Part shown: positions 1 to 40,564 of the stretch, in pieces
Numbering within the stretch: the first letter of the stretch is position 1
Layout of the letters: each line of letters begins with the position of its first letter
Source of the DNA: a virus
DNA length: 40,564 nt
Reading direction: 5' to 3' (one strand)
IMG/VR virus record: IMGVR_UViG_3300041583_000386
Span: 1 to 40,564 of that record
Translations under genes and position numbers: made by a program
The notes under the pieces: model-generated
The model's input: only the letters and a program-made list of their open reading frames with translations
What the model was told of the DNA's origin: nothing
The model's database searches: none

Positions 1-31
1 TAGTAGAAAGATCAAAATTATAAATAAAAAA

Positions 32-59
32 AGGCAGTTACGAAACAACGTAACTGCCT
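32..59 (-). terminator. Displaced intrinsic terminator of the tRNA-Met transcript
   Basis: A perfect 11-bp stem (AGGCAGTTACG / CGTAACTGCCT, loop AAACAA) is followed on the minus strand by a U-rich tail (plus-strand A run at 25-31). It lies just past the displaced tRNA 3' half at attL and reads in the tRNA's direction, so before integration it probably ended the tRNA transcript. It now also terminates anything reading leftward out of the prophage. Confidence 0.75.
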
Positions 60-68
60 GATAATTTA

Positions 69-111
69 GTAGCGAGAGGGGGGCACGATCCCCCGACCTC
101 CGGGTTATGAA
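69..111. repeat. attL: attL: 43-bp direct repeat (displaced tRNA-Met 3' half)
   Basis: Identical to 40442-40484; identity stops at 112 (A against T at 40485). It contains the anticodon CAT, the T arm and the 3' acceptor strand, but no 5' half, so it is not a functional tRNA. The crossover must lie within these 43 bp, probably near the anticodon loop as for other tRNA-targeting tyrosine integrases. Confidence 0.95.
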
Positions 112-204
112 AACTTTTGTCTATGCTTTGTAAATGCTAACTTGTTTATTATAAGTGATTTAACTTTTTAATATTATTGCTTTTTATGGTTAAATTTTTT
201 TAAT

Positions 205-224
205 TGTTGTCACTGGTGTTGTCA
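205..224 (+). promoter_or_regulatory. Candidate integrase arm-type sites, left pair
   Basis: TGTTGTCA occurs at 205-212 and 217-224, start to start 12 bp. The same octamer pair with the same 12-bp step is found at the other prophage end (40340-40359). Paired repeats outside the core in both att arms are the classic layout of arm-type binding sites for the N-terminal domain of tyrosine integrases. No binding data; inferred from repetition and position. Confidence 0.6.
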
Positions 225-291
225 ATGTTGGGTTTCTTTTAGTTTATTGTTTAGGCATAACAGTGACTTTTAAACCTATTTAATAATCATT

Positions 292-663
292 TCAATTTTT
301 GATATAAATTATTGGGTTTCCATTTATCACAATGGTAGATATCAATGTAGAACCACTTAAATTGGCTGTTCTTGAGGAACCTTCAATTGTCCAAGTCACT
401 TCATTTCCTGAAAAGACATAAGTTCCTTGTGTAACAATATTAGGTGAAAAGACACTCCCTGGTCTAAACTGAATTCTTTGACAGTTTTTTTCTGATAAAA
501 ACTCTATAGTTTCTGTAGCACCAGCTCCATAAATAATAGATGCAATTGGGTCTTTAGCAGTAAAGCTATTTCCAATAAAGGGATTTAACATTTTTTCATC
601 ATCTGATGAACTACAGGAAAATGATAAAACTGTAAATAAAAAAAGTAGTATTATTTTTCTCAT
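292..663 (-). CDS. Surface lipoprotein, putative lysogenic-conversion (moron) gene
   Basis: The 123-residue product has a short basic and hydrophobic signal peptide and a lipidation Cys at residue 17, followed directly by Ser-Ser-Ser-Asp-Asp-Glu. An acidic stretch just after the lipidated Cys resembles the lipoprotein export signal that sends Bacteroidota lipoproteins to the cell surface. The rest is rich in short beta-strand patterns (GTYVFSGNEVTW, ANLSGSTL), suggesting a small beta-barrel or lipocalin-like fold. It lies 33 bp after the repressor on the same strand, so it is probably made in the lysogen. A role in blocking superinfection is inference. No specific family recognised. Confidence 0.85.
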   Translation of the reverse strand: MRKIILLFLFTVLSFSCSSSDDEKMLNPFIGNSFTAKDPIASIIYGAGATETIEFLSEKNCQRIQFRPGSVFSPNIVTQGTYVFSGNEVTWTIEGSSRTANLSGSTLISTIVINGNPIIYIKN

Positions 664-696
664 AATATTTTTATTAAACTAATTAGCATTCATTTC

Positions 697-1353
697 TCAT
701 TCCATTCTTATCACGCCCATTACAATTGCAATAGCATGTATATCTTCTTTCCTAACCTGAAAAGGTTTGTACTTTTCGTTATCTGAAACAAGCATAATGT
801 TAGTTTCATTATCACCCTCCTGAATACGCTTTATTAAAGCCCCTTGGTTAGTGTCTATAACATATACTTTATTCCACTGAAAAAATATGTCTTTCAATGG
901 AACCTTCTTACAAGCCACTATATCGCCACTATTATATTTTGGGTACATACTACTGCCTTTTACGTTTATAAGGTAATCAGCGCCTTTAAAAGTGGGTATA
1001 ATGAACCTTTCGCAGTCTAATTCTAAAATTGAAATCTCACCACTGGCTATACCTGCCATTGCATTTACTGGTATTAATGGCAATCCCTCCTTTAGAAGAA
1101 CTTTATTGATCATATTATTAAAATCTGTTTCATTGCTTTCGTATGAATTTTTAAATTCTGCATTATTCTGCTTATTATCTTCCATAAGATTCAATAAAAT
1201 AAGCAGACTTTCACCACTAGGAAGGGTATTTCCCTGTTCATACATCTGTATTGAACGCAAGCTTTTGCCAATTTTTAAAGCAAAATCAGTTTGAGAAAGA
1301 TTTAATTTCTCTCTTAAAGCCTTTATTTCTTTACCATTTATATTTTTCTTCAA
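697..1353 (-). CDS. CI/LexA-like prophage repressor (HTH plus S24 autopeptidase)
   Basis: The 218-residue protein has an N-terminal Cro/CI-type helix-turn-helix (about residues 7-56, LNLSQTDFALKIGKS) and a C-terminal S24 peptidase domain. Visible autocleavage parts are the Ala100-Gly101 scissile bond, nucleophile Ser135 in GSSMYP and the general base Lys175 in ALIKRI. This predicts RecA-stimulated self-cleavage and induction by DNA damage. It is transcribed leftward, away from the operators at 1371-1408, and is followed by the lipoprotein gene. It probably maintains lysogeny by repressing the early promoter and controls its own synthesis from the same operators. Confidence 0.95.
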   Translation of the reverse strand: MKKNINGKEIKALREKLNLSQTDFALKIGKSLRSIQMYEQGNTLPSGESLLILLNLMEDNKQNNAEFKNSYESNETDFNNMINKVLLKEGLPLIPVNAMAGIASGEISILELDCERFIIPTFKGADYLINVKGSSMYPKYNSGDIVACKKVPLKDIFFQWNKVYVIDTNQGALIKRIQEGDNETNIMLVSDNEKYKPFQVRKEDIHAIAIVMGVIRME

Positions 1354-1370
1354 AATATTTTAAATTTATT

Positions 1371-1408
1371 ATATGCATAATGTTGCGTATATGCAGAATG
1401 TTGCATAT
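1371..1408. promoter_or_regulatory. Tandem repressor operators O1 and O2
   Basis: Two 20-bp inverted repeats with the same design: 7-bp arms and a 6-bp spacer. O2 (1389-1408) is perfect, ATATGCA-N6-TGCATAT; O1 (1371-1390) is ATATGCA-N6-TGCGTAT with one mismatch. Centres are 18 bp apart and the sites share two bases. They fill the gap between the divergent repressor and first early gene and overlap the -33 and -7 boxes of the rightward promoter, as expected for cooperative binding of a dimeric repressor. Confidence 0.85.
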
Positions 1409-1413
1409 ATTTG
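1383..1413 (+). promoter_or_regulatory. Early rightward promoter (PR-like)
   Basis: TTG at 1383-1385, 20 bp, then TATATTTG at 1406-1413, a full match to the Bacteroidota -7 consensus TAnnTTTG. Transcription would start about 25-30 bp before the first early gene at 1447. O1 covers the -33 element and O2 runs into the -7 element. No equally good leftward promoter for the repressor is visible. Confidence 0.75.
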
Positions 1414-1446
1414 TTAAACCAAACAATACAAATAAAGGAAATATAA

Positions 1447-1755
1447 ATGAAAGTATCATCCGAAAAACTACTTAAAGGCTTAAACATTGTTAAAATTGGA
1501 ATAGAACCAGAATTTAAAGATGTAAACTTTTTCTTGTTTAGAAATCAAGAATGGAGCTGGGAGGATGGAGCAGAATTTGGATTGAAATGTCATTTAGAAG
1601 TTTACGCTAAAGAAGATTACAGCTTTGATACTTACATAAATAATATCGTAGTAATGGATAATGAATGCAATTTAATAGAGCTAACAAGTTCACAGATAGA
1701 AAGACTTAAATCTGAAATTATAGAATCAATAGAAATCTTAACCCTTCAAGCATAA
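1447..1755 (+). CDS. Early protein of unknown function
   Basis: 102 residues, acidic, no signal peptide or membrane segment. It is the first gene after the repressor-controlled promoter, so it should be among the first lytic products. Its stop overlaps the next start (TAATG), indicating translational coupling. The pattern of aromatic and charged residues (NQEWSWEDGAEFGLK) suggests a small globular protein, but I do not recognise a family. The position would suit a Cro- or anti-host-type regulator; no helix-turn-helix is evident. Confidence 0.8.
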   Translation: MKVSSEKLLKGLNIVKIGIEPEFKDVNFFLFRNQEWSWEDGAEFGLKCHLEVYAKEDYSFDTYINNIVVMDNECNLIELTSSQIERLKSEIIESIEILTLQA

Positions 1756-1889
1756 TGAAAAAATCAAAACTAGGTCAAATCCTCAGAGAAATAACGGACC
1801 CTTTTGCTAAAAAAATAGTTGAAGAATCTGAAAGACCATCAGTACAATGGGGAGATTCTTTTAAAAAACCACAAAAAAAACAATCATGA
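1755..1889 (+). CDS. Very small early protein (44 aa)
   Basis: Starts on the last base of the upstream stop codon (TAATG) and ends overlapping the next start by four bases. The product (MKKSKLGQILREITDP...) is basic with a Lys-rich C-terminus. The tight coupling on both sides is the main support that it is translated. Function unknown. Confidence 0.6.
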   Translation: MKKSKLGQILREITDPFAKKIVEESERPSVQWGDSFKKPQKKQS

Positions 1890-2053
1890 GTAGTATTGAA
1901 TTTTTTAACTCAAAAATTAACGATTGCTTATTAAAAAAGCATGATTCAATTTCTAAATCTGAAAAAGAAAGTCTAAACCAGGAAATAGAGCACTACCACA
2001 ATGGTATTATCTCAATTACAATTTTAGAAAAAATAAAAGTCGGAGACCTATGA
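1886..2053 (+). CDS. Small early protein (55 aa)
   Basis: ATGA overlap with the preceding gene and another four-base overlap with the next gene at 2050 support translation. The product is charged and mostly helical in pattern (KSEKESLNQEIEHYHNG). No family recognised. Confidence 0.6.
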   Translation: MSSIEFFNSKINDCLLKKHDSISKSEKESLNQEIEHYHNGIISITILEKIKVGDL

Positions 2054-2286
2054 AAACACTAGAAACGGGAATTTCAACACAAATAATAAACTCTCGTGTT
2101 GAAGTTTATACACCAGCAGAAGCTATTAAGCTTGAACATAGTAAATGGTGGAATATAACTTTAAAAAAAAACACATTAAATCCCAATTATAATATGCTGG
2201 GTTTTCTTAATTGGTATTCAAAAACAAAAAACATTCATGTCATTTCAAATGACGAATTCTTAAGGATCAACGAAAAATTATCATAA
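2050..2286 (+). CDS. Small early protein (78 aa)
   Basis: A 78-residue soluble protein with a conserved-looking centre (HSKWWNITLKKNTLNPNYN). Coupled to both neighbours through ATGA and TAATG overlaps. Not recognised; part of the string of short early genes that in temperate phages usually encodes regulators and host-takeover factors. Confidence 0.75.
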   Translation: MKTLETGISTQIINSRVEVYTPAEAIKLEHSKWWNITLKKNTLNPNYNMLGFLNWYSKTKNIHVISNDEFLRINEKLS

Positions 2287-2516
2287 TGAAAAAAAAGTAC
2301 AGAAAACTATGGGACAGAATGATTGAGCAAACACAATCAAGAGTCCTGGTCAAATTAATGACTGAGTTCAATTTGACTTCTACTGTAGCAATTAAGCAGA
2401 ATTGGATTTGGGGAGGTAAAGTTCCTAAAGATAAAGAATCTAAAGTTTTAGAGATTTTTGAGAGAGAGCTCAATTTTCAGGATGAAAAAACAAAAGAAAT
2501 AATTGTAAACCAATAA
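2286..2516 (+). CDS. Small early protein, possible DNA-binding regulator
   Basis: 76 residues, basic at the N-terminus. The stretch at about residues 20-62 (VLVKLMTEFNLTSTVAIKQNW, then a KVPKDK turn and an amphipathic helix) has the helix-turn-helix-like rhythm of small phage regulators of the Cro/CII type, but the match is weak. Position in the early operon after the repressor-controlled promoter fits a regulator. The evidence is too thin to name it. Confidence 0.75.
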   Translation: MKKKYRKLWDRMIEQTQSRVLVKLMTEFNLTSTVAIKQNWIWGGKVPKDKESKVLEIFERELNFQDEKTKEIIVNQ

Positions 2517-2518
2517 TT

Positions 2519-2740
2519 ATGATTAAAGCCGAATCTATCTACAATCTCCTGCCAGCACTTTCTTTAGAAGAGGAAGACAGGTTTTTTAGAATGTGTGGAA
2601 TGGTGAGAGCTGAAGTAAAAGCTGAAAATAAAAATTCAGCATTGAAGAGAGGGCTGTCTGGTGGTTCGGACAGTTCTTTATCAAATTCACAATTAAAAGG
2701 ATTAAGAAGAAAAAAACCCACTCGGCAAAGTGGGTTCTAA
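2519..2740 (+). CDS. Small early protein whose 3' end encodes RNA hairpins
   Basis: 73 residues; the N-terminal half (ALSLEEEDRFFRMCGM) looks like a genuine protein, while the C-terminal half is low complexity and basic (LKGLRRKKPTRQSGF). The 3' half of the coding sequence holds two stem-loops (2654-2673 and 2715-2736), so DNA or RNA structure may constrain it as much as protein does. Function unknown. Confidence 0.65.
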   Translation: MIKAESIYNLLPALSLEEEDRFFRMCGMVRAEVKAENKNSALKRGLSGGSDSSLSNSQLKGLRRKKPTRQSGF

Positions 2741-2769
2741 ATCAAATTTTAAGTTGGGTATTTCTACCC
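2654..2769 (+). promoter_or_regulatory. Cluster of three stem-loops before the recombination operon
   Basis: Hairpin A, 2654-2673: 7-bp stem CTGTCTG/CGGACAG (one G-U pair) followed by TTCTTTAT. Hairpin B, 2715-2736: perfect 8-bp stem AACCCACT/AGTGGGTT, loop CGGCAA. Hairpin C, 2756-2769: 5-bp GGGTA/TACCC with loop TTTC. On the plus strand A and B resemble weak terminators or attenuators. On the minus strand B is followed by a clear U-run (plus-strand A run at 2708-2716), so it could stop leftward transcription. No promoter matching TAnnTTTG is visible in 2741-2815. Confidence 0.5.
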
Positions 2770-2815
2770 GAGCATAACAAAGATAATAATAATTCTAACA
2801 TCAAATTTTAAAACT

Positions 2816-3796
2816 ATGGCATCATTAATTAAGAAAGCTAGCGAATTAGAAATTCACGGCAAAATCAAAGCCCTGATCTACGGACAGGCTGGTATGGGTA
2901 AAACAACCTTTGCTATTTCATCACCAAAACCTTTATTGTTCGATTTTGACAACGGAGTGCATCGAGTAAACTATGCTCATTTAGAAAATGTTGATACTGT
3001 TCAAATCAAAAGCTATCAAAATTTTGTTGATGTCATTTCTAATGAAGACTTAACTCCTTATGAAACATTTGTAATTGACACAGGCGGTAAACTCCTAGAT
3101 TTCATGGGGGATTATATCATTTCTAATAACCCAAAAATGGGACGTGGTAATGGCATGTTGACTCTTCAGGGGTATGGAGAGCGTAAGGCTACTTTCTCAG
3201 CATTGGTAAAGAAAATATCAATAATGAATAAGCACATAGTTTTTGTTGCTCACCGCCAGACTACTCAAGAAGGAGATGAAACAAGGTATGTGCCAATGTT
3301 TGGAGGTTCTAACTATGATAGCTTAGTAACTGAATTAGATTTAGTTGGTTACATGGAAGCCAACGGAAAAGAAAGAACAATCACATTTGACCCTACAAGT
3401 AGAAATGATGGAAAGAACACCTGTAATCTTCCTAGCATTATACAAATTCCTACTATTCTAGATAACAAAGGTAATCCAACTGCTAAAAATAACTATATGG
3501 AAAAACATGTTGTTGAGCCTTACTATCTAAGATTAGCGAAAAGAAAAGCAGCTGGCCAAGAATACCAAGACTTGATTTCTGAGTTAGAAACTCAAATAGA
3601 TTTGATTACTGACGAAGTTTCTGCTAATGATTTTGTTGGCAGGATTGATGAATTTGAGCATATAGGCAACTCTAAATTAGTAGCTGGCAAAATGCTTTCT
3701 AAACAAACTAAAAGTGTAAATATCACCTATTCAAAAGAGTCAGGTAGATATGAAAAACAAATACGGCTTCAGCAAACTCAAAACACTTTATTGTAA
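2816..3796 (+). CDS. RecA-like AAA ATPase, Sak4-type recombinase
   Basis: 326 residues. Walker A GQAGMGKT at 23-30 and Walker B-like FVID at 85-88 in a RecA-fold NTPase of the AAA_24 type. In phages this family (Sak4) acts in single-strand annealing or exchange, usually next to an SSB-like protein and an exonuclease, as here. The C-terminal 90 residues are charged and helical. First gene of the recombination module, preceded by an A/T-rich leader; its stop overlaps the next gene by one base. Assignment to an ATPase is firm, to Sak4 good. Confidence 0.85.
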   Translation: MASLIKKASELEIHGKIKALIYGQAGMGKTTFAISSPKPLLFDFDNGVHRVNYAHLENVDTVQIKSYQNFVDVISNEDLTPYETFVIDTGGKLLDFMGDYIISNNPKMGRGNGMLTLQGYGERKATFSALVKKISIMNKHIVFVAHRQTTQEGDETRYVPMFGGSNYDSLVTELDLVGYMEANGKERTITFDPTSRNDGKNTCNLPSIIQIPTILDNKGNPTAKNNYMEKHVVEPYYLRLAKRKAAGQEYQDLISELETQIDLITDEVSANDFVGRIDEFEHIGNSKLVAGKMLSKQTKSVNITYSKESGRYEKQIRLQQTQNTLL

Positions 3797-4656
3797 TGGT
3801 AGAAGAAAAATTAATACTCAAGGAACAAGATTTACAATTAGTTGTAAATAAGAAAACCTTAGGTAGTCTAACTACCAATGCTAAGCAAATAAAAGAGCTG
3901 GTAGAAAAGGCTTTGCCAAACTATGATATATCCAACTACAACGAGGATAATATTGATTTAGCTAAAAAGGATAAGGCTATGCTTAATAGCGCTTCAAAAG
4001 CTTTAAACACAAAGCGTATTGAAATAGAAAAAGAGTTCTTAAAACCATTTGGAGAGTTTAAAGAAATAGTTTCTGAAACTATCAAATTGATTTCTTCGTG
4101 TTCTGATACAATTGACGTTATAGTACAGCAAAGCGTTGACAAATTCAAGAACGAAAAAAAATCTTTAATCATTGAGCATTTTAATTCTCACAAATTTGAA
4201 TTAGTGAGTTTGGAGAAAATCTTTGATGATAAGTGGTTAAATAAAACTACCAAAATTAAAGATGTGTATGTTGAAGTCGATACAAAAATAGCAAGCATTA
4301 AGGATGACATGGTGACATTAGAAGCTATTGGAGATAATGTTGAGCTATTAATATCATTGTATTTAGACACATTAAACATCAACACTACAATTCAGTATGC
4401 TAAAACTTTAAAAGAGAATGCTGATAAGGCAAAATTAGAAGCTGATAAAGATATTAAAGTAGCGGTTCAGTATAACCAAATAGTTTCTGAAACAAATCCT
4501 TTTGAAAAATCAAATACAGTTATTGGAGTTGAAGAAACTAAAAATGATGAACAGCTTTTAGTTAGAAAATTAAAAGTTAAGGCTACTAAAGATAAAATTA
4601 TTGATCTGGCCGATTTCATGAATGTAAACGGTATTCAATTTGAAAAAATAGAATAA
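3796..4656 (+). CDS. DUF1351-like phage protein
   Basis: 286 residues, strongly charged and mostly helical, with coiled-coil stretches at about 45-130 and 195-225. The layout (Lys-rich helices after KALPNYDISNYNEDNID, then SASKALNTKRIEIEKEFLKP) matches the DUF1351 family, found in phage recombination modules beside ATPases and nucleases. Molecular role is not established; it may be a partner of the recombinase or the RecB-like nuclease encoded next. One-base overlaps with both neighbours show coupling. Confidence 0.75.
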   Translation: MVEEKLILKEQDLQLVVNKKTLGSLTTNAKQIKELVEKALPNYDISNYNEDNIDLAKKDKAMLNSASKALNTKRIEIEKEFLKPFGEFKEIVSETIKLISSCSDTIDVIVQQSVDKFKNEKKSLIIEHFNSHKFELVSLEKIFDDKWLNKTTKIKDVYVEVDTKIASIKDDMVTLEAIGDNVELLISLYLDTLNINTTIQYAKTLKENADKAKLEADKDIKVAVQYNQIVSETNPFEKSNTVIGVEETKNDEQLLVRKLKVKATKDKIIDLADFMNVNGIQFEKIE

Positions 4657-5402
4657 TGAAGTATAAATTCTACGCAACGTTATTGGATGCTTTTCAGGGT
4701 TATTTAAGTAGTTCAGAAATATACCAACAGTTTTGGGGTTTTTCAGAAAACCCCAAAACTTCAGAGGAAGATTTTGAGAAGCAACAATTCAAAAGTTTAA
4801 TCGATAGAATTAATCGAGTTCCATTTGAGAGTGAGCCGGCTTCTAAAGGAACAGCTTTTAATGAAATGATTGATTGTATAATTGAAAGTAGAACATCAAA
4901 GGATTATTTGATAACAGCTCACATGGATAGTGATATTATTAATGTAAGGTGTGATAAATACTCTTTTGATTTTCCTTTAAAACTGTCTAGTGAAATTGCT
5001 CTGATGTGTGATGGCGCATTAACCCAACAATTAGTTGAAGGAGTTATGCCGACTAAGTACGGCAATGTATTGCTGTATGGATACATGGATGAATTACTTC
5101 CGTTTAAATCAGTTGATATTAAGACAACAAAAAAGTACAATGCCTTTAAATATCGAAATAATTGGCAACATAAAGTATATCCATATTGCCTTCAACAGAG
5201 TGGTGTTTTTATAGATGATTTTGAATACATAATCACTGATTTCAAAAAGATATATACTGAGCTTTATGTATATGACCACTACAGGGATTTTCAGGAGCTA
5301 CAAAGCCATTGTGAAAGGTTTATTGAGTTCCTGCAATCAAACAGGCATTTGATTACTGACAATAAAATATTTGCACTTGATAAAATAAATCAAGGAATAT
5401 GA
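4656..5402 (+). CDS. RecB-like PD-(D/E)XK exonuclease
   Basis: 248 residues. Nuclease motifs are visible in order: GTAFNEMID (65-73, RecB motif I type), Asp145 in GYMDE, the DIK triad at 154-156 (D-x-K), and HKVYPYCLQ (172-180) resembling the QxxxY motif of RecB/Cas4/YqaJ nucleases. It probably resects double-strand ends to give single strands for the Sak4-like protein upstream. No Cys cluster for an iron-sulfur centre is obvious. Coupled to the next gene by a four-base overlap. Confidence 0.8.
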   Translation: MKYKFYATLLDAFQGYLSSSEIYQQFWGFSENPKTSEEDFEKQQFKSLIDRINRVPFESEPASKGTAFNEMIDCIIESRTSKDYLITAHMDSDIINVRCDKYSFDFPLKLSSEIALMCDGALTQQLVEGVMPTKYGNVLLYGYMDELLPFKSVDIKTTKKYNAFKYRNNWQHKVYPYCLQQSGVFIDDFEYIITDFKKIYTELYVYDHYRDFQELQSHCERFIEFLQSNRHLITDNKIFALDKINQGI

Positions 5403-5839
5403 TTTACGACGCTTCAAAATCACTTGACCAAAAAAGGGCAAACGAAAGGATTAGGTATTTGATTGAAAGTGAAAAGGTTTTTGAGATTAAAGAGAAAAAG
5501 AAAATCAGGTCCCTATCTCAAAATGCCTATTTACATCTAATCTTAAGTTGGTACGCATGTGAATATGGAGAAACGTCTGATTACATAAAGCAAGAGGTTT
5601 TTAAGAAGCAAGTAAATCAAGAGATATTCAAAACAGAAAGGGTTAATGAAAAGACCGGTGAGACTAGAGACTCTTGGAGGAGTTCAGGATCACTTGACAG
5701 TAAAGAGCTTTCAACTGCAATTGATAGGTTTAAACATTACGCAGCTAAAGAAGCTGGAATATACCTTCCTGAACCAAACGATATGGTTTTCTTAAATGAA
5801 ATTCAAAGGGAAATAATTAAAAATCAACAATACTTATGA
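5399..5839 (+). CDS. NinB-like recombination protein
   Basis: 146 residues. The segment KKIRSLSQNAYLHLILSWYA near residues 34-53 is the hallmark of NinB/Orf-type proteins (RSxxQN-aromatic), which bind single-stranded DNA and assist recombinase loading. The following helix and the Trp-Arg patch (RDSWRSSGSLDSKELS) are also typical. It overlaps both neighbours by four bases within the recombination operon. Family call is by motif only. Confidence 0.7.
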   Translation: MIYDASKSLDQKRANERIRYLIESEKVFEIKEKKKIRSLSQNAYLHLILSWYACEYGETSDYIKQEVFKKQVNQEIFKTERVNEKTGETRDSWRSSGSLDSKELSTAIDRFKHYAAKEAGIYLPEPNDMVFLNEIQREIIKNQQYL

Positions 5840-6138
5840 ATCAGATAGAACTTGACTTCAATAAGTCTCACGGAAAAGAGAATACTCAGGAAAACGAAAT
5901 CAATTATTTGGGTGACTTAGAGCACTTCAACAATCAATGCAGAATAGTTTTAGAGCAGTTATTAACTGGTCGCAGATTGACAACAATATCTGCTTTAAGG
6001 TTAGGTGTTGGTGACCTTAGAAGAAGAATTAAAGACCTTATTGACATTCATAACATTCCAGTTCAAAAAGAGTATAGAAATGGATCGAGATTTAAAGAGT
6101 TTTTTTTAACCAAAGAATTTATAAATAAGCACTTATGA
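5836..6138 (+). CDS. Winged helix-turn-helix protein
   Basis: 100 residues. The central part (LLTGRRLTTISALRLGVGDLRRRIKDL, about 42-68, followed by a beta-hairpin) has the pattern of the small phage helix-turn-helix domain often found in replication and recombination modules. It should bind DNA; whether it regulates or takes part in replication is unknown. Its winged-helix fold also makes it one candidate for a phage transcription factor. Confidence 0.75.
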   Translation: MNQIELDFNKSHGKENTQENEINYLGDLEHFNNQCRIVLEQLLTGRRLTTISALRLGVGDLRRRIKDLIDIHNIPVQKEYRNGSRFKEFFLTKEFINKHL

Positions 6139-6404
6139 CTGATTTAAGGGGCACAATAAAGGCAATTGATTTTGAGAACAATAATGGAAATGATAAGAAG
6201 GTAGTCCATCTTGAAATTTCGAGTCATCAAATTTTATTCATAGAGTTTCAAGGGCAATCTACTGAACTAGTTAAGCCTATTCATTTAGGTAAGAAAGTAG
6301 AAATTAAAATACTCTACAGGGGTAAGGTTTCTAAGATTGGAAGAAAATACAATAACATAATAGGAAAATCAATTAACACTATAGAAAATGGAAGTAAAAA
6401 TTAA
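6135..6404 (+). CDS. Small OB-fold-like protein
   Basis: 89 residues, nearly all beta-strand in pattern (VVHLEISSHQILFIEFQGQS, then LGKKVEIKILYRG, then a final GxxYN strand). This resembles the small OB-fold proteins (DUF3127-like) that often take the place of SSB in Bacteroidota phages, and the location among recombination genes fits. A single-strand-binding role is inference. It overlaps the next gene by 17 bases. Confidence 0.7.
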   Translation: MTDLRGTIKAIDFENNNGNDKKVVHLEISSHQILFIEFQGQSTELVKPIHLGKKVEIKILYRGKVSKIGRKYNNIIGKSINTIENGSKN

Positions 6405-7032
6405 AAAAGCAGGTATTAGAGGCAGTATATTCCTAAGCTATGAATTTGAGCAAACGGACCTAAATGTAAAGAGCAATATAAAGACTAGTTCAGACGCTCC
6501 AATTCACGATGATTTAAGGGCTGCATTTAGAACATTAATACCTCACTATGCTTTTGCCTGTGAAGAGATAAAAAATAAGGCCCTGGTTCTAAAAGCAATT
6601 AAAGATTCTGAATTGTACTTACTAGACAAGGAAACAGCTCCAGACGATAGCTTCTTTAAATACCGTGTATATGGCTTTAGCATTAAAGAAAACAAAGGAT
6701 ATGAAACTGTTGAAATATTAGGATCTAAGCAGTTAGAAAATATGGAAGAAATTAGTTTTTCTAGTTATCCTATTGACGTAACAGACACTGACTATCCATT
6801 CTTAAATGAACTAAATGAATCCATTGCCGTTTTGAAAGATGAAGTATTGGCTTATATGCAAGGTAAGTCAGCTCCAAAATCTCAAATAGATATGTTTCCA
6901 GAGGATGAGGGTGATGGTTTTGACTTTGATGATAATGATTCATTTGAAAAACCTAAAAAGGCTCTCAATGACCTAAAACAAAATATGAAAAAAAATGGTA
7001 TGACTATGACGGTTACCACTAGTGAGGATTAA
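6388..7032 (+). CDS. Recombination/replication-module protein with acidic tail
   Basis: 214 residues. The N-terminal two thirds look globular and mixed alpha/beta; residues about 165-185 form an acidic run (MFPEDEGDGFDFDDNDSFEK). An acidic tail is usual for proteins that recruit partners in DNA metabolism, such as SSB. It lies directly after the OB-fold gene and before the helicase. I do not recognise the family; a DNA-replication accessory role is inferred from context. Confidence 0.8.
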   Translation: MEVKIKKAGIRGSIFLSYEFEQTDLNVKSNIKTSSDAPIHDDLRAAFRTLIPHYAFACEEIKNKALVLKAIKDSELYLLDKETAPDDSFFKYRVYGFSIKENKGYETVEILGSKQLENMEEISFSSYPIDVTDTDYPFLNELNESIAVLKDEVLAYMQGKSAPKSQIDMFPEDEGDGFDFDDNDSFEKPKKALNDLKQNMKKNGMTMTVTTSED

Positions 7033-7061
7033 TTAATAATTCAAATTTTAAGTAAATAGCA

Positions 7062-8735
7062 ATGCGAATAATAGTTCATCCAACAGAATTTCATGTAGAG
7101 ATACCTTATGGGCGCTTTCAAACTTACCAGACCAATCAAATTAAGCTTCTTTTTGGTTCTAGGTTCGATTGGACACGTAAGCTCTGGATAGTGCCAAAAA
7201 AGTGTGAAGCTGAAATGCTTCAAATAAAAAACAAATGTAGAGCTGATTGGGAAGTGTTTGAGGCTCAAAAACCTCAAGTAGTTGGTGAAATCCTTGAGTT
7301 ACCTGAGTTAGATTTTGAGGTTCCTATTTATCATCCGGAAGGTTGGGAACTTAGACATTATCAGAAACAAGGTATAGCGCGTGGTTTAGAACTAAAAAGA
7401 TTTATTAACTGTTTTGAGCAAGGTCTAGGTAAAACAGGAACTAGCTGCACAACCTTAAAAGTTGCTGAACTGAAAGGTGAAGATGTTTTCCCTGCCCTGG
7501 TTATCTGCCCATCATCTACAAAAATAAATTGGCAGCGCGAATGGCACATGTGGACAGACAAAAAAGCAATGGTTTTAGACACAAAAACAAAAGATACATG
7601 GCATAGGTTCCATGAGCTTGGAATGAATGATGTTTTTATCACAAATTTTGAGAGCTTAAAGAAGTTTTTTGTAAAAAAAATGCCTGCAAAAGGAAAAATG
7701 CGCAATTCCATGGACATAGAATTAGATGGTAGGGTTGGTTTATTTAAGTCAATAATTATTGATGAAAGCCATAGAATGAAATCCCCATCTACTTTACAAG
7801 CAAAGCTAGGACTTAGGATAGCAATGGGTAAAGAATGGATTTTGCTTTTAACGGGTACCCCTGTGGTTAACAAACCAATAGACTTATATGCTCAATTAGC
7901 AATTATGGGACGTTTAAAAGAGTTTGGAGGACGTAAGGGTTATCTAGGTAGATATTGTGAAGGAGGTAGAGGCTCTGCTAATTTAAAAGAACTAAACTAT
8001 TTGCTGAATAAAACCTGCTTCTTTAGGAAAGAAAAGTCAGAAGTGGCAAAGGATTTACCAGAAAAGCAACGCCAAACTATTCTATGTGATATAACCACAA
8101 GAAATGAATACAATAAGGCTCAGAATGACTTTGTAAACTTCTTAAAGGAAAAGGGATGTGATGATGCTGAGATTGCTAAAAAGCTTCGTGGCGAAATAAT
8201 GGTTAAGATGGGTGAGCTTAAACGTATTTCTGCCAAGGGTAAAATGAATGAAGTTATTGAGTTTGTGAATGAAGTAACAGAATCTGGAGAAAAACTAATT
8301 GTGTTTTGCGTATTACATGAAATTGTAGATGAATTATTAAAAGAATTTCCTTTTGCAGTTACAGTTACTGGTCGGGATAATTCAGAGTTAAAACAGGCTA
8401 ACATTGATAAATTTCAGAATGATATTAACTGCAAATTGATTGTTTGTAACATTAGAGCTGCAGGAGTTGGCATAACGCTCACAGCTTCATCTAGAGTGGC
8501 TTTTGTTGAATACCCATGGACTTATGCAGATTGTGTGCAATGTGAGGACAGAGCGCACCGTATAGGGCAAAAAAACAATGTTATGTGTACTTACTTCTTA
8601 GGAAATAAAACTATTGATGAAGATCTGTATAAAATGATTCAGGAAAAAAGGCATACAGCCAATGCAATTACTGGTGCCACTGATAAGATGGAAATGTCAT
8701 TTGTGGATAATGTGGTTAATCTATTTAATAAATAA
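7062..8735 (+). CDS. SNF2-family DNA helicase/translocase
   Basis: 557 residues with a complete SF2/SNF2 motor: motif I QGLGKTGT (about 120-127), motif II DESH (234-237), motif III LTGTP (263-267), motifs V-VI GVGITLT and EDRAHRIGQ (about 469-502). The N-terminal 80 residues (FDWTRKLWIVPK) resemble the small domain preceding the motor in SMARCAL1-like proteins. Phage homologues usually sit in replication modules and probably remodel forks or recombination intermediates. The preceding leader reads CAAATTTTAAG, like the one before 2816. Confidence 0.92.
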   Translation: MRIIVHPTEFHVEIPYGRFQTYQTNQIKLLFGSRFDWTRKLWIVPKKCEAEMLQIKNKCRADWEVFEAQKPQVVGEILELPELDFEVPIYHPEGWELRHYQKQGIARGLELKRFINCFEQGLGKTGTSCTTLKVAELKGEDVFPALVICPSSTKINWQREWHMWTDKKAMVLDTKTKDTWHRFHELGMNDVFITNFESLKKFFVKKMPAKGKMRNSMDIELDGRVGLFKSIIIDESHRMKSPSTLQAKLGLRIAMGKEWILLLTGTPVVNKPIDLYAQLAIMGRLKEFGGRKGYLGRYCEGGRGSANLKELNYLLNKTCFFRKEKSEVAKDLPEKQRQTILCDITTRNEYNKAQNDFVNFLKEKGCDDAEIAKKLRGEIMVKMGELKRISAKGKMNEVIEFVNEVTESGEKLIVFCVLHEIVDELLKEFPFAVTVTGRDNSELKQANIDKFQNDINCKLIVCNIRAAGVGITLTASSRVAFVEYPWTYADCVQCEDRAHRIGQKNNVMCTYFLGNKTIDEDLYKMIQEKRHTANAITGATDKMEMSFVDNVVNLFNK

Positions 8736-8738
8736 AAA

Positions 8739-9407
8739 ATGAACGGTTACGATTTATCAAGATGTTGGTTTGATTTCTGCTTCGAGAATCCAGAGAAGAT
8801 AAAGCCTAATCATTCTGCAGTATATTTTTTTGCAATTGAACACTGCAATAGGCTAGGGTGGAAGTCTAAGTTTGGATTACCAAGTTCTATGACCATGGAA
8901 GCTGTAGGTATAAAATCATACAATACTTACATATCCACACTTAAGGATTTGGTTTCCTGGGGTTTTATAAAAATGGTAGAAAGAAGTAAAAATCAATATT
9001 CAAGCAACATAATTGCCCTATCAAAATTTGACAAAGCACTTGACAAAGCACTTGACAAAGCATTGATAAAGCACACGTCAAAGCAAAGTGAAAGCATTGT
9101 ACAAAGCATTGATAGTATAGATAAACCAATAAACAATAAACCAATAAACAATAAACAAAAGAGGGGGAAAAGATTTTCCCCGCCAGATATTATTGATATT
9201 AAAAATCAAATTTTAGAAAAAAAATATGTTTCAGTTAGAGCTGAATCATTCTGGAATTTTTATGAATCAAAAAATTGGATGATTGGTAAAAATAAAATGA
9301 CAGATTGGAAAAAGGCATTAGGAGGTTGGGAATCCAGAAATCAGGATAAAAACAAAAAATATAAAGATCAAAGTTTAGTAACAGTTGACGAAAATAAATA
9401 TGGATAA
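8739..9407 (+). CDS. Phage replication initiator, winged helix, with internal origin
   Basis: 222 residues. The N-terminal 90 residues are a winged helix of the replisome-organiser type (AVYFFAIEHCNRLGWKSKFG, then TMEAVGIKSYNTYISTLKDL). The middle is a repetitive linker (KALDKALDKALIK) whose DNA forms an iteron array. The C-terminal part (about 160-205, ESFWNFYESKNW and WKKALGGWE) is the short domain found at the C-terminus of such initiators. The gene precedes a DnaC-like loader, the same arrangement as lambda O-P. It should bind the origin and recruit the host DnaB helicase through the loader. Confidence 0.85.
   Translation: MNGYDLSRCWFDFCFENPEKIKPNHSAVYFFAIEHCNRLGWKSKFGLPSSMTMEAVGIKSYNTYISTLKDLVSWGFIKMVERSKNQYSSNIIALSKFDKALDKALDKALIKHTSKQSESIVQSIDSIDKPINNKPINNKQKRGKRFSPPDIIDIKNQILEKKYVSVRAESFWNFYESKNWMIGKNKMTDWKKALGGWESRNQDKNKKYKDQSLVTVDENKYG
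9028..9181. other. Candidate replication origin inside the initiator gene
   Basis: Three parts in a row. First, seven copies of AAAGCA (starts 9033, 9045, 9057, 9068, 9080, 9091, 9103), spaced 12, 12, 11, 12, 11 and 12 bp; the first four belong to a longer TTGAYAAAGCA iteron. Second, an A/T-rich stretch (9122-9156) built of a 15-bp repeat, ATAAACCAATAAACA, resembling an unwinding element. Third, a perfect 8-bp inverted repeat GGGGAAAA-GA-TTTTCCCC (9164-9181). Iterons plus an AT-rich stretch within the initiator gene match the lambda O/ori layout. Confidence 0.7.
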
Positions 9408-10032
9408 AATTTATAAAACTATTGCTGAAATAAAAAGCAAAATTAATCAATCAGATAAAAAAGAGTATGCAAAATCAATTTTATACTTGGATGAGCTTTT
9501 TGATAAACATTCAAAAATAATATGCCCTTCTTTTAAAAATTCTGAATCTGCTAAAAATCTTTACAATTATTTTTTAGCTCTGGTTACCGATCAAACAAAA
9601 AAAGGAGTTTATCTCTATGGAAATGTTGGAGTAGGTAAATCGACAATTTTTAAAATTTATAAGAATATTGGACTGCAGCTTTATTCAGAATATGGAATTA
9701 CAAAATTATTGTTTTCTGAGGTTACTGCTCCCTGGTTAGTTAATGAAAAAATGGAAAGTGTTTCTCAAGGCTATAAAGGTAATTTCAGTTTAGAAAATTA
9801 TTACAAAGGAAAATTATACATAGATGATTTGGGCATTGAAACGAAGTGTTTTAATTCTTATGAGCTCATTGAGAAAATTTTATTTCAAAGGCACAGGAAC
9901 GAGTCTTTAACTTTTGTGAGCTCTAATAAAACACCTAGAGAAATTTTAGAAAGATATGGGCCTCAAATTTTTGACAGGATGGGAGAAATGTTCCATATCA
10001 TAAAATGGGAAGGAGAAAGTTTGCGTTCATGA
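9400..10032 (+). CDS. DnaC-like helicase loader (AAA+ ATPase)
   Basis: 210 residues from the ATG at 9400; a TTG five codons upstream is possible but would overlap the initiator gene more. Walker A GNVGVGKST (about 74-82), Walker B YIDDLG with the following Glu, and sensor-like SSNKT and RMGEMFHII near the C-terminus match DnaC/IstB-type ATPases. It should load the host replicative helicase at the origin in the gene upstream. It overlaps the initiator by eight bases and the next gene by four. Confidence 0.88.
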   Translation: MDKIYKTIAEIKSKINQSDKKEYAKSILYLDELFDKHSKIICPSFKNSESAKNLYNYFLALVTDQTKKGVYLYGNVGVGKSTIFKIYKNIGLQLYSEYGITKLLFSEVTAPWLVNEKMESVSQGYKGNFSLENYYKGKLYIDDLGIETKCFNSYELIEKILFQRHRNESLTFVSSNKTPREILERYGPQIFDRMGEMFHIIKWEGESLRS

Positions 10033-10205
10033 AAAACAATGAATTAACCAATACTCAAATAGTAGAAGTTGTTTTGAGAAAGAAAATGACTATTGAAAAT
10101 TATAAGAATATTATTTCAAAATCCAGAAAACAAGGATGGTTTGTTCAGGCTTATGAGATAGGAAGATTTAGCGAGGGAACTCAAACTAAAATAGAGATAG
10201 ATTAA
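10029..10205 (+). CDS. Small protein of unknown function (58 aa)
   Basis: Starts at the ATG overlapping the stop of the loader gene (ATGA). The product (TNTQIVEVVLRKKMTIENYK...) is helical and basic; no family recognised. Coupling to the replication operon suggests co-expression. Confidence 0.7.
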   Translation: MKNNELTNTQIVEVVLRKKMTIENYKNIISKSRKQGWFVQAYEIGRFSEGTQTKIEID

Positions 10206-10216
10206 AAATCACAAAA

Positions 10217-10633
10217 ATGAATTGGACTCAAAAAGATCTGGATAATTTAAAATCAAAAGGATTGAATGTTCAAGGATTAAAAACGAATACTTCAGAACAA
10301 AAAAAAAGTAAAGTAAAAATACCTAAGCCCGAACCTAAAGGATTAAGCTACATGAAAAATTATCTAAAAATAATGAAAATTGAATTTGTAACTGAGCTTG
10401 TGTTTCATCCAGATAGAAAGTGGCGTTTTGATATTGCTATTCCTAAAATGAAATGCGCTGTGGAATATGAGGGATTAATATCTAATAAGTCTGGCCATAC
10501 CACTATTGATGGCTATACAAAGGATACAGAAAAATATAACCAAGCCCAAAAGCTAGGGTGGAAAGTTCTAAGGTACACAGTTAAAAACTACAAAGATTTT
10601 ATAAATGATTTTGAATATCTAAAAACAAAATGA
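10217..10633 (+). CDS. Predicted PD-(D/E)XK endonuclease, possible junction resolvase
   Basis: 138 residues. A basic N-terminal 45 residues lead into a nuclease-like core: FDIAIP with Asp72, then CAVEYEG with Glu83 and Glu85, then QAQKLGWKVLRYT, the strand order seen in Vsr-, DUF559- and VRR-type restriction-fold nucleases. Phages often have such a gene here for Holliday junction or branch resolution before packaging, and no RusA or other resolvase is present. The specific substrate is inference. Confidence 0.7.
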   Translation: MNWTQKDLDNLKSKGLNVQGLKTNTSEQKKSKVKIPKPEPKGLSYMKNYLKIMKIEFVTELVFHPDRKWRFDIAIPKMKCAVEYEGLISNKSGHTTIDGYTKDTEKYNQAQKLGWKVLRYTVKNYKDFINDFEYLKTK

Positions 10634-10821
10634 TGACAAAAGCAATATTAGTTCAGACAAAATCAAGAGAAAAGGGTTATGTGTATTACAATGAAAATGA
10701 AGACTTAAATGCTGAAAAACTTGAAGTCAAATTATTAAATGAAAAAATGATAGAAACAGGAGATGTTCTGTTTTGTTCTCCTTCTTCTTTAACAGCGATT
10801 GGCCGTAAAACTCTTAAATGA
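10630..10821 (+). CDS. Small protein of unknown function (63 aa)
   Basis: Four-base overlaps with genes on both sides. The product has beta-rich spacing (KAILVQTKSREKGYVYYNEN, later GDVLFCSPSSLTAIGR). Not recognised. Confidence 0.7.
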   Translation: MMTKAILVQTKSREKGYVYYNENEDLNAEKLEVKLLNEKMIETGDVLFCSPSSLTAIGRKTLK

Positions 10822-10922
10822 TAAAAGCAATTAAAGTCCTGGAGAATAGAATTTCAATTATCAATGATAAGATTAAAGAGACTCAATTAATAGTGGATGA
10901 GCCAGAAATGATGCACGATTAA
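10818..10922 (+). CDS. Very small protein (34 aa)
   Basis: Starts at ATGA overlapping the previous stop; the product is one amphipathic helix (KVLENRISIINDKIKETQLI) with an acidic end. Likely translated because of the coupling, but short. Confidence 0.5.
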   Translation: MIKAIKVLENRISIINDKIKETQLIVDEPEMMHD

Positions 10923-10939
10923 ATTAAAATTTAAATACG

Positions 10940-11125
10940 ATGATGGGACAATTATCAAATACAGACGTTTGGATTTGTAAAGCCATTTCAAAGCCTAATA
11001 CATACTACGTTTTAAGAAACAGCGGAGAAGAAATAGAAGTAAATATAGATAAAGGAGTAATAAAAGCCGCTTGGCCTCTATTTCAGTTTGAAATTGATTT
11101 TATAAATAAATATTATAATACTTAA
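10940..11125 (+). CDS. Small protein of unknown function (61 aa)
   Basis: Preceded by an A/T-rich leader (AAAATTTAAATACG). The product has conserved-looking segments (YYVLRNSGEEIEVNIDKGVI). No family recognised. Confidence 0.65.
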   Translation: MMGQLSNTDVWICKAISKPNTYYVLRNSGEEIEVNIDKGVIKAAWPLFQFEIDFINKYYNT

Positions 11126-11165
11126 AGCCTCAAATGCGCTAATTAATGAATCTAAAAACAGCAAT

Positions 11166-11228
11166 ATGGAAAGAGTAATAAAATTTAGGGCCTTAAAAGA
11201 CGATATTTCAAACTGCACATTTAAATAA
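11166..11228 (+). pseudogene. Possible remnant of a YopX-like gene, 20 codons
   Basis: The reading frame begins MERVIKFRALKDDISNCTFK and stops. Phage YopX-like proteins typically begin with a similar I-K-F-R-A motif and run beyond 100 residues. This may be the N-terminal stub of such a gene left by a deletion, or a chance short frame. No continuation is visible in other frames downstream. Confidence 0.3.
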
Positions 11229-11240
11229 ACAAACAAAATT

Positions 11241-11456
11241 ATGAGTACAGAAAAAAATGATTTAGAAACCACAAACAAGCCATCTTGTTTAGGTGTTGTT
11301 GTAAGCAGTAAACGGTTTACAGATACGGATATGTTGAATGCTTATATAAGAGGTTTTAAAGATGCTGACATTGATGAAAGCGGATTGGGTTATGTTAAAA
11401 CAGACGTAATTGTTGAGAATGGATTAAAGTGGTTAAAAGAATATCATGAAAAATAA
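11241..11456 (+). CDS. Small acidic protein of unknown function (71 aa)
   Basis: The product has a disordered N-terminus and a helical C-terminal half (MLNAYIRGFKDADIDESGLG, ending WLKEYHEK). Preceded by AAACAAACAAAATT. It overlaps the following membrane-protein gene by 11 bases. Not recognised. Confidence 0.65.
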   Translation: MSTEKNDLETTNKPSCLGVVVSSKRFTDTDMLNAYIRGFKDADIDESGLGYVKTDVIVENGLKWLKEYHEK

Positions 11457-11574
11457 AATTATAGACACGATTTTGACAACCCTTACCTGGTCCCTGGTTT
11501 TTATTTCAATCAGCACTCTTTTAGTGGTGATATGCACTCTGCTAGACCTTTTTGATAAATACATAACTTCATAG
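11446..11574 (+). CDS. Small single-pass membrane protein (42 aa)
   Basis: A hydrophobic segment of about 22 residues (WSLVFISISTLLVVICTLL) between a basic start (MKNKIID) and an acidic-aromatic end predicts one inner-membrane helix. It starts within the end of the previous gene. Small membrane proteins in the accessory part of temperate phages often affect superinfection or membrane physiology; no specific role can be read here. Confidence 0.6.
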   Translation: MKNKIIDTILTTLTWSLVFISISTLLVVICTLLDLFDKYITS

Positions 11575-11622
11575 AGATTTCATTTAAAGAGTCATGATTA
11601 TTAATATAGAAATTAAATTAGA

Positions 11623-11925
11623 ATGAAAAATATACCAAAAAAATTTAAAGTCTTTGCATCTACAATAAATGTAGGCTTTGATAACATAAGACTAAGTAAT
11701 GAAGGAGTATTAGGCGATTGTAGTTTTACAGATAACAAAATAAATATTTGCTCCGAATATAAAGGCGAAAAAGTAACTGACTGTAATACATTAGATACAT
11801 TCTATCACGAAAAAGTACATATTATTTTAGATGCAATGGGAGAACACAAACTATCTAAAAAAGAAAAATTTGTAGAAGTTTTTGCTAGGCTATTAAGACA
11901 AACTGATGAGAGCGCAGAGTTTTAA
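11623..11925 (+). CDS. Small HExxH putative zinc metallopeptidase
   Basis: 100 residues with FYHEKVHIILDAMG: zinc-binding HExxH at residues 62-66 and a likely third ligand Glu85 in FVEVFARLL. The arrangement is that of minimal gluzincin or SprT-like domains found in phage accessory regions. Two Cys pairs in the N-terminal half (Cys33, Cys43, Cys54) are probably structural or fortuitous. Substrate unknown; cytoplasmic, with no signal peptide. Confidence 0.7.
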   Translation: MKNIPKKFKVFASTINVGFDNIRLSNEGVLGDCSFTDNKINICSEYKGEKVTDCNTLDTFYHEKVHIILDAMGEHKLSKKEKFVEVFARLLRQTDESAEF

Positions 11926-11968
11926 GATTTTAAATTAATCACTAAAACTTTTATAGTTTATAGATTTT

Positions 11969-11998
11969 TTTGTGATTACCTTTTTTTTTGTAACTTTA
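11969..11998 (+). promoter_or_regulatory. Promoter of the toxin-antitoxin operon
   Basis: TTTG (11969-11972), 18-bp spacer, then TAACTTTA (11991-11998). This is one of the best host-type promoters in the window (-33 TTTG, -7 TAnnTTTG with one change). It gives the island its own transcription independent of the early operon, as expected for genes expressed in the lysogen. Confidence 0.65.
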
Positions 11999-12004
11999 CA
12001 AGGT

Positions 12005-12022
12005 TCATTTGACTTAAAATGA
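12005..12022. promoter_or_regulatory. Inverted repeat at the toxin-antitoxin transcription start
   Basis: TCATTT-N6-AAATGA lies 6 bp after the -7 box, over the predicted start of transcription and upstream of the antitoxin ATG at 12035. It would suit an autoregulatory operator. Short and AT-rich, so chance occurrence cannot be excluded. Confidence 0.35.
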
Positions 12023-12034
12023 GTATTAATAAAC

Positions 12035-12550
12035 ATGATGAGAGACTTTAATTTACATAAAGAAAAAGCCGTAAGCAGTCTTTTGTTTGTAATAAATAAT
12101 CTTGAAAAAGCTGACACACACAAGACATATAAAATTTTATATTTTGCAGATCAAAAGCATCTTTTAAAATATGGTAGGCCGATTTTTGGTGACACATATG
12201 TTAAAATGAAATATGGTCCAGTACCTTCTTTTGTTAAAAATGTAGTTGATGAGAATATTGAGGGATTAGAAGAGATTGTGGCTAAATATCACAATTATTT
12301 TATTAAGTCTTTAGTTGAACCAAATTTAGATTTTTTATCTGAAAGTGATTTAGATTGCCTTAGAGAATCTTTAGAAGAAAACAAAAATTTAGACTTCCCT
12401 GATTTAACTGAAAAATCACACGATTACGCATATAATAAAGCTACTTGGAATATTGATTATTTAGATATGGCCAAAGCTGTTGGTGCTGATGAAAATTTAT
12501 TAAACTTTATAAGTCAACAAAAAGTTAATGACAATTTAGAGTTGATATGA
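12035..12550 (+). CDS. Panacea-domain (DUF4065, SocA-like) antitoxin
   Basis: 171 residues. The block YKILYFADQKHLLKYGRPIF followed by GDTYVKMKYGPVPSFV (about 31-67) is the signature of the Panacea/DUF4065 domain. These proteins neutralise many unrelated toxins and are common in prophages. ATG at 12035 or the adjacent ATG at 12038 could start the protein. It overlaps the next gene by four bases, the tight antitoxin-toxin coupling expected. It has its own promoter upstream. Confidence 0.82.
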   Translation: MMRDFNLHKEKAVSSLLFVINNLEKADTHKTYKILYFADQKHLLKYGRPIFGDTYVKMKYGPVPSFVKNVVDENIEGLEEIVAKYHNYFIKSLVEPNLDFLSESDLDCLRESLEENKNLDFPDLTEKSHDYAYNKATWNIDYLDMAKAVGADENLLNFISQQKVNDNLELI

Positions 12551-12996
12551 GTTTAGGGGATTTTTTTCCTGACAATATAAAAGACGATTTTGCCAAAAGA
12601 AAGATAGATTTAGGAAACTCTATTTTAATTGAAATTCCTGATTTCTCTGTAACTTACCATAAATACATAGTAGTAGTAGCTAAGGATGAAAAAAACGCTT
12701 CTGTTGCTTATGTAGTAATTAATTCTGAAGCTAATCCCAATATAGCTTATAATCCATACTTAAAATCTCTCCATTTAAATATTGAAAAAAAGAATAATTT
12801 TTTTTTAGAAAAAGATAGCTTTGTTGATTGTTCAAAATTAAGAGAGTTTCCAATTGAATATGTTATAGATTTTTTAATTAAATATCCAGAAAACGCTGTT
12901 GGCAATGTCAGTTCAAGCGTTCTTAAAAATATACATACTACATTAAGTTTAGCTCCAACTATTGAGCCATTTATAAAGAAGAAGTTTGGGCTTTAA
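12547..12996 (+). CDS. Putative toxin partner of the Panacea antitoxin
   Basis: 149 residues. The N-terminal 100 residues have a beta-rich, SH3-barrel-like layout (HKYIVVVAKDEKNASVAYVV, then INSEANPN and DSFVDCSKL) reminiscent of PemK/MazF-type toxins, followed by a helical tail (SSSVLKNIHTTLSLAPTIEP). Toxin identity rests on the operon partner and four-base overlap; the PemK resemblance is by eye and moderate. If right, it would be an RNA-targeting growth inhibitor held inactive by the upstream protein. Confidence 0.7.
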   Translation: MSLGDFFPDNIKDDFAKRKIDLGNSILIEIPDFSVTYHKYIVVVAKDEKNASVAYVVINSEANPNIAYNPYLKSLHLNIEKKNNFFLEKDSFVDCSKLREFPIEYVIDFLIKYPENAVGNVSSSVLKNIHTTLSLAPTIEPFIKKKFGL

Positions 12997-13014
12997 TTGC
13001 CACCAATTTTTTTT
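12986..13014 (+). terminator. Intrinsic terminator of the toxin-antitoxin operon
   Basis: Stem TTGGGC/GC-CA-CCAA with a two-base bulge, overlapping the toxin stop codon, followed directly by eight Ts (13007-13014). It would isolate the operon from the next gene. Confidence 0.5.
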
Positions 13015-13087
13015 AAATAAGTAATTGATTTATAAGCATGTATATATAAAATATTTTTAATACTAAACAACGAAATAATTAAAATAA

Positions 13088-14014
13088 ATGAAAGAGTTTT
13101 TAGAAAAAAGTCAGCTTTATGAGGATTATTTGCTTTTAGAAAACTACTCAATTAATAATGAAAAGTTTACATGTATGTCTGAATTTATTGGACAGAAATT
13201 TGAATACTTTTGTCCAATTGAAGATTCAATGAGACCATTTAAATTGGATCTTGATCAAACGTTAAGAAAAAATATTCATAGTAATTATTTAGCTCTTCAA
13301 AGCGATTATAGAATTTCAGATGAACAATTTATAAATGAAAAACTCAACTATTCGTTTTGGATTTTTGGAGAATGCCAATCTTGCAATAAACATAAAATAC
13401 ATTTTCTACTAAATGTTTATAGCAATAATCCCATTTCTAATATTAGAAATAATTTTAATAACATAAGTCAAGAAAATAGAAACAATCATAAATTTGAAAA
13501 CACCAATATTTACATAAAAAAAATTGGATGTTCAGAAGAAATCAATATTGAAATTGATAAGTCAATATCAAAACATTTTGATAAGGAAAGCAAAAATTGG
13601 CTATATAAAGCAAAAAAACTTTTAAATTTAAATATGGGAATTGGTTCATTTGCATATTTCAGAAGAATAATTGAAAAAGAATTAATAAAAATAATAGAAG
13701 AAATTAAACAGCTTCCCGATTCTAATAAAGGTGGAATTCAGAAACTGCTTGATGAATATGAAGCTAATCCCAAAACTTATACTATCTACGAAAACCTAAT
13801 AAATTATCTTCCAAATTCACTAAAACAACTTAACGATAATCCTATTCAATTACTTTATAAACAAACTTCAGAAGGACTGCATTTTCTTTCAGAAGAAGAA
13901 TGTTTAAAAAGATCAAAGAGTATAGAATATTTATTAGAATTTACTTTGAGAAAAATTAATGAAGAAAATTCCGAACTTAAAGCTGTAAAAGACGTAATTA
14001 AGAATCTTCAATAA
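13088..14014 (+). CDS. DUF4145/HEPN-like accessory protein
   Basis: 308 residues. An N-terminal region with a CxxC pair (GECQSCNKH, about residues 97-105) and a C-terminal helical domain (FAYFRRIIEKELIKIIEEI, then TSEGLHFLSEEECLKRSK) resembling DUF4145, a HEPN-related family often found in defence contexts. The usual N-terminal Cys cluster is reduced. It stands alone between two probable terminators, with no phage-structural neighbour on its left, so it is probably a moron. Anti-phage function is inference; no catalytic RxxxxH motif of HEPN RNases is clear. Confidence 0.75.
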   Translation: MKEFLEKSQLYEDYLLLENYSINNEKFTCMSEFIGQKFEYFCPIEDSMRPFKLDLDQTLRKNIHSNYLALQSDYRISDEQFINEKLNYSFWIFGECQSCNKHKIHFLLNVYSNNPISNIRNNFNNISQENRNNHKFENTNIYIKKIGCSEEINIEIDKSISKHFDKESKNWLYKAKKLLNLNMGIGSFAYFRRIIEKELIKIIEEIKQLPDSNKGGIQKLLDEYEANPKTYTIYENLINYLPNSLKQLNDNPIQLLYKQTSEGLHFLSEEECLKRSKSIEYLLEFTLRKINEENSELKAVKDVIKNLQ

Positions 14015-14048
14015 AAAAGCTATATTTTGAAAATTCTTATTGCTTTTT
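14014..14048 (+). terminator. Weak intrinsic terminator after the DUF4145-like gene
   Basis: AAAAAGC (14014-14020) pairs with GCTTTTT (14042-14048) around a 21-base loop; the 3' arm doubles as the U-tract. The long loop makes it uncertain. Confidence 0.35.
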
Positions 14049-14072
14049 AATAATAAATATGTAGTTATTTAT

Positions 14073-14152
14073 TATATTTGTTTTTTACACATATTTCTTC
14101 AAAATCCTGATTTTAATCAGGTACATATTTCTGGCAGTGATCTTAACACTGC
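14073..14152 (+). promoter_or_regulatory. Promoter and structured leader of the methyltransferase-terminase operon
   Basis: TATATTTG at 14073-14080 matches the -7 consensus; no -33 box is evident. In the leader, the 10-mer ACATATTTCT occurs twice (14089-14098 and 14123-14132), each followed by a hairpin: CCTGATT-TT-AATCAGG (14106-14121) and GCAGTG-N7-CACTGC (14134-14152). The coding region starts 20 bp later. Repeats 34 bp apart (about three helical turns) could be operator sites; the hairpins could act in the RNA. Confidence 0.5.
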
Positions 14153-14172
14153 ACCCCAACAACATCACATAG

Positions 14173-15621
14173 ATGACGAAAGTCATAAATTCAAAAGTAT
14201 TAAAGACTCAAACTATTGAGTGGAAAACCCTTGAATTTATTCAGCAAGATAATTTTAAAGATTGGATACCCTCTGGTGATGAGAAACTAGAAAATTCATT
14301 AATAAAATATCAATTCATAGACCCTTTTAAGGTTTGGGAGAATGAAGGTGTATTGTATTGCCTTGATGGTAAGCATAGGTTCCTTGATCTTAAAAACCTA
14401 ATAGAAAAAGGTATTGAGGTGCCAGAACTACTTCCAGCTACTTTTATTGATTGTATTAACAAAAAAGAAGCTGCAGAGCTTGTTATTGTTTATTCTTCTG
14501 CATACGCTAAAATTACACAGAAAGGATTATTTGATTTTGTAACAGAATTCGAACTTGATCTACCAGACTTAAAAAACTTTATAAATATTCCTGATTTCTC
14601 TATTGAAAGATACGAACAGAAATTTGACATATACGATACAGGTTCTTGTGAGGAGCCGCACGTTATTATTCATCCGGATAAAATAATAGTTAAGCCTGGT
14701 GATTTATTTCAAATAAATGACCACCGGTTAATTTGCTCTTCTTTCATGGATGAAAACTCAGTTACTGAACTGATGAATGGAGAAAAAGCAAGGATTATAA
14801 ATTGTGATCCCCCATATAATTTACCAGCAAACTTCTTTACAAATAAAAACGAGAAAAAACATGAAGATTTTGCTATGGCCAGTGGAGAAATGACCGATGA
14901 AGAGTTTGTCAAGTTTCTTTCTTTGATCATGCAAGCGTCAATAGACAATTCGGTACAAGGTGCAATCCATTATATTTTTATGGACTTTAGGCACTCATGG
15001 CATATGGGAGAAGCCGCTAGACTAATTTACGGTAGCCCACAGCCAAAACAAGTTTGTGTTTGGAATAAAGACATGATGGCCAATGGATCTTTTTATAGAG
15101 CTCAACATGAGCTTTGTTTTATATTCTCTGATGAAAAAGCCAAAGCGCTCTGGAATAAAGATATGCTAGATTATGGAGGGCATTTCTACAAAGACAATAA
15201 CGAGTGGTGTTTTATTTTCAAGAACGGAGATAAAGCTAAACACTTATCTCACCTAGAACTTCAGCACAGAATTAGAACAAACGTATGGAGATACCCATCA
15301 GCAACTTCAACAGCTAATCCTGATAGGTTTGAATTAAAAAACCACCCCACACCCAAGCCTGTAAATATGATTGCAGATTCAATTCTTGACACCACAAACA
15401 AAGGTGATATTGTAATTGATTGGTTTCTTGGATCTGGTACCGCTCTAATAGCAACAGAACACACAAAAAGGAAAGGTAGATTCACGGATATTGAACCAAT
15501 GTATATTCAATCTTCCATAAATAGATACATAAACTATTGCAATAAAAGAAATCTAGATGTTAATTTTACTCACTTAAACGGTAAGTTAACCTTAAAAGAT
15601 TTCACCTATGAGCAATTATAA
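14173..15621 (+). CDS. ParB-like/DNA methyltransferase fusion
   Basis: 482 residues. A ParB-like N-terminal domain (DGKHRFLDL at 65-73) is fused to a beta-class amino-methyltransferase, with motif IV DPPY at 212-215 preceding the AdoMet-binding FLGSG at 418-422. It should methylate adenine N6 or cytosine N4 in DNA, protecting phage DNA or marking it for packaging or replication control. Residues 297-326 and 327-358 are a tandem duplication (both start WNKDM and contain a CFIF core). First gene of the packaging operon, after a structured leader. Confidence 0.9.
   Translation: MTKVINSKVLKTQTIEWKTLEFIQQDNFKDWIPSGDEKLENSLIKYQFIDPFKVWENEGVLYCLDGKHRFLDLKNLIEKGIEVPELLPATFIDCINKKEAAELVIVYSSAYAKITQKGLFDFVTEFELDLPDLKNFINIPDFSIERYEQKFDIYDTGSCEEPHVIIHPDKIIVKPGDLFQINDHRLICSSFMDENSVTELMNGEKARIINCDPPYNLPANFFTNKNEKKHEDFAMASGEMTDEEFVKFLSLIMQASIDNSVQGAIHYIFMDFRHSWHMGEAARLIYGSPQPKQVCVWNKDMMANGSFYRAQHELCFIFSDEKAKALWNKDMLDYGGHFYKDNNEWCFIFKNGDKAKHLSHLELQHRIRTNVWRYPSATSTANPDRFELKNHPTPKPVNMIADSILDTTNKGDIVIDWFLGSGTALIATEHTKRKGRFTDIEPMYIQSSINRYINYCNKRNLDVNFTHLNGKLTLKDFTYEQL
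15061..15240 (+). repeat. In-frame 90-bp tandem duplication in the methyltransferase gene
   Basis: Copies start at TGGAATAAAGAYATG at 15061 and 15151, exactly 90 bp apart, and run to about 15240. At protein level both keep W-N-K-D-M, an F-Y, a CFIF and an A-K-x-L. The second copy is diverged and slightly longer at its end, so the duplication is not recent. Confidence 0.65.
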
Positions 15622-15838
15622 TTCATTAATTCAAATGAGAGACACTATTATCGATTATCTGGAAAAAGAGAAAAGCATTAATGAAGATGCTTTGAAAGCT
15701 TATGAACCACAGGTAATCCCAGAAGACAATGAAGCTATTCGAGTAATGAGGGAAAAAGAAAGAATTAAAATCAACGATAGAGTCTATGAACTCAAAAGAC
15801 ATATTGAAGTAATTAAAAGAATGTATCCCAGTGAGTAG
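15608..15838 (+). CDS. Small coiled-coil protein before terminase
   Basis: 76 residues, nearly all helical and charged (IIDYLEKEKSINEDALKAY, then REKERIKINDRVYELKRHIE). Start overlaps the end of the methyltransferase gene by 14 bases. Its place just before the small terminase subunit suggests a packaging accessory protein, but no family is recognised. Confidence 0.75.
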   Translation: MSNYNSLIQMRDTIIDYLEKEKSINEDALKAYEPQVIPEDNEAIRVMREKERIKINDRVYELKRHIEVIKRMYPSE

Positions 15839-15868
15839 ATAATTCATAATGATTCATATAAAGAAAAT

Positions 15869-16306
15869 ATGGCCAAAAGTTCTAAAATAGAATTAGAAAG
15901 AAGAATATTTACTATTCAGGGCTGGATCATTGATGGTGTTCAGGACTATTTGATTTTAAAACAATCAAAGAGCCAATGGAGTATTGGCTTAAGACAGTCT
16001 AGAAACTATTTAAAAAAGGCTTATCAAAACTGGAAAGAAGACATTGATATTGACATTGATTTAAAGAGAAGTGCTAAAATCGCTGAATTAAAGCAATTGA
16101 AAAGAAGTTTAAAAGAAGAGCACAAAGGCTCTCCCTCTGGAATTAGAGCCATAATGATGGTTGAAAGGGAGATTATCAAAATTGAAGGTTTAGTTATTAG
16201 AAAGGTAGATATAACATCAGGCGGAAAACCACTTCAAATATCAGATGAAGAAAGGGACGCTAGAATTGAAGTTTTAATAAATAAGAGAAATGCTAACAAA
16301 GGATGA
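15869..16306 (+). CDS. terS: Small terminase subunit
   Basis: 145 residues. The N-terminal helices (RRIFTIQGWIIDGVQDYLIL, then SIGLRQSRNYLKKAY) resemble the DNA-binding helix-turn-helix of Bacteroidota phage small terminases; the middle is coiled coil (IAELKQLKRSLKEEH) and the C-terminus is variable. The overlap of 17 bases with the large-subunit gene is the usual arrangement. It should recognise the packaging site and recruit the motor. Call based on position and architecture. Confidence 0.8.
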   Translation: MAKSSKIELERRIFTIQGWIIDGVQDYLILKQSKSQWSIGLRQSRNYLKKAYQNWKEDIDIDIDLKRSAKIAELKQLKRSLKEEHKGSPSGIRAIMMVEREIIKIEGLVIRKVDITSGGKPLQISDEERDARIEVLINKRNANKG

Positions 16307-17804
16307 ATCAATTGAACTTGAAAATCTTTTGTATAATCAAATAATATCTGAAAGTAGGAATGATTTACTAAAGTTCACAGCGACTACTTTTAAAAAATTT
16401 GAGCCTGAATGGTTTCATATTAAGTTCTATGACATACTGAACCGCTTTGCAAATACTGAAATAAAGAATTTGATTATTTCTATGCCACCTCAGCACGGTA
16501 AATCTGAAGGGAGCTCGAGAAGACTACCAGCTTATATTGCGGGCCTTAGACCAGATGAAAAACAAGCAGTAGTTAGTTTTGCTGCTCATAAGGCTGAAAA
16601 GTTTGGAAGGGAGATAATGGGAATAATGAACGAAAATGAGTATAAAGCTATTTTTCCTAATGTAAAATACCCAGATAGAGGTTACCCTGGACAGAAAGCA
16701 AATACAAATCAAAATAGAGAATCTATTAACAGCGATGGATCTATGAAGTTTGTAGGTGTAGGTGGGCCACTTACAGGAGATCCTGTAGATGTTTTAATAA
16801 TGGATGATTTGTACAAAGACTGGCACGATGGTAACTCACCTATTGTACAAAAAAGAATATGGGACTGGTATATATCAGTTGCAGAAACAAGACTCCACAA
16901 TGACTCTCAACAGCTAATTGTATTTACAAGATGGTCCGAAAATGATTTGATTGCTAAATTAGAAGATGTTGGAAAAGTAGTTGAATGGAATGGGAATGAA
17001 TCCCTTGATGATTTAATTGTAAAATTAAAACATGATGAATTTTTAAAAATTAACTGGACCGCAATTAAAGAGGGTAGCATAAATGAATTTGATCAAAGAA
17101 AAGATGGAGAGGCTTTATGGCCAAAAAAGCATTCTTTACAAAAATTAGTTTCTACTAGAGATAAGGATCCAGATAAATTTGATTGCTTATATCAAGGAAA
17201 CCCTGTAAATAAAGACGGATTGCTCTATCCTAATGAGTTTAAAACGTATTCATCACTACCAGTGTTCAAAATCAAAAAGAATTATACAGACACAGCCGAT
17301 ACTGGAAAAGATAATCTGTGTTCTATCAACTACGGAGTTGCTTTAAGCGAAACCAACGAACACCTATATGTGATTGACCTAGTTTATACTGATAAAGCTA
17401 TGGAAAAAACAGAGCCTTTAGTTGCATCAATTTTAATAAATAATCTAATAAACACTACAAAAATTGAAAGCAATAATGGAGGTAGGAGTTTTGCAAGAAA
17501 CGTGGAAGCTATCACAAAAAAAGAAGAAATTCCAATAACTTACAACTGGTTTCATCAAAGCAATAATAAAGAGGCTAGAATATTCTCTAATTCAGCAACA
17601 GTAAACAGGAGAATTGTATTTCCAGATGATTGGCATATTAGATGGCCTGAATTTTACAAAGCGGTTACAAAGTATAAAAAAATATTTTCTTTAAATGAAT
17701 TTGATGATGCTCCAGATACATTGACAGGAATCATAGAAGAAGAAAGCAAGTCAAATTTTAGAATTTCACCAGAAGTAAACGCAAACGACTTAGGTCTATT
17801 TTAA
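16290..17804 (+). CDS. terL: Large terminase subunit, ATPase-nuclease
   Basis: 504 residues. Walker A PPQHGKS at 66-72, Walker B VLIMDD at about 168-173, a coupling-like FTRW segment, and an RNase H-fold nuclease with acidic residues in TDTADTGKD (about 333-341) and FDDAPDTLTG (about 471-480). It drives DNA into proheads and cuts concatemers. Length is normal for the family. The nearby methyltransferase and portal genes give the standard packaging context. Confidence 0.95.
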   Translation: MLTKDESIELENLLYNQIISESRNDLLKFTATTFKKFEPEWFHIKFYDILNRFANTEIKNLIISMPPQHGKSEGSSRRLPAYIAGLRPDEKQAVVSFAAHKAEKFGREIMGIMNENEYKAIFPNVKYPDRGYPGQKANTNQNRESINSDGSMKFVGVGGPLTGDPVDVLIMDDLYKDWHDGNSPIVQKRIWDWYISVAETRLHNDSQQLIVFTRWSENDLIAKLEDVGKVVEWNGNESLDDLIVKLKHDEFLKINWTAIKEGSINEFDQRKDGEALWPKKHSLQKLVSTRDKDPDKFDCLYQGNPVNKDGLLYPNEFKTYSSLPVFKIKKNYTDTADTGKDNLCSINYGVALSETNEHLYVIDLVYTDKAMEKTEPLVASILINNLINTTKIESNNGGRSFARNVEAITKKEEIPITYNWFHQSNNKEARIFSNSATVNRRIVFPDDWHIRWPEFYKAVTKYKKIFSLNEFDDAPDTLTGIIEEESKSNFRISPEVNANDLGLF

Positions 17805-17815
17805 ATAAACAATTT

Positions 17816-19174
17816 ATGACATTTTTAGAACTATTATCAGAGAATAAAATATCAGAGGCTTATCTATTGCTAAACTCTAAAGAGGGTGTTCAAAACAACG
17901 CTAATGAATACAATAATAAGCGAGATATAAGAAACGGACAAGTAGGTAAGCGTATTGACAAAACCTCTAAAAACGATACTGTAACAGTTGCAAAAATCCC
18001 TATTCCTTTTCAGCGTAAAATAGTTAAAAGCGCTGCATCTTTTTTATTTGGCAGCCCCATTGAAGTTGTTTATTCTGAAAATAAAGAGCCTTCAGAATAC
18101 TTAAGGGACTACTGGAAGTCATTAAGAATGAATTCCATTCTTTTAGATTTTTGTAAAACAGTGAAATCAGAAACTGAAGCTACAATAGTTTTCTTTATTG
18201 TTCAAAACGAAGGAGAAGAACCAAAGCTGAAATCAAGGCTTTTAACTTCTAAAAACGGAAAAGTATATCCTGTTTTTGACGCTTTTGGAGACATGGTTTC
18301 CTTTGCCTGGGAGTATAATACAAAAGAATCTGACAAAGAGACTAAGTACCTTTACGTTTGGACTAAAGAAAAAAACTACATATTTAAAGAAGGTGGTAAC
18401 GGATGGGCCTTAACAGATGGAGGAGAGACCGAAAATCTATTTGGTAAAATTCCAGTAGTTTATTTAAGCCAAGAGAATCCAGAGTGGTGGGAGGTTCAAG
18501 ATTTAATAGACACCTATGAAATGTCATTTTCTAAGTTTGTAGATACCAATGGATATTTTGCCAGCCCAATGTATAAGGTTAAAGGCGCTGTAGCTTCAAT
18601 CCCTAAGAAAGATGAAACTGGTAAAATGGTTCAGCTTGACATTATAGAAACTGAAAAAGGTAATATCATAGAAGCCGATTTGGAGGTGCTTTCATGGGAC
18701 CGGGCACCTGAAGCTTTAAAATTAGAATTTGAAACCTCTAAAGGATTGATATATGGGCTTACAGATACTCCAGACTTATCATTTGATAGCGTTAAAGGGC
18801 TAGGTAGCGTTTCTGGAATTGCTTTAAAACTATTGTTTTTCGGATCAATTCTAAAGGCTAAGTGGGATGAAGGGGATTACCAAACGGCAATTAGCAGAAT
18901 GTTTAATTTAATTATTGCGAGTTCTAAAACTATAAATTCTAAATTGAATTTTGACGAATTAGAGATAGATGTAAGATTTACATCTGTATTGCCAGAGAAT
19001 TTAAAAGAAATTATAGAAGTGTTATCAGAGGCCACTGGAGGAAAGGCTATCATGTCCCAGAAAACAGCAATTAGTCACAATCCATTAGTTAGTAATGATG
19101 AATTAGAATTAGAGGCAATTAATAGCGAAGATGCAGCTTCAAGGACTCAGGATTTAGGAATTTCATTTTTATAA
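17816..19174 (+). CDS. Portal protein (SPP1 gp6-like)
   Basis: 452 residues. The N-terminal region (VAKIPIPFQRKIVKSAASFL then FGSPIEVVY) and the KGLIYGLTDTPDLSF plus GSVSGIALKLLF segments are typical of SPP1 gp6-type portals. It forms the dodecameric vertex ring through which DNA enters and to which the tail attaches. It follows terL at a distance of 11 bp. Confidence 0.92.
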   Translation: MTFLELLSENKISEAYLLLNSKEGVQNNANEYNNKRDIRNGQVGKRIDKTSKNDTVTVAKIPIPFQRKIVKSAASFLFGSPIEVVYSENKEPSEYLRDYWKSLRMNSILLDFCKTVKSETEATIVFFIVQNEGEEPKLKSRLLTSKNGKVYPVFDAFGDMVSFAWEYNTKESDKETKYLYVWTKEKNYIFKEGGNGWALTDGGETENLFGKIPVVYLSQENPEWWEVQDLIDTYEMSFSKFVDTNGYFASPMYKVKGAVASIPKKDETGKMVQLDIIETEKGNIIEADLEVLSWDRAPEALKLEFETSKGLIYGLTDTPDLSFDSVKGLGSVSGIALKLLFFGSILKAKWDEGDYQTAISRMFNLIIASSKTINSKLNFDELEIDVRFTSVLPENLKEIIEVLSEATGGKAIMSQKTAISHNPLVSNDELELEAINSEDAASRTQDLGISFL

Positions 19175-19175
19175 G

Positions 19176-19358
19176 ATGATTAAAAAATTAAAAGTACTGT
19201 GGCTAAAATGGAAATGGGTGCTCTTTGGAAAGAAGACATTCAAGCAAGCTAATTATGAGATTAATAAAGAGCGAGCAGCTCATCTAATAAAGCCTAAGAA
19301 ACGTTTTAAAATCAGTAATGCTAACTATGCATCTACTAAAAGATCAAAGAAAATATGA
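19176..19358 (+). CDS. Small basic protein (60 aa)
   Basis: Begins one base after the portal stop. Extremely basic, with Trp-rich N-terminus (LKVLWLKWKWVLFGKK) and Lys/Arg-rich C-terminus. It could bind DNA or membrane. No family recognised. Confidence 0.7.
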   Translation: MIKKLKVLWLKWKWVLFGKKTFKQANYEINKERAAHLIKPKKRFKISNANYASTKRSKKI

Positions 19359-19699
19359 AATCTACAGAAACACTAAAATCTACAGAAACAATAAAATCAT
19401 TTCTTGAAGCTTGGAAAGCTGAGGATTACAAAAAAATGCACGATTTGAGTCAAAAGACTTATAAAGTTGCTAATTCTAAAATACAACTTAAAAACCTCTT
19501 TAATGAAAGGCTTAAGTCATATAAAATAACATCTTTAAATGAAGTTAATGACGTTGTTCATGATTTTGAATTGACTTTAAAAGTAGATGGTAAGCAACGC
19601 AAAGCAATAGCGAGGCTAATTTGTGAATCAGAGCCATTTAAGGCTGACATTCATGGTGATTGGGGGGTTAATCCAATAAGTATTAATCGGTTATTATAA
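19355..19699 (+). CDS. NTF2-like small protein in the head module
   Basis: 114 residues. The pattern SFLEAWKAEDYKKMHDLSQ, a helix region, then strands (HDFELTLKVDGKQRKAIARL and a C-terminal GDWGVNP) resembles the NTF2/SnoaL-like cone fold. Such a gene between portal and head-morphogenesis protein is unusual, and its role is unknown. The first 12 codons after ATG are two copies of a 6-codon repeat (KSTETL, KSTETI). Start ATG overlaps the previous gene by four bases. Confidence 0.75.
   Translation: MKSTETLKSTETIKSFLEAWKAEDYKKMHDLSQKTYKVANSKIQLKNLFNERLKSYKITSLNEVNDVVHDFELTLKVDGKQRKAIARLICESEPFKADIHGDWGVNPISINRLL
19358..19393 (+). repeat. 18-bp tandem repeat at the start of the NTF2-like gene
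   Basis: AAATCTACAGAAACAMTA occurs at 19358-19375 and 19376-19393 with one difference. It encodes a duplicated six-residue unit and looks like recent replication slippage. Confidence 0.8.
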
Positions 19700-20737
19700 T
19701 TGAGAACGCCAGAGAGCCATAAACAACTATTAAACTTCTTGTTATTACAGGAAAATGTTTTTGGCTCCATATATCAAAATATGGCTAAAGAACTTTCTTC
19801 AGTTCTTAAACTATATAAAATAAATGCCAATTCTAGCGTTTGGCATAAAAACCCTGAAGTAAAGAAAAAGTTAAATGCTGTATTGTCTAAGTACCGAAAA
19901 TTAATTTACGAGAATATTTCATTAAGTACAGCTTCAGCTTGGGAACTTTCTAATAGCCATAATGATAGTTTAGTTTCAAATTACATAAAAGGCATTCCTA
20001 TTACAGAAAGCGGATCTAAAAAGTTCTTTAACCGCAATAAAGAAGCTTTAAAAGCTTTTCAGAATAGAACTAAAGGAGGTTTAAAATTATCTGATAGGGT
20101 TTGGAATCTTACCAATCAAACAAAGCAACAATTAGAATCATTTTTAGCCAGCGGCCTAACATCAGGTAGTTCTGCTAAATCATTAGCATCAGACTTACAG
20201 CGTTACTTAAAAGAACCTGAAAAAAGATTTAGAAGATTAAGAAATCCTGAAACAGGAAAATTGGTTATTTCAGATCCTGCTAAAAATTATAAACCCGGGA
20301 GAGGTGTATATCGTTCTAGTTATAAAAACTCACTAAGGTTAGCCCGTAATGAAATAAATATAGCTTACAGAACTTCGGATAATGAAAGAAGGAAGCAATT
20401 ACCATTTGTACTAGGCATTCAGGTTAGTTTAAGCCCAGCGCATCCTGAATATGATATTTGTGATGAATTACAGGGGGAATACCCAAAAGATTTTCAATTC
20501 ACAGGCTGGCACCCAAATTGCCTGTGCTTCACAACTACTAAATTAATGTCTAAAGAAGACTTTGCAAAACAAGTTAATGGCATGAAAATACCTGAGTCAA
20601 AGTATGTGAAGTCAATACCTACTGCAGCACAAAAATATATCAAAGAAAATTCAGAAAGGATTAAAAGTTTTTCAAACAAGCCTTATTTTATTCAAGATAA
20701 CTTCAAAAAAAGTAAAGATGGATTTGAATTGAAATAA
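19700..20737 (+). CDS. Phage head morphogenesis protein (SPP1 gp7 / Mu gpF-like)
   Basis: 345 residues from a TTG start directly after the previous stop; no suitable ATG lies near. The C-terminal domain has the family hallmarks LARNEINIAYRTSD, then PEYDICDELQGEY and GWHPNCLCF. This minor capsid protein sits near the portal and helps DNA ejection or head assembly. Position after the portal gene is standard. Confidence 0.9.
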   Translation: MRTPESHKQLLNFLLLQENVFGSIYQNMAKELSSVLKLYKINANSSVWHKNPEVKKKLNAVLSKYRKLIYENISLSTASAWELSNSHNDSLVSNYIKGIPITESGSKKFFNRNKEALKAFQNRTKGGLKLSDRVWNLTNQTKQQLESFLASGLTSGSSAKSLASDLQRYLKEPEKRFRRLRNPETGKLVISDPAKNYKPGRGVYRSSYKNSLRLARNEINIAYRTSDNERRKQLPFVLGIQVSLSPAHPEYDICDELQGEYPKDFQFTGWHPNCLCFTTTKLMSKEDFAKQVNGMKIPESKYVKSIPTAAQKYIKENSERIKSFSNKPYFIQDNFKKSKDGFELK

Positions 20738-20739
20738 AC

Positions 20740-21084
20740 ATGGAAATAAGGTCAGAGATTTTAAAAAACACACAAGACCACATTGAAGAGCATGGTCTAA
20801 GCACCTCATCAGAGGAATTATTTATAAGTTTTGAAATACTATCTACTCTTCATCGTGAATTTGAAGCTTATTTAAATAATGAAAAATTAATCTTTAGACT
20901 TAATGCCATGAAAAGAAATAAGAGACTTAAAGAAAAAAGAAAGCTTTTTGCTGTGTGGTATATTGCAAAAAATCAAGATAAAAAAATGATGAAAGAAATG
21001 CTTTACGAACTTTCTGAAATGTTTTTTATCACTACAAGAAGCGTTCAGAATGACTTATTTCACGAAACTACTGAACAGAATTAG
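20740..21084 (+). CDS. Helix-turn-helix-like protein before the capsid genes, candidate late regulator
   Basis: 114 residues, helical and basic. The C-terminal segment (KKMMKEMLYELSEMFFITTR then SVQNDLF, about 81-107) has the spacing of a helix-turn-helix of the kind seen in DeoR/BglG-like regulators. I know no structural role for such a protein at this site. Its last codons contain the first copy of the 14-bp late-promoter motif (21063-21076). A function as activator of the late promoters is a hypothesis only. Confidence 0.75.
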   Translation: MEIRSEILKNTQDHIEEHGLSTSSEELFISFEILSTLHREFEAYLNNEKLIFRLNAMKRNKRLKEKRKLFAVWYIAKNQDKKMMKEMLYELSEMFFITTRSVQNDLFHETTEQN

Positions 21085-21123
21085 AAAATACCTTATCCAA
21101 TATTAGGCTATAACATAGATTTG
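21063..21123 (+). promoter_or_regulatory. Late promoter 1 (scaffold-capsid block)
   Basis: Motif CGAAACTACTGAAC at 21063-21076, a 39-bp gap, then -7 box TAGATTTG at 21116-21123 (exact TAnnTTTG). The scaffold gene starts 23 bp later. No TTG -33 box is seen about 20 bp upstream of the -7 box. The same motif and spacing recur at 26916 and 35221. Confidence 0.75.
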
Positions 21124-21146
21124 AATCAAATAAGAAAACAAATACT

Positions 21147-21842
21147 ATGACATTATTAGAGAAACTCAAAGCAGCACTTAAATTAAAAGGGTTAAGCGAG
21201 GGTCTTGCAGATTTAATTAACATCACATCTGAAGATCAAATCGAGGGGATTTTAACTCAATTATCATCAACTCAAAACTCTGACGAATTGGACTTTTCAA
21301 AAGTACTTTCATCAAATGAATTCAATGCGTATGTTCAAAAAAATGGGTTTGATTCACTTTTAAAAAATTCAAAAACATTACAGAGCGAACATGACAAAAA
21401 AGTGAGTTCAGGAATCAAAACATTTAAAGAGAAATACTTTAAAGATATGGATCCAGAAGGTGCGGAAGGGCATGAAGACGGTAAAGGTAAAGAAGGTATG
21501 CAAAATCAAAATGACGCTCCTGAATGGGCTAAAGCATTAATTAGTAAGGTAGAAAACCTAGAGAAAGAAAAAGCCAGCACTGGTAAACTTTCACAAGCTA
21601 AAGATTTATTTACCAAATCCGTTACACTTCAAAAACTTCCAGAAAAACTACAAAACAGTTGGTTAAACAGAATTAATCTTGAAAGCGAAACTTCATTCGA
21701 GGACCAAATTAAGGCACTTGAAGAAGAAGTTACTGAGTTTAAAATTGTGACCGTTAACTCAAAAGGTTTACCTATTGGTGGAGGTTCAGCAGACAAGCCT
21801 TCAGATTCAGAAGTTAATGACATAGTAGATGCAATCGTTTAA
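21147..21842 (+). CDS. Capsid scaffolding protein
   Basis: 231 residues, acidic and mostly helical, with a low-complexity linker (DPEGAEGHEDGKGKEG, about 101-116) and a coiled-coil region (LISKVENLEKEKASTGKLSQ). This is the composition and position of siphophage scaffolds, directly before decoration and capsid genes. It should form the internal core of the prohead and leave or be degraded before packaging. First gene after late promoter 1. Confidence 0.8.
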   Translation: MTLLEKLKAALKLKGLSEGLADLINITSEDQIEGILTQLSSTQNSDELDFSKVLSSNEFNAYVQKNGFDSLLKNSKTLQSEHDKKVSSGIKTFKEKYFKDMDPEGAEGHEDGKGKEGMQNQNDAPEWAKALISKVENLEKEKASTGKLSQAKDLFTKSVTLQKLPEKLQNSWLNRINLESETSFEDQIKALEEEVTEFKIVTVNSKGLPIGGGSADKPSDSEVNDIVDAIV

Positions 21843-21861
21843 TCTAAAATTAATTTAAAAA

Positions 21862-22230
21862 ATGGCAACAGCGAATTTAACTACAAGCCAAAGTGTTGAT
21901 ACTACTAACGATTCTGTCGTTATAGTAAAATACTTTGAAGGTATTCCAGGAGGTCGCACTTTAAACGTTACAGGGTTTGCTGATGATGAAATATCAGCTG
22001 GTCATGTAATTATAAAGGAAACTTCCAGCGGTGAATACAAACCACTAGCAGCAACAGGTACTTTACCAGCTTCACATACCTATGCAGGTATTTTAGTGGC
22101 ATCAATCAAAAAAGAAAATGCACAAGCAGCTATTATGGTACGTGGTACTGTAAACGAAGCATACGCAAAATATGCGATTCCAACAGCTGCAAAAAATGCA
22201 TTAAGTTTAATCAGATTTATAAGCGAATAA
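21862..22230 (+). CDS. Head decoration protein
   Basis: 122 residues, beta-rich, with the D-protein-like arrangement GHVIIKETSSGEYKPLAATG, then YAGILVASI and AAIMVRGTVNE. Such proteins bind the outside of the expanded capsid and stabilise it. Location between scaffold and major capsid genes supports this. Confidence 0.8.
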   Translation: MATANLTTSQSVDTTNDSVVIVKYFEGIPGGRTLNVTGFADDEISAGHVIIKETSSGEYKPLAATGTLPASHTYAGILVASIKKENAQAAIMVRGTVNEAYAKYAIPTAAKNALSLIRFISE

Positions 22231-22231
22231 G

Positions 22232-23530
22232 ATGGTAGCTAGTATTTTTAAAGACCTGATAAGTAAGTACTTTCCAGCCGTAGCTGCGAAACTAACTGAA
22301 AGATTTAACGGAAAAGTAGAAACTCCTGTATTTGAGCATCAAAAATACTTGAAGCCTGAGTTTTCTACAGACATGAAATTTTCTTCATTAAGCAGCAACA
22401 GTTCTATTGTAGCTGCAGATGTCGTATCATTAGATTCTGAATTACCTCTAAAAAAGCGGGGTTCTTTCCAAACAGCAGAGGGAGAAATTCCAAAGCTTGG
22501 AATGAAGAAATCTTTAAATGAAACTCAGCTTCAAGGAATTAAAAACCTTAAATCTAGAGGTGGCAAGCATCTAGTAATGGCTCAAAAGCTATTTACAGAT
22601 TTAGCCGATGGTGTTAAAGGTGTTTACGAACGTCTTGACATAATGTTTCTCCAGGCTCTCTCAACCGGTGTAACTATTATTGATGAAAACAATAATACAG
22701 GGACTGGTATTCGTGTTGATTTTGGAATTCCATCAAAAAATCAGTTTGGAGTTCAAAAAGAATGGACTGATGCAAGTGCTAAACCTATAACAGACATTGA
22801 AAATGTTGTTTCAGCCGCTAGGGGTAACGGCAATACATTATTAAACATCTTCATGGATAAAGTAACGTTTAACGCTTTTAAGTCTAATGAAGAGGTTAAA
22901 AAAGCCTTTGCTGGATTCAATCGCGTGGATGCTAGTTTGATATTTAGAATTAATAGAACTGAAATAGACGCTTTTCTTTTAGAAGAATTTGGAATGACAT
23001 TGATAGTAATCGATAAAACAGTCCAGGTAGAAAAAGGTGGTGTTAAAGTTGGTTATGAGCCTTGGGAGCGAGGAAATGTAACATTTACTTCATCTTTAGA
23101 TTTAGGAACTATCACTTGGTCAGAGTTGGCTGAGTTAGATAGCCCTGTTGATGGTGTTGAATATGGAGTAATCGATAGCTTTATATTAGGTTCGCTTTAT
23201 AGAACTAATGATCCATTAAGAGAAAACACAAGTGTTCAAGCCTTGGCTATTCCAGTGCTTGATAATGTAGATTCTATTTACATAATGGACACTAACGAGG
23301 CCACCGCTAGTTTAGACACACAAACTGAGGATGATGCTGATTACTCATACAATTCAGTTGACTACACTAAAGTATCGGTAGTTGCAGGTATAAACGCTGC
23401 TAGATCAGTAGATAATCATGTTCCAAAAGCTACAACAGCTCAATCAGATGCTACTCTAGCTAAGAAAATTGATAGTCTATCAGATGCAGGTATTGCTTTA
23501 TTTGAAGATGAATTAGTAGCTTCTGCATAA
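22232..23530 (+). CDS. Major capsid protein
   Basis: 432 residues, following the decoration gene. Visible parts fit an HK97-fold capsid protein of the phage capsid E type: an extended N-arm (ETPVFEHQKYLKPEFSTDMK), a long spine helix (GIKNLKSRGGKHLVMAQKLF) and a beta-rich A domain (NIFMDKVTFNAF, later LYRTNDPLREN). Position between decoration and connector genes makes the call secure. Confidence 0.92.
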   Translation: MVASIFKDLISKYFPAVAAKLTERFNGKVETPVFEHQKYLKPEFSTDMKFSSLSSNSSIVAADVVSLDSELPLKKRGSFQTAEGEIPKLGMKKSLNETQLQGIKNLKSRGGKHLVMAQKLFTDLADGVKGVYERLDIMFLQALSTGVTIIDENNNTGTGIRVDFGIPSKNQFGVQKEWTDASAKPITDIENVVSAARGNGNTLLNIFMDKVTFNAFKSNEEVKKAFAGFNRVDASLIFRINRTEIDAFLLEEFGMTLIVIDKTVQVEKGGVKVGYEPWERGNVTFTSSLDLGTITWSELAELDSPVDGVEYGVIDSFILGSLYRTNDPLRENTSVQALAIPVLDNVDSIYIMDTNEATASLDTQTEDDADYSYNSVDYTKVSVVAGINAARSVDNHVPKATTAQSDATLAKKIDSLSDAGIALFEDELVASA

Positions 23531-23859
23531 TGACGGTTTTAGAAGCCATAAAAGCTAATCCTATACTGGTAAATGTACCGGTAAACTATATTGAATCAGT
23601 AATGATTAGCCGGTCCGTTAGTGGGTCGGCTGATTATACTGAAAGTTCATTGAAAGATGTAGAATTAGTGTCAGCGGATTTATATGCTGCAATAGCTACT
23701 TTACCTGAATTTAAGGAAGGTCAATTATCATTAAAATATGATAGTGGAATTCTTAAATCTAGAGCTTTGGCATTGTACAATAAATATGATGACGATAAGG
23801 CAATTGAACTAAAACCTCAACCTATAATAGTCAATGTCACTGATGTAAGCAATGCTTAA
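23530..23859 (+). CDS. Head-tail connector, adaptor-like
   Basis: 109 residues, helical. The segments TVLEAIKANPILVNVPVNYI and SADLYAAIATLPEF with the final LALYNKYDD resemble the DUF6706 and gp6/gp15-type adaptors that bind the portal. Start overlaps the capsid stop by one base. Confidence 0.75.
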   Translation: MTVLEAIKANPILVNVPVNYIESVMISRSVSGSADYTESSLKDVELVSADLYAAIATLPEFKEGQLSLKYDSGILKSRALALYNKYDDDKAIELKPQPIIVNVTDVSNA

Positions 23860-24208
23860 GAGATACCCACATAATGGAAAAATAGTTGTTGTTTTTGAGA
23901 ATGATTCTAATACTGGAATTTCATCAACTAAAACAGAAGAATTCATTATTGAAGGTAGGTTTGAGCCAGAAGCAAGTAAATCAGACAACATAGATTATAA
24001 GGGTAAGTTTTATTGTGAAAGTTTAAATTACCTATTAAAAAAGTTCATTGAAAAAGGATTGTTTCCTGATAGCTTAATTTCTAATGAAGAGAGCACTAAA
24101 TTAATGCCTTTTGGTATTGATGGTCAAACCTTAATTTATAATGATAAGCGATTTCAAATAGTAATGCTTCATAATTATCAAACTCATTGTGAGATATGGC
24201 TAGAATAA
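23852..24208 (+). CDS. Head closure protein (head-tail joining)
   Basis: 118 residues, beta-rich (GKIVVVFENDSNTGISSTKT, later GQTLIYNDKRFQIVMLHNYQ and CEIWLE). Size, fold pattern and place as second gene after the capsid match stopper/closure proteins that seal the portal channel after packaging. Family not named by motif; called by synteny. Confidence 0.7.
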   Translation: MLKRYPHNGKIVVVFENDSNTGISSTKTEEFIIEGRFEPEASKSDNIDYKGKFYCESLNYLLKKFIEKGLFPDSLISNEESTKLMPFGIDGQTLIYNDKRFQIVMLHNYQTHCEIWLE

Positions 24209-24630
24209 ATGGAATGAAAGCACTTTTTGGATCACACCAGATAAAAAATGTAATTGAAAATTTTCAAAAGGAAAATGAAAAAAGAACATTAATATCTCTG
24301 CAATATCAAGGTGAGTTATTTGTAAATAAAGCTAGGCTAAGTGGAACATATAGAGATATCACAGGCAATTTAAGAAGCTCTATTGGTTACGTAATTCTAA
24401 AAAATGGCGTTGAGGTAGATAGTAATTTCATAGGTAATTCTGATGGATCCTTAAAAGGAAAAAATGTTGCAAATGAAGTTGCAAAACAATACCCTAAAGG
24501 ATATGTTTTAATTGGAGTAGCGGGCATGGATTACGCTGCTTATGTTGAAGCAAAAAACTATGATGTAATAACAGGTTCAGCGCCTACAAGCGCAGAATTA
24601 AAATCTATTTTAAATGCGATCAACTCTTGA
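24196..24630 (+). CDS. HK97 gp10-like neck protein
   Basis: 144 residues. The pattern of an N-terminal helix, LRSSIGYVILKNG, a variable loop, then YVLIGVAGMDYAAYVEAKNY is characteristic of the HK97 gp10 family (conserved AAYVE near the C-terminus). It joins head and tail. Overlaps both neighbours. Confidence 0.85.
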   Translation: MARINGMKALFGSHQIKNVIENFQKENEKRTLISLQYQGELFVNKARLSGTYRDITGNLRSSIGYVILKNGVEVDSNFIGNSDGSLKGKNVANEVAKQYPKGYVLIGVAGMDYAAYVEAKNYDVITGSAPTSAELKSILNAINS

Positions 24631-25000
24631 TATTTCATCTGCTTTATTCCAATTGGTAAACATTCCAATTGTGAAGAATGAAATAAGCGGTAAAGTACAT
24701 ATAGGAGACGCGCCAAACGGAAGTCAGTTAGAAGAAATCACTATTAAGGTTTTAAACAACCCAAATACATACCTTCAAAACGGATTTATAAATTTAAATA
24801 TTTATACTCCACAACTAAAATCTGGGAGGGCTAATTTAGAAAGGCTTCAGCAATTAATAGGTATAATAATTCCACTAATAAAAGACGTATCAATAAACAG
24901 CTATCATTTTCAGATTGACGATGATAAAGGGGTTTTCAAAGATCAAGACAATGACGGCATGTACTTTTACAATTTTAAAATAGAATTTCAAACAATTTAA
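24614..25000 (+). CDS. Tail terminator / completion protein
   Basis: 128 residues. Mixed alpha/beta with GKVHIGDAPNGSQLEEITIK, then FINLNIYTPQLKSGRANLER, in the position of the gpU/gp17-type tail terminator right before the tail tube gene. It should cap the tail tube at the head-proximal end. Confidence 0.75.
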   Translation: MRSTLDISSALFQLVNIPIVKNEISGKVHIGDAPNGSQLEEITIKVLNNPNTYLQNGFINLNIYTPQLKSGRANLERLQQLIGIIIPLIKDVSINSYHFQIDDDKGVFKDQDNDGMYFYNFKIEFQTI

Positions 25001-25012
25001 AACAATTTAAAA

Positions 25013-25537
25013 ATGGCAGCAAATAATAATTTTTTAGGAATTTTAGCATTCGCTCTTGGAGCGCCAGGGGATGGAATAATGGGAACAACTTTAACTAATT
25101 TCCCAGACGTGGAAGTTGGTAGTGTTAATATTGAAGGATCTCAAGCCAATCAAGAAACCATCTCAACAGAAGGTAGTGACGCGTACATTACTTTAAACAA
25201 CGACGCGACACCAACAACAGTTAACGCGAGATTGTATGGTGTAACGCCAGTACAAATGGTACTTCTTGCTGGGGGATCAGTAGATGAGGGTGATGGTTTA
25301 TGGAATGCACCAAGTAGCGTTCCTGAAATTAATCTTTCATTTAAAATGGAAGGTAAACCTAACAATGGCAGAAAGGGTGTTTTAGAAATGGCTTATGCTA
25401 AAATAACAGCCAGAGTTCAAGGAACGGTTACTAAAAATGGATTACCTGCAGTTGATTTAGTTATCACAGCAAACACTCCAGTATCAGCAGCAAATGTTCA
25501 AGGACCACCTTTTAGAATTGGTACCATAGAGGCGTAA
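25013..25537 (+). CDS. Major tail tube protein
   Basis: 174 residues, beta-rich, with VEVGSVNIEGSQANQETIST, SFKMEGKPNNGRKGVLEMAY and VDLVITANTPVSA, the pattern of siphophage tube proteins. It is followed by a strong terminator, consistent with the high output needed for this subunit. Confidence 0.85.
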   Translation: MAANNNFLGILAFALGAPGDGIMGTTLTNFPDVEVGSVNIEGSQANQETISTEGSDAYITLNNDATPTTVNARLYGVTPVQMVLLAGGSVDEGDGLWNAPSSVPEINLSFKMEGKPNNGRKGVLEMAYAKITARVQGTVTKNGLPAVDLVITANTPVSAANVQGPPFRIGTIEA

Positions 25538-25558
25538 AAAATACAATCAATTTAAATC

Positions 25559-25589
25559 AAAAGCCATTATATATCTAATGGCTTTTTTT
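25559..25589 (+). terminator. Intrinsic terminator after the tail tube gene
   Basis: Perfect 11-bp stem AAAAGCCATTA/TAATGGCTTTT with a 6-base loop, and seven Ts at 25583-25589. The chaperone gene starts 11 bp later with no late-promoter motif between, so it depends on readthrough and should be made at a lower level. Confidence 0.85.
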
Positions 25590-25599
25590 ACATGTATAA

Positions 25600-26058
25600 A
25601 TGGATACTAGAAAACAATTACTGGATGCTTTTGTAAGAAAATCTACTACTTACACAATAGAAGTTCGTAAATCTGGAATGCTTCCAGCTGAATTAATTGA
25701 AAGGAAGGAAATTGATTTTAAGATAAAACCACCAACAACTTATGTTTTGTCATTATGCGCTTCCTTAATGGAAGACATACCTGATGAGGTTTACAATACT
25801 GAAAATGCAGATTTAAAAACTGCAATGACCTATCAAGATCAAATTGCTAGAATAATTTCTGTTTTATCATGGGAAGACAGTGATTATCCTGAGTGGTACG
25901 TAGAGTTCATACTTAAGAATGTACAAATTGTTGATTTACTTAAAATAATGCAGGAAACGGCTTTAAAATGCAATCCTAGTTTTTTTTTGAGTTGTTTCCA
26001 GATTGCAAAAGTGAGCAATCCGATGAACCTAAACGATTCAATCCCTACAGCTTCATAG
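25600..26058 (+). CDS. Tail assembly chaperone, short form (gpG-like)
   Basis: 152 residues in frame 0. Helical, with AFVRKSTTYTIEVRKSGMLP and LSWEDSDYPEWYVEFILKNV. Position between tube and tape measure and the frameshift site at its end identify it as the tail assembly chaperone. The codons after the slippery run add a short tail used only by the non-shifted product. It coats the tape measure protein during tail assembly. Confidence 0.85.
   Translation: MDTRKQLLDAFVRKSTTYTIEVRKSGMLPAELIERKEIDFKIKPPTTYVLSLCASLMEDIPDEVYNTENADLKTAMTYQDQIARIISVLSWEDSDYPEWYVEFILKNVQIVDLLKIMQETALKCNPSFFLSCFQIAKVSNPMNLNDSIPTAS
25980..25988 (+). other. Programmed -1 frameshift site (T9 run)
   Basis: Nine Ts read in frame 0 as TTT-TTT-TT(G) and contain the heptamer T TTT TTT. 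Slipping back one base moves ribosomes into the frame that stays open to 26225. This matches the G/GT system of siphophage tails. Confidence 0.75.
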
Positions 26059-26225
26059 GTAGTATTTGCAACTATTATCATTTTGATTTTGAAACAGCCA
26101 CAAAAAAAATGTCATTTAATAATCTTTTGTTATTAAGTGCATCTGTCCCGAAATTTAAAAGCAATAAGGATGATGATGAAAATACGCCTAAAGATTTTAC
26201 AAGTTTTATAATGGGAAAGCTATAA
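25986..26225 (+). CDS. Tail assembly chaperone, frameshift extension (gpGT-like)
   Basis: The -1 frame continues FELFPDCKSEQSDEPKRFNP and then a hydrophobic-helical part (YSFIGSICNYYHFDFETATK, later SFNNLLLLSASVPKF). It lacks a convincing start of its own (only a TTG at 25992) and is best read as the C-terminal part of a fused product starting at 25600. The extension would bind the tail tube protein while the common part binds the tape measure. Confidence 0.8.
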   Translation, partial: FELFPDCKSEQSDEPKRFNPYSFIGSICNYYHFDFETATKKMSFNNLLLLSASVPKFKSNKDDDENTPKDFTSFIMGKL

Positions 26226-26909
26226 TACAACAGTTAAAACTTGAAGCCTACTAAAATTTTTATCAGTAATATGCCTAATGTTATTTGGTATTTGAACTTT
26301 AACACCATCTATGTACTGTTCTGAGAAATGAATTTTAAAAGTAACATTGTCTGGATAAATAAAGCTAGGTAAATTATCTACTTGATTAATAAGTGAATTT
26401 TCATTGAAGAAAGGGCATATATCTAAGCCCTTTAGATAGCTAAAATCAAGTAATTTTTTCTTTATTAATTGCTTATCGATTATCCATTTATATCCCTTAA
26501 AACTTCCGTAATTATACCAGTAGCGTTTATTGTCAGCGTAAACACCAGAACCAGACTCTTGGTAATTAATAATGTCTACTTTCTTGCAGCTCCAGGCTAA
26601 AGTTCCATCAATAAGCAAGCAGTTATTTTTGTTAATTTCAGATAAGTCAGCACACTCAGAAATGCGGTGCATATAAAATATGAATTGATAAGGATGCACT
26701 TCTTTTCCTTTATAAAAAGCTTTAGTTGATTTCCATTTTTGCACCAAACCAAACAAGGTACGCATCATCTTATATGCAATTAGCAATTGCTCATGCTCAA
26801 TAGTAGTTTTCACATTTTTTCCATCATAAGAACCGCCTAATTCTAGAGCAAATTTAAGCGCAGAATTAAAGTCTTTAGACTTGTTTTTAGAAAACTGAAG
26901 TGTGTACAT
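26220..26909 (-). CDS. Inverted moron gene in the tail module, unknown function
   Basis: 229 residues on the strand opposite to all structural genes, tail to tail with the chaperone gene (six-base overlap). The protein is soluble and rich in Trp, Tyr and Lys, with segments such as FYKGKEVHPYQFIFYMHRI, LAWSCKKVDIINYQ and RYWYNYGSFKGYKWIIDK. I do not recognise it. A -7-like TACCTTTA lies upstream on its strand (26938-26931), so it can be expressed apart from the late genes, as typical for morons active in the lysogen. Superinfection defence is one possibility, not shown. Confidence 0.85.
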   Translation of the reverse strand: MYTLQFSKNKSKDFNSALKFALELGGSYDGKNVKTTIEHEQLLIAYKMMRTLFGLVQKWKSTKAFYKGKEVHPYQFIFYMHRISECADLSEINKNNCLLIDGTLAWSCKKVDIINYQESGSGVYADNKRYWYNYGSFKGYKWIIDKQLIKKKLLDFSYLKGLDICPFFNENSLINQVDNLPSFIYPDNVTFKIHFSEQYIDGVKVQIPNNIRHITDKNFSRLQVLTVVL

Positions 26910-26915
26910 AAGTTA

Positions 26916-26976
26916 CGAAACTACTGAACATAAAGGTAAATATAAACAAAATGCCAAAGCCTAAAATCTAATTTTA
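26916..26976 (+). promoter_or_regulatory. Late promoter 2 (tape measure block)
   Basis: CGAAACTACTGAAC at 26916-26929, 39-bp gap, then TAATTTTA at 26969-26976 (TAnnTTTG with the last base changed). The tape measure gene begins 19 bp later. Similarity to late promoter 3 extends beyond the core on both sides (AGTWA before, TAAAG after). Confidence 0.72.
26931..26958 (-). promoter_or_regulatory. Promoter of the inverted moron gene
   Basis: On the minus strand TTTG (26958-26955), a 16-bp spacer and TACCTTTA (26938-26931), one base off the TAnnTTTG consensus. The spacer is slightly short. Transcription would start near 26924, inside the 14-bp late motif at 26916-26929. Confidence 0.45.
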
Positions 26977-26995
26977 GCACAAATCTACATATTAA

Positions 26996-29900
26996 ATGGT
27001 AAGAGGTGATAATAGCTTGTTTTTCGCGACAGGATTAGACAATTCAGGTCTTAAACAAGGTGCTTCAGATGCTGGAAACATTATTAGCAATTTAGGCAGT
27101 AGTATCGCTTCAATAAATCCTTTTGCGGCCCTTGCTGCTGGAGCAGCAGTGGCATTTGCCAGTATTGCGAAAGGAGCTTATGATTTAGCAAAGAATTTTG
27201 AGCAAGCAATGAAAGAGGTTGAAACAATTTCTGGAGCTGTTCAAGGTGACTTTCAAGGAATTTCACAATCAGTTTTTGATCTTAGTAACATAACACCTGA
27301 TGGGCCCGAAAAACTAGCCAAGGCTTATTATCAAATAGTATCTGCTGGTTTTGATGGTGCTGAGGGATTAAAGCTTTTGGAGGTATCGGCCAAAGCAGCT
27401 GTAGCCGGAGTTACAGATACGATGACTGCTGCAGACGGTATAACAACAGTTTTAAACTCTTTTAAAATTGCAGCATCTGAAACAGAAAGTGTATCAGATG
27501 CTTTATTCAACACTGTAAAATTAGGTAAAACAACCTTTGGAGAATTGTCATCTAGTATTGCGCAATTTGCTCCAATTGCAGCTGCTTCTAACATTCCTTT
27601 AAATGAAGTCTTGTCAACTGTAGCAAGTTTGACAAAGCAAGGTGTTCCTACTGCTCAGGCAGCAACTCAAATAAGGGCAGCCATTGTTGGAATTCAGAAA
27701 GCAGGATCTTTAGATGGCACAAAAACTTTTCAGGAAAACATGCAATCTCTTTATGATAGCTTAAACGGAAATCAAACAGCTTTATTAAAAGAGGTTGGTA
27801 GTATTGAAGCTGTGCAAGCAATATTGGCAGTATCTGGAAAAAATGCTCAAGCAGCGAGTGCTGACTTAGAATCTTACAAAGGTGTAATTGGATCTACGGA
27901 AGAAGCATTCAAAAGAATGGCCTCATCTAATGTAAATCAATGGGCTATTTTAGGAAATAGAATAAAGGCTACAACTTCAGGGATTGGTACTGCTGTTTTG
28001 CAAGTAAGCAGCGGTTTGGCAAGTTTTCTTAATAAGGCACTGGAAGATACTGATAAAGTTTCCAGAGGGATGAACGAACAGCGGATTAGATTAATTTCTT
28101 TGCGTTCTGAGATTCAAGAGACTAACATAGAAGAAAATAGGAGAAAAGAAATACTTGAAGAATTAGTGAAAATAAGTCCAGACATAATAGGGGCTTTGGA
28201 CTTAGAAAAAACAGGACAAAAAGAGCTTTTAAAAGCGATTGACGAAACAAATGATAGTTTAATAAATCAAATAGTAATTCAAAAAAGGCAAGAAGAAATT
28301 TCATTAGTTGCAAGCGATGCTGCTGATTTAGAAAATAAAATTATTGATAAAACATTAAAGCTTAGAGAAAGAATAGCTAAAACACAAGATGAATTTAGTA
28401 TATCACTAAATGAAAATTTAAGTCCCTTAGAAAAGGCTCGTGAATTGTCTGAAAAATTATTAAAACTAAATGAAGAAACTTCCAGTGCTAGAAAAAAAGG
28501 AGCTGGTAGTTTAGCACTTTCTTTAGTAGGTGACGTAACTAACATTAATAACCTTCAAAAAGAATCAGACAATTTACAAGATCAAGTTAATAAATTATCT
28601 AAGGTTCGGGAAGATTTAAAAAAGCAGTTTGGAATAGGGGCTTCAAATATAGTTACACCACCAACAGAAACTAATGAAGGTATCGATGAGCCTAAGGAAA
28701 TAAAAACTTATTCTGATTATTTAAATGACAAAGCTAAATTATATGAAGATTACGAAAATTATGTTGTCCTATTAGGTAAGAAAAAAGCAGACGAAAGATT
28801 TAAAACATTGCTATTACAAGGAGATGATTATTCAAAATTTCTTGAATCTGAGTTAGAAAAAGCTAAAACTTTTGAGAAAGAAAAAGCAATTGTTAGAGCT
28901 GCTTCAAGTGCTGGAGTAGGATTAAAAAACAGAGAAGAGGTCACACCTTTAAAATTTGATCCTAAACCAATAAAAATTGATATTGAATTAGATACTACTT
29001 CAATTAATGCAATAAACAATAGGCTGAAAAAGCTAAATGAAGATTTCGCAAAAGCTAAAAATGATTCTGAAAGAGAGTCTTTAGCACAAAGTATTGTTAT
29101 TGAACAAAAAAAACTACAAACAGCCCAGGCGTTTTTAAATAAAGAAGAAAGTTTGTATGAAAACATTCAAAGGAATATCTCAGATTTAAACAATAATGAA
29201 TTACGAGAATACATAGCCTATTGGCAGAAAAGATTAAGGGTAGCTGAAAAAGGAAGCGCACAAGCTGCAGAAGCAGATAGTAATATTGGAAACGCTGAAA
29301 GAACTATCTGGAAAAACAGACTTGATCAAATTAACTCAAATTTAGATGAAGTAGCTGCTATATTTCAAAATTTTGGAGATTCAGTAACAGCTGACATTGT
29401 AAGGGGTTTACAGGTTGCTGGTGGCCAGCTAAACAATCTTTTTACGAGTCTTGATGAGAACTCTACTACAGGTGACGTTCTTTCGGCAGGAGTATCAAGT
29501 GCTATAAGTCTCACTAATATAATTGTGGGTTCTGCAGCTAAAAGAAAACAGGCAGAAGAAGAATATTATTTATCAGTAATTGGATTTCAAAAACAATACA
29601 ATCAACTCTTAAATGACCAACTAAGAAACAGAGATTCATTAAATGAAAATGTATTTACTTTTGATTATATAAACGAATTACAATCAGGTTTAGATGCGCT
29701 TTCAAACGCAGGTGATAGATATCAAGAAGCTTTATCTCAGCTTTCAGAAGGTGAGGCAAAGCTAGGACAAAGAAATGCTATTGGCTTAGATTCTATTTTA
29801 GGGGGAATAGGATCAGGAGCTGGTCTTGGAGCCGCTATAGGGTCAATTGTTCCTGTAATAGGTACCGCTATAGGTGCTGTAATAGGTGGAGTGATAGGTG

Positions 29901-30724
29901 GTATTGCAGGAATATTCGCGGGGAAAAAGAAAAAAGACATATTTGGCGATTTGCTTAGCGAATATCCTGAGTTAATTAGAGAGGCTACGGATGGTCAAAA
30001 AACTTTTAATACAGAATTAGCACAAACATTAATAGACCAAAGCCTTGTTTCTGGAAAAACTAAATTACTATTAGAAGACACGATTAAATGGACAGAACAA
30101 CTTAAACAAGCCAGGGAACAAATAAAAAGCGTTATAAGTGATTTGGCAGGCGATTTAGGAAGCAATTTAAGAGATGTACTGGTGGCATCATTTGAAAATG
30201 GAAGTGATGCTGCTAAAAAAATGGGTGAGACCGTTTCGGATGTCTTGCAGAATATTTTAGAGCAATTAATATTTGATCAAATATTTTCAAAGCAATTCAA
30301 AAAGCTTGAAGATGAAATGGCAAAGTCATTTGATATTGGAGGTGATAATACTTGGATTGATGATTTTTCAAGATTCTTTAATGAAAGTAAAAATTTAACT
30401 GAAGATTTTAATTCTGCATTAGCAGCAGCTCAACAGGCAGGAAGAGACTTTGGTTTTGAAGACTTATTCCAAGCAGAAAAAAGACCTGGTTTAGCCGGAG
30501 GCGTTTCAACAATTACAGAAGACACCGCAAACATACTTGCGGGCACCATAAACAGCATTAGAATAGATGTTGCCAACGGAATAGCAGTAGCTCAACAAAG
30601 CAGCGTTTACTTGTCAATGATTGTGCAAAACACAAGCTATAACAAATATCTAGAAAGTATTGACAACAGAATGAAGAGCGTAGAAAGTTCACTGTCAAGT
30701 TTTGAAGCTTCAGGGTTAGGATAA
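26996..30724 (+). CDS. Tail tape measure protein
   Basis: 1242 residues, predominantly helical. The N-terminal 350 residues match the TP901-type tape measure domain (AMKEVETISGAVQGDFQGIS, LAKAYYQIVSAGFDG, later PTAQAATQIRAA). The middle has long coiled coils. About 935-980 is a Gly/Ala/Ile-rich hydrophobic hairpin (GAAIGSIVPVIGTAIGAVIG) that may insert into the inner membrane at DNA ejection. Protein length sets tail length, and this size predicts a long siphophage tail. It is read from late promoter 2. Confidence 0.95.
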   Translation: MVRGDNSLFFATGLDNSGLKQGASDAGNIISNLGSSIASINPFAALAAGAAVAFASIAKGAYDLAKNFEQAMKEVETISGAVQGDFQGISQSVFDLSNITPDGPEKLAKAYYQIVSAGFDGAEGLKLLEVSAKAAVAGVTDTMTAADGITTVLNSFKIAASETESVSDALFNTVKLGKTTFGELSSSIAQFAPIAAASNIPLNEVLSTVASLTKQGVPTAQAATQIRAAIVGIQKAGSLDGTKTFQENMQSLYDSLNGNQTALLKEVGSIEAVQAILAVSGKNAQAASADLESYKGVIGSTEEAFKRMASSNVNQWAILGNRIKATTSGIGTAVLQVSSGLASFLNKALEDTDKVSRGMNEQRIRLISLRSEIQETNIEENRRKEILEELVKISPDIIGALDLEKTGQKELLKAIDETNDSLINQIVIQKRQEEISLVASDAADLENKIIDKTLKLRERIAKTQDEFSISLNENLSPLEKARELSEKLLKLNEETSSARKKGAGSLALSLVGDVTNINNLQKESDNLQDQVNKLSKVREDLKKQFGIGASNIVTPPTETNEGIDEPKEIKTYSDYLNDKAKLYEDYENYVVLLGKKKADERFKTLLLQGDDYSKFLESELEKAKTFEKEKAIVRAASSAGVGLKNREEVTPLKFDPKPIKIDIELDTTSINAINNRLKKLNEDFAKAKNDSERESLAQSIVIEQKKLQTAQAFLNKEESLYENIQRNISDLNNNELREYIAYWQKRLRVAEKGSAQAAEADSNIGNAERTIWKNRLDQINSNLDEVAAIFQNFGDSVTADIVRGLQVAGGQLNNLFTSLDENSTTGDVLSAGVSSAISLTNIIVGSAAKRKQAEEEYYLSVIGFQKQYNQLLNDQLRNRDSLNENVFTFDYINELQSGLDALSNAGDRYQEALSQLSEGEAKLGQRNAIGLDSILGGIGSGAGLGAAIGSIVPVIGTAIGAVIGGVIGGIAGIFAGKKKKDIFGDLLSEYPELIREATDGQKTFNTELAQTLIDQSLVSGKTKLLLEDTIKWTEQLKQAREQIKSVISDLAGDLGSNLRDVLVASFENGSDAAKKMGETVSDVLQNILEQLIFDQIFSKQFKKLEDEMAKSFDIGGDNTWIDDFSRFFNESKNLTEDFNSALAAAQQAGRDFGFEDLFQAEKRPGLAGGVSTITEDTANILAGTINSIRIDVANGIAVAQQSSVYLSMIVQNTSYNKYLESIDNRMKSVESSLSSFEASGLG

Positions 30725-31555
30725 ATGATAAACGGGAAACCATATTTATATTACGGATTAATACCTATTAGAAATAACGGGTTTCTAGACATGCCATCAA
30801 GATTAGGAGAGACTATGTACGATTGGGGTGACTTTACGGAGCCTCTAGTGCATCAAGATGATTTATACTGGTCATCAATTGATTTCAAGATTGATTTTTT
30901 ATTTGATTCCAGAGTTACTAATAAAACCTTTAGGCAGTCAATATCTGAGCTTGAAAACTTAAGGGATTCGTTTGAATTGATAAACCAATTTGGATCCTTT
31001 AATGTTAAATTGAAAGAGGCAAATAAAACCAAACATACTATTGATAGTAAGGTTGTTTATGAATTAATATTCACTAACGAAAACGTGCAATTTAATTCTG
31101 AATTACCAAGCCCAATAGTTGGTAGCGGTATTTCAATCGACGGATATGGACTTTATGAAAACTTTTCATTATTAATTCAAAGCGTAAAACTAAATGACAA
31201 CATCGCCAGTCTAAAAGATTCAAACAAAACTGTTTCAAACTTTAAAAACCTGCTAAGTAGTTTTAGAACATTTAAAGAAATAGAAATAAAATCAGCTATA
31301 AAAAATGATGGAAATGAATTTGAAAATATTGAGTTCTTAAAAAAAATCTTGGCAAATTCAGGATTAAGGAAAATTGCACACAAAGGAATTAATTATAATG
31401 CTTTTTTAACACAGGGTTTCAAAGTTATAATTAAGAGAAATTTTATTGAGTTCACCTTTAAGTTAAATATTCTCAATCAAATAGGTGTTTTTCAAGACGG
31501 GCTATTTGAGATTGGATTATTGACTTCAGGAAATCAAAGAAAGTTTTTGAATTAA
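30725..31555 (+). CDS. Distal tail protein
   Basis: 276 residues, starting immediately after the tape measure stop. The beginning (YLYYGLIPIRNNGFLDMPSR, then YDWGDFTEPLV) and position match distal tail (Dit-like) proteins that form the hub at the tail end in Bacteroidota siphophages. Called largely by synteny. Confidence 0.75.
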   Translation: MINGKPYLYYGLIPIRNNGFLDMPSRLGETMYDWGDFTEPLVHQDDLYWSSIDFKIDFLFDSRVTNKTFRQSISELENLRDSFELINQFGSFNVKLKEANKTKHTIDSKVVYELIFTNENVQFNSELPSPIVGSGISIDGYGLYENFSLLIQSVKLNDNIASLKDSNKTVSNFKNLLSSFRTFKEIEIKSAIKNDGNEFENIEFLKKILANSGLRKIAHKGINYNAFLTQGFKVIIKRNFIEFTFKLNILNQIGVFQDGLFEIGLLTSGNQRKFLN

Positions 31556-31597
31556 CCCATTAAATATGAATTATTTAATACTGAAACTTTAAAAAAA

Positions 31598-34500
31598 ATG
31601 ATAGTATACAGGGGCATAGAAGAATTTTTAAATGTAGAGGTAGACTCAAATTCTAGCCTTAAGCAAGAATTAGGGGGCCAAGATATTATTGATTGTAATT
31701 TTACCTTAGAATTTTATTATGATTTTAAAATAGGAGACTACATTAACTGGAGGGGTAAAAAATACACCATATTCAAGCAACCATCTACAAAAAAATCTAA
31801 AACAAATGAAATTGTCTATTCAATTGAATTTGCTAGCGATCAATATAGGCTTTTAAACGCTTTATACTTATTAGATGGTAATGGTGAGTTTTACCTTTTA
31901 GCAGACCTTCAGAAGTTTGCGGAATTGCTAATTAATAATTTAAATAGACTAGCCGGCACAAACTATTATAGCTTAGGAACAGTACCTACAACAACAGTTA
32001 AAAATCTTAATTTTTCTAATGCTAATTGTCTTTTGGTGCTTCAGCAATTATCATCTGAATTTGGAATTGAATTTCAGTTTTCAGAAGACGGAACTACTAT
32101 TGACTTTCTAAATAAAATAGGCAATCAAACAAACTTAACTTTTAAATTTAAAGAAGGTTTAAGAGATATTGAAAGACAAAAAATATCAGACAAAAGCTTA
32201 GTTACTAGGCTTTATGCGTTTGGAGGAGAGCGTAATATTACTCACGATTATGGATCTAAAAGACTAAAAATTGAAGGTTTAGAAAATAACACAAATATAT
32301 TTGGAGTAATAGAAGGTGTTGTAACATTTGAGGATATTTACCCGCACAGAGAAGGCACAATAACCTCACTAGGATCAAATGAATTTACCTTTATAGATTC
32401 TGGTATTGATTTTGATATAAACGAACAGCTTATAGCAGGTGTAGTTGCGAAAATCACTTTCAACACTGGTTATTTAGCCGGTTATGAATTTGAAATAAAC
32501 AGTTTCAATAATTCAGATAAAGAATTTGATATTATTGAATATGAAGACACAAACGGATTAATACTACCTAATTCAGTTTTAAAGCCAGCCATAGGTGACA
32601 AATATGTAGTGCATGACATCATTATGCCTCAATCTTATATTGATTTAGCAGAAGAAGAATTAACCAATAAGGCTAATGATTATTTATTGGAGAACAGCTT
32701 GCCTAATGTGTTATTTAATATAATTCCACACTACCCATACCTAAGAAATAATCTAATACAGTTAAATATTGGAGACATTGTAACGGTAAAGGATGATGAT
32801 TTTAATGTTGAATACGAGGCTAGAATTCTAAGTTTAACACAAAGCTTATTGAACCCATACGTTTACTCTATTAAAGTAGGAGATAAAGTGACGGTAAACT
32901 ACATTACCAAAGTGCTTTCAAATCAATTAGAAACAGACAACAATGTTTTTATTGAGCGTTTTGATAGAACTGTACAATATAACAGAATCAGAAGAAATTT
33001 AAAAAACATTGACGAATTAAAAGAATCAATTTTTGATCCTGATGGTTATTTTGATGCTGAAAAAATAAAACCTTTAAGTATTGAAACAACAATGCTTTCA
33101 GTTGGAGGAAAAAGTCAACAATTTGTTATTCGTGAATTACTAATAGAGGCTAATTATCAAAGTGATCACAATAAAACTTTAATAGGTGATGGCACCTTGG
33201 TTCATTTTTTAATTGAAGATACTATTAAAGAGTGGTCACTAAGTGGTAGCGAAAAAAACCATGCAGATAGCAATCAATTCTACTATATATATGCGCGTTG
33301 TTTAAGAGGTGGTACAACAGGAGATTTCTTAACAAGTTCAGTTCAGTATAAAGTAGATACTGGATCTACTTATTATTATTTTTTAATTGGGGTTTTGCAT
33401 TCAGAGAATGAAGGTGTCCGGGGGATTTCTCTCACTTATGGCCAGACAACTATAAACGGTAGATTCATTACTACAGGCAGAATACAGTCTGTAGATGGAT
33501 TTAATTATTTTGATTTAGATAATGGTCAATTCTTTATTGGTGATGGTAATAGTTCATTAGACTGGAATGTAACTAATGCTGATAGGCTAACTATTAAAGG
33601 GTCATTGCTTCAAACACAAGCAGGAAACAACATTGTAGTTCCTAACTTGAGGGGAGATTATAACTCTTCAACAGTTTACTATGAAGGTGATGTTGTGGTT
33701 TTTAATGGCGCAAGCTATTTCAAATTAACATCAACAGGAGATTATGGTCTAAGTCCAGACAACTCAACTCATTGGAGGGTATTTGCTAATAAAGGTGAGC
33801 AAGGCGCACAGGGTACTCAAGGATCACAAGGCGCACAGGGTGCTCAAGGAGCTGCAGGAGATGAAGGTATTCAAGGTGATCAAGGAAATCAAGGAGGAAT
33901 AGGGCCAACTGGTCCTAGTGGAGTTCAAGGTCCGGCTATGGTTTTTAGAGGAGAATTTCAATCTGGTGCAGTGTACTATAATAGCGCAAATAGAAGAGAT
34001 GTTGTAAAGCAATCTGGAATATTTTATTTTTTTATTGGAACAAACGGATCTACTCAATATTCTTTTAATAGTAGTTTATGGGAAAATTTCGGAGCTCAAT
34101 TTCAAAGCGTAGCTACTCAGTTGTTGCTTGCTGAGAGTGCTAACATTGCGGATTGGATTATTGTAAATGGTAAAATAACTAGCCAAAACCAATATAATGG
34201 AGAGCCAAGAGCTCAGTTAAATGGAGAAATGGGCCAAATTACTTTAAAATCTCCTAGAACTATATATGATGCTAATGGAAATTCCATAGTTGTAGCTCAA
34301 ACCATAGATTTAGACTCTAATAATGGAAGGATATTGGCGAAACACTTAGGCAATTCAACGCAAGAAGGTGGTTATACAGAATTAACAAGCGAGGGCATTA
34401 GATCAGAATTTGCTGGCCAAGTGCTTAGTAATGGATTAAAACAAATAAGAGCCGGTGTTTTGGTAGATGCAAAAGGAAGGCTTAATGCTTCAGCTTTTGG

Positions 34501-34894
34501 AAACCTTGGAGCGGTTGTTGGTGTTTATGGCAGAGCTACTAACGTTCAATCAGGAGGGGCGCCAGCTTTTGGAGGTTATTTTGAAAGACTATTTATGACT
34601 GGAGAGACCCATTTAATAGCTAATGTTTTTGGAAACTTTACAGTGACTCAGCAAGATTCTATTTTCGCTAAAAGCACTAGTGTTTCTCTAACTGTTTTTC
34701 TTGAGCTTAACCCATCAGAGGGTAGAAAAATAACCGTTAAGAGATGTCAAGTTCAATCTGTTACTATAAATGGTAATGGCATTGGCCTTTGGCACAATGG
34801 ATATGAAGGCACAACTATGAATATAAATACAACAGGGCAAGCTTACCAATGTGAATATGACGGAACATATTGGCAAGTACTAATAATAGGATAA
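31598..34894 (+). CDS. Tail tip protein with collagen-like segment (Tal/receptor-binding-like)
   Basis: 1098 residues. The N-terminal 400 residues look like a phage minor tail/Tal-type hub domain (FASDQYRLLNALYLLDG, later NIIPHYPYLRNNLIQLNIGD). The middle is beta-rich. Residues about 733-780 are Gly-X-Y repeats (GEQGAQGTQGSQGAQG). The C-terminal 310 residues are again beta-rich and probably adhesive. It should form the tail tip and contact the host surface. Confidence 0.85.
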   Translation: MIVYRGIEEFLNVEVDSNSSLKQELGGQDIIDCNFTLEFYYDFKIGDYINWRGKKYTIFKQPSTKKSKTNEIVYSIEFASDQYRLLNALYLLDGNGEFYLLADLQKFAELLINNLNRLAGTNYYSLGTVPTTTVKNLNFSNANCLLVLQQLSSEFGIEFQFSEDGTTIDFLNKIGNQTNLTFKFKEGLRDIERQKISDKSLVTRLYAFGGERNITHDYGSKRLKIEGLENNTNIFGVIEGVVTFEDIYPHREGTITSLGSNEFTFIDSGIDFDINEQLIAGVVAKITFNTGYLAGYEFEINSFNNSDKEFDIIEYEDTNGLILPNSVLKPAIGDKYVVHDIIMPQSYIDLAEEELTNKANDYLLENSLPNVLFNIIPHYPYLRNNLIQLNIGDIVTVKDDDFNVEYEARILSLTQSLLNPYVYSIKVGDKVTVNYITKVLSNQLETDNNVFIERFDRTVQYNRIRRNLKNIDELKESIFDPDGYFDAEKIKPLSIETTMLSVGGKSQQFVIRELLIEANYQSDHNKTLIGDGTLVHFLIEDTIKEWSLSGSEKNHADSNQFYYIYARCLRGGTTGDFLTSSVQYKVDTGSTYYYFLIGVLHSENEGVRGISLTYGQTTINGRFITTGRIQSVDGFNYFDLDNGQFFIGDGNSSLDWNVTNADRLTIKGSLLQTQAGNNIVVPNLRGDYNSSTVYYEGDVVVFNGASYFKLTSTGDYGLSPDNSTHWRVFANKGEQGAQGTQGSQGAQGAQGAAGDEGIQGDQGNQGGIGPTGPSGVQGPAMVFRGEFQSGAVYYNSANRRDVVKQSGIFYFFIGTNGSTQYSFNSSLWENFGAQFQSVATQLLLAESANIADWIIVNGKITSQNQYNGEPRAQLNGEMGQITLKSPRTIYDANGNSIVVAQTIDLDSNNGRILAKHLGNSTQEGGYTELTSEGIRSEFAGQVLSNGLKQIRAGVLVDAKGRLNASAFGNLGAVVGVYGRATNVQSGGAPAFGGYFERLFMTGETHLIANVFGNFTVTQQDSIFAKSTSVSLTVFLELNPSEGRKITVKRCQVQSVTINGNGIGLWHNGYEGTTMNINTTGQAYQCEYDGTYWQVLIIG

Positions 34895-34896
34895 TT

Positions 34897-35217
34897 ATGA
34901 TAATAATAAGCAAATATTTAGTTAGAAAAGGTTTTGCTGCAATGGCTATTTTTCCTTTTATAATATTTAAGAAAAAAGAATTTATAAACCCAAATAGGCT
35001 AAATCACGAGAAAATACATTTAAGACAGCAATTAGAATTATTTGTATTGCCTTTCTTTATTTGGTACGCCATAGAATTTTTATATAAATACTTGAAGTTC
35101 AAGAGTAGTAAAAAGGCATATTACGATATATGCTTTGAAGTAGAGGCATATTCAAACGAAAAGAATTTAGATTATTTAAAAAAAAGAAGGTTTTGGAATT
35201 TTTTAAAATACAAATAG
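34897..35217 (+). CDS. Small membrane protein with HExxH motif
   Basis: 106 residues from the ATG at 34897; an upstream in-frame ATG at 34870 would overlap the tail tip gene. HExxH at 37-41 (RLNHEKIHLRQQLE) and a possible third ligand among Glu81, Glu83 and Glu88 in FEVEAYSNE. Hydrophobic stretches at about 11-24 and 49-65 suggest membrane association. It resembles a short host-type metallopeptidase-like protein of Flavobacteriia. Its role between tail tip and fibre genes is unknown; it may be a moron. Confidence 0.75.
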   Translation: MIIISKYLVRKGFAAMAIFPFIIFKKKEFINPNRLNHEKIHLRQQLELFVLPFFIWYAIEFLYKYLKFKSSKKAYYDICFEVEAYSNEKNLDYLKKRRFWNFLKYK

Positions 35218-35220
35218 TAA

Positions 35221-35281
35221 CGAAACTACTGAACTAAAGTATGATTAAGGTTTAAAAAATTCAATTCAGAATATAAATTTG
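35221..35281 (+). promoter_or_regulatory. Late promoter 3 (fibre block)
   Basis: CGAAACTACTGAAC at 35221-35234, 39-bp gap, then TAAATTTG at 35274-35281, an exact TAnnTTTG. The fibre gene begins 17 bp later. No -33 TTG is present in the expected place. Confidence 0.75.
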
Positions 35282-35298
35282 CTTTAAATCTTTTTGAA

Positions 35299-36378
35299 AT
35301 GGACCAAAAAAATATTAGAGAATGGGATAATGAACAATATTCAGTTGAAGAAGGAGCTGCGCTCATAAAAGAGCTAGATGACAGAACAAAGTCAGATGAA
35401 GAAGGGTATAACTCAATACAAGAATTAGCTTTAAAAGTTCAAGAAGTTGAACAACAAGGTAATACAGGAGACACTGGCCCACAAGGAGACACTGGCCCAC
35501 AAGGTGTTCAGGGTGATACAGGACAAAGTGGAGCAGATGGTCAGAACGGAACAGATGGAGCTACAGGATTAGACGGTAAGACTATTTTAAATGGAGTTTC
35601 AGCACCAAGTACAGAAGGTGTAGATGGTGATTTTTATATAGATACTATTGGTAAAAATATTTATGGACCTAAAGCCGCTGGAGATTGGGGCTCTCCAACT
35701 TCTATTATTGGAGATAAAGGAGATACAGGAGATACTGGCCCACAAGGAGCTTCAGGAACAGGAGGAGAGGGAGGTAGCGCTACTCAAATAAGACAAGGTT
35801 CAGGTTTGCCTAGTAATGGTTTAGGGATTGATGGTGATTATTACATAGACACTGCGACTTGGGATATTTACCAGAAAACTACTGGAACCTATTCTGTAAT
35901 AGGCAATATAAAAGGTGGTGTTGGACCTCAAGGAGATCAAGGAGATCAAGGTATTCAAGGCATAGATGGTGATCAGGGTGTGCAAGGATTAAAAGGTGAT
36001 ACGGGTAATACAGGAGATACTGGCCCACAAGGTGTTCAAGGTGTAGAAGGACCTCAAGGTGATGCTGGAGTTACTGAAGTTGGATATTCAAACTTAAAAG
36101 CAGAGTTCACAGCGCGGGTTTTGATTTCTGCGAGTGACGTAGATTTTTCAATCGGGGCGGTATTTCACAAAACACTAGACGCGCCAACTACTTTGACTTA
36201 TTCAAATACTGAGATTGGACTTATTAAAACCATGGTCATAACTCCTGCGGGTTTTGCTCTGAGTTTAACAGGTAATCTCACAATAGGCAGCGAATTTAAA
36301 ACCGACGCCGTGAATCACATTCAAGTTGAGTGTACAGACACAAATGAATTTTGGATTTCAATCTCTCAAACTATTTAA
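35299..36378 (+). CDS. Collagen-like tail fibre protein
   Basis: 359 residues with three Gly-X-Y blocks (about 53-94, 138-160 and 205-257; e.g. GDTGPQGDTGPQGVQGDTGQ) separated by short domains that share a common unit (DGDFYIDT..KNIYG and DGDYYIDT..WDIYQ). The C-terminal 100 residues form a beta-rich head. The collagen-like parts should trimerise into a rod, the head binding the host. First gene after late promoter 3. Confidence 0.85.
   Translation: MDQKNIREWDNEQYSVEEGAALIKELDDRTKSDEEGYNSIQELALKVQEVEQQGNTGDTGPQGDTGPQGVQGDTGQSGADGQNGTDGATGLDGKTILNGVSAPSTEGVDGDFYIDTIGKNIYGPKAAGDWGSPTSIIGDKGDTGDTGPQGASGTGGEGGSATQIRQGSGLPSNGLGIDGDYYIDTATWDIYQKTTGTYSVIGNIKGGVGPQGDQGDQGIQGIDGDQGVQGLKGDTGNTGDTGPQGVQGVEGPQGDAGVTEVGYSNLKAEFTARVLISASDVDFSIGAVFHKTLDAPTTLTYSNTEIGLIKTMVITPAGFALSLTGNLTIGSEFKTDAVNHIQVECTDTNEFWISISQTI
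35463..36068 (+). repeat. Repeated collagen-coding DNA segments
   Basis: GAYACTGGCCCACAAGG recurs, nearly identical, around 35469, 35487, 35732 and 36018, beside shorter Gly-X-Y coding repeats. DNA identity above what the protein needs makes recombination between copies likely. Confidence 0.7.
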
Positions 36379-36379
36379 C

Positions 36380-36868
36380 ATGAAAGCAATCAAAATAAAT
36401 GAGGAATTTGTATTCCTTTCAAAAAACATGAAGCCTTTAATTATTGACGGGTCCTCTCCCTGGTATGGGTTGTTTTCTCAGAGTGAGGAGTTTTTATCAT
36501 CTCTAGGATTTAAGGACGTTGTAACGCCTGAAATTGACTCCAGGATTGAAGTACTCTCAGAAATGAAATTGATTGGTGACGTCTATTCCTATGAGGTACT
36601 AGATAGGACTATCACTCAAACTTTAGCAGAATTGAAAGGTCAGAAAATAGAATTTTTAAATTCAATTACATCTGAAAAACTTGGCTCTTTAGAAAAGTGG
36701 TGGCAGAGAGAAAGAAGAACAGAAGGGGCAAAGCCAGTTCCACAAGAGATAAAGGATTTGGATTCTTTTATTAGGTTGGAAAATGAAAATTTTGAATCAG
36801 ACATAAATGCTTTAACTACTAAAAAAGCGGTATTAATTTTTGATTTGCCAAACTCAAATATTTCATAA
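36380..36868 (+). CDS. Fibre-associated protein, tail-fibre-assembly-like
   Basis: 162 residues from the ATG at 36380, just after the fibre gene stop. The C-terminal half (LDRTITQTLAELKGQKIEFL, later LGSLEKWWQRERR) is helical and resembles the C-terminal part of proteins encoded after phage fibres, including fibre assembly chaperones. Family not certain. Confidence 0.75.
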   Translation: MKAIKINEEFVFLSKNMKPLIIDGSSPWYGLFSQSEEFLSSLGFKDVVTPEIDSRIEVLSEMKLIGDVYSYEVLDRTITQTLAELKGQKIEFLNSITSEKLGSLEKWWQRERRTEGAKPVPQEIKDLDSFIRLENENFESDINALTTKKAVLIFDLPNSNIS

Positions 36869-37534
36869 ATGCTAGGACGTAGATTAATAAAAGTAAAGGG
36901 AGGTGCTTCTGTAATTCCAACAGATACATTTGCTTTTTATGAGTTAAATAGCGACGCATTAGATTCTAGCGGAAACGGTTACAATGGAACGGCAACAGAT
37001 ATAACTTATGCTGCTGGCAATTTCAATGATGCAGCAGTTTTTAATGGTACAAGTTCAAACATAGACACTACAATAGACACAGAACTTCAAACGTCTGTTT
37101 TTTCTTTTTCACTTTGGTTTAAATCTACTACTACTGATGCCACAGTTAGACACGCATTAGCTAGGTATGGAGAAAGTTCAAATGCAGTTTTTTATGTTAG
37201 ACATACTGGAAACATTAGCGAATTAGAATTATATTTTTTTGCAACGGGTAGCAGCTTTGCCCTTGTTTTTTCTAGCGTTTCATCAAATACTTGGTATAAT
37301 TTAACCGTTTCTTTAAATGGTGCAGACATAAATGTATATATAAACGGAACCTTAACCACTCCATCTTCTACTGGCGGAACAATGGCAGCGGTTCGTGCCT
37401 CTACATCAGTTCCAATTTTGATTGGTAAATTAAATTTATATAGTATTTATAATTTTAAGGGGCAAATACAAAAAGTAAGAATTTACGACTATGCTTTAGA
37501 TGCAGCAGCAGCTTTAGCAATATATAATAATTAA
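36869..37534 (+). CDS. LamG-like (concanavalin A fold) adhesin
   Basis: 221 residues. ALDSSGNGYNGTATDI, then FSFSLWFKSTT, TWYNLTVSLNGADINVYING and a final GQIQKVRIYDYAL are the hallmarks of LamG/laminin-G-like jelly rolls. Such domains bind glycans or proteins; here probably at the tail tip for host recognition. Starts directly after the previous stop. Confidence 0.88.
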   Translation: MLGRRLIKVKGGASVIPTDTFAFYELNSDALDSSGNGYNGTATDITYAAGNFNDAAVFNGTSSNIDTTIDTELQTSVFSFSLWFKSTTTDATVRHALARYGESSNAVFYVRHTGNISELELYFFATGSSFALVFSSVSSNTWYNLTVSLNGADINVYINGTLTTPSSTGGTMAAVRASTSVPILIGKLNLYSIYNFKGQIQKVRIYDYALDAAAALAIYNN

Positions 37535-37537
37535 AAA

Positions 37538-37624
37538 ATGACTCAGGTATTTATAAATGGAAAAGAGATTGATTTAATTGACGTCACTTCTGTATATCCA
37601 AATGACAAAAAAAATCAAAGATGA
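37538..37624 (+). CDS. Very small protein (28 aa) before the holin
   Basis: ATG preceded by TTAAAAA and a stop overlapping the holin start (ATGA). Product MTQVFINGKEIDLIDVTSVY plus a short polar end. May serve mainly to couple translation into the lysis genes. Confidence 0.45.
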   Translation: MTQVFINGKEIDLIDVTSVYPNDKKNQR

Positions 37625-38049
37625 AAACATATTTAATTTACCTATTTACTGCAGCTTGTTTGTTTTTAACTCCTATTACAGGGCTGCTTATTGCCGTAGG
37701 AATGGCTATTTTACTAGATACTATTTTTGGGATATTTAGATCAGTAAGAGTAAAAGGATGGCATTTTATAACTAGCCGTAGGCTCAGCGAGATAGTATCA
37801 AAAATGCTACTTTATCAACTTTGTATTATTTGCTTGTTTATAATAGATAGACATGTACTATCCGAGTTTTTTTTTAAGTGGTTTTCAATTGAATATTTCG
37901 CTACAAAAATATGCGCGATTCTATTAATATTTATAGAGGGTGTTTCCATTAAAGAAAACTTTGAAAAAGCAACTGGTTTAGATATTTGGGCCATGTTAAA
38001 AAAAGCAATCGGCAGAGCCAACGAAATCAAAGAATCTATAAAAAAATGA
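37621..38049 (+). CDS. Holin (phage holin 4 family)
   Basis: 142 residues with three hydrophobic segments (about 3-35, 62-78 and 93-107) and the family-like DTIFGIFRSVRVKGWHFITS after the first pair. The C-terminus is basic. It should form inner-membrane lesions that release or activate the muramidase encoded next (four-base overlap). Confidence 0.85.
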   Translation: MKTYLIYLFTAACLFLTPITGLLIAVGMAILLDTIFGIFRSVRVKGWHFITSRRLSEIVSKMLLYQLCIICLFIIDRHVLSEFFFKWFSIEYFATKICAILLIFIEGVSIKENFEKATGLDIWAMLKKAIGRANEIKESIKK

Positions 38050-38606
38050 TTAAGCTAAAAGAGCTAGACATTCTAAAAGCCTCAGACATTCTGGGTGTAG
38101 AGCCTGCTGTATTAAAAGCGGTTTCAGATGTAGAAGCCCCGTTCGGTGGTTTTCACGCCTCTGGAGAGCCCAGAATCCTTTTTGAAAGACATAAGTTTCA
38201 CGCCTTTACAAATGGTAAATTTTCAGAATCAAATCCAGGCGTTTCAAACTCAAAGCCAGGGGGATATTTGGGAGGAGTCAAAGAGCATGACAGACTCAGG
38301 GAGGCCGTTGGGCTTAATAGAATAGAAGCCTTAAAATCTGCTAGTTGGGGCAAATATCAAATCATGGGTTTTAATTATAAACTTGCGGGCTTTACGGTAA
38401 TCCAGGATTTTATAAATGCCATGTACAAGAGTGAGGCTTTTCAATTAATGGCCTTTATAAATTTTATTAAAAATACGGGGCTTAAAAAGCCGCTACAGGA
38501 CAAGGACTGGGTTGCCTTTGCTAAAGGCTACAATGGCAGAAATTACGCCAAAAATAATTATGATGTGAAAATCCAAAAGGCATATGAAAAACACTCTAGA
38601 TTATGA
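38046..38606 (+). CDS. Endolysin, N-acetylmuramidase
   Basis: 186 residues from the ATG overlapping the holin stop. The domain matches the phage N-acetylmuramidase family (DUF3380): VSDVEAPFGGFHASGEPRIL with the probable catalytic Glu30, then FERHKFHAF, ASWGKYQIMGFNY and FAKGYNGRNYAKN. No signal peptide, so it should depend on the holin for access to the wall. It cleaves the glycan backbone of peptidoglycan. Confidence 0.92.
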   Translation: MIKLKELDILKASDILGVEPAVLKAVSDVEAPFGGFHASGEPRILFERHKFHAFTNGKFSESNPGVSNSKPGGYLGGVKEHDRLREAVGLNRIEALKSASWGKYQIMGFNYKLAGFTVIQDFINAMYKSEAFQLMAFINFIKNTGLKKPLQDKDWVAFAKGYNGRNYAKNNYDVKIQKAYEKHSRL

Positions 38607-39142
38607 AAACACTAATTACCTTTTTACTGGCACTTACTCTATTGTCATGCGCCTCAAAAAAAATAAAAGAAAGTAGTAAAAAACTCAGCTCCCTTCAGAT
38701 TAAAGAAATAAAAAAAGATAGCGTTTTAATTTTAAAAACCAGTAGGCCAATAAATGACCTTTTAAAATTACCTGTAGTGAAGAGCAACACTTCCAATAAA
38801 AAAAACGACTCTATTATAAACGCCAAAGTGGATGAGATCCTGTCAAAATTAAACACCTCAAAGCAAAGCGGAAATAACAGTTATAATTTATTTTATGACA
38901 TTGGCCGAAGAATCCTAAGACTGGAGACTTCAATAGGTGAGACAACGGACCAGAGTTTAATTGTGATTAACAACAGTAAAGAGGAGACTATCCTAGAGGA
39001 GACAACGCGCGAATATTTGTATAAAAAAATTATTCGTACGCCATGGTGGGTTTTTGCGGGTTTTGTGGTTTTCTTTTTACCTAAAATATTTAAAATATTC
39101 ATTGCAGTAGCGAATCCAATATCTGCTTTTTTTAAGAAGTAG
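38603..39142 (+). CDS. Unimolecular spanin (u-spanin) candidate
   Basis: 179 residues with a lipoprotein signal (LLALTLLSC, Cys16) at the N-terminus and a hydrophobic helix near the C-terminus (TPWWVFAGFVVFFLPKIFKI, about 145-165). Anchors at both ends, lipid in the outer membrane and helix in the inner membrane, define u-spanins such as T1 gp11, which fuse the two membranes at the end of lysis. Third gene of the lysis cassette with a four-base overlap, which fits. No embedded second spanin gene is apparent. Confidence 0.82.
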   Translation: MKTLITFLLALTLLSCASKKIKESSKKLSSLQIKEIKKDSVLILKTSRPINDLLKLPVVKSNTSNKKNDSIINAKVDEILSKLNTSKQSGNNSYNLFYDIGRRILRLETSIGETTDQSLIVINNSKEETILEETTREYLYKKIIRTPWWVFAGFVVFFLPKIFKIFIAVANPISAFFKK

Positions 39143-39173
39143 TTTTTTGAAATTAAACTACATTTATTCTTTT
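39139..39173 (+). terminator. Terminator of the late operon
   Basis: Perfect 7-bp stem GTAGTTT/AAACTAC (39139-39161) overlapping the spanin stop codon, then ATTTATTCTTTTT. It separates the late genes from the convergent integrase gene, whose stop lies at 39153. Confidence 0.6.
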
Positions 39174-40337
39174 TCCATATTCTATAATACGTTGTTTATT
39201 ATTTAAATCGTAATGATTGTCTAGCATCTTGTTTGATGTATGGCCCGCAATACCTGAAGCTAAATTGCGACCTTTTAAATCAACTACTTTAGTCAAGTAT
39301 TTATGTTTGAATGAATAAAAGTCCTCATTTATTCCTAGCTTATTTTTTACATGTGTCTTCCAGCGCCTTGTTATTTGCTCACTCCTTATTTGTTTTTCTC
39401 CAGGGCTTAAGTTTTGGGAAAATAAATAATTGCCTTTTTCTGAATTTTCAATAATTTCAGACCAGAAATGTAAAACGTTATTATTAATCGCTTTTAATTC
39501 TTCAGTAGGTGTATTGTTTTTTAAGACAGTAATTTTAAAAGTTTGGGCCTTTATATTTACATCCTCTTTTTTTATTCTTAGAAGCTCAGAGGTCCTAGAT
39601 CCTGAACGGTAAAAAATCTCTAGATAACGATAAAATGTATAGTAATTTTCTTTTAAATGATTCCTTATTATTTCGTGATTAGTGTCAGTAACAGCTCTTC
39701 TTAGCTTTTTAATAACCTTCTTTTTTTCAATAGCATCTATTGGATTAATTTCTATAAGATCTTCAACTACAAGGCGTTTAAAAACTATCTGCATGTAGTT
39801 TCTAACTTTATTATAGCGGCTATTTGAATAGTTCTTTCTTTTTGCTAAATGATTTAGAATTGTTCTAACGTGTTTACGCTTAATTTCTGAAACTAAATAA
39901 TAGTCATAGCCTATCATTTTGGTGGATTCTATGAAATAATCCTTTAGCCATTTAATCTCATCCTTTGTTTTTTTAGCACATTCAACTTTAGAATAAGCAT
40001 ATTCAATTGCTTTACATATAGGCATATCTTCAGAAAAAGCTTCATTAAAATTACTATATGTATTATCTATGGGATTATATCCTTCATGAAACAAAATATG
40101 TAATTCATCTTTTATTATAGTTTCTGTAGCCTGTTGCCTTTGACTTAAAACCTTAAACTCGTTCATGCGACGAACAGTAATAGTTTTGCCCCAAAGACTG
40201 GTGTTTTCATACTTAGGATCGTAGAAACGATAGGTAATGCGCCAATTTTCTTTTAGTAAAAATTTGGCGTTTCTTTTCCAATTCTTTGGATAAACAAGTA
40301 GATTGCTGGCTTTACAGCCGTTTGGTAAGTATTGCAT
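39153..40337 (-). CDS. int: Tyrosine recombinase (integrase)
   Basis: 394 residues from the ATG at 40337; an upstream in-frame ATG at 40376 would add 13 residues (407). The shorter start is preferred because the protein then begins MQYLPNGCKASNLLVYPKNW, typical of Bacteroidota integrases, and because the arm-type repeats then lie in the promoter rather than in the gene. In numbering of the long form, catalytic residues are Arg261 (SGSRTSELL), Lys286, His379 (GHTS) and Tyr389 (DNHYDL). The box II HxxR is replaced by Y-S-F-K (354-357) before His358. It should recombine at the adjacent tRNA site. Confidence 0.93.
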   Translation of the reverse strand: MQYLPNGCKASNLLVYPKNWKRNAKFLLKENWRITYRFYDPKYENTSLWGKTITVRRMNEFKVLSQRQQATETIIKDELHILFHEGYNPIDNTYSNFNEAFSEDMPICKAIEYAYSKVECAKKTKDEIKWLKDYFIESTKMIGYDYYLVSEIKRKHVRTILNHLAKRKNYSNSRYNKVRNYMQIVFKRLVVEDLIEINPIDAIEKKKVIKKLRRAVTDTNHEIIRNHLKENYYTFYRYLEIFYRSGSRTSELLRIKKEDVNIKAQTFKITVLKNNTPTEELKAINNNVLHFWSEIIENSEKGNYLFSQNLSPGEKQIRSEQITRRWKTHVKNKLGINEDFYSFKHKYLTKVVDLKGRNLASGIAGHTSNKMLDNHYDLNNKQRIIEYGKRINVV

Positions 40338-40339
40338 AG

Positions 40340-40359
40340 TGTTGTCATTTTTGTTGTCA
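40340..40359 (+). promoter_or_regulatory. Candidate integrase arm-type sites, right pair
   Basis: TGTTGTCA at 40340-40347 and 40352-40359, the same octamer and 12-bp step as at 205-224. It lies just upstream of the preferred integrase start, so integrase binding could also control its own gene. Confidence 0.6.
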
Positions 40360-40400
40360 GCAAAAGACAAAAACACAGCATTGAAGAATTTTCTTTTTTA

Positions 40401-40427
40401 AGAAACCCCTATTTTAAAGGGGGTTCT
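40401..40427. other. Hairpin between integrase and tRNA
   Basis: AGAA(A)CCCC pairs with GGGGTTCT (8 bp, one bulged A). In the tRNA direction the 3' arm is followed by only TTTCTT-like bases inside the stem and then an A run, so it is at best a weak terminator for the now prophage-facing tRNA transcript. Confidence 0.4.
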
Positions 40428-40441
40428 ATGGTAATAATAAT

Positions 40442-40484
40442 GTAGCGAGAGGGGGGCACGATCCCCCGACCTCCGGGTTATGAA
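40442..40484. repeat. attR: attR: 43-bp direct repeat inside the intact tRNA-Met gene
   Basis: Same 43 bp as 69-111. This copy supplies the anticodon, T arm and 3' acceptor strand of the tRNA, while the 5' half (40485-40516) is chromosomal. Confidence 0.95.
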
Positions 40485-40516
40485 TCCGACGCTCTAACCA
40501 ACTGAGCTACCTCGCC
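40443..40516 (-). tRNA. tRNA-Met (CAT), integration target
   Basis: 74 bases; acceptor stem GGCGAGG/TCTCGCT (with G-U pairs at both ends), D stem GCTC/GAGC, anticodon loop TTCATAA, T stem GGGGG/CCCCC, discriminator A, and no encoded CCA. The T loop reads ATCGTGC, so positions 54 and 58 are A and T, the reverse of the usual T54-A58 pair. CAT with an elongator-type acceptor (G1-U72) indicates tRNA-Met, not an initiator by clear signature; tRNA-Ile2 cannot be fully excluded. Confidence 0.93.
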
Positions 40517-40564
40517 ATTTTTACAGGCTGCAAATATAAAGTTTAATTAATGGCACTTCCAAAA

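Follow-up and report, generated by a model that had tools for sequence, protein, structure and literature searches.

The stretch of DNA analyzed here (the window) is an IMG/VR virus record of 40.6 kb, which carries an integrase gene (positions 39153-40376) and belongs to a tailed phage of Bacteroidota bacteria. The early block on the forward strand comprises, in this order, genes for a Sak4-like annealing protein, an SNF2-type DNA helicase (7062-8735, plus strand; Pfam PF00176, E 1e-24), a putative replication initiator of 222 amino acids (open reading frame 8739-9407, plus strand), directly downstream of the SNF2 gene, and a DnaC-like AAA+ helicase loader (9400-10032, plus strand; PHROG phrog_3277, E 4e-16, and phrog_50, E 3e-14). 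A helicase-loader gene hence adjoins the initiator gene, the loader ATG at 9400 overlapping the initiator stop codon. Two further regions of the window were recorded. At 12035-12996 a gene for a SocA/Panacea-domain antitoxin (Pfam PF13274, E 8e-21) is followed by an open reading frame of 149 amino acids with only a weak PemK-like match, likely forming a toxin-antitoxin pair, and between 33800 and 36050 numerous tandem repeats of 9 and 18 bp, of the AAGGAGATCAAGG kind, suggest collagen-like Gly-X-Y repeats in tail-region proteins.

The initiator protein

The protein can be divided into a winged helix (residues 1-95), a linker encoded by the proposed origin (approximately residues 96-142) and a C-terminal three-helix domain (approximately residues 150-205). 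AlphaFold2 predicts residues 1-98 confidently as a winged helix (pTM 0.86), the linker with low confidence and the three-helix domain as a unit of its own; mean pLDDT is 78.7 for the full-length protein and 93.9 for the N-terminal domain. When the model of this N-domain was compared with the PDB, the best TM-scores (0.61-0.64) were those of the Rep/initiator structures 4pql and 5kbj, aligned with an rmsd of 2.5-3.3 over 84-89 columns at weak E-values of 0.015-0.023; the best Foldseek E-value was likewise weak (0.014), MarR-type regulators scored similarly by E-value, and the full-length model gave weak and mixed matches. At the sequence level, a search of the PDB returned no match to the initiator and no Pfam family recognized it, PF06970 being absent at E 0.1 for the window protein and at E 1 for 12 N-domains. 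With no Pfam match, the protein is perhaps RepA_N-like, but not a RepA_N member by sequence. Its PHROG matches to replication initiation are weak (E 0.0018 and 0.0069, the latter to the O-like phrog_18020), while the homologue in Polaribacter phage Danklef matches the O-like phrog_391 over residues 65-281 with an E-value of 1.5e-10, and DnaD-like loaders as well. A search of plasmids found only low-complexity tails and one DnaD-domain protein with 30% identity. Together, PHROG, structural and neighborhood evidence support the setting of an initiator followed by a loader that an earlier note, made from this DNA alone, had proposed.

The core array

Within the initiator gene, on the plus strand, seven exact copies of AAAGCA occupy positions 9033-9108 and are proposed to be binding sites for the initiator. 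They start at 9033, 9045, 9057, 9068, 9080, 9091 and 9103, with steps of 12, 12, 11, 12, 11 and 12 bp, and fall in frames 0, 0, 0, 2, 2, 1 and 1 relative to the ATG at 8739; the copies, steps and three reading frames described in the earlier note were thus all recovered. Seven copies fall within 76 bp; when the whole window was shuffled 300 times with dinucleotides preserved, such a span contained three at most. A four-core pattern with the spacing of the array was absent from all 397 whole genomes scanned, which belong to a single Bacteroidota family. The same note had described the spacing as close to one helical turn, which is approximately true, but strict helical phasing had to be rejected: with steps of 11-12 bp and a mean of 11.67 bp the cores precess around the helix, by about 40 degrees per core on B-DNA of 10.5 bp per turn.

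Conservation among relatives

Relatives were sought in virus contigs and genomes with a profile built from residues 1-98 of the initiator, and 80 of the 438 confirmed virus-contig relatives were kept, together with 34 loci in genomes; those genome loci with informative titles are from Bacteroidota, and phage Danklef is also a relative. The linker is readable in 225 unique relatives, from Bacteroidota phages and prophages, of which 215 have the array (at least three exact cores). In 100 unique sequences, all steps shorter than 20 bp between exact cores are of either 11 (144) or 12 bp (304), a degenerate core giving a longer gap between exact ones, and all three reading frames are used in 85 of them. 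Likewise, a chain search tolerating one mismatch and permitting steps of 10-13 bp returned only 11 (174) and 12 bp (352). The patterns 12,12,11,12,11 and 12,12,11,12,11,12 have 29 members each. In each of two whole genomes a three-core pattern occurs at a single site, the initiator gene, and the reversed control is absent.

A scan of the virus contigs that started from the DNA, with four cores, detected 138 overlapping arrays at 80 loci, 123 of which lie inside an open reading frame with the initiator N-domain; the rest are short tandem repeats (L206, L225 and L261) or lie in other phage genes (L207, L210, L213, L230, L259 and L271). These genes, of replication type and with no such N-domain, carry arrays of AAAGCA(A) with steps of 11-12 bp and changing frames. 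PHROG matches of L271 and L213 include a replisome organizer and a DnaD-like loader, those of L207, L210 and L259 are to a family of unknown function to which the window protein also has a match, and L230 resembles L210. Similar arrays may therefore have originated in at least two initiator families, and these genes are possible cases of convergent in-gene origins. Conversely, L332 and L333 contain the N-domain and no recognizable periodic array; their origin has possibly been relocated, or the gene has perhaps lost its role in initiation. In an open reading frame of a Maribacter MAG (L192, 2965-3426) the N-domain stops at about residue 73 and is followed by unrelated sequence, as in a broken or fused initiator.

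Selection on the DNA

In order to avoid circularity inside exact cores, codon usage was analyzed at residues picked by protein motif, independently of the core DNA. In the linkers, lysine is encoded by AAA rather than AAG before alanine (274:5) and by AAG rather than AAA before histidine (91:6), a split that matches the frame of the core (Fisher p 3e-66 for following residue A versus H/Q). Lysine codons elsewhere, in the N- and C-domains, display no such split by the next residue. Similarly, serine after glutamate or glutamine is AGC in 164 of 212 cases in the linkers and in 18 of 113 in the C-domains. These counts come from related sequences and are hence not independent events, their direction being uniform throughout. 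Synonymous codon choice, together with the spacing conserved across relatives, shows a constraint on the array at the level of DNA, as the earlier note had argued against a protein repeat.

Flanking elements

To the left of the array lies a block, ATTGCCCTATCAAA (9012-9025, plus strand); CTATCAA (9018-9024) within it is the inverted counterpart of TTGATAG (9109-9115). The codons of its IALS motif are constrained: of 51 relatives, 43 use CTA for leucine, compared with 9% in N-domains, and 49 use TCA for serine. CTATCAA and TTGATAG form an inverted pair around the array in most members, the left half being gone in one clade; the left block is missing from the distant clade of L318, L323 and L324. 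In L083, L116, L166 and L188 the array is broken by inserted sequence that duplicates, or is similar to, the left block TTGCYCTATCAAA, after which more cores follow.

The right block, TTGATAGTATAGATAAAC (9109-9126, plus strand), is conserved at the codon level in relatives with the SIDSID motif, in which all 54 use AGT for serine and ATA for isoleucine. It is followed by an A/C-rich, G-poor tract of AAACAA/ATAAACA repeats (9121-9159, plus strand), the proposed unwinding element, in which the 15-bp A/T-rich repeat of the earlier note is indeed present as two copies of ATAAACCAATAAACA (9121-9150). Across the family, the tract from +12 to +62 past the array contains 55% A, 17% C, 8% G and 19% T, with 4.8 AAACAA-type words per 50 bp versus 1.1 in composition-matched shuffles. 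The tract beside the cores is 74% AT, its AAACAA repeats are strand-biased, and it is predicted to be easily opened.

The palindrome GGGGAAAA-GA-TTTTCCCC (9164-9181, 8+8 bp) had also been assigned to the origin. It is present in the window, but it was rejected as a conserved origin element, since within its C-terminal type it is found again only in the closest relative, L002, and probably lies outside the origin. In the family as a whole, stems 3' of the arrays do not exceed those of shuffled sequence in length.

Altered cores and co-varying residues

In a few relatives the core is altered in all copies and the spacing is retained. The Salegentibacter locus L187 has seven ATCACT-like cores with steps of 12, 12, 11, 12, 11 and 12 bp, L329 has seven CAGCAC-like cores, and weaker variants are found in L372 and in L017/L019. 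At residue 61, with which the recognition helix begins, members with AAAGCA have Y, W, H, V or N, and none of 214 has R or K; of the nine readable members that lack a normal AAAGCA array, six have R or K there (L329, L195, L196, L372, L017 and L019). L187 retains Y61 and carries glutamate at wing residue 84, which is listed for no AAAGCA member. In the tree, L187 and L372 are placed together, apart from L195, L329 and L196, and at least two lineages are therefore involved in the change of core. The co-variation of these residues with the core is suggestive, that of residue 61 being seen in few lineages, several of them long branches.

Exchange of the C-terminal domain

C-domains were clustered after trimming of the linker, which revealed about 28 C-terminal types behind one N-domain and array, distinct at the level of BLAST (E 1e-6), at which distant homologies may merge some types. 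Even among pairs with N-domains 80-90% identical, the C-terminal type is common to only 119 of 769. In representatives of different types, the partner gene next to the initiator encodes a DnaC-like loader, a DnaB or a primase-helicase. The junction lies just past the array, and since many C-terminal types follow one N-domain and array, the proposed origin is therefore the swap junction. Being located between the recognition and the partner domains, it allows the latter to be swapped while the binding domain stays with its sites.

Discussion

We consider it very probable that 9012-9160 is a replication origin located inside its own initiator gene, of the lambda-O or RepA_N type, best read as consisting of the left block, the core array, the TTGATAGTATAGATAAAC block and the AAACAA-rich tract. 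Binding, opening, helicase loading and use of the origin are steps that we infer, as follows. The winged helix would bind AAAGCA, with one protomer either per core or per core pair (23 bp), and a multi-protomer complex would assemble on the 76-bp array, straining and opening the neighboring AAACAA-rich tract. The C-terminal domain would then recruit the replicative helicase machinery, here via the DnaC-like loader, the product of the gene that follows, and recombination beside the origin would exchange partner domains while binding domain and sites stay joined. The lack of a turning point in GC skew at 9 kb, the weak Foldseek E-values and the absence of a Pfam match weigh against this reading, and the array could serve autoregulation, besides or instead of initiation.

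Among the alternatives, the least improbable, although still unlikely, is that the array is mainly an operator through which a wHTH protein controls transcription of the replication operon from within its own gene, the true origin lying elsewhere. The likeness of the fold to MarR-type regulators, the GenBank entry that names the homologue in Danklef a transcriptional regulator and the lack of a GC skew turning point at 9 kb in the window are in accordance with such a function, but against it stand the six to nine close-set copies within a coding region, adjoining an AAACAA tract and with helicase or loader genes directly downstream; autoregulation by roadblock is compatible with origin function. 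A recombination, packaging or partition site that happens to lie in the initiator gene is very unlikely: the array does mark the junction of the C-domain swaps, but these are explained by selection keeping the binding domain with its sites, the genes linked to it serve replication, and the only free-standing copies that the scan of virus contigs showed outside replication-type genes are three unrelated tandem repeats. Finally, a flexible low-complexity linker (DKALDKALDKA...) grown by slippage and selected as protein, to which the shared frame of copies 1-3 and the partly predicted disorder would be suited, is contradicted by codon choice, lysine being AAA or AAG depending on the frame of the copy, by the retention of cores in three frames despite differing amino acids, and by the concerted change of all copies in L187 and L329, and is the most improbable of all.

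An origin within the initiator gene is of a kind already known. In lambda O/ori-lambda and its Stx-phage relatives, iterons and an AT-rich tract are located centrally within the initiator gene, which is followed by a helicase-loader gene (O-P). Lambda-type origins have 4-6 iterons, and in Stx phages two additional iterons, of about 19-20 bp each, lengthen the initiator by 13 residues (PMC7466680). The window family resembles lambda O in its in-gene repeats conserved as DNA, its A/T-rich tract and the adjacent helicase-loader gene, but it occurs in Bacteroidota phages, its cores are hexamers, 6-9 in number and 11-12 bp apart, and the O-like PHROG match of the window protein is weak. In RepA_N proteins (pSK41, pTZ2162 and the PLE RepA), an N-terminal winged helix binds sites located centrally in rep, the linker encoded by the origin is dispensable, and the C-terminal domain differs by host genus (PMC5703833, PMC7145576). 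Origin-like repeats inside rep and a variable C-domain are shared by the window family, although the window protein has no PF06970 match; moreover, pSK41 has four Rep boxes and a C-terminal domain that binds DnaG, whereas the C-domains of the window family pair with genes for DnaC, DnaB or primase-helicase. The chimeric initiator of pPR9, in which a phage-type N-domain and origin are fused to an unrelated plasmid C-domain (PMC5703833), has a comparable swap at the origin, but it is a rare staphylococcal chimera, whereas here a single phage family has about 28 types of C-terminal domain.

There is also a likeness to iteron plasmid origins of the RK2/TrfA type, with direct repeats bound by the initiator beside an AT-rich opening tract. 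The classical origins of this kind lie outside the gene and have longer iterons; one core pair in the window (23 bp) corresponds approximately to one such iteron.

A search of the open-access literature found no account of this origin. Origins of the in-gene type are established (lambda O, PMC7466680; RepA_N, PMC5703833), but the searchable papers appear to contain no description of the family, of its hexamer grammar with 11/12-bp steps in Bacteroidota phages or of C-domain exchange on this scale. We tentatively propose, as a possibility that we would place somewhat below even, a portable origin cassette in Bacteroidota phages, in which the winged helix and its own array would form a unit joined to some 28 different domains for helicase recruitment, the fixed 11/12-bp grammar would outlast changes of core, and residues 61 (in the recognition helix) and 84 (in the wing) would track the core. 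With a mean step of 11.67 bp, initiators could be aligned along one face of the DNA if it were under-twisted, and opening would then differ from that by the O-some of lambda.

The locus points to a specific, testable candidate origin in a large group of Bacteroidota phages that lack annotation, one of which, Polaribacter phage Danklef, is an isolate. Its relatives amount to over 200 natural variants of a single initiator-origin pair. The changed cores in L187, L329 and L372 are natural experiments on site recognition by the initiator, and the C-domain swaps show how phages switch helicase partners and yet retain their origin.

Follow-up and report, generated by a model that had tools for sequence, protein, structure and literature searches.

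Identical upstream motifs at a fixed distance from -7 boxes suggest activator-dependent late promoters in temperate flavobacterial phages

What turns on the late genes of temperate Bacteroidota phages? Their hosts differ in sigma factor and promoters from the Proteobacteria and Firmicutes models, and no account of late-gene switch-on in temperate Bacteroidota phages was found in the literature searched. The question is raised by three exact copies of the 14-nt motif CGAAACTACTGAAC in the window, the whole stretch of 40,564 nt of phage DNA analysed here (Table 1). We consider it probable, at roughly 70%, that all three serve as late promoters in a temperate siphovirus of flavobacteria, with a phage activator (most likely a helix-turn-helix, HTH, protein) at the motif and host polymerase at a downstream box. 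We infer promoter nature and lateness from gene order and sequence, and likewise the activation by a factor and the identity of the protein.

The preliminary description of this DNA had reported three identical motifs, a constant 39-bp gap to a TAnnTTTG-like box, start codons 17-23 bp after the box and no TTG upstream of it. All of this was borne out: the copies are exact, the gap is 39 nt at each site, the start codons lie 23, 19 and 17 nt past the boxes, and no TTG occurs within 40 nt before any of the three. The sites do precede scaffold/capsid, tape-measure and fibre blocks, with the scaffold assigned by position (its sole PHROG, phrog_5824, has no function given), the tape measure by PHROGs and the fibre by collagen-like repeats. 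With up to two mismatches, CGAAACTACTGAAC occurs at no further place in the window. With three mismatches four more matches appear, and a total of seven, attained by 4 of 100 shuffles, is unremarkable; what stands out is the set of exact copies. Only three 14-mers have at least three same-strand copies in the window, namely two overlapping frames of the motif and one in a collagen-like coding repeat. Fifteen of 300 dinucleotide shuffles contain any such 14-mer, and none contains one with five or more G/C; the motif has six. Of all window positions, 0.3% carry TAnnTTT and 1% carry TAnnTTTG with at most one change.

Table 1. Coordinates of the motifs, predicted boxes and genes in the window
Feature	Position	Strand	Remark
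HTH protein gene (114 aa), candidate late activator	20740..21084	+	predicted all-helical; homologs in 12/12 lineages
Upstream motif, site S (scaffold/capsid)	21063..21076	+	exact CGAAACTACTGAAC
CTTA, copy of conserved element near -33	21092..21095	+	at site S only of the three window sites
Predicted -7 box, site S, TAGATTTG	21116..21123	+	39 nt behind motif
First gene of head operon (scaffold by position)	21147..21842	+	first gene behind site S
Decoration-like gene	21862-22230		after scaffold-position gene
Major capsid gene	22232-23530		after decoration-like gene
Divergent gene adjoining site T	26220..26909	-	first ~80 aa conserved; rival candidate regulator
Upstream motif, site T (tape measure)	26916..26929	+	exact CGAAACTACTGAAC
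Predicted -7 box, site T, TAATTTTA	26969..26976	+	39 nt behind motif
Tape-measure gene	26996..30724	+	many tape-measure PHROG matches
Upstream motif, third site (fibre)	35221..35234	+	exact CGAAACTACTGAAC
Predicted -7 box, third site, TAAATTTG	35274..35281	+	39 nt behind motif
Collagen-repeat fibre-like gene	35299..36378	+	first gene behind third site; fibre by collagen-like repeats

The arrangement is not confined to the window. The motif, often drifted, was found on the scaffold side in 12 phage lineages and before the tape-measure gene in ten, and all 22 sites stand in one register. TAnnTTT occurs at one shared offset in 21 of them, where 0.05 per offset would be expected by chance among 18 sites, and the spacer between motif and box is largely unconserved. 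The motif consensus, GAAACTAC-N-G, is asymmetric, with G-2, C2, T3, A4 and G7 invariant in 22/22 sites. A search of related prophages for the motif with its 39-bp gap, proposed along with the initial claim, thus found the register kept throughout and the exact 14-mer often drifted (CGAAACTACTGAAC with up to two mismatches is absent from L005 and L006). Absence of motif and spacing from relatives of the same gene order had been named as grounds for abandoning the idea; every relative of the group in which the region was readable retains the motif, its exact spacing and its place. Two divergent phages found via another gene (capsids 39 and 45% identical) have both sites at the predicted places.

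These counts exclude L004, L048, L203 and L213, which are 99% duplicates of the window phage, and L010, L049 and L218, which are duplicates of L011; the T and third site of L209, which is near L011, were also left uncounted. L012 and L054 are without the tape-measure region and were counted for site S only; the contig of L054 stops before the next gene, and "before the scaffold gene" there means the position behind the HTH gene. The sites in L008, L009, L011 and L012 were first found with a fixed-spacing pattern, and the L205 and L206 sites with a scan in which the offset was part of the pattern. Inspection of homologous places revealed the sites in L005-L007, and inspection of the sequence those of L051 and L054. 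Sixteen of the 22 were re-found without a spacing rule. When the single best motif match within 140 nt upstream of each scaffold and tape-measure gene was taken in eight phages (near relatives L009 and L011 included), TAnnTTT stood at one offset in 16/16 cases. The motif-to-start-codon distance in these phages ranges from 72 to 93 nt for S sites and only from 74 to 77 nt for T sites.

Only the window phage has a clear third site. In L009 (at 36321 of the joined record) and L209 (at 7715 of the reverse complement) a motif copy lies within a gene and its box, TAACTTTC, is poor; this copy is possibly a third promoter. The motif with three changes plus a box also occurs at unrelated places, four times in ten records, and L206 has one further pattern match at an unrelated place. 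When viral contigs were scanned for motif plus box, at least 120 stretches were returned, and none of the 80 loci listed had a tblastn match (E<=1e-3) to 31 window proteins; in a collection of that size the pattern by itself is not specific enough. The more distant relatives Cellulophaga phage Nekkels_1 (a 21-kb stretch) and the human-gut records MT835576 and MT835752, which have capsid or tape-measure homology to the group, show no site pair and only single chance-like matches at four mismatches.

What reads the motif may be judged from its variation. The S and T sites of one phage carry the same motif variant: in nine phages (L011 was left out as too near L009), the true S-T pairing of the 14-nt motif is the single best of 362,880 permutations (p=2.8e-6), and its 11-nt core gives p=6.6e-5. 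Elsewhere the pairing yields p=0.35 for the spacer, 0.39 for the box, 0.063 for the upstream flank and 0.31 downstream. Matching within a phage speaks, indirectly, for a trans-acting reader specific to the phage, which would sit at about -64 to -54 of a host-type (sigma-ABfr) promoter. The motif-plus-box architecture is present in three whole host genomes at the six prophage sites only, and a control with the backwards pattern gave one match. Motif, fixed register, conservation, within-phage matching and absence elsewhere in the three host genomes are all seen in the sequences themselves.

The boxes fit the host side of this picture in part. Bacteroidota sigma-ABfr promoters are given as TTTG or TAHHTTTG, with the box at -12/-5 and the start site 4-5 nt further, in the portion of PMC6847099 available to us, and the TAnnTTT core at 21 of the 22 phage sites agrees with them. 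Two of the three window boxes match TAnnTTTG fully and one ends in A, and differences from the sigma-ABfr promoters of that portion (PMC6847099) include the last base of the phage boxes (A in 16/22, G in 6/22) and the G at -10 of window site S, which is virtually absent from the promoters it describes. None of the 22 sites has a TTG at -33; this lack is undiagnostic because the -33 element, weak in general, is hardly visible in F. johnsoniae itself (PMC6847099, same portion). The phage sites differ further in having CTT[TCA] near -33 in 16/22 cases, compared with 8% in the background; window site S has such an element, whereas T and the third site are without it. The earlier proposal of an activator that replaces the -33 contact is supported with a qualification: within-phage matching speaks for an upstream phage-specific factor, but replacement needs refining, as relatives carry a conserved non-TTG element near -33.

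The most likely reader, and the best candidate, is the 114-aa HTH protein encoded directly before site S. A homolog occupies this place in 12/12 lineages, as a single gene in most and as a tandem pair in L205, L206 and L012, and in the window its last codons overlap the first motif. The AF2 model is all-helical (mean pLDDT 87.5) with C-terminal helices at 84-95 and 99-107, and residues ~58-114 align weakly to HTH domains. No early gene is common to five early-to-late records (phmmer E<1e-3); beyond virion-type genes the five share just two, the HTH gene and the divergent one. The protein has no Pfam or NCBIfam match to a named regulator family (6 and 9 members), one function-less PHROG matches 3/9 members (best E 5e-4), and Foldseek against the PDB gave no match at E<=0.001. 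Its best VIA Z score is 5.1, with unrelated proteins at 5.0, and sigma chains (Z 3.3-4.8) stand among unrelated rows of equal score; that a family is missing from these structure matches does not argue against it. In seven phages, distances between HTH proteins and between T-site motifs give rho -0.22 to 0.24 over protein parts (Mantel p 0.19 or more), and residues 96-107 compared with S-site motifs give rho 0.65-0.68 (p 0.003-0.007). The latter correlation may be linkage, because site S overlaps or abuts the HTH gene; the scaffold protein reaches rho 0.52-0.61 with the same S-site distances (seven phages).

Searches with the HTH alignment added little to the known set. At E<=0.001, 11 of 397 family genomes matched, three at full length (prophages L007, L009 and L005 again) and eight partially, most in the C-terminal half. 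In the order 4/395 genomes matched at E<=1e-12, and in two genera 1/1 and 1/18; these order and genus searches gave no new phage with a full-length protein. The loci of short HTH proteins (about 50-60 aa) have no site pair nearby; one scan of 15 loci, including 13 with such short proteins, gave two isolated pattern matches.

The same promoters could have other readers. It is unlikely that the motif is read by the product of the divergent reverse-strand gene, regulating itself and the tape-measure operon, even though its start codon adjoins site T and it is conserved in 10/10 lineages with the region on the contig. Its first 80 residues do correlate with T motifs in seven phages (rho 0.50, p=0.012 for positions -3 to 8; 0.27, p=0.083 for the 14-mer), but no correlation with S motifs was found in the seven. 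Only ~80 residues of the protein are conserved, its model is poor past residue 84 with no HTH seen, and a structure search returned only insignificant ferredoxin-like matches. Moreover, in L011 and its near relative L209 the gene lies ~1 kb from site T, yet the site is kept. Nothing below E 0.02 was found with the HTH profile in the stretches of Nekkels_1 and MT835576, and the divergent gene had no match in these or in MT835752, so that the three records do not discriminate between the two candidate regulators. A host transcription factor, or RNA polymerase itself through an UP-like element, is a still less probable reader: the architecture is found nowhere else in the three host genomes, the phage-specific variants agree between the sites of one phage, and the motif has invariant G and C positions, whereas UP elements are A/T-rich.

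The motif might also have no part in activating transcription. Binding alone would yield the same conservation if it were a repressor operator, or a packaging or replication site that precedes late genes by chance, but a position of -64 to -54 is ill suited to repression by occlusion and a fixed phase to a -7 box would be unexpected for packaging or replication sites, which makes this very unlikely. We give marginally less credence again to a non-regulatory linker or recombination sequence between phage modules; the sites do lie at module borders, but the distance to the TAnnTTT box is fixed despite a largely unconserved spacer, and within-phage matching is limited to the motif.

In the activator model, the TAnnTTTR box (-12 to -5) would be read by host RNA polymerase carrying the primary sigma factor of Bacteroidota, and the phage-specific activator would bind the asymmetric motif at about -64 to -54 and recruit polymerase in the class I manner. 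The gene of the putative HTH activator follows the portal and head-morphogenesis genes and immediately precedes the first site, which would set up a cascade in which the upstream operon supplies the activator for the scaffold-capsid-tail operon and the tape-measure operon. The latter would have its own promoter because a reverse-strand gene cuts it off. In the window phage, the activator would also turn on the block starting with the fibre gene. Whether an undescribed family of small HTH proteins activates sigma-ABfr late transcription in Bacteroidota temperate phages, via a three-part promoter of motif (-64 to -54), a CTT[TCA] element substituting for TTG near -33, and TAnnTTTR, seems to us an even bet. 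The tandem HTH pair of L205, L206 and L012 possibly acts as a heterodimer on the asymmetric site.

If true, the model would add a case of upstream activation at a sigma-ABfr promoter, provide a marker by which late operons of flavobacterial prophages can be found, and supply this phylum, where genetic tools are scarce, with an activator-promoter pair. It offers exact sites, predicted start points and a candidate activator, and Aestuariibaculum marinum IP7 is a named isolate with such a prophage.

Among known systems, the RinA/ArpU-type late activators of Firmicutes phages are small phage-encoded HTH proteins near packaging and head genes, like the candidate here, and some sigma-factor rows occur in the candidate's structure list among unrelated rows of equal score. 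The candidate differs in having no family match, in being encoded after, not before, the terminase genes, and in the host phylum. P2-type late promoters have their motif about 55-60 bp upstream of the start, a position like that of the window motif. The P2 Ogr system also has several late operons with one upstream motif and no good -35, according to the available part of PMC5694545, and requires a small phage-encoded activator, for which there is a candidate only in our case. However, Ogr sites are dyads, with TGTTGT-N13-ACAACA in phage RSY1 (PMC5694545, same part), whereas the window sites are asymmetric: TGT-N12-ACA is absent from all three and the longest perfect dyad arm is 4 bp. Ogr is a zinc finger, which the candidate is not, because 9/9 sequences have 0 or 1 cysteine, and the host sigma factor and -7 box are different. 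Mu is similar in relying on a phage-encoded activator, C for late genes or Mor for middle genes, in its phage-specific activator-site pairs and in a Mor-dependent promoter without a recognisable -35, as far as the available part of PMC4287176 describes them; its sites are dyads, and those reported here are asymmetric and in a class I (-60) position. What late promoters have in general, one motif before several late operons at a fixed distance from the box, is found here at the three window sites and at 22 sites in 12 lineages.

The preliminary description was confirmed on its main points: the window, an IMG/VR virus record, holds three copies of CGAAACTACTGAAC, each 39 nt from its box, with the boxes as described and start codons following them at 17-23 nt. 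Apart from this motif, only a collagen-like coding repeat provides 14-mers with at least three copies in the window, and none of 300 dinucleotide shuffles yielded such a 14-mer with at least five G/C. Judged by gene content, the phage is a temperate siphovirus, a reading supported by its S24-type repressor and integrase (Table).

Related phage and prophage stretches (L-numbers) were collected with four queries. Matches to the capsid protein were L004 (99% to the window phage and left out), L005, L006, L007 (Aestuariibaculum marinum IP7), L008, L009, L012 and the near-duplicates L010 and L011. Searching with the HTH gene added L051 and L054, and the divergent gene brought in L205, L206 and L209; the decoration protein search found no further phage of the group. 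The L054 stretch stops just past the site before the scaffold/capsid genes (S), and that of L012, with a scaffold-like gene behind S, stops ahead of the tape-measure region, where the second site (T) is located. The expected recurrence of motif and spacing holds for a drifted motif, present at S and T at equal distance from a TAnnTTT box in every readable phage, but the exact 14-mer is lost in L005 and L006.

The arrangement is recovered without any spacing rule. In the 140 nt ahead of each scaffold and tape-measure gene of eight phages, the best match to GAAACTACTGA had 0-2 mismatches at all 16 places, and in every case TAnnTTT lay 49 nt past the A of ACTAC; spacing to the start codon was variable (72 to 93 nt at S, 74 to 77 nt at T). 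Across 12 lineages, TAnnTTT is in register at 21 of 22 sites, the sole exception being L054 with TAGATTAG. All 22 sites share A or G as the last box base and the motif positions G-2, C2, T3, A4 and G7. For the first 18 sites, information content is 0.31 bit/position in the spacer, compared with 1.31 for the motif and 1.04 for the box; by site class, with fewer rows, spacer values are 0.48 (T alone) and 0.39 (S alone). A second, weaker element near -33, CTT[TCA] in columns 23-31, occurs at 16 of 22 sites (background 9-mers, 8%), among the window sites only at S, and TTG is found in these columns at none of the 22.

Features of the window and of related stretches
Feature	Record	Position	Strand	Remarks
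S24-type repressor	window	697-1353	-	
SocA/Panacea-domain protein	window	12035-12550		E 7.6e-21; possible toxin-antitoxin pair with next ORF
ORF overlapping the SocA/Panacea gene	window	12547-12996		very weak PemK-like match, E 0.048
482-aa protein	window	14173-15621		by reading alone, looks like ParB-like domain fused to DNA methyltransferase
Hairpin between two tail genes	window	25559-25586		11-bp stem; possible two-way terminator (terminator-like sites overall at chance level, 8 found, 7.2 expected)
Divergent gene	window	26220-26909	-	inside late block, adjoining the predicted tape-measure promoter
Integrase	window	39153-40376	-	
Tandem small HTH genes before S	L205 and L206	3096-3609 and 3714-4131	rev. 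complement	profile
Tandem small HTH genes before S	L012	4947-5349		profile; other phages have one
Second, partial motif copy (CTACTGAAC)	L054	6503-6511		13 nt upstream of the corresponding stretch in the full motif
Head-morphogenesis match	L005	6359-8512		interrupted by in-frame insertion of ~360 residues; impression of an intein

Within one phage, S and T carry the same motif variant: CTACCGA in L005, ACTAT or GCTAT in L051, GACACTACGGGAT in L205 and CGAAACTACTGAAC in the window. Agreement between the two sites is not complete in every phage, as L006 shows with CTACTG at S and CTACGG at T. In a permutation test with nine phages, the true S-T motif pairing was the single best of 362,880 (p=2.8e-6; with seven phages alone, p=2e-4). 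Duplication of the entire region does not account for this matching, since the spacer (p=0.35), box (0.39), upstream flank (0.063) and downstream flank (0.31) fail the same test. At the level of sequence, the within-phage matching points to a phage-specific reader of the motif. In three whole genomes, GNMRCTACNG-N42-TANNTTTR matched six prophage sites and nothing elsewhere; its backwards control matched once.

Two proteins are candidates for this reader. In a phmmer comparison (E<1e-3) of five records spanning early and late regions, the proteins common to all are of virion type except for two, the 114-aa protein encoded immediately ahead of S and the product of the reverse-strand gene near T; none of the early proteins recurs in all five, and repressor-like and integrase-like groups each occur in four. 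A homolog of the 114-aa protein directly precedes S in 12 of 12 lineages. Its predicted model is confident (mean pLDDT 87.5) and all-helical, including a pair of C-terminal helices, and its C-terminal half gives weak-score alignments to HTH domains, with unrelated rows mixed in. The motif overlaps the final codons of this gene in seven lineages, but in five the stop lies 6-11 nt ahead of the A of ACTAC, so conservation of the S motif is not a coding effect. T lies outside the tape-measure gene. In L011 and the closely related L209, T is kept even though the divergent gene lies ~1 kb away from it. Comparing motif distances with protein distances over seven phages singled out neither candidate. 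The first ~80 residues of the divergent protein are conserved in ten lineages; Pfam and PHROG gave no match. Elsewhere in Flavobacteriales, HTH proteins of ~50-60 aa akin to the C-terminal part of the 114-aa protein are encoded in L179-L187 and L190-L202; ~0.5-1.7 kb past this gene, L195, L196, L201 and L202 carry a homolog of window 37621-38049 or of an L009 late-side gene.

In F. johnsoniae, the -7 element occupies -12 to -5 and is separated by 4-5 nt from the start (PMC6847099). This placement predicts starts near 21128, 26981 and 35286, and a motif core at -64 to -54, a class I activator position (PMC4287176). An upstream operon with the portal and HTH genes would come first and yield the HTH protein, which would then switch on the S, T and fibre promoters.

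A literature search, with most subscription papers outside its reach, turned up neither a late promoter nor an activator described for phages of Bacteroidota. A Crassvirales review, with the word "promoter" absent from its main text, considers late genes likely to be read by the host polymerase. Since the site has no dyad and the candidate activator no zinc finger, we place the system under neither P2 Ogr nor Mu C, although the way of working proposed here is similar to that of their promoters.
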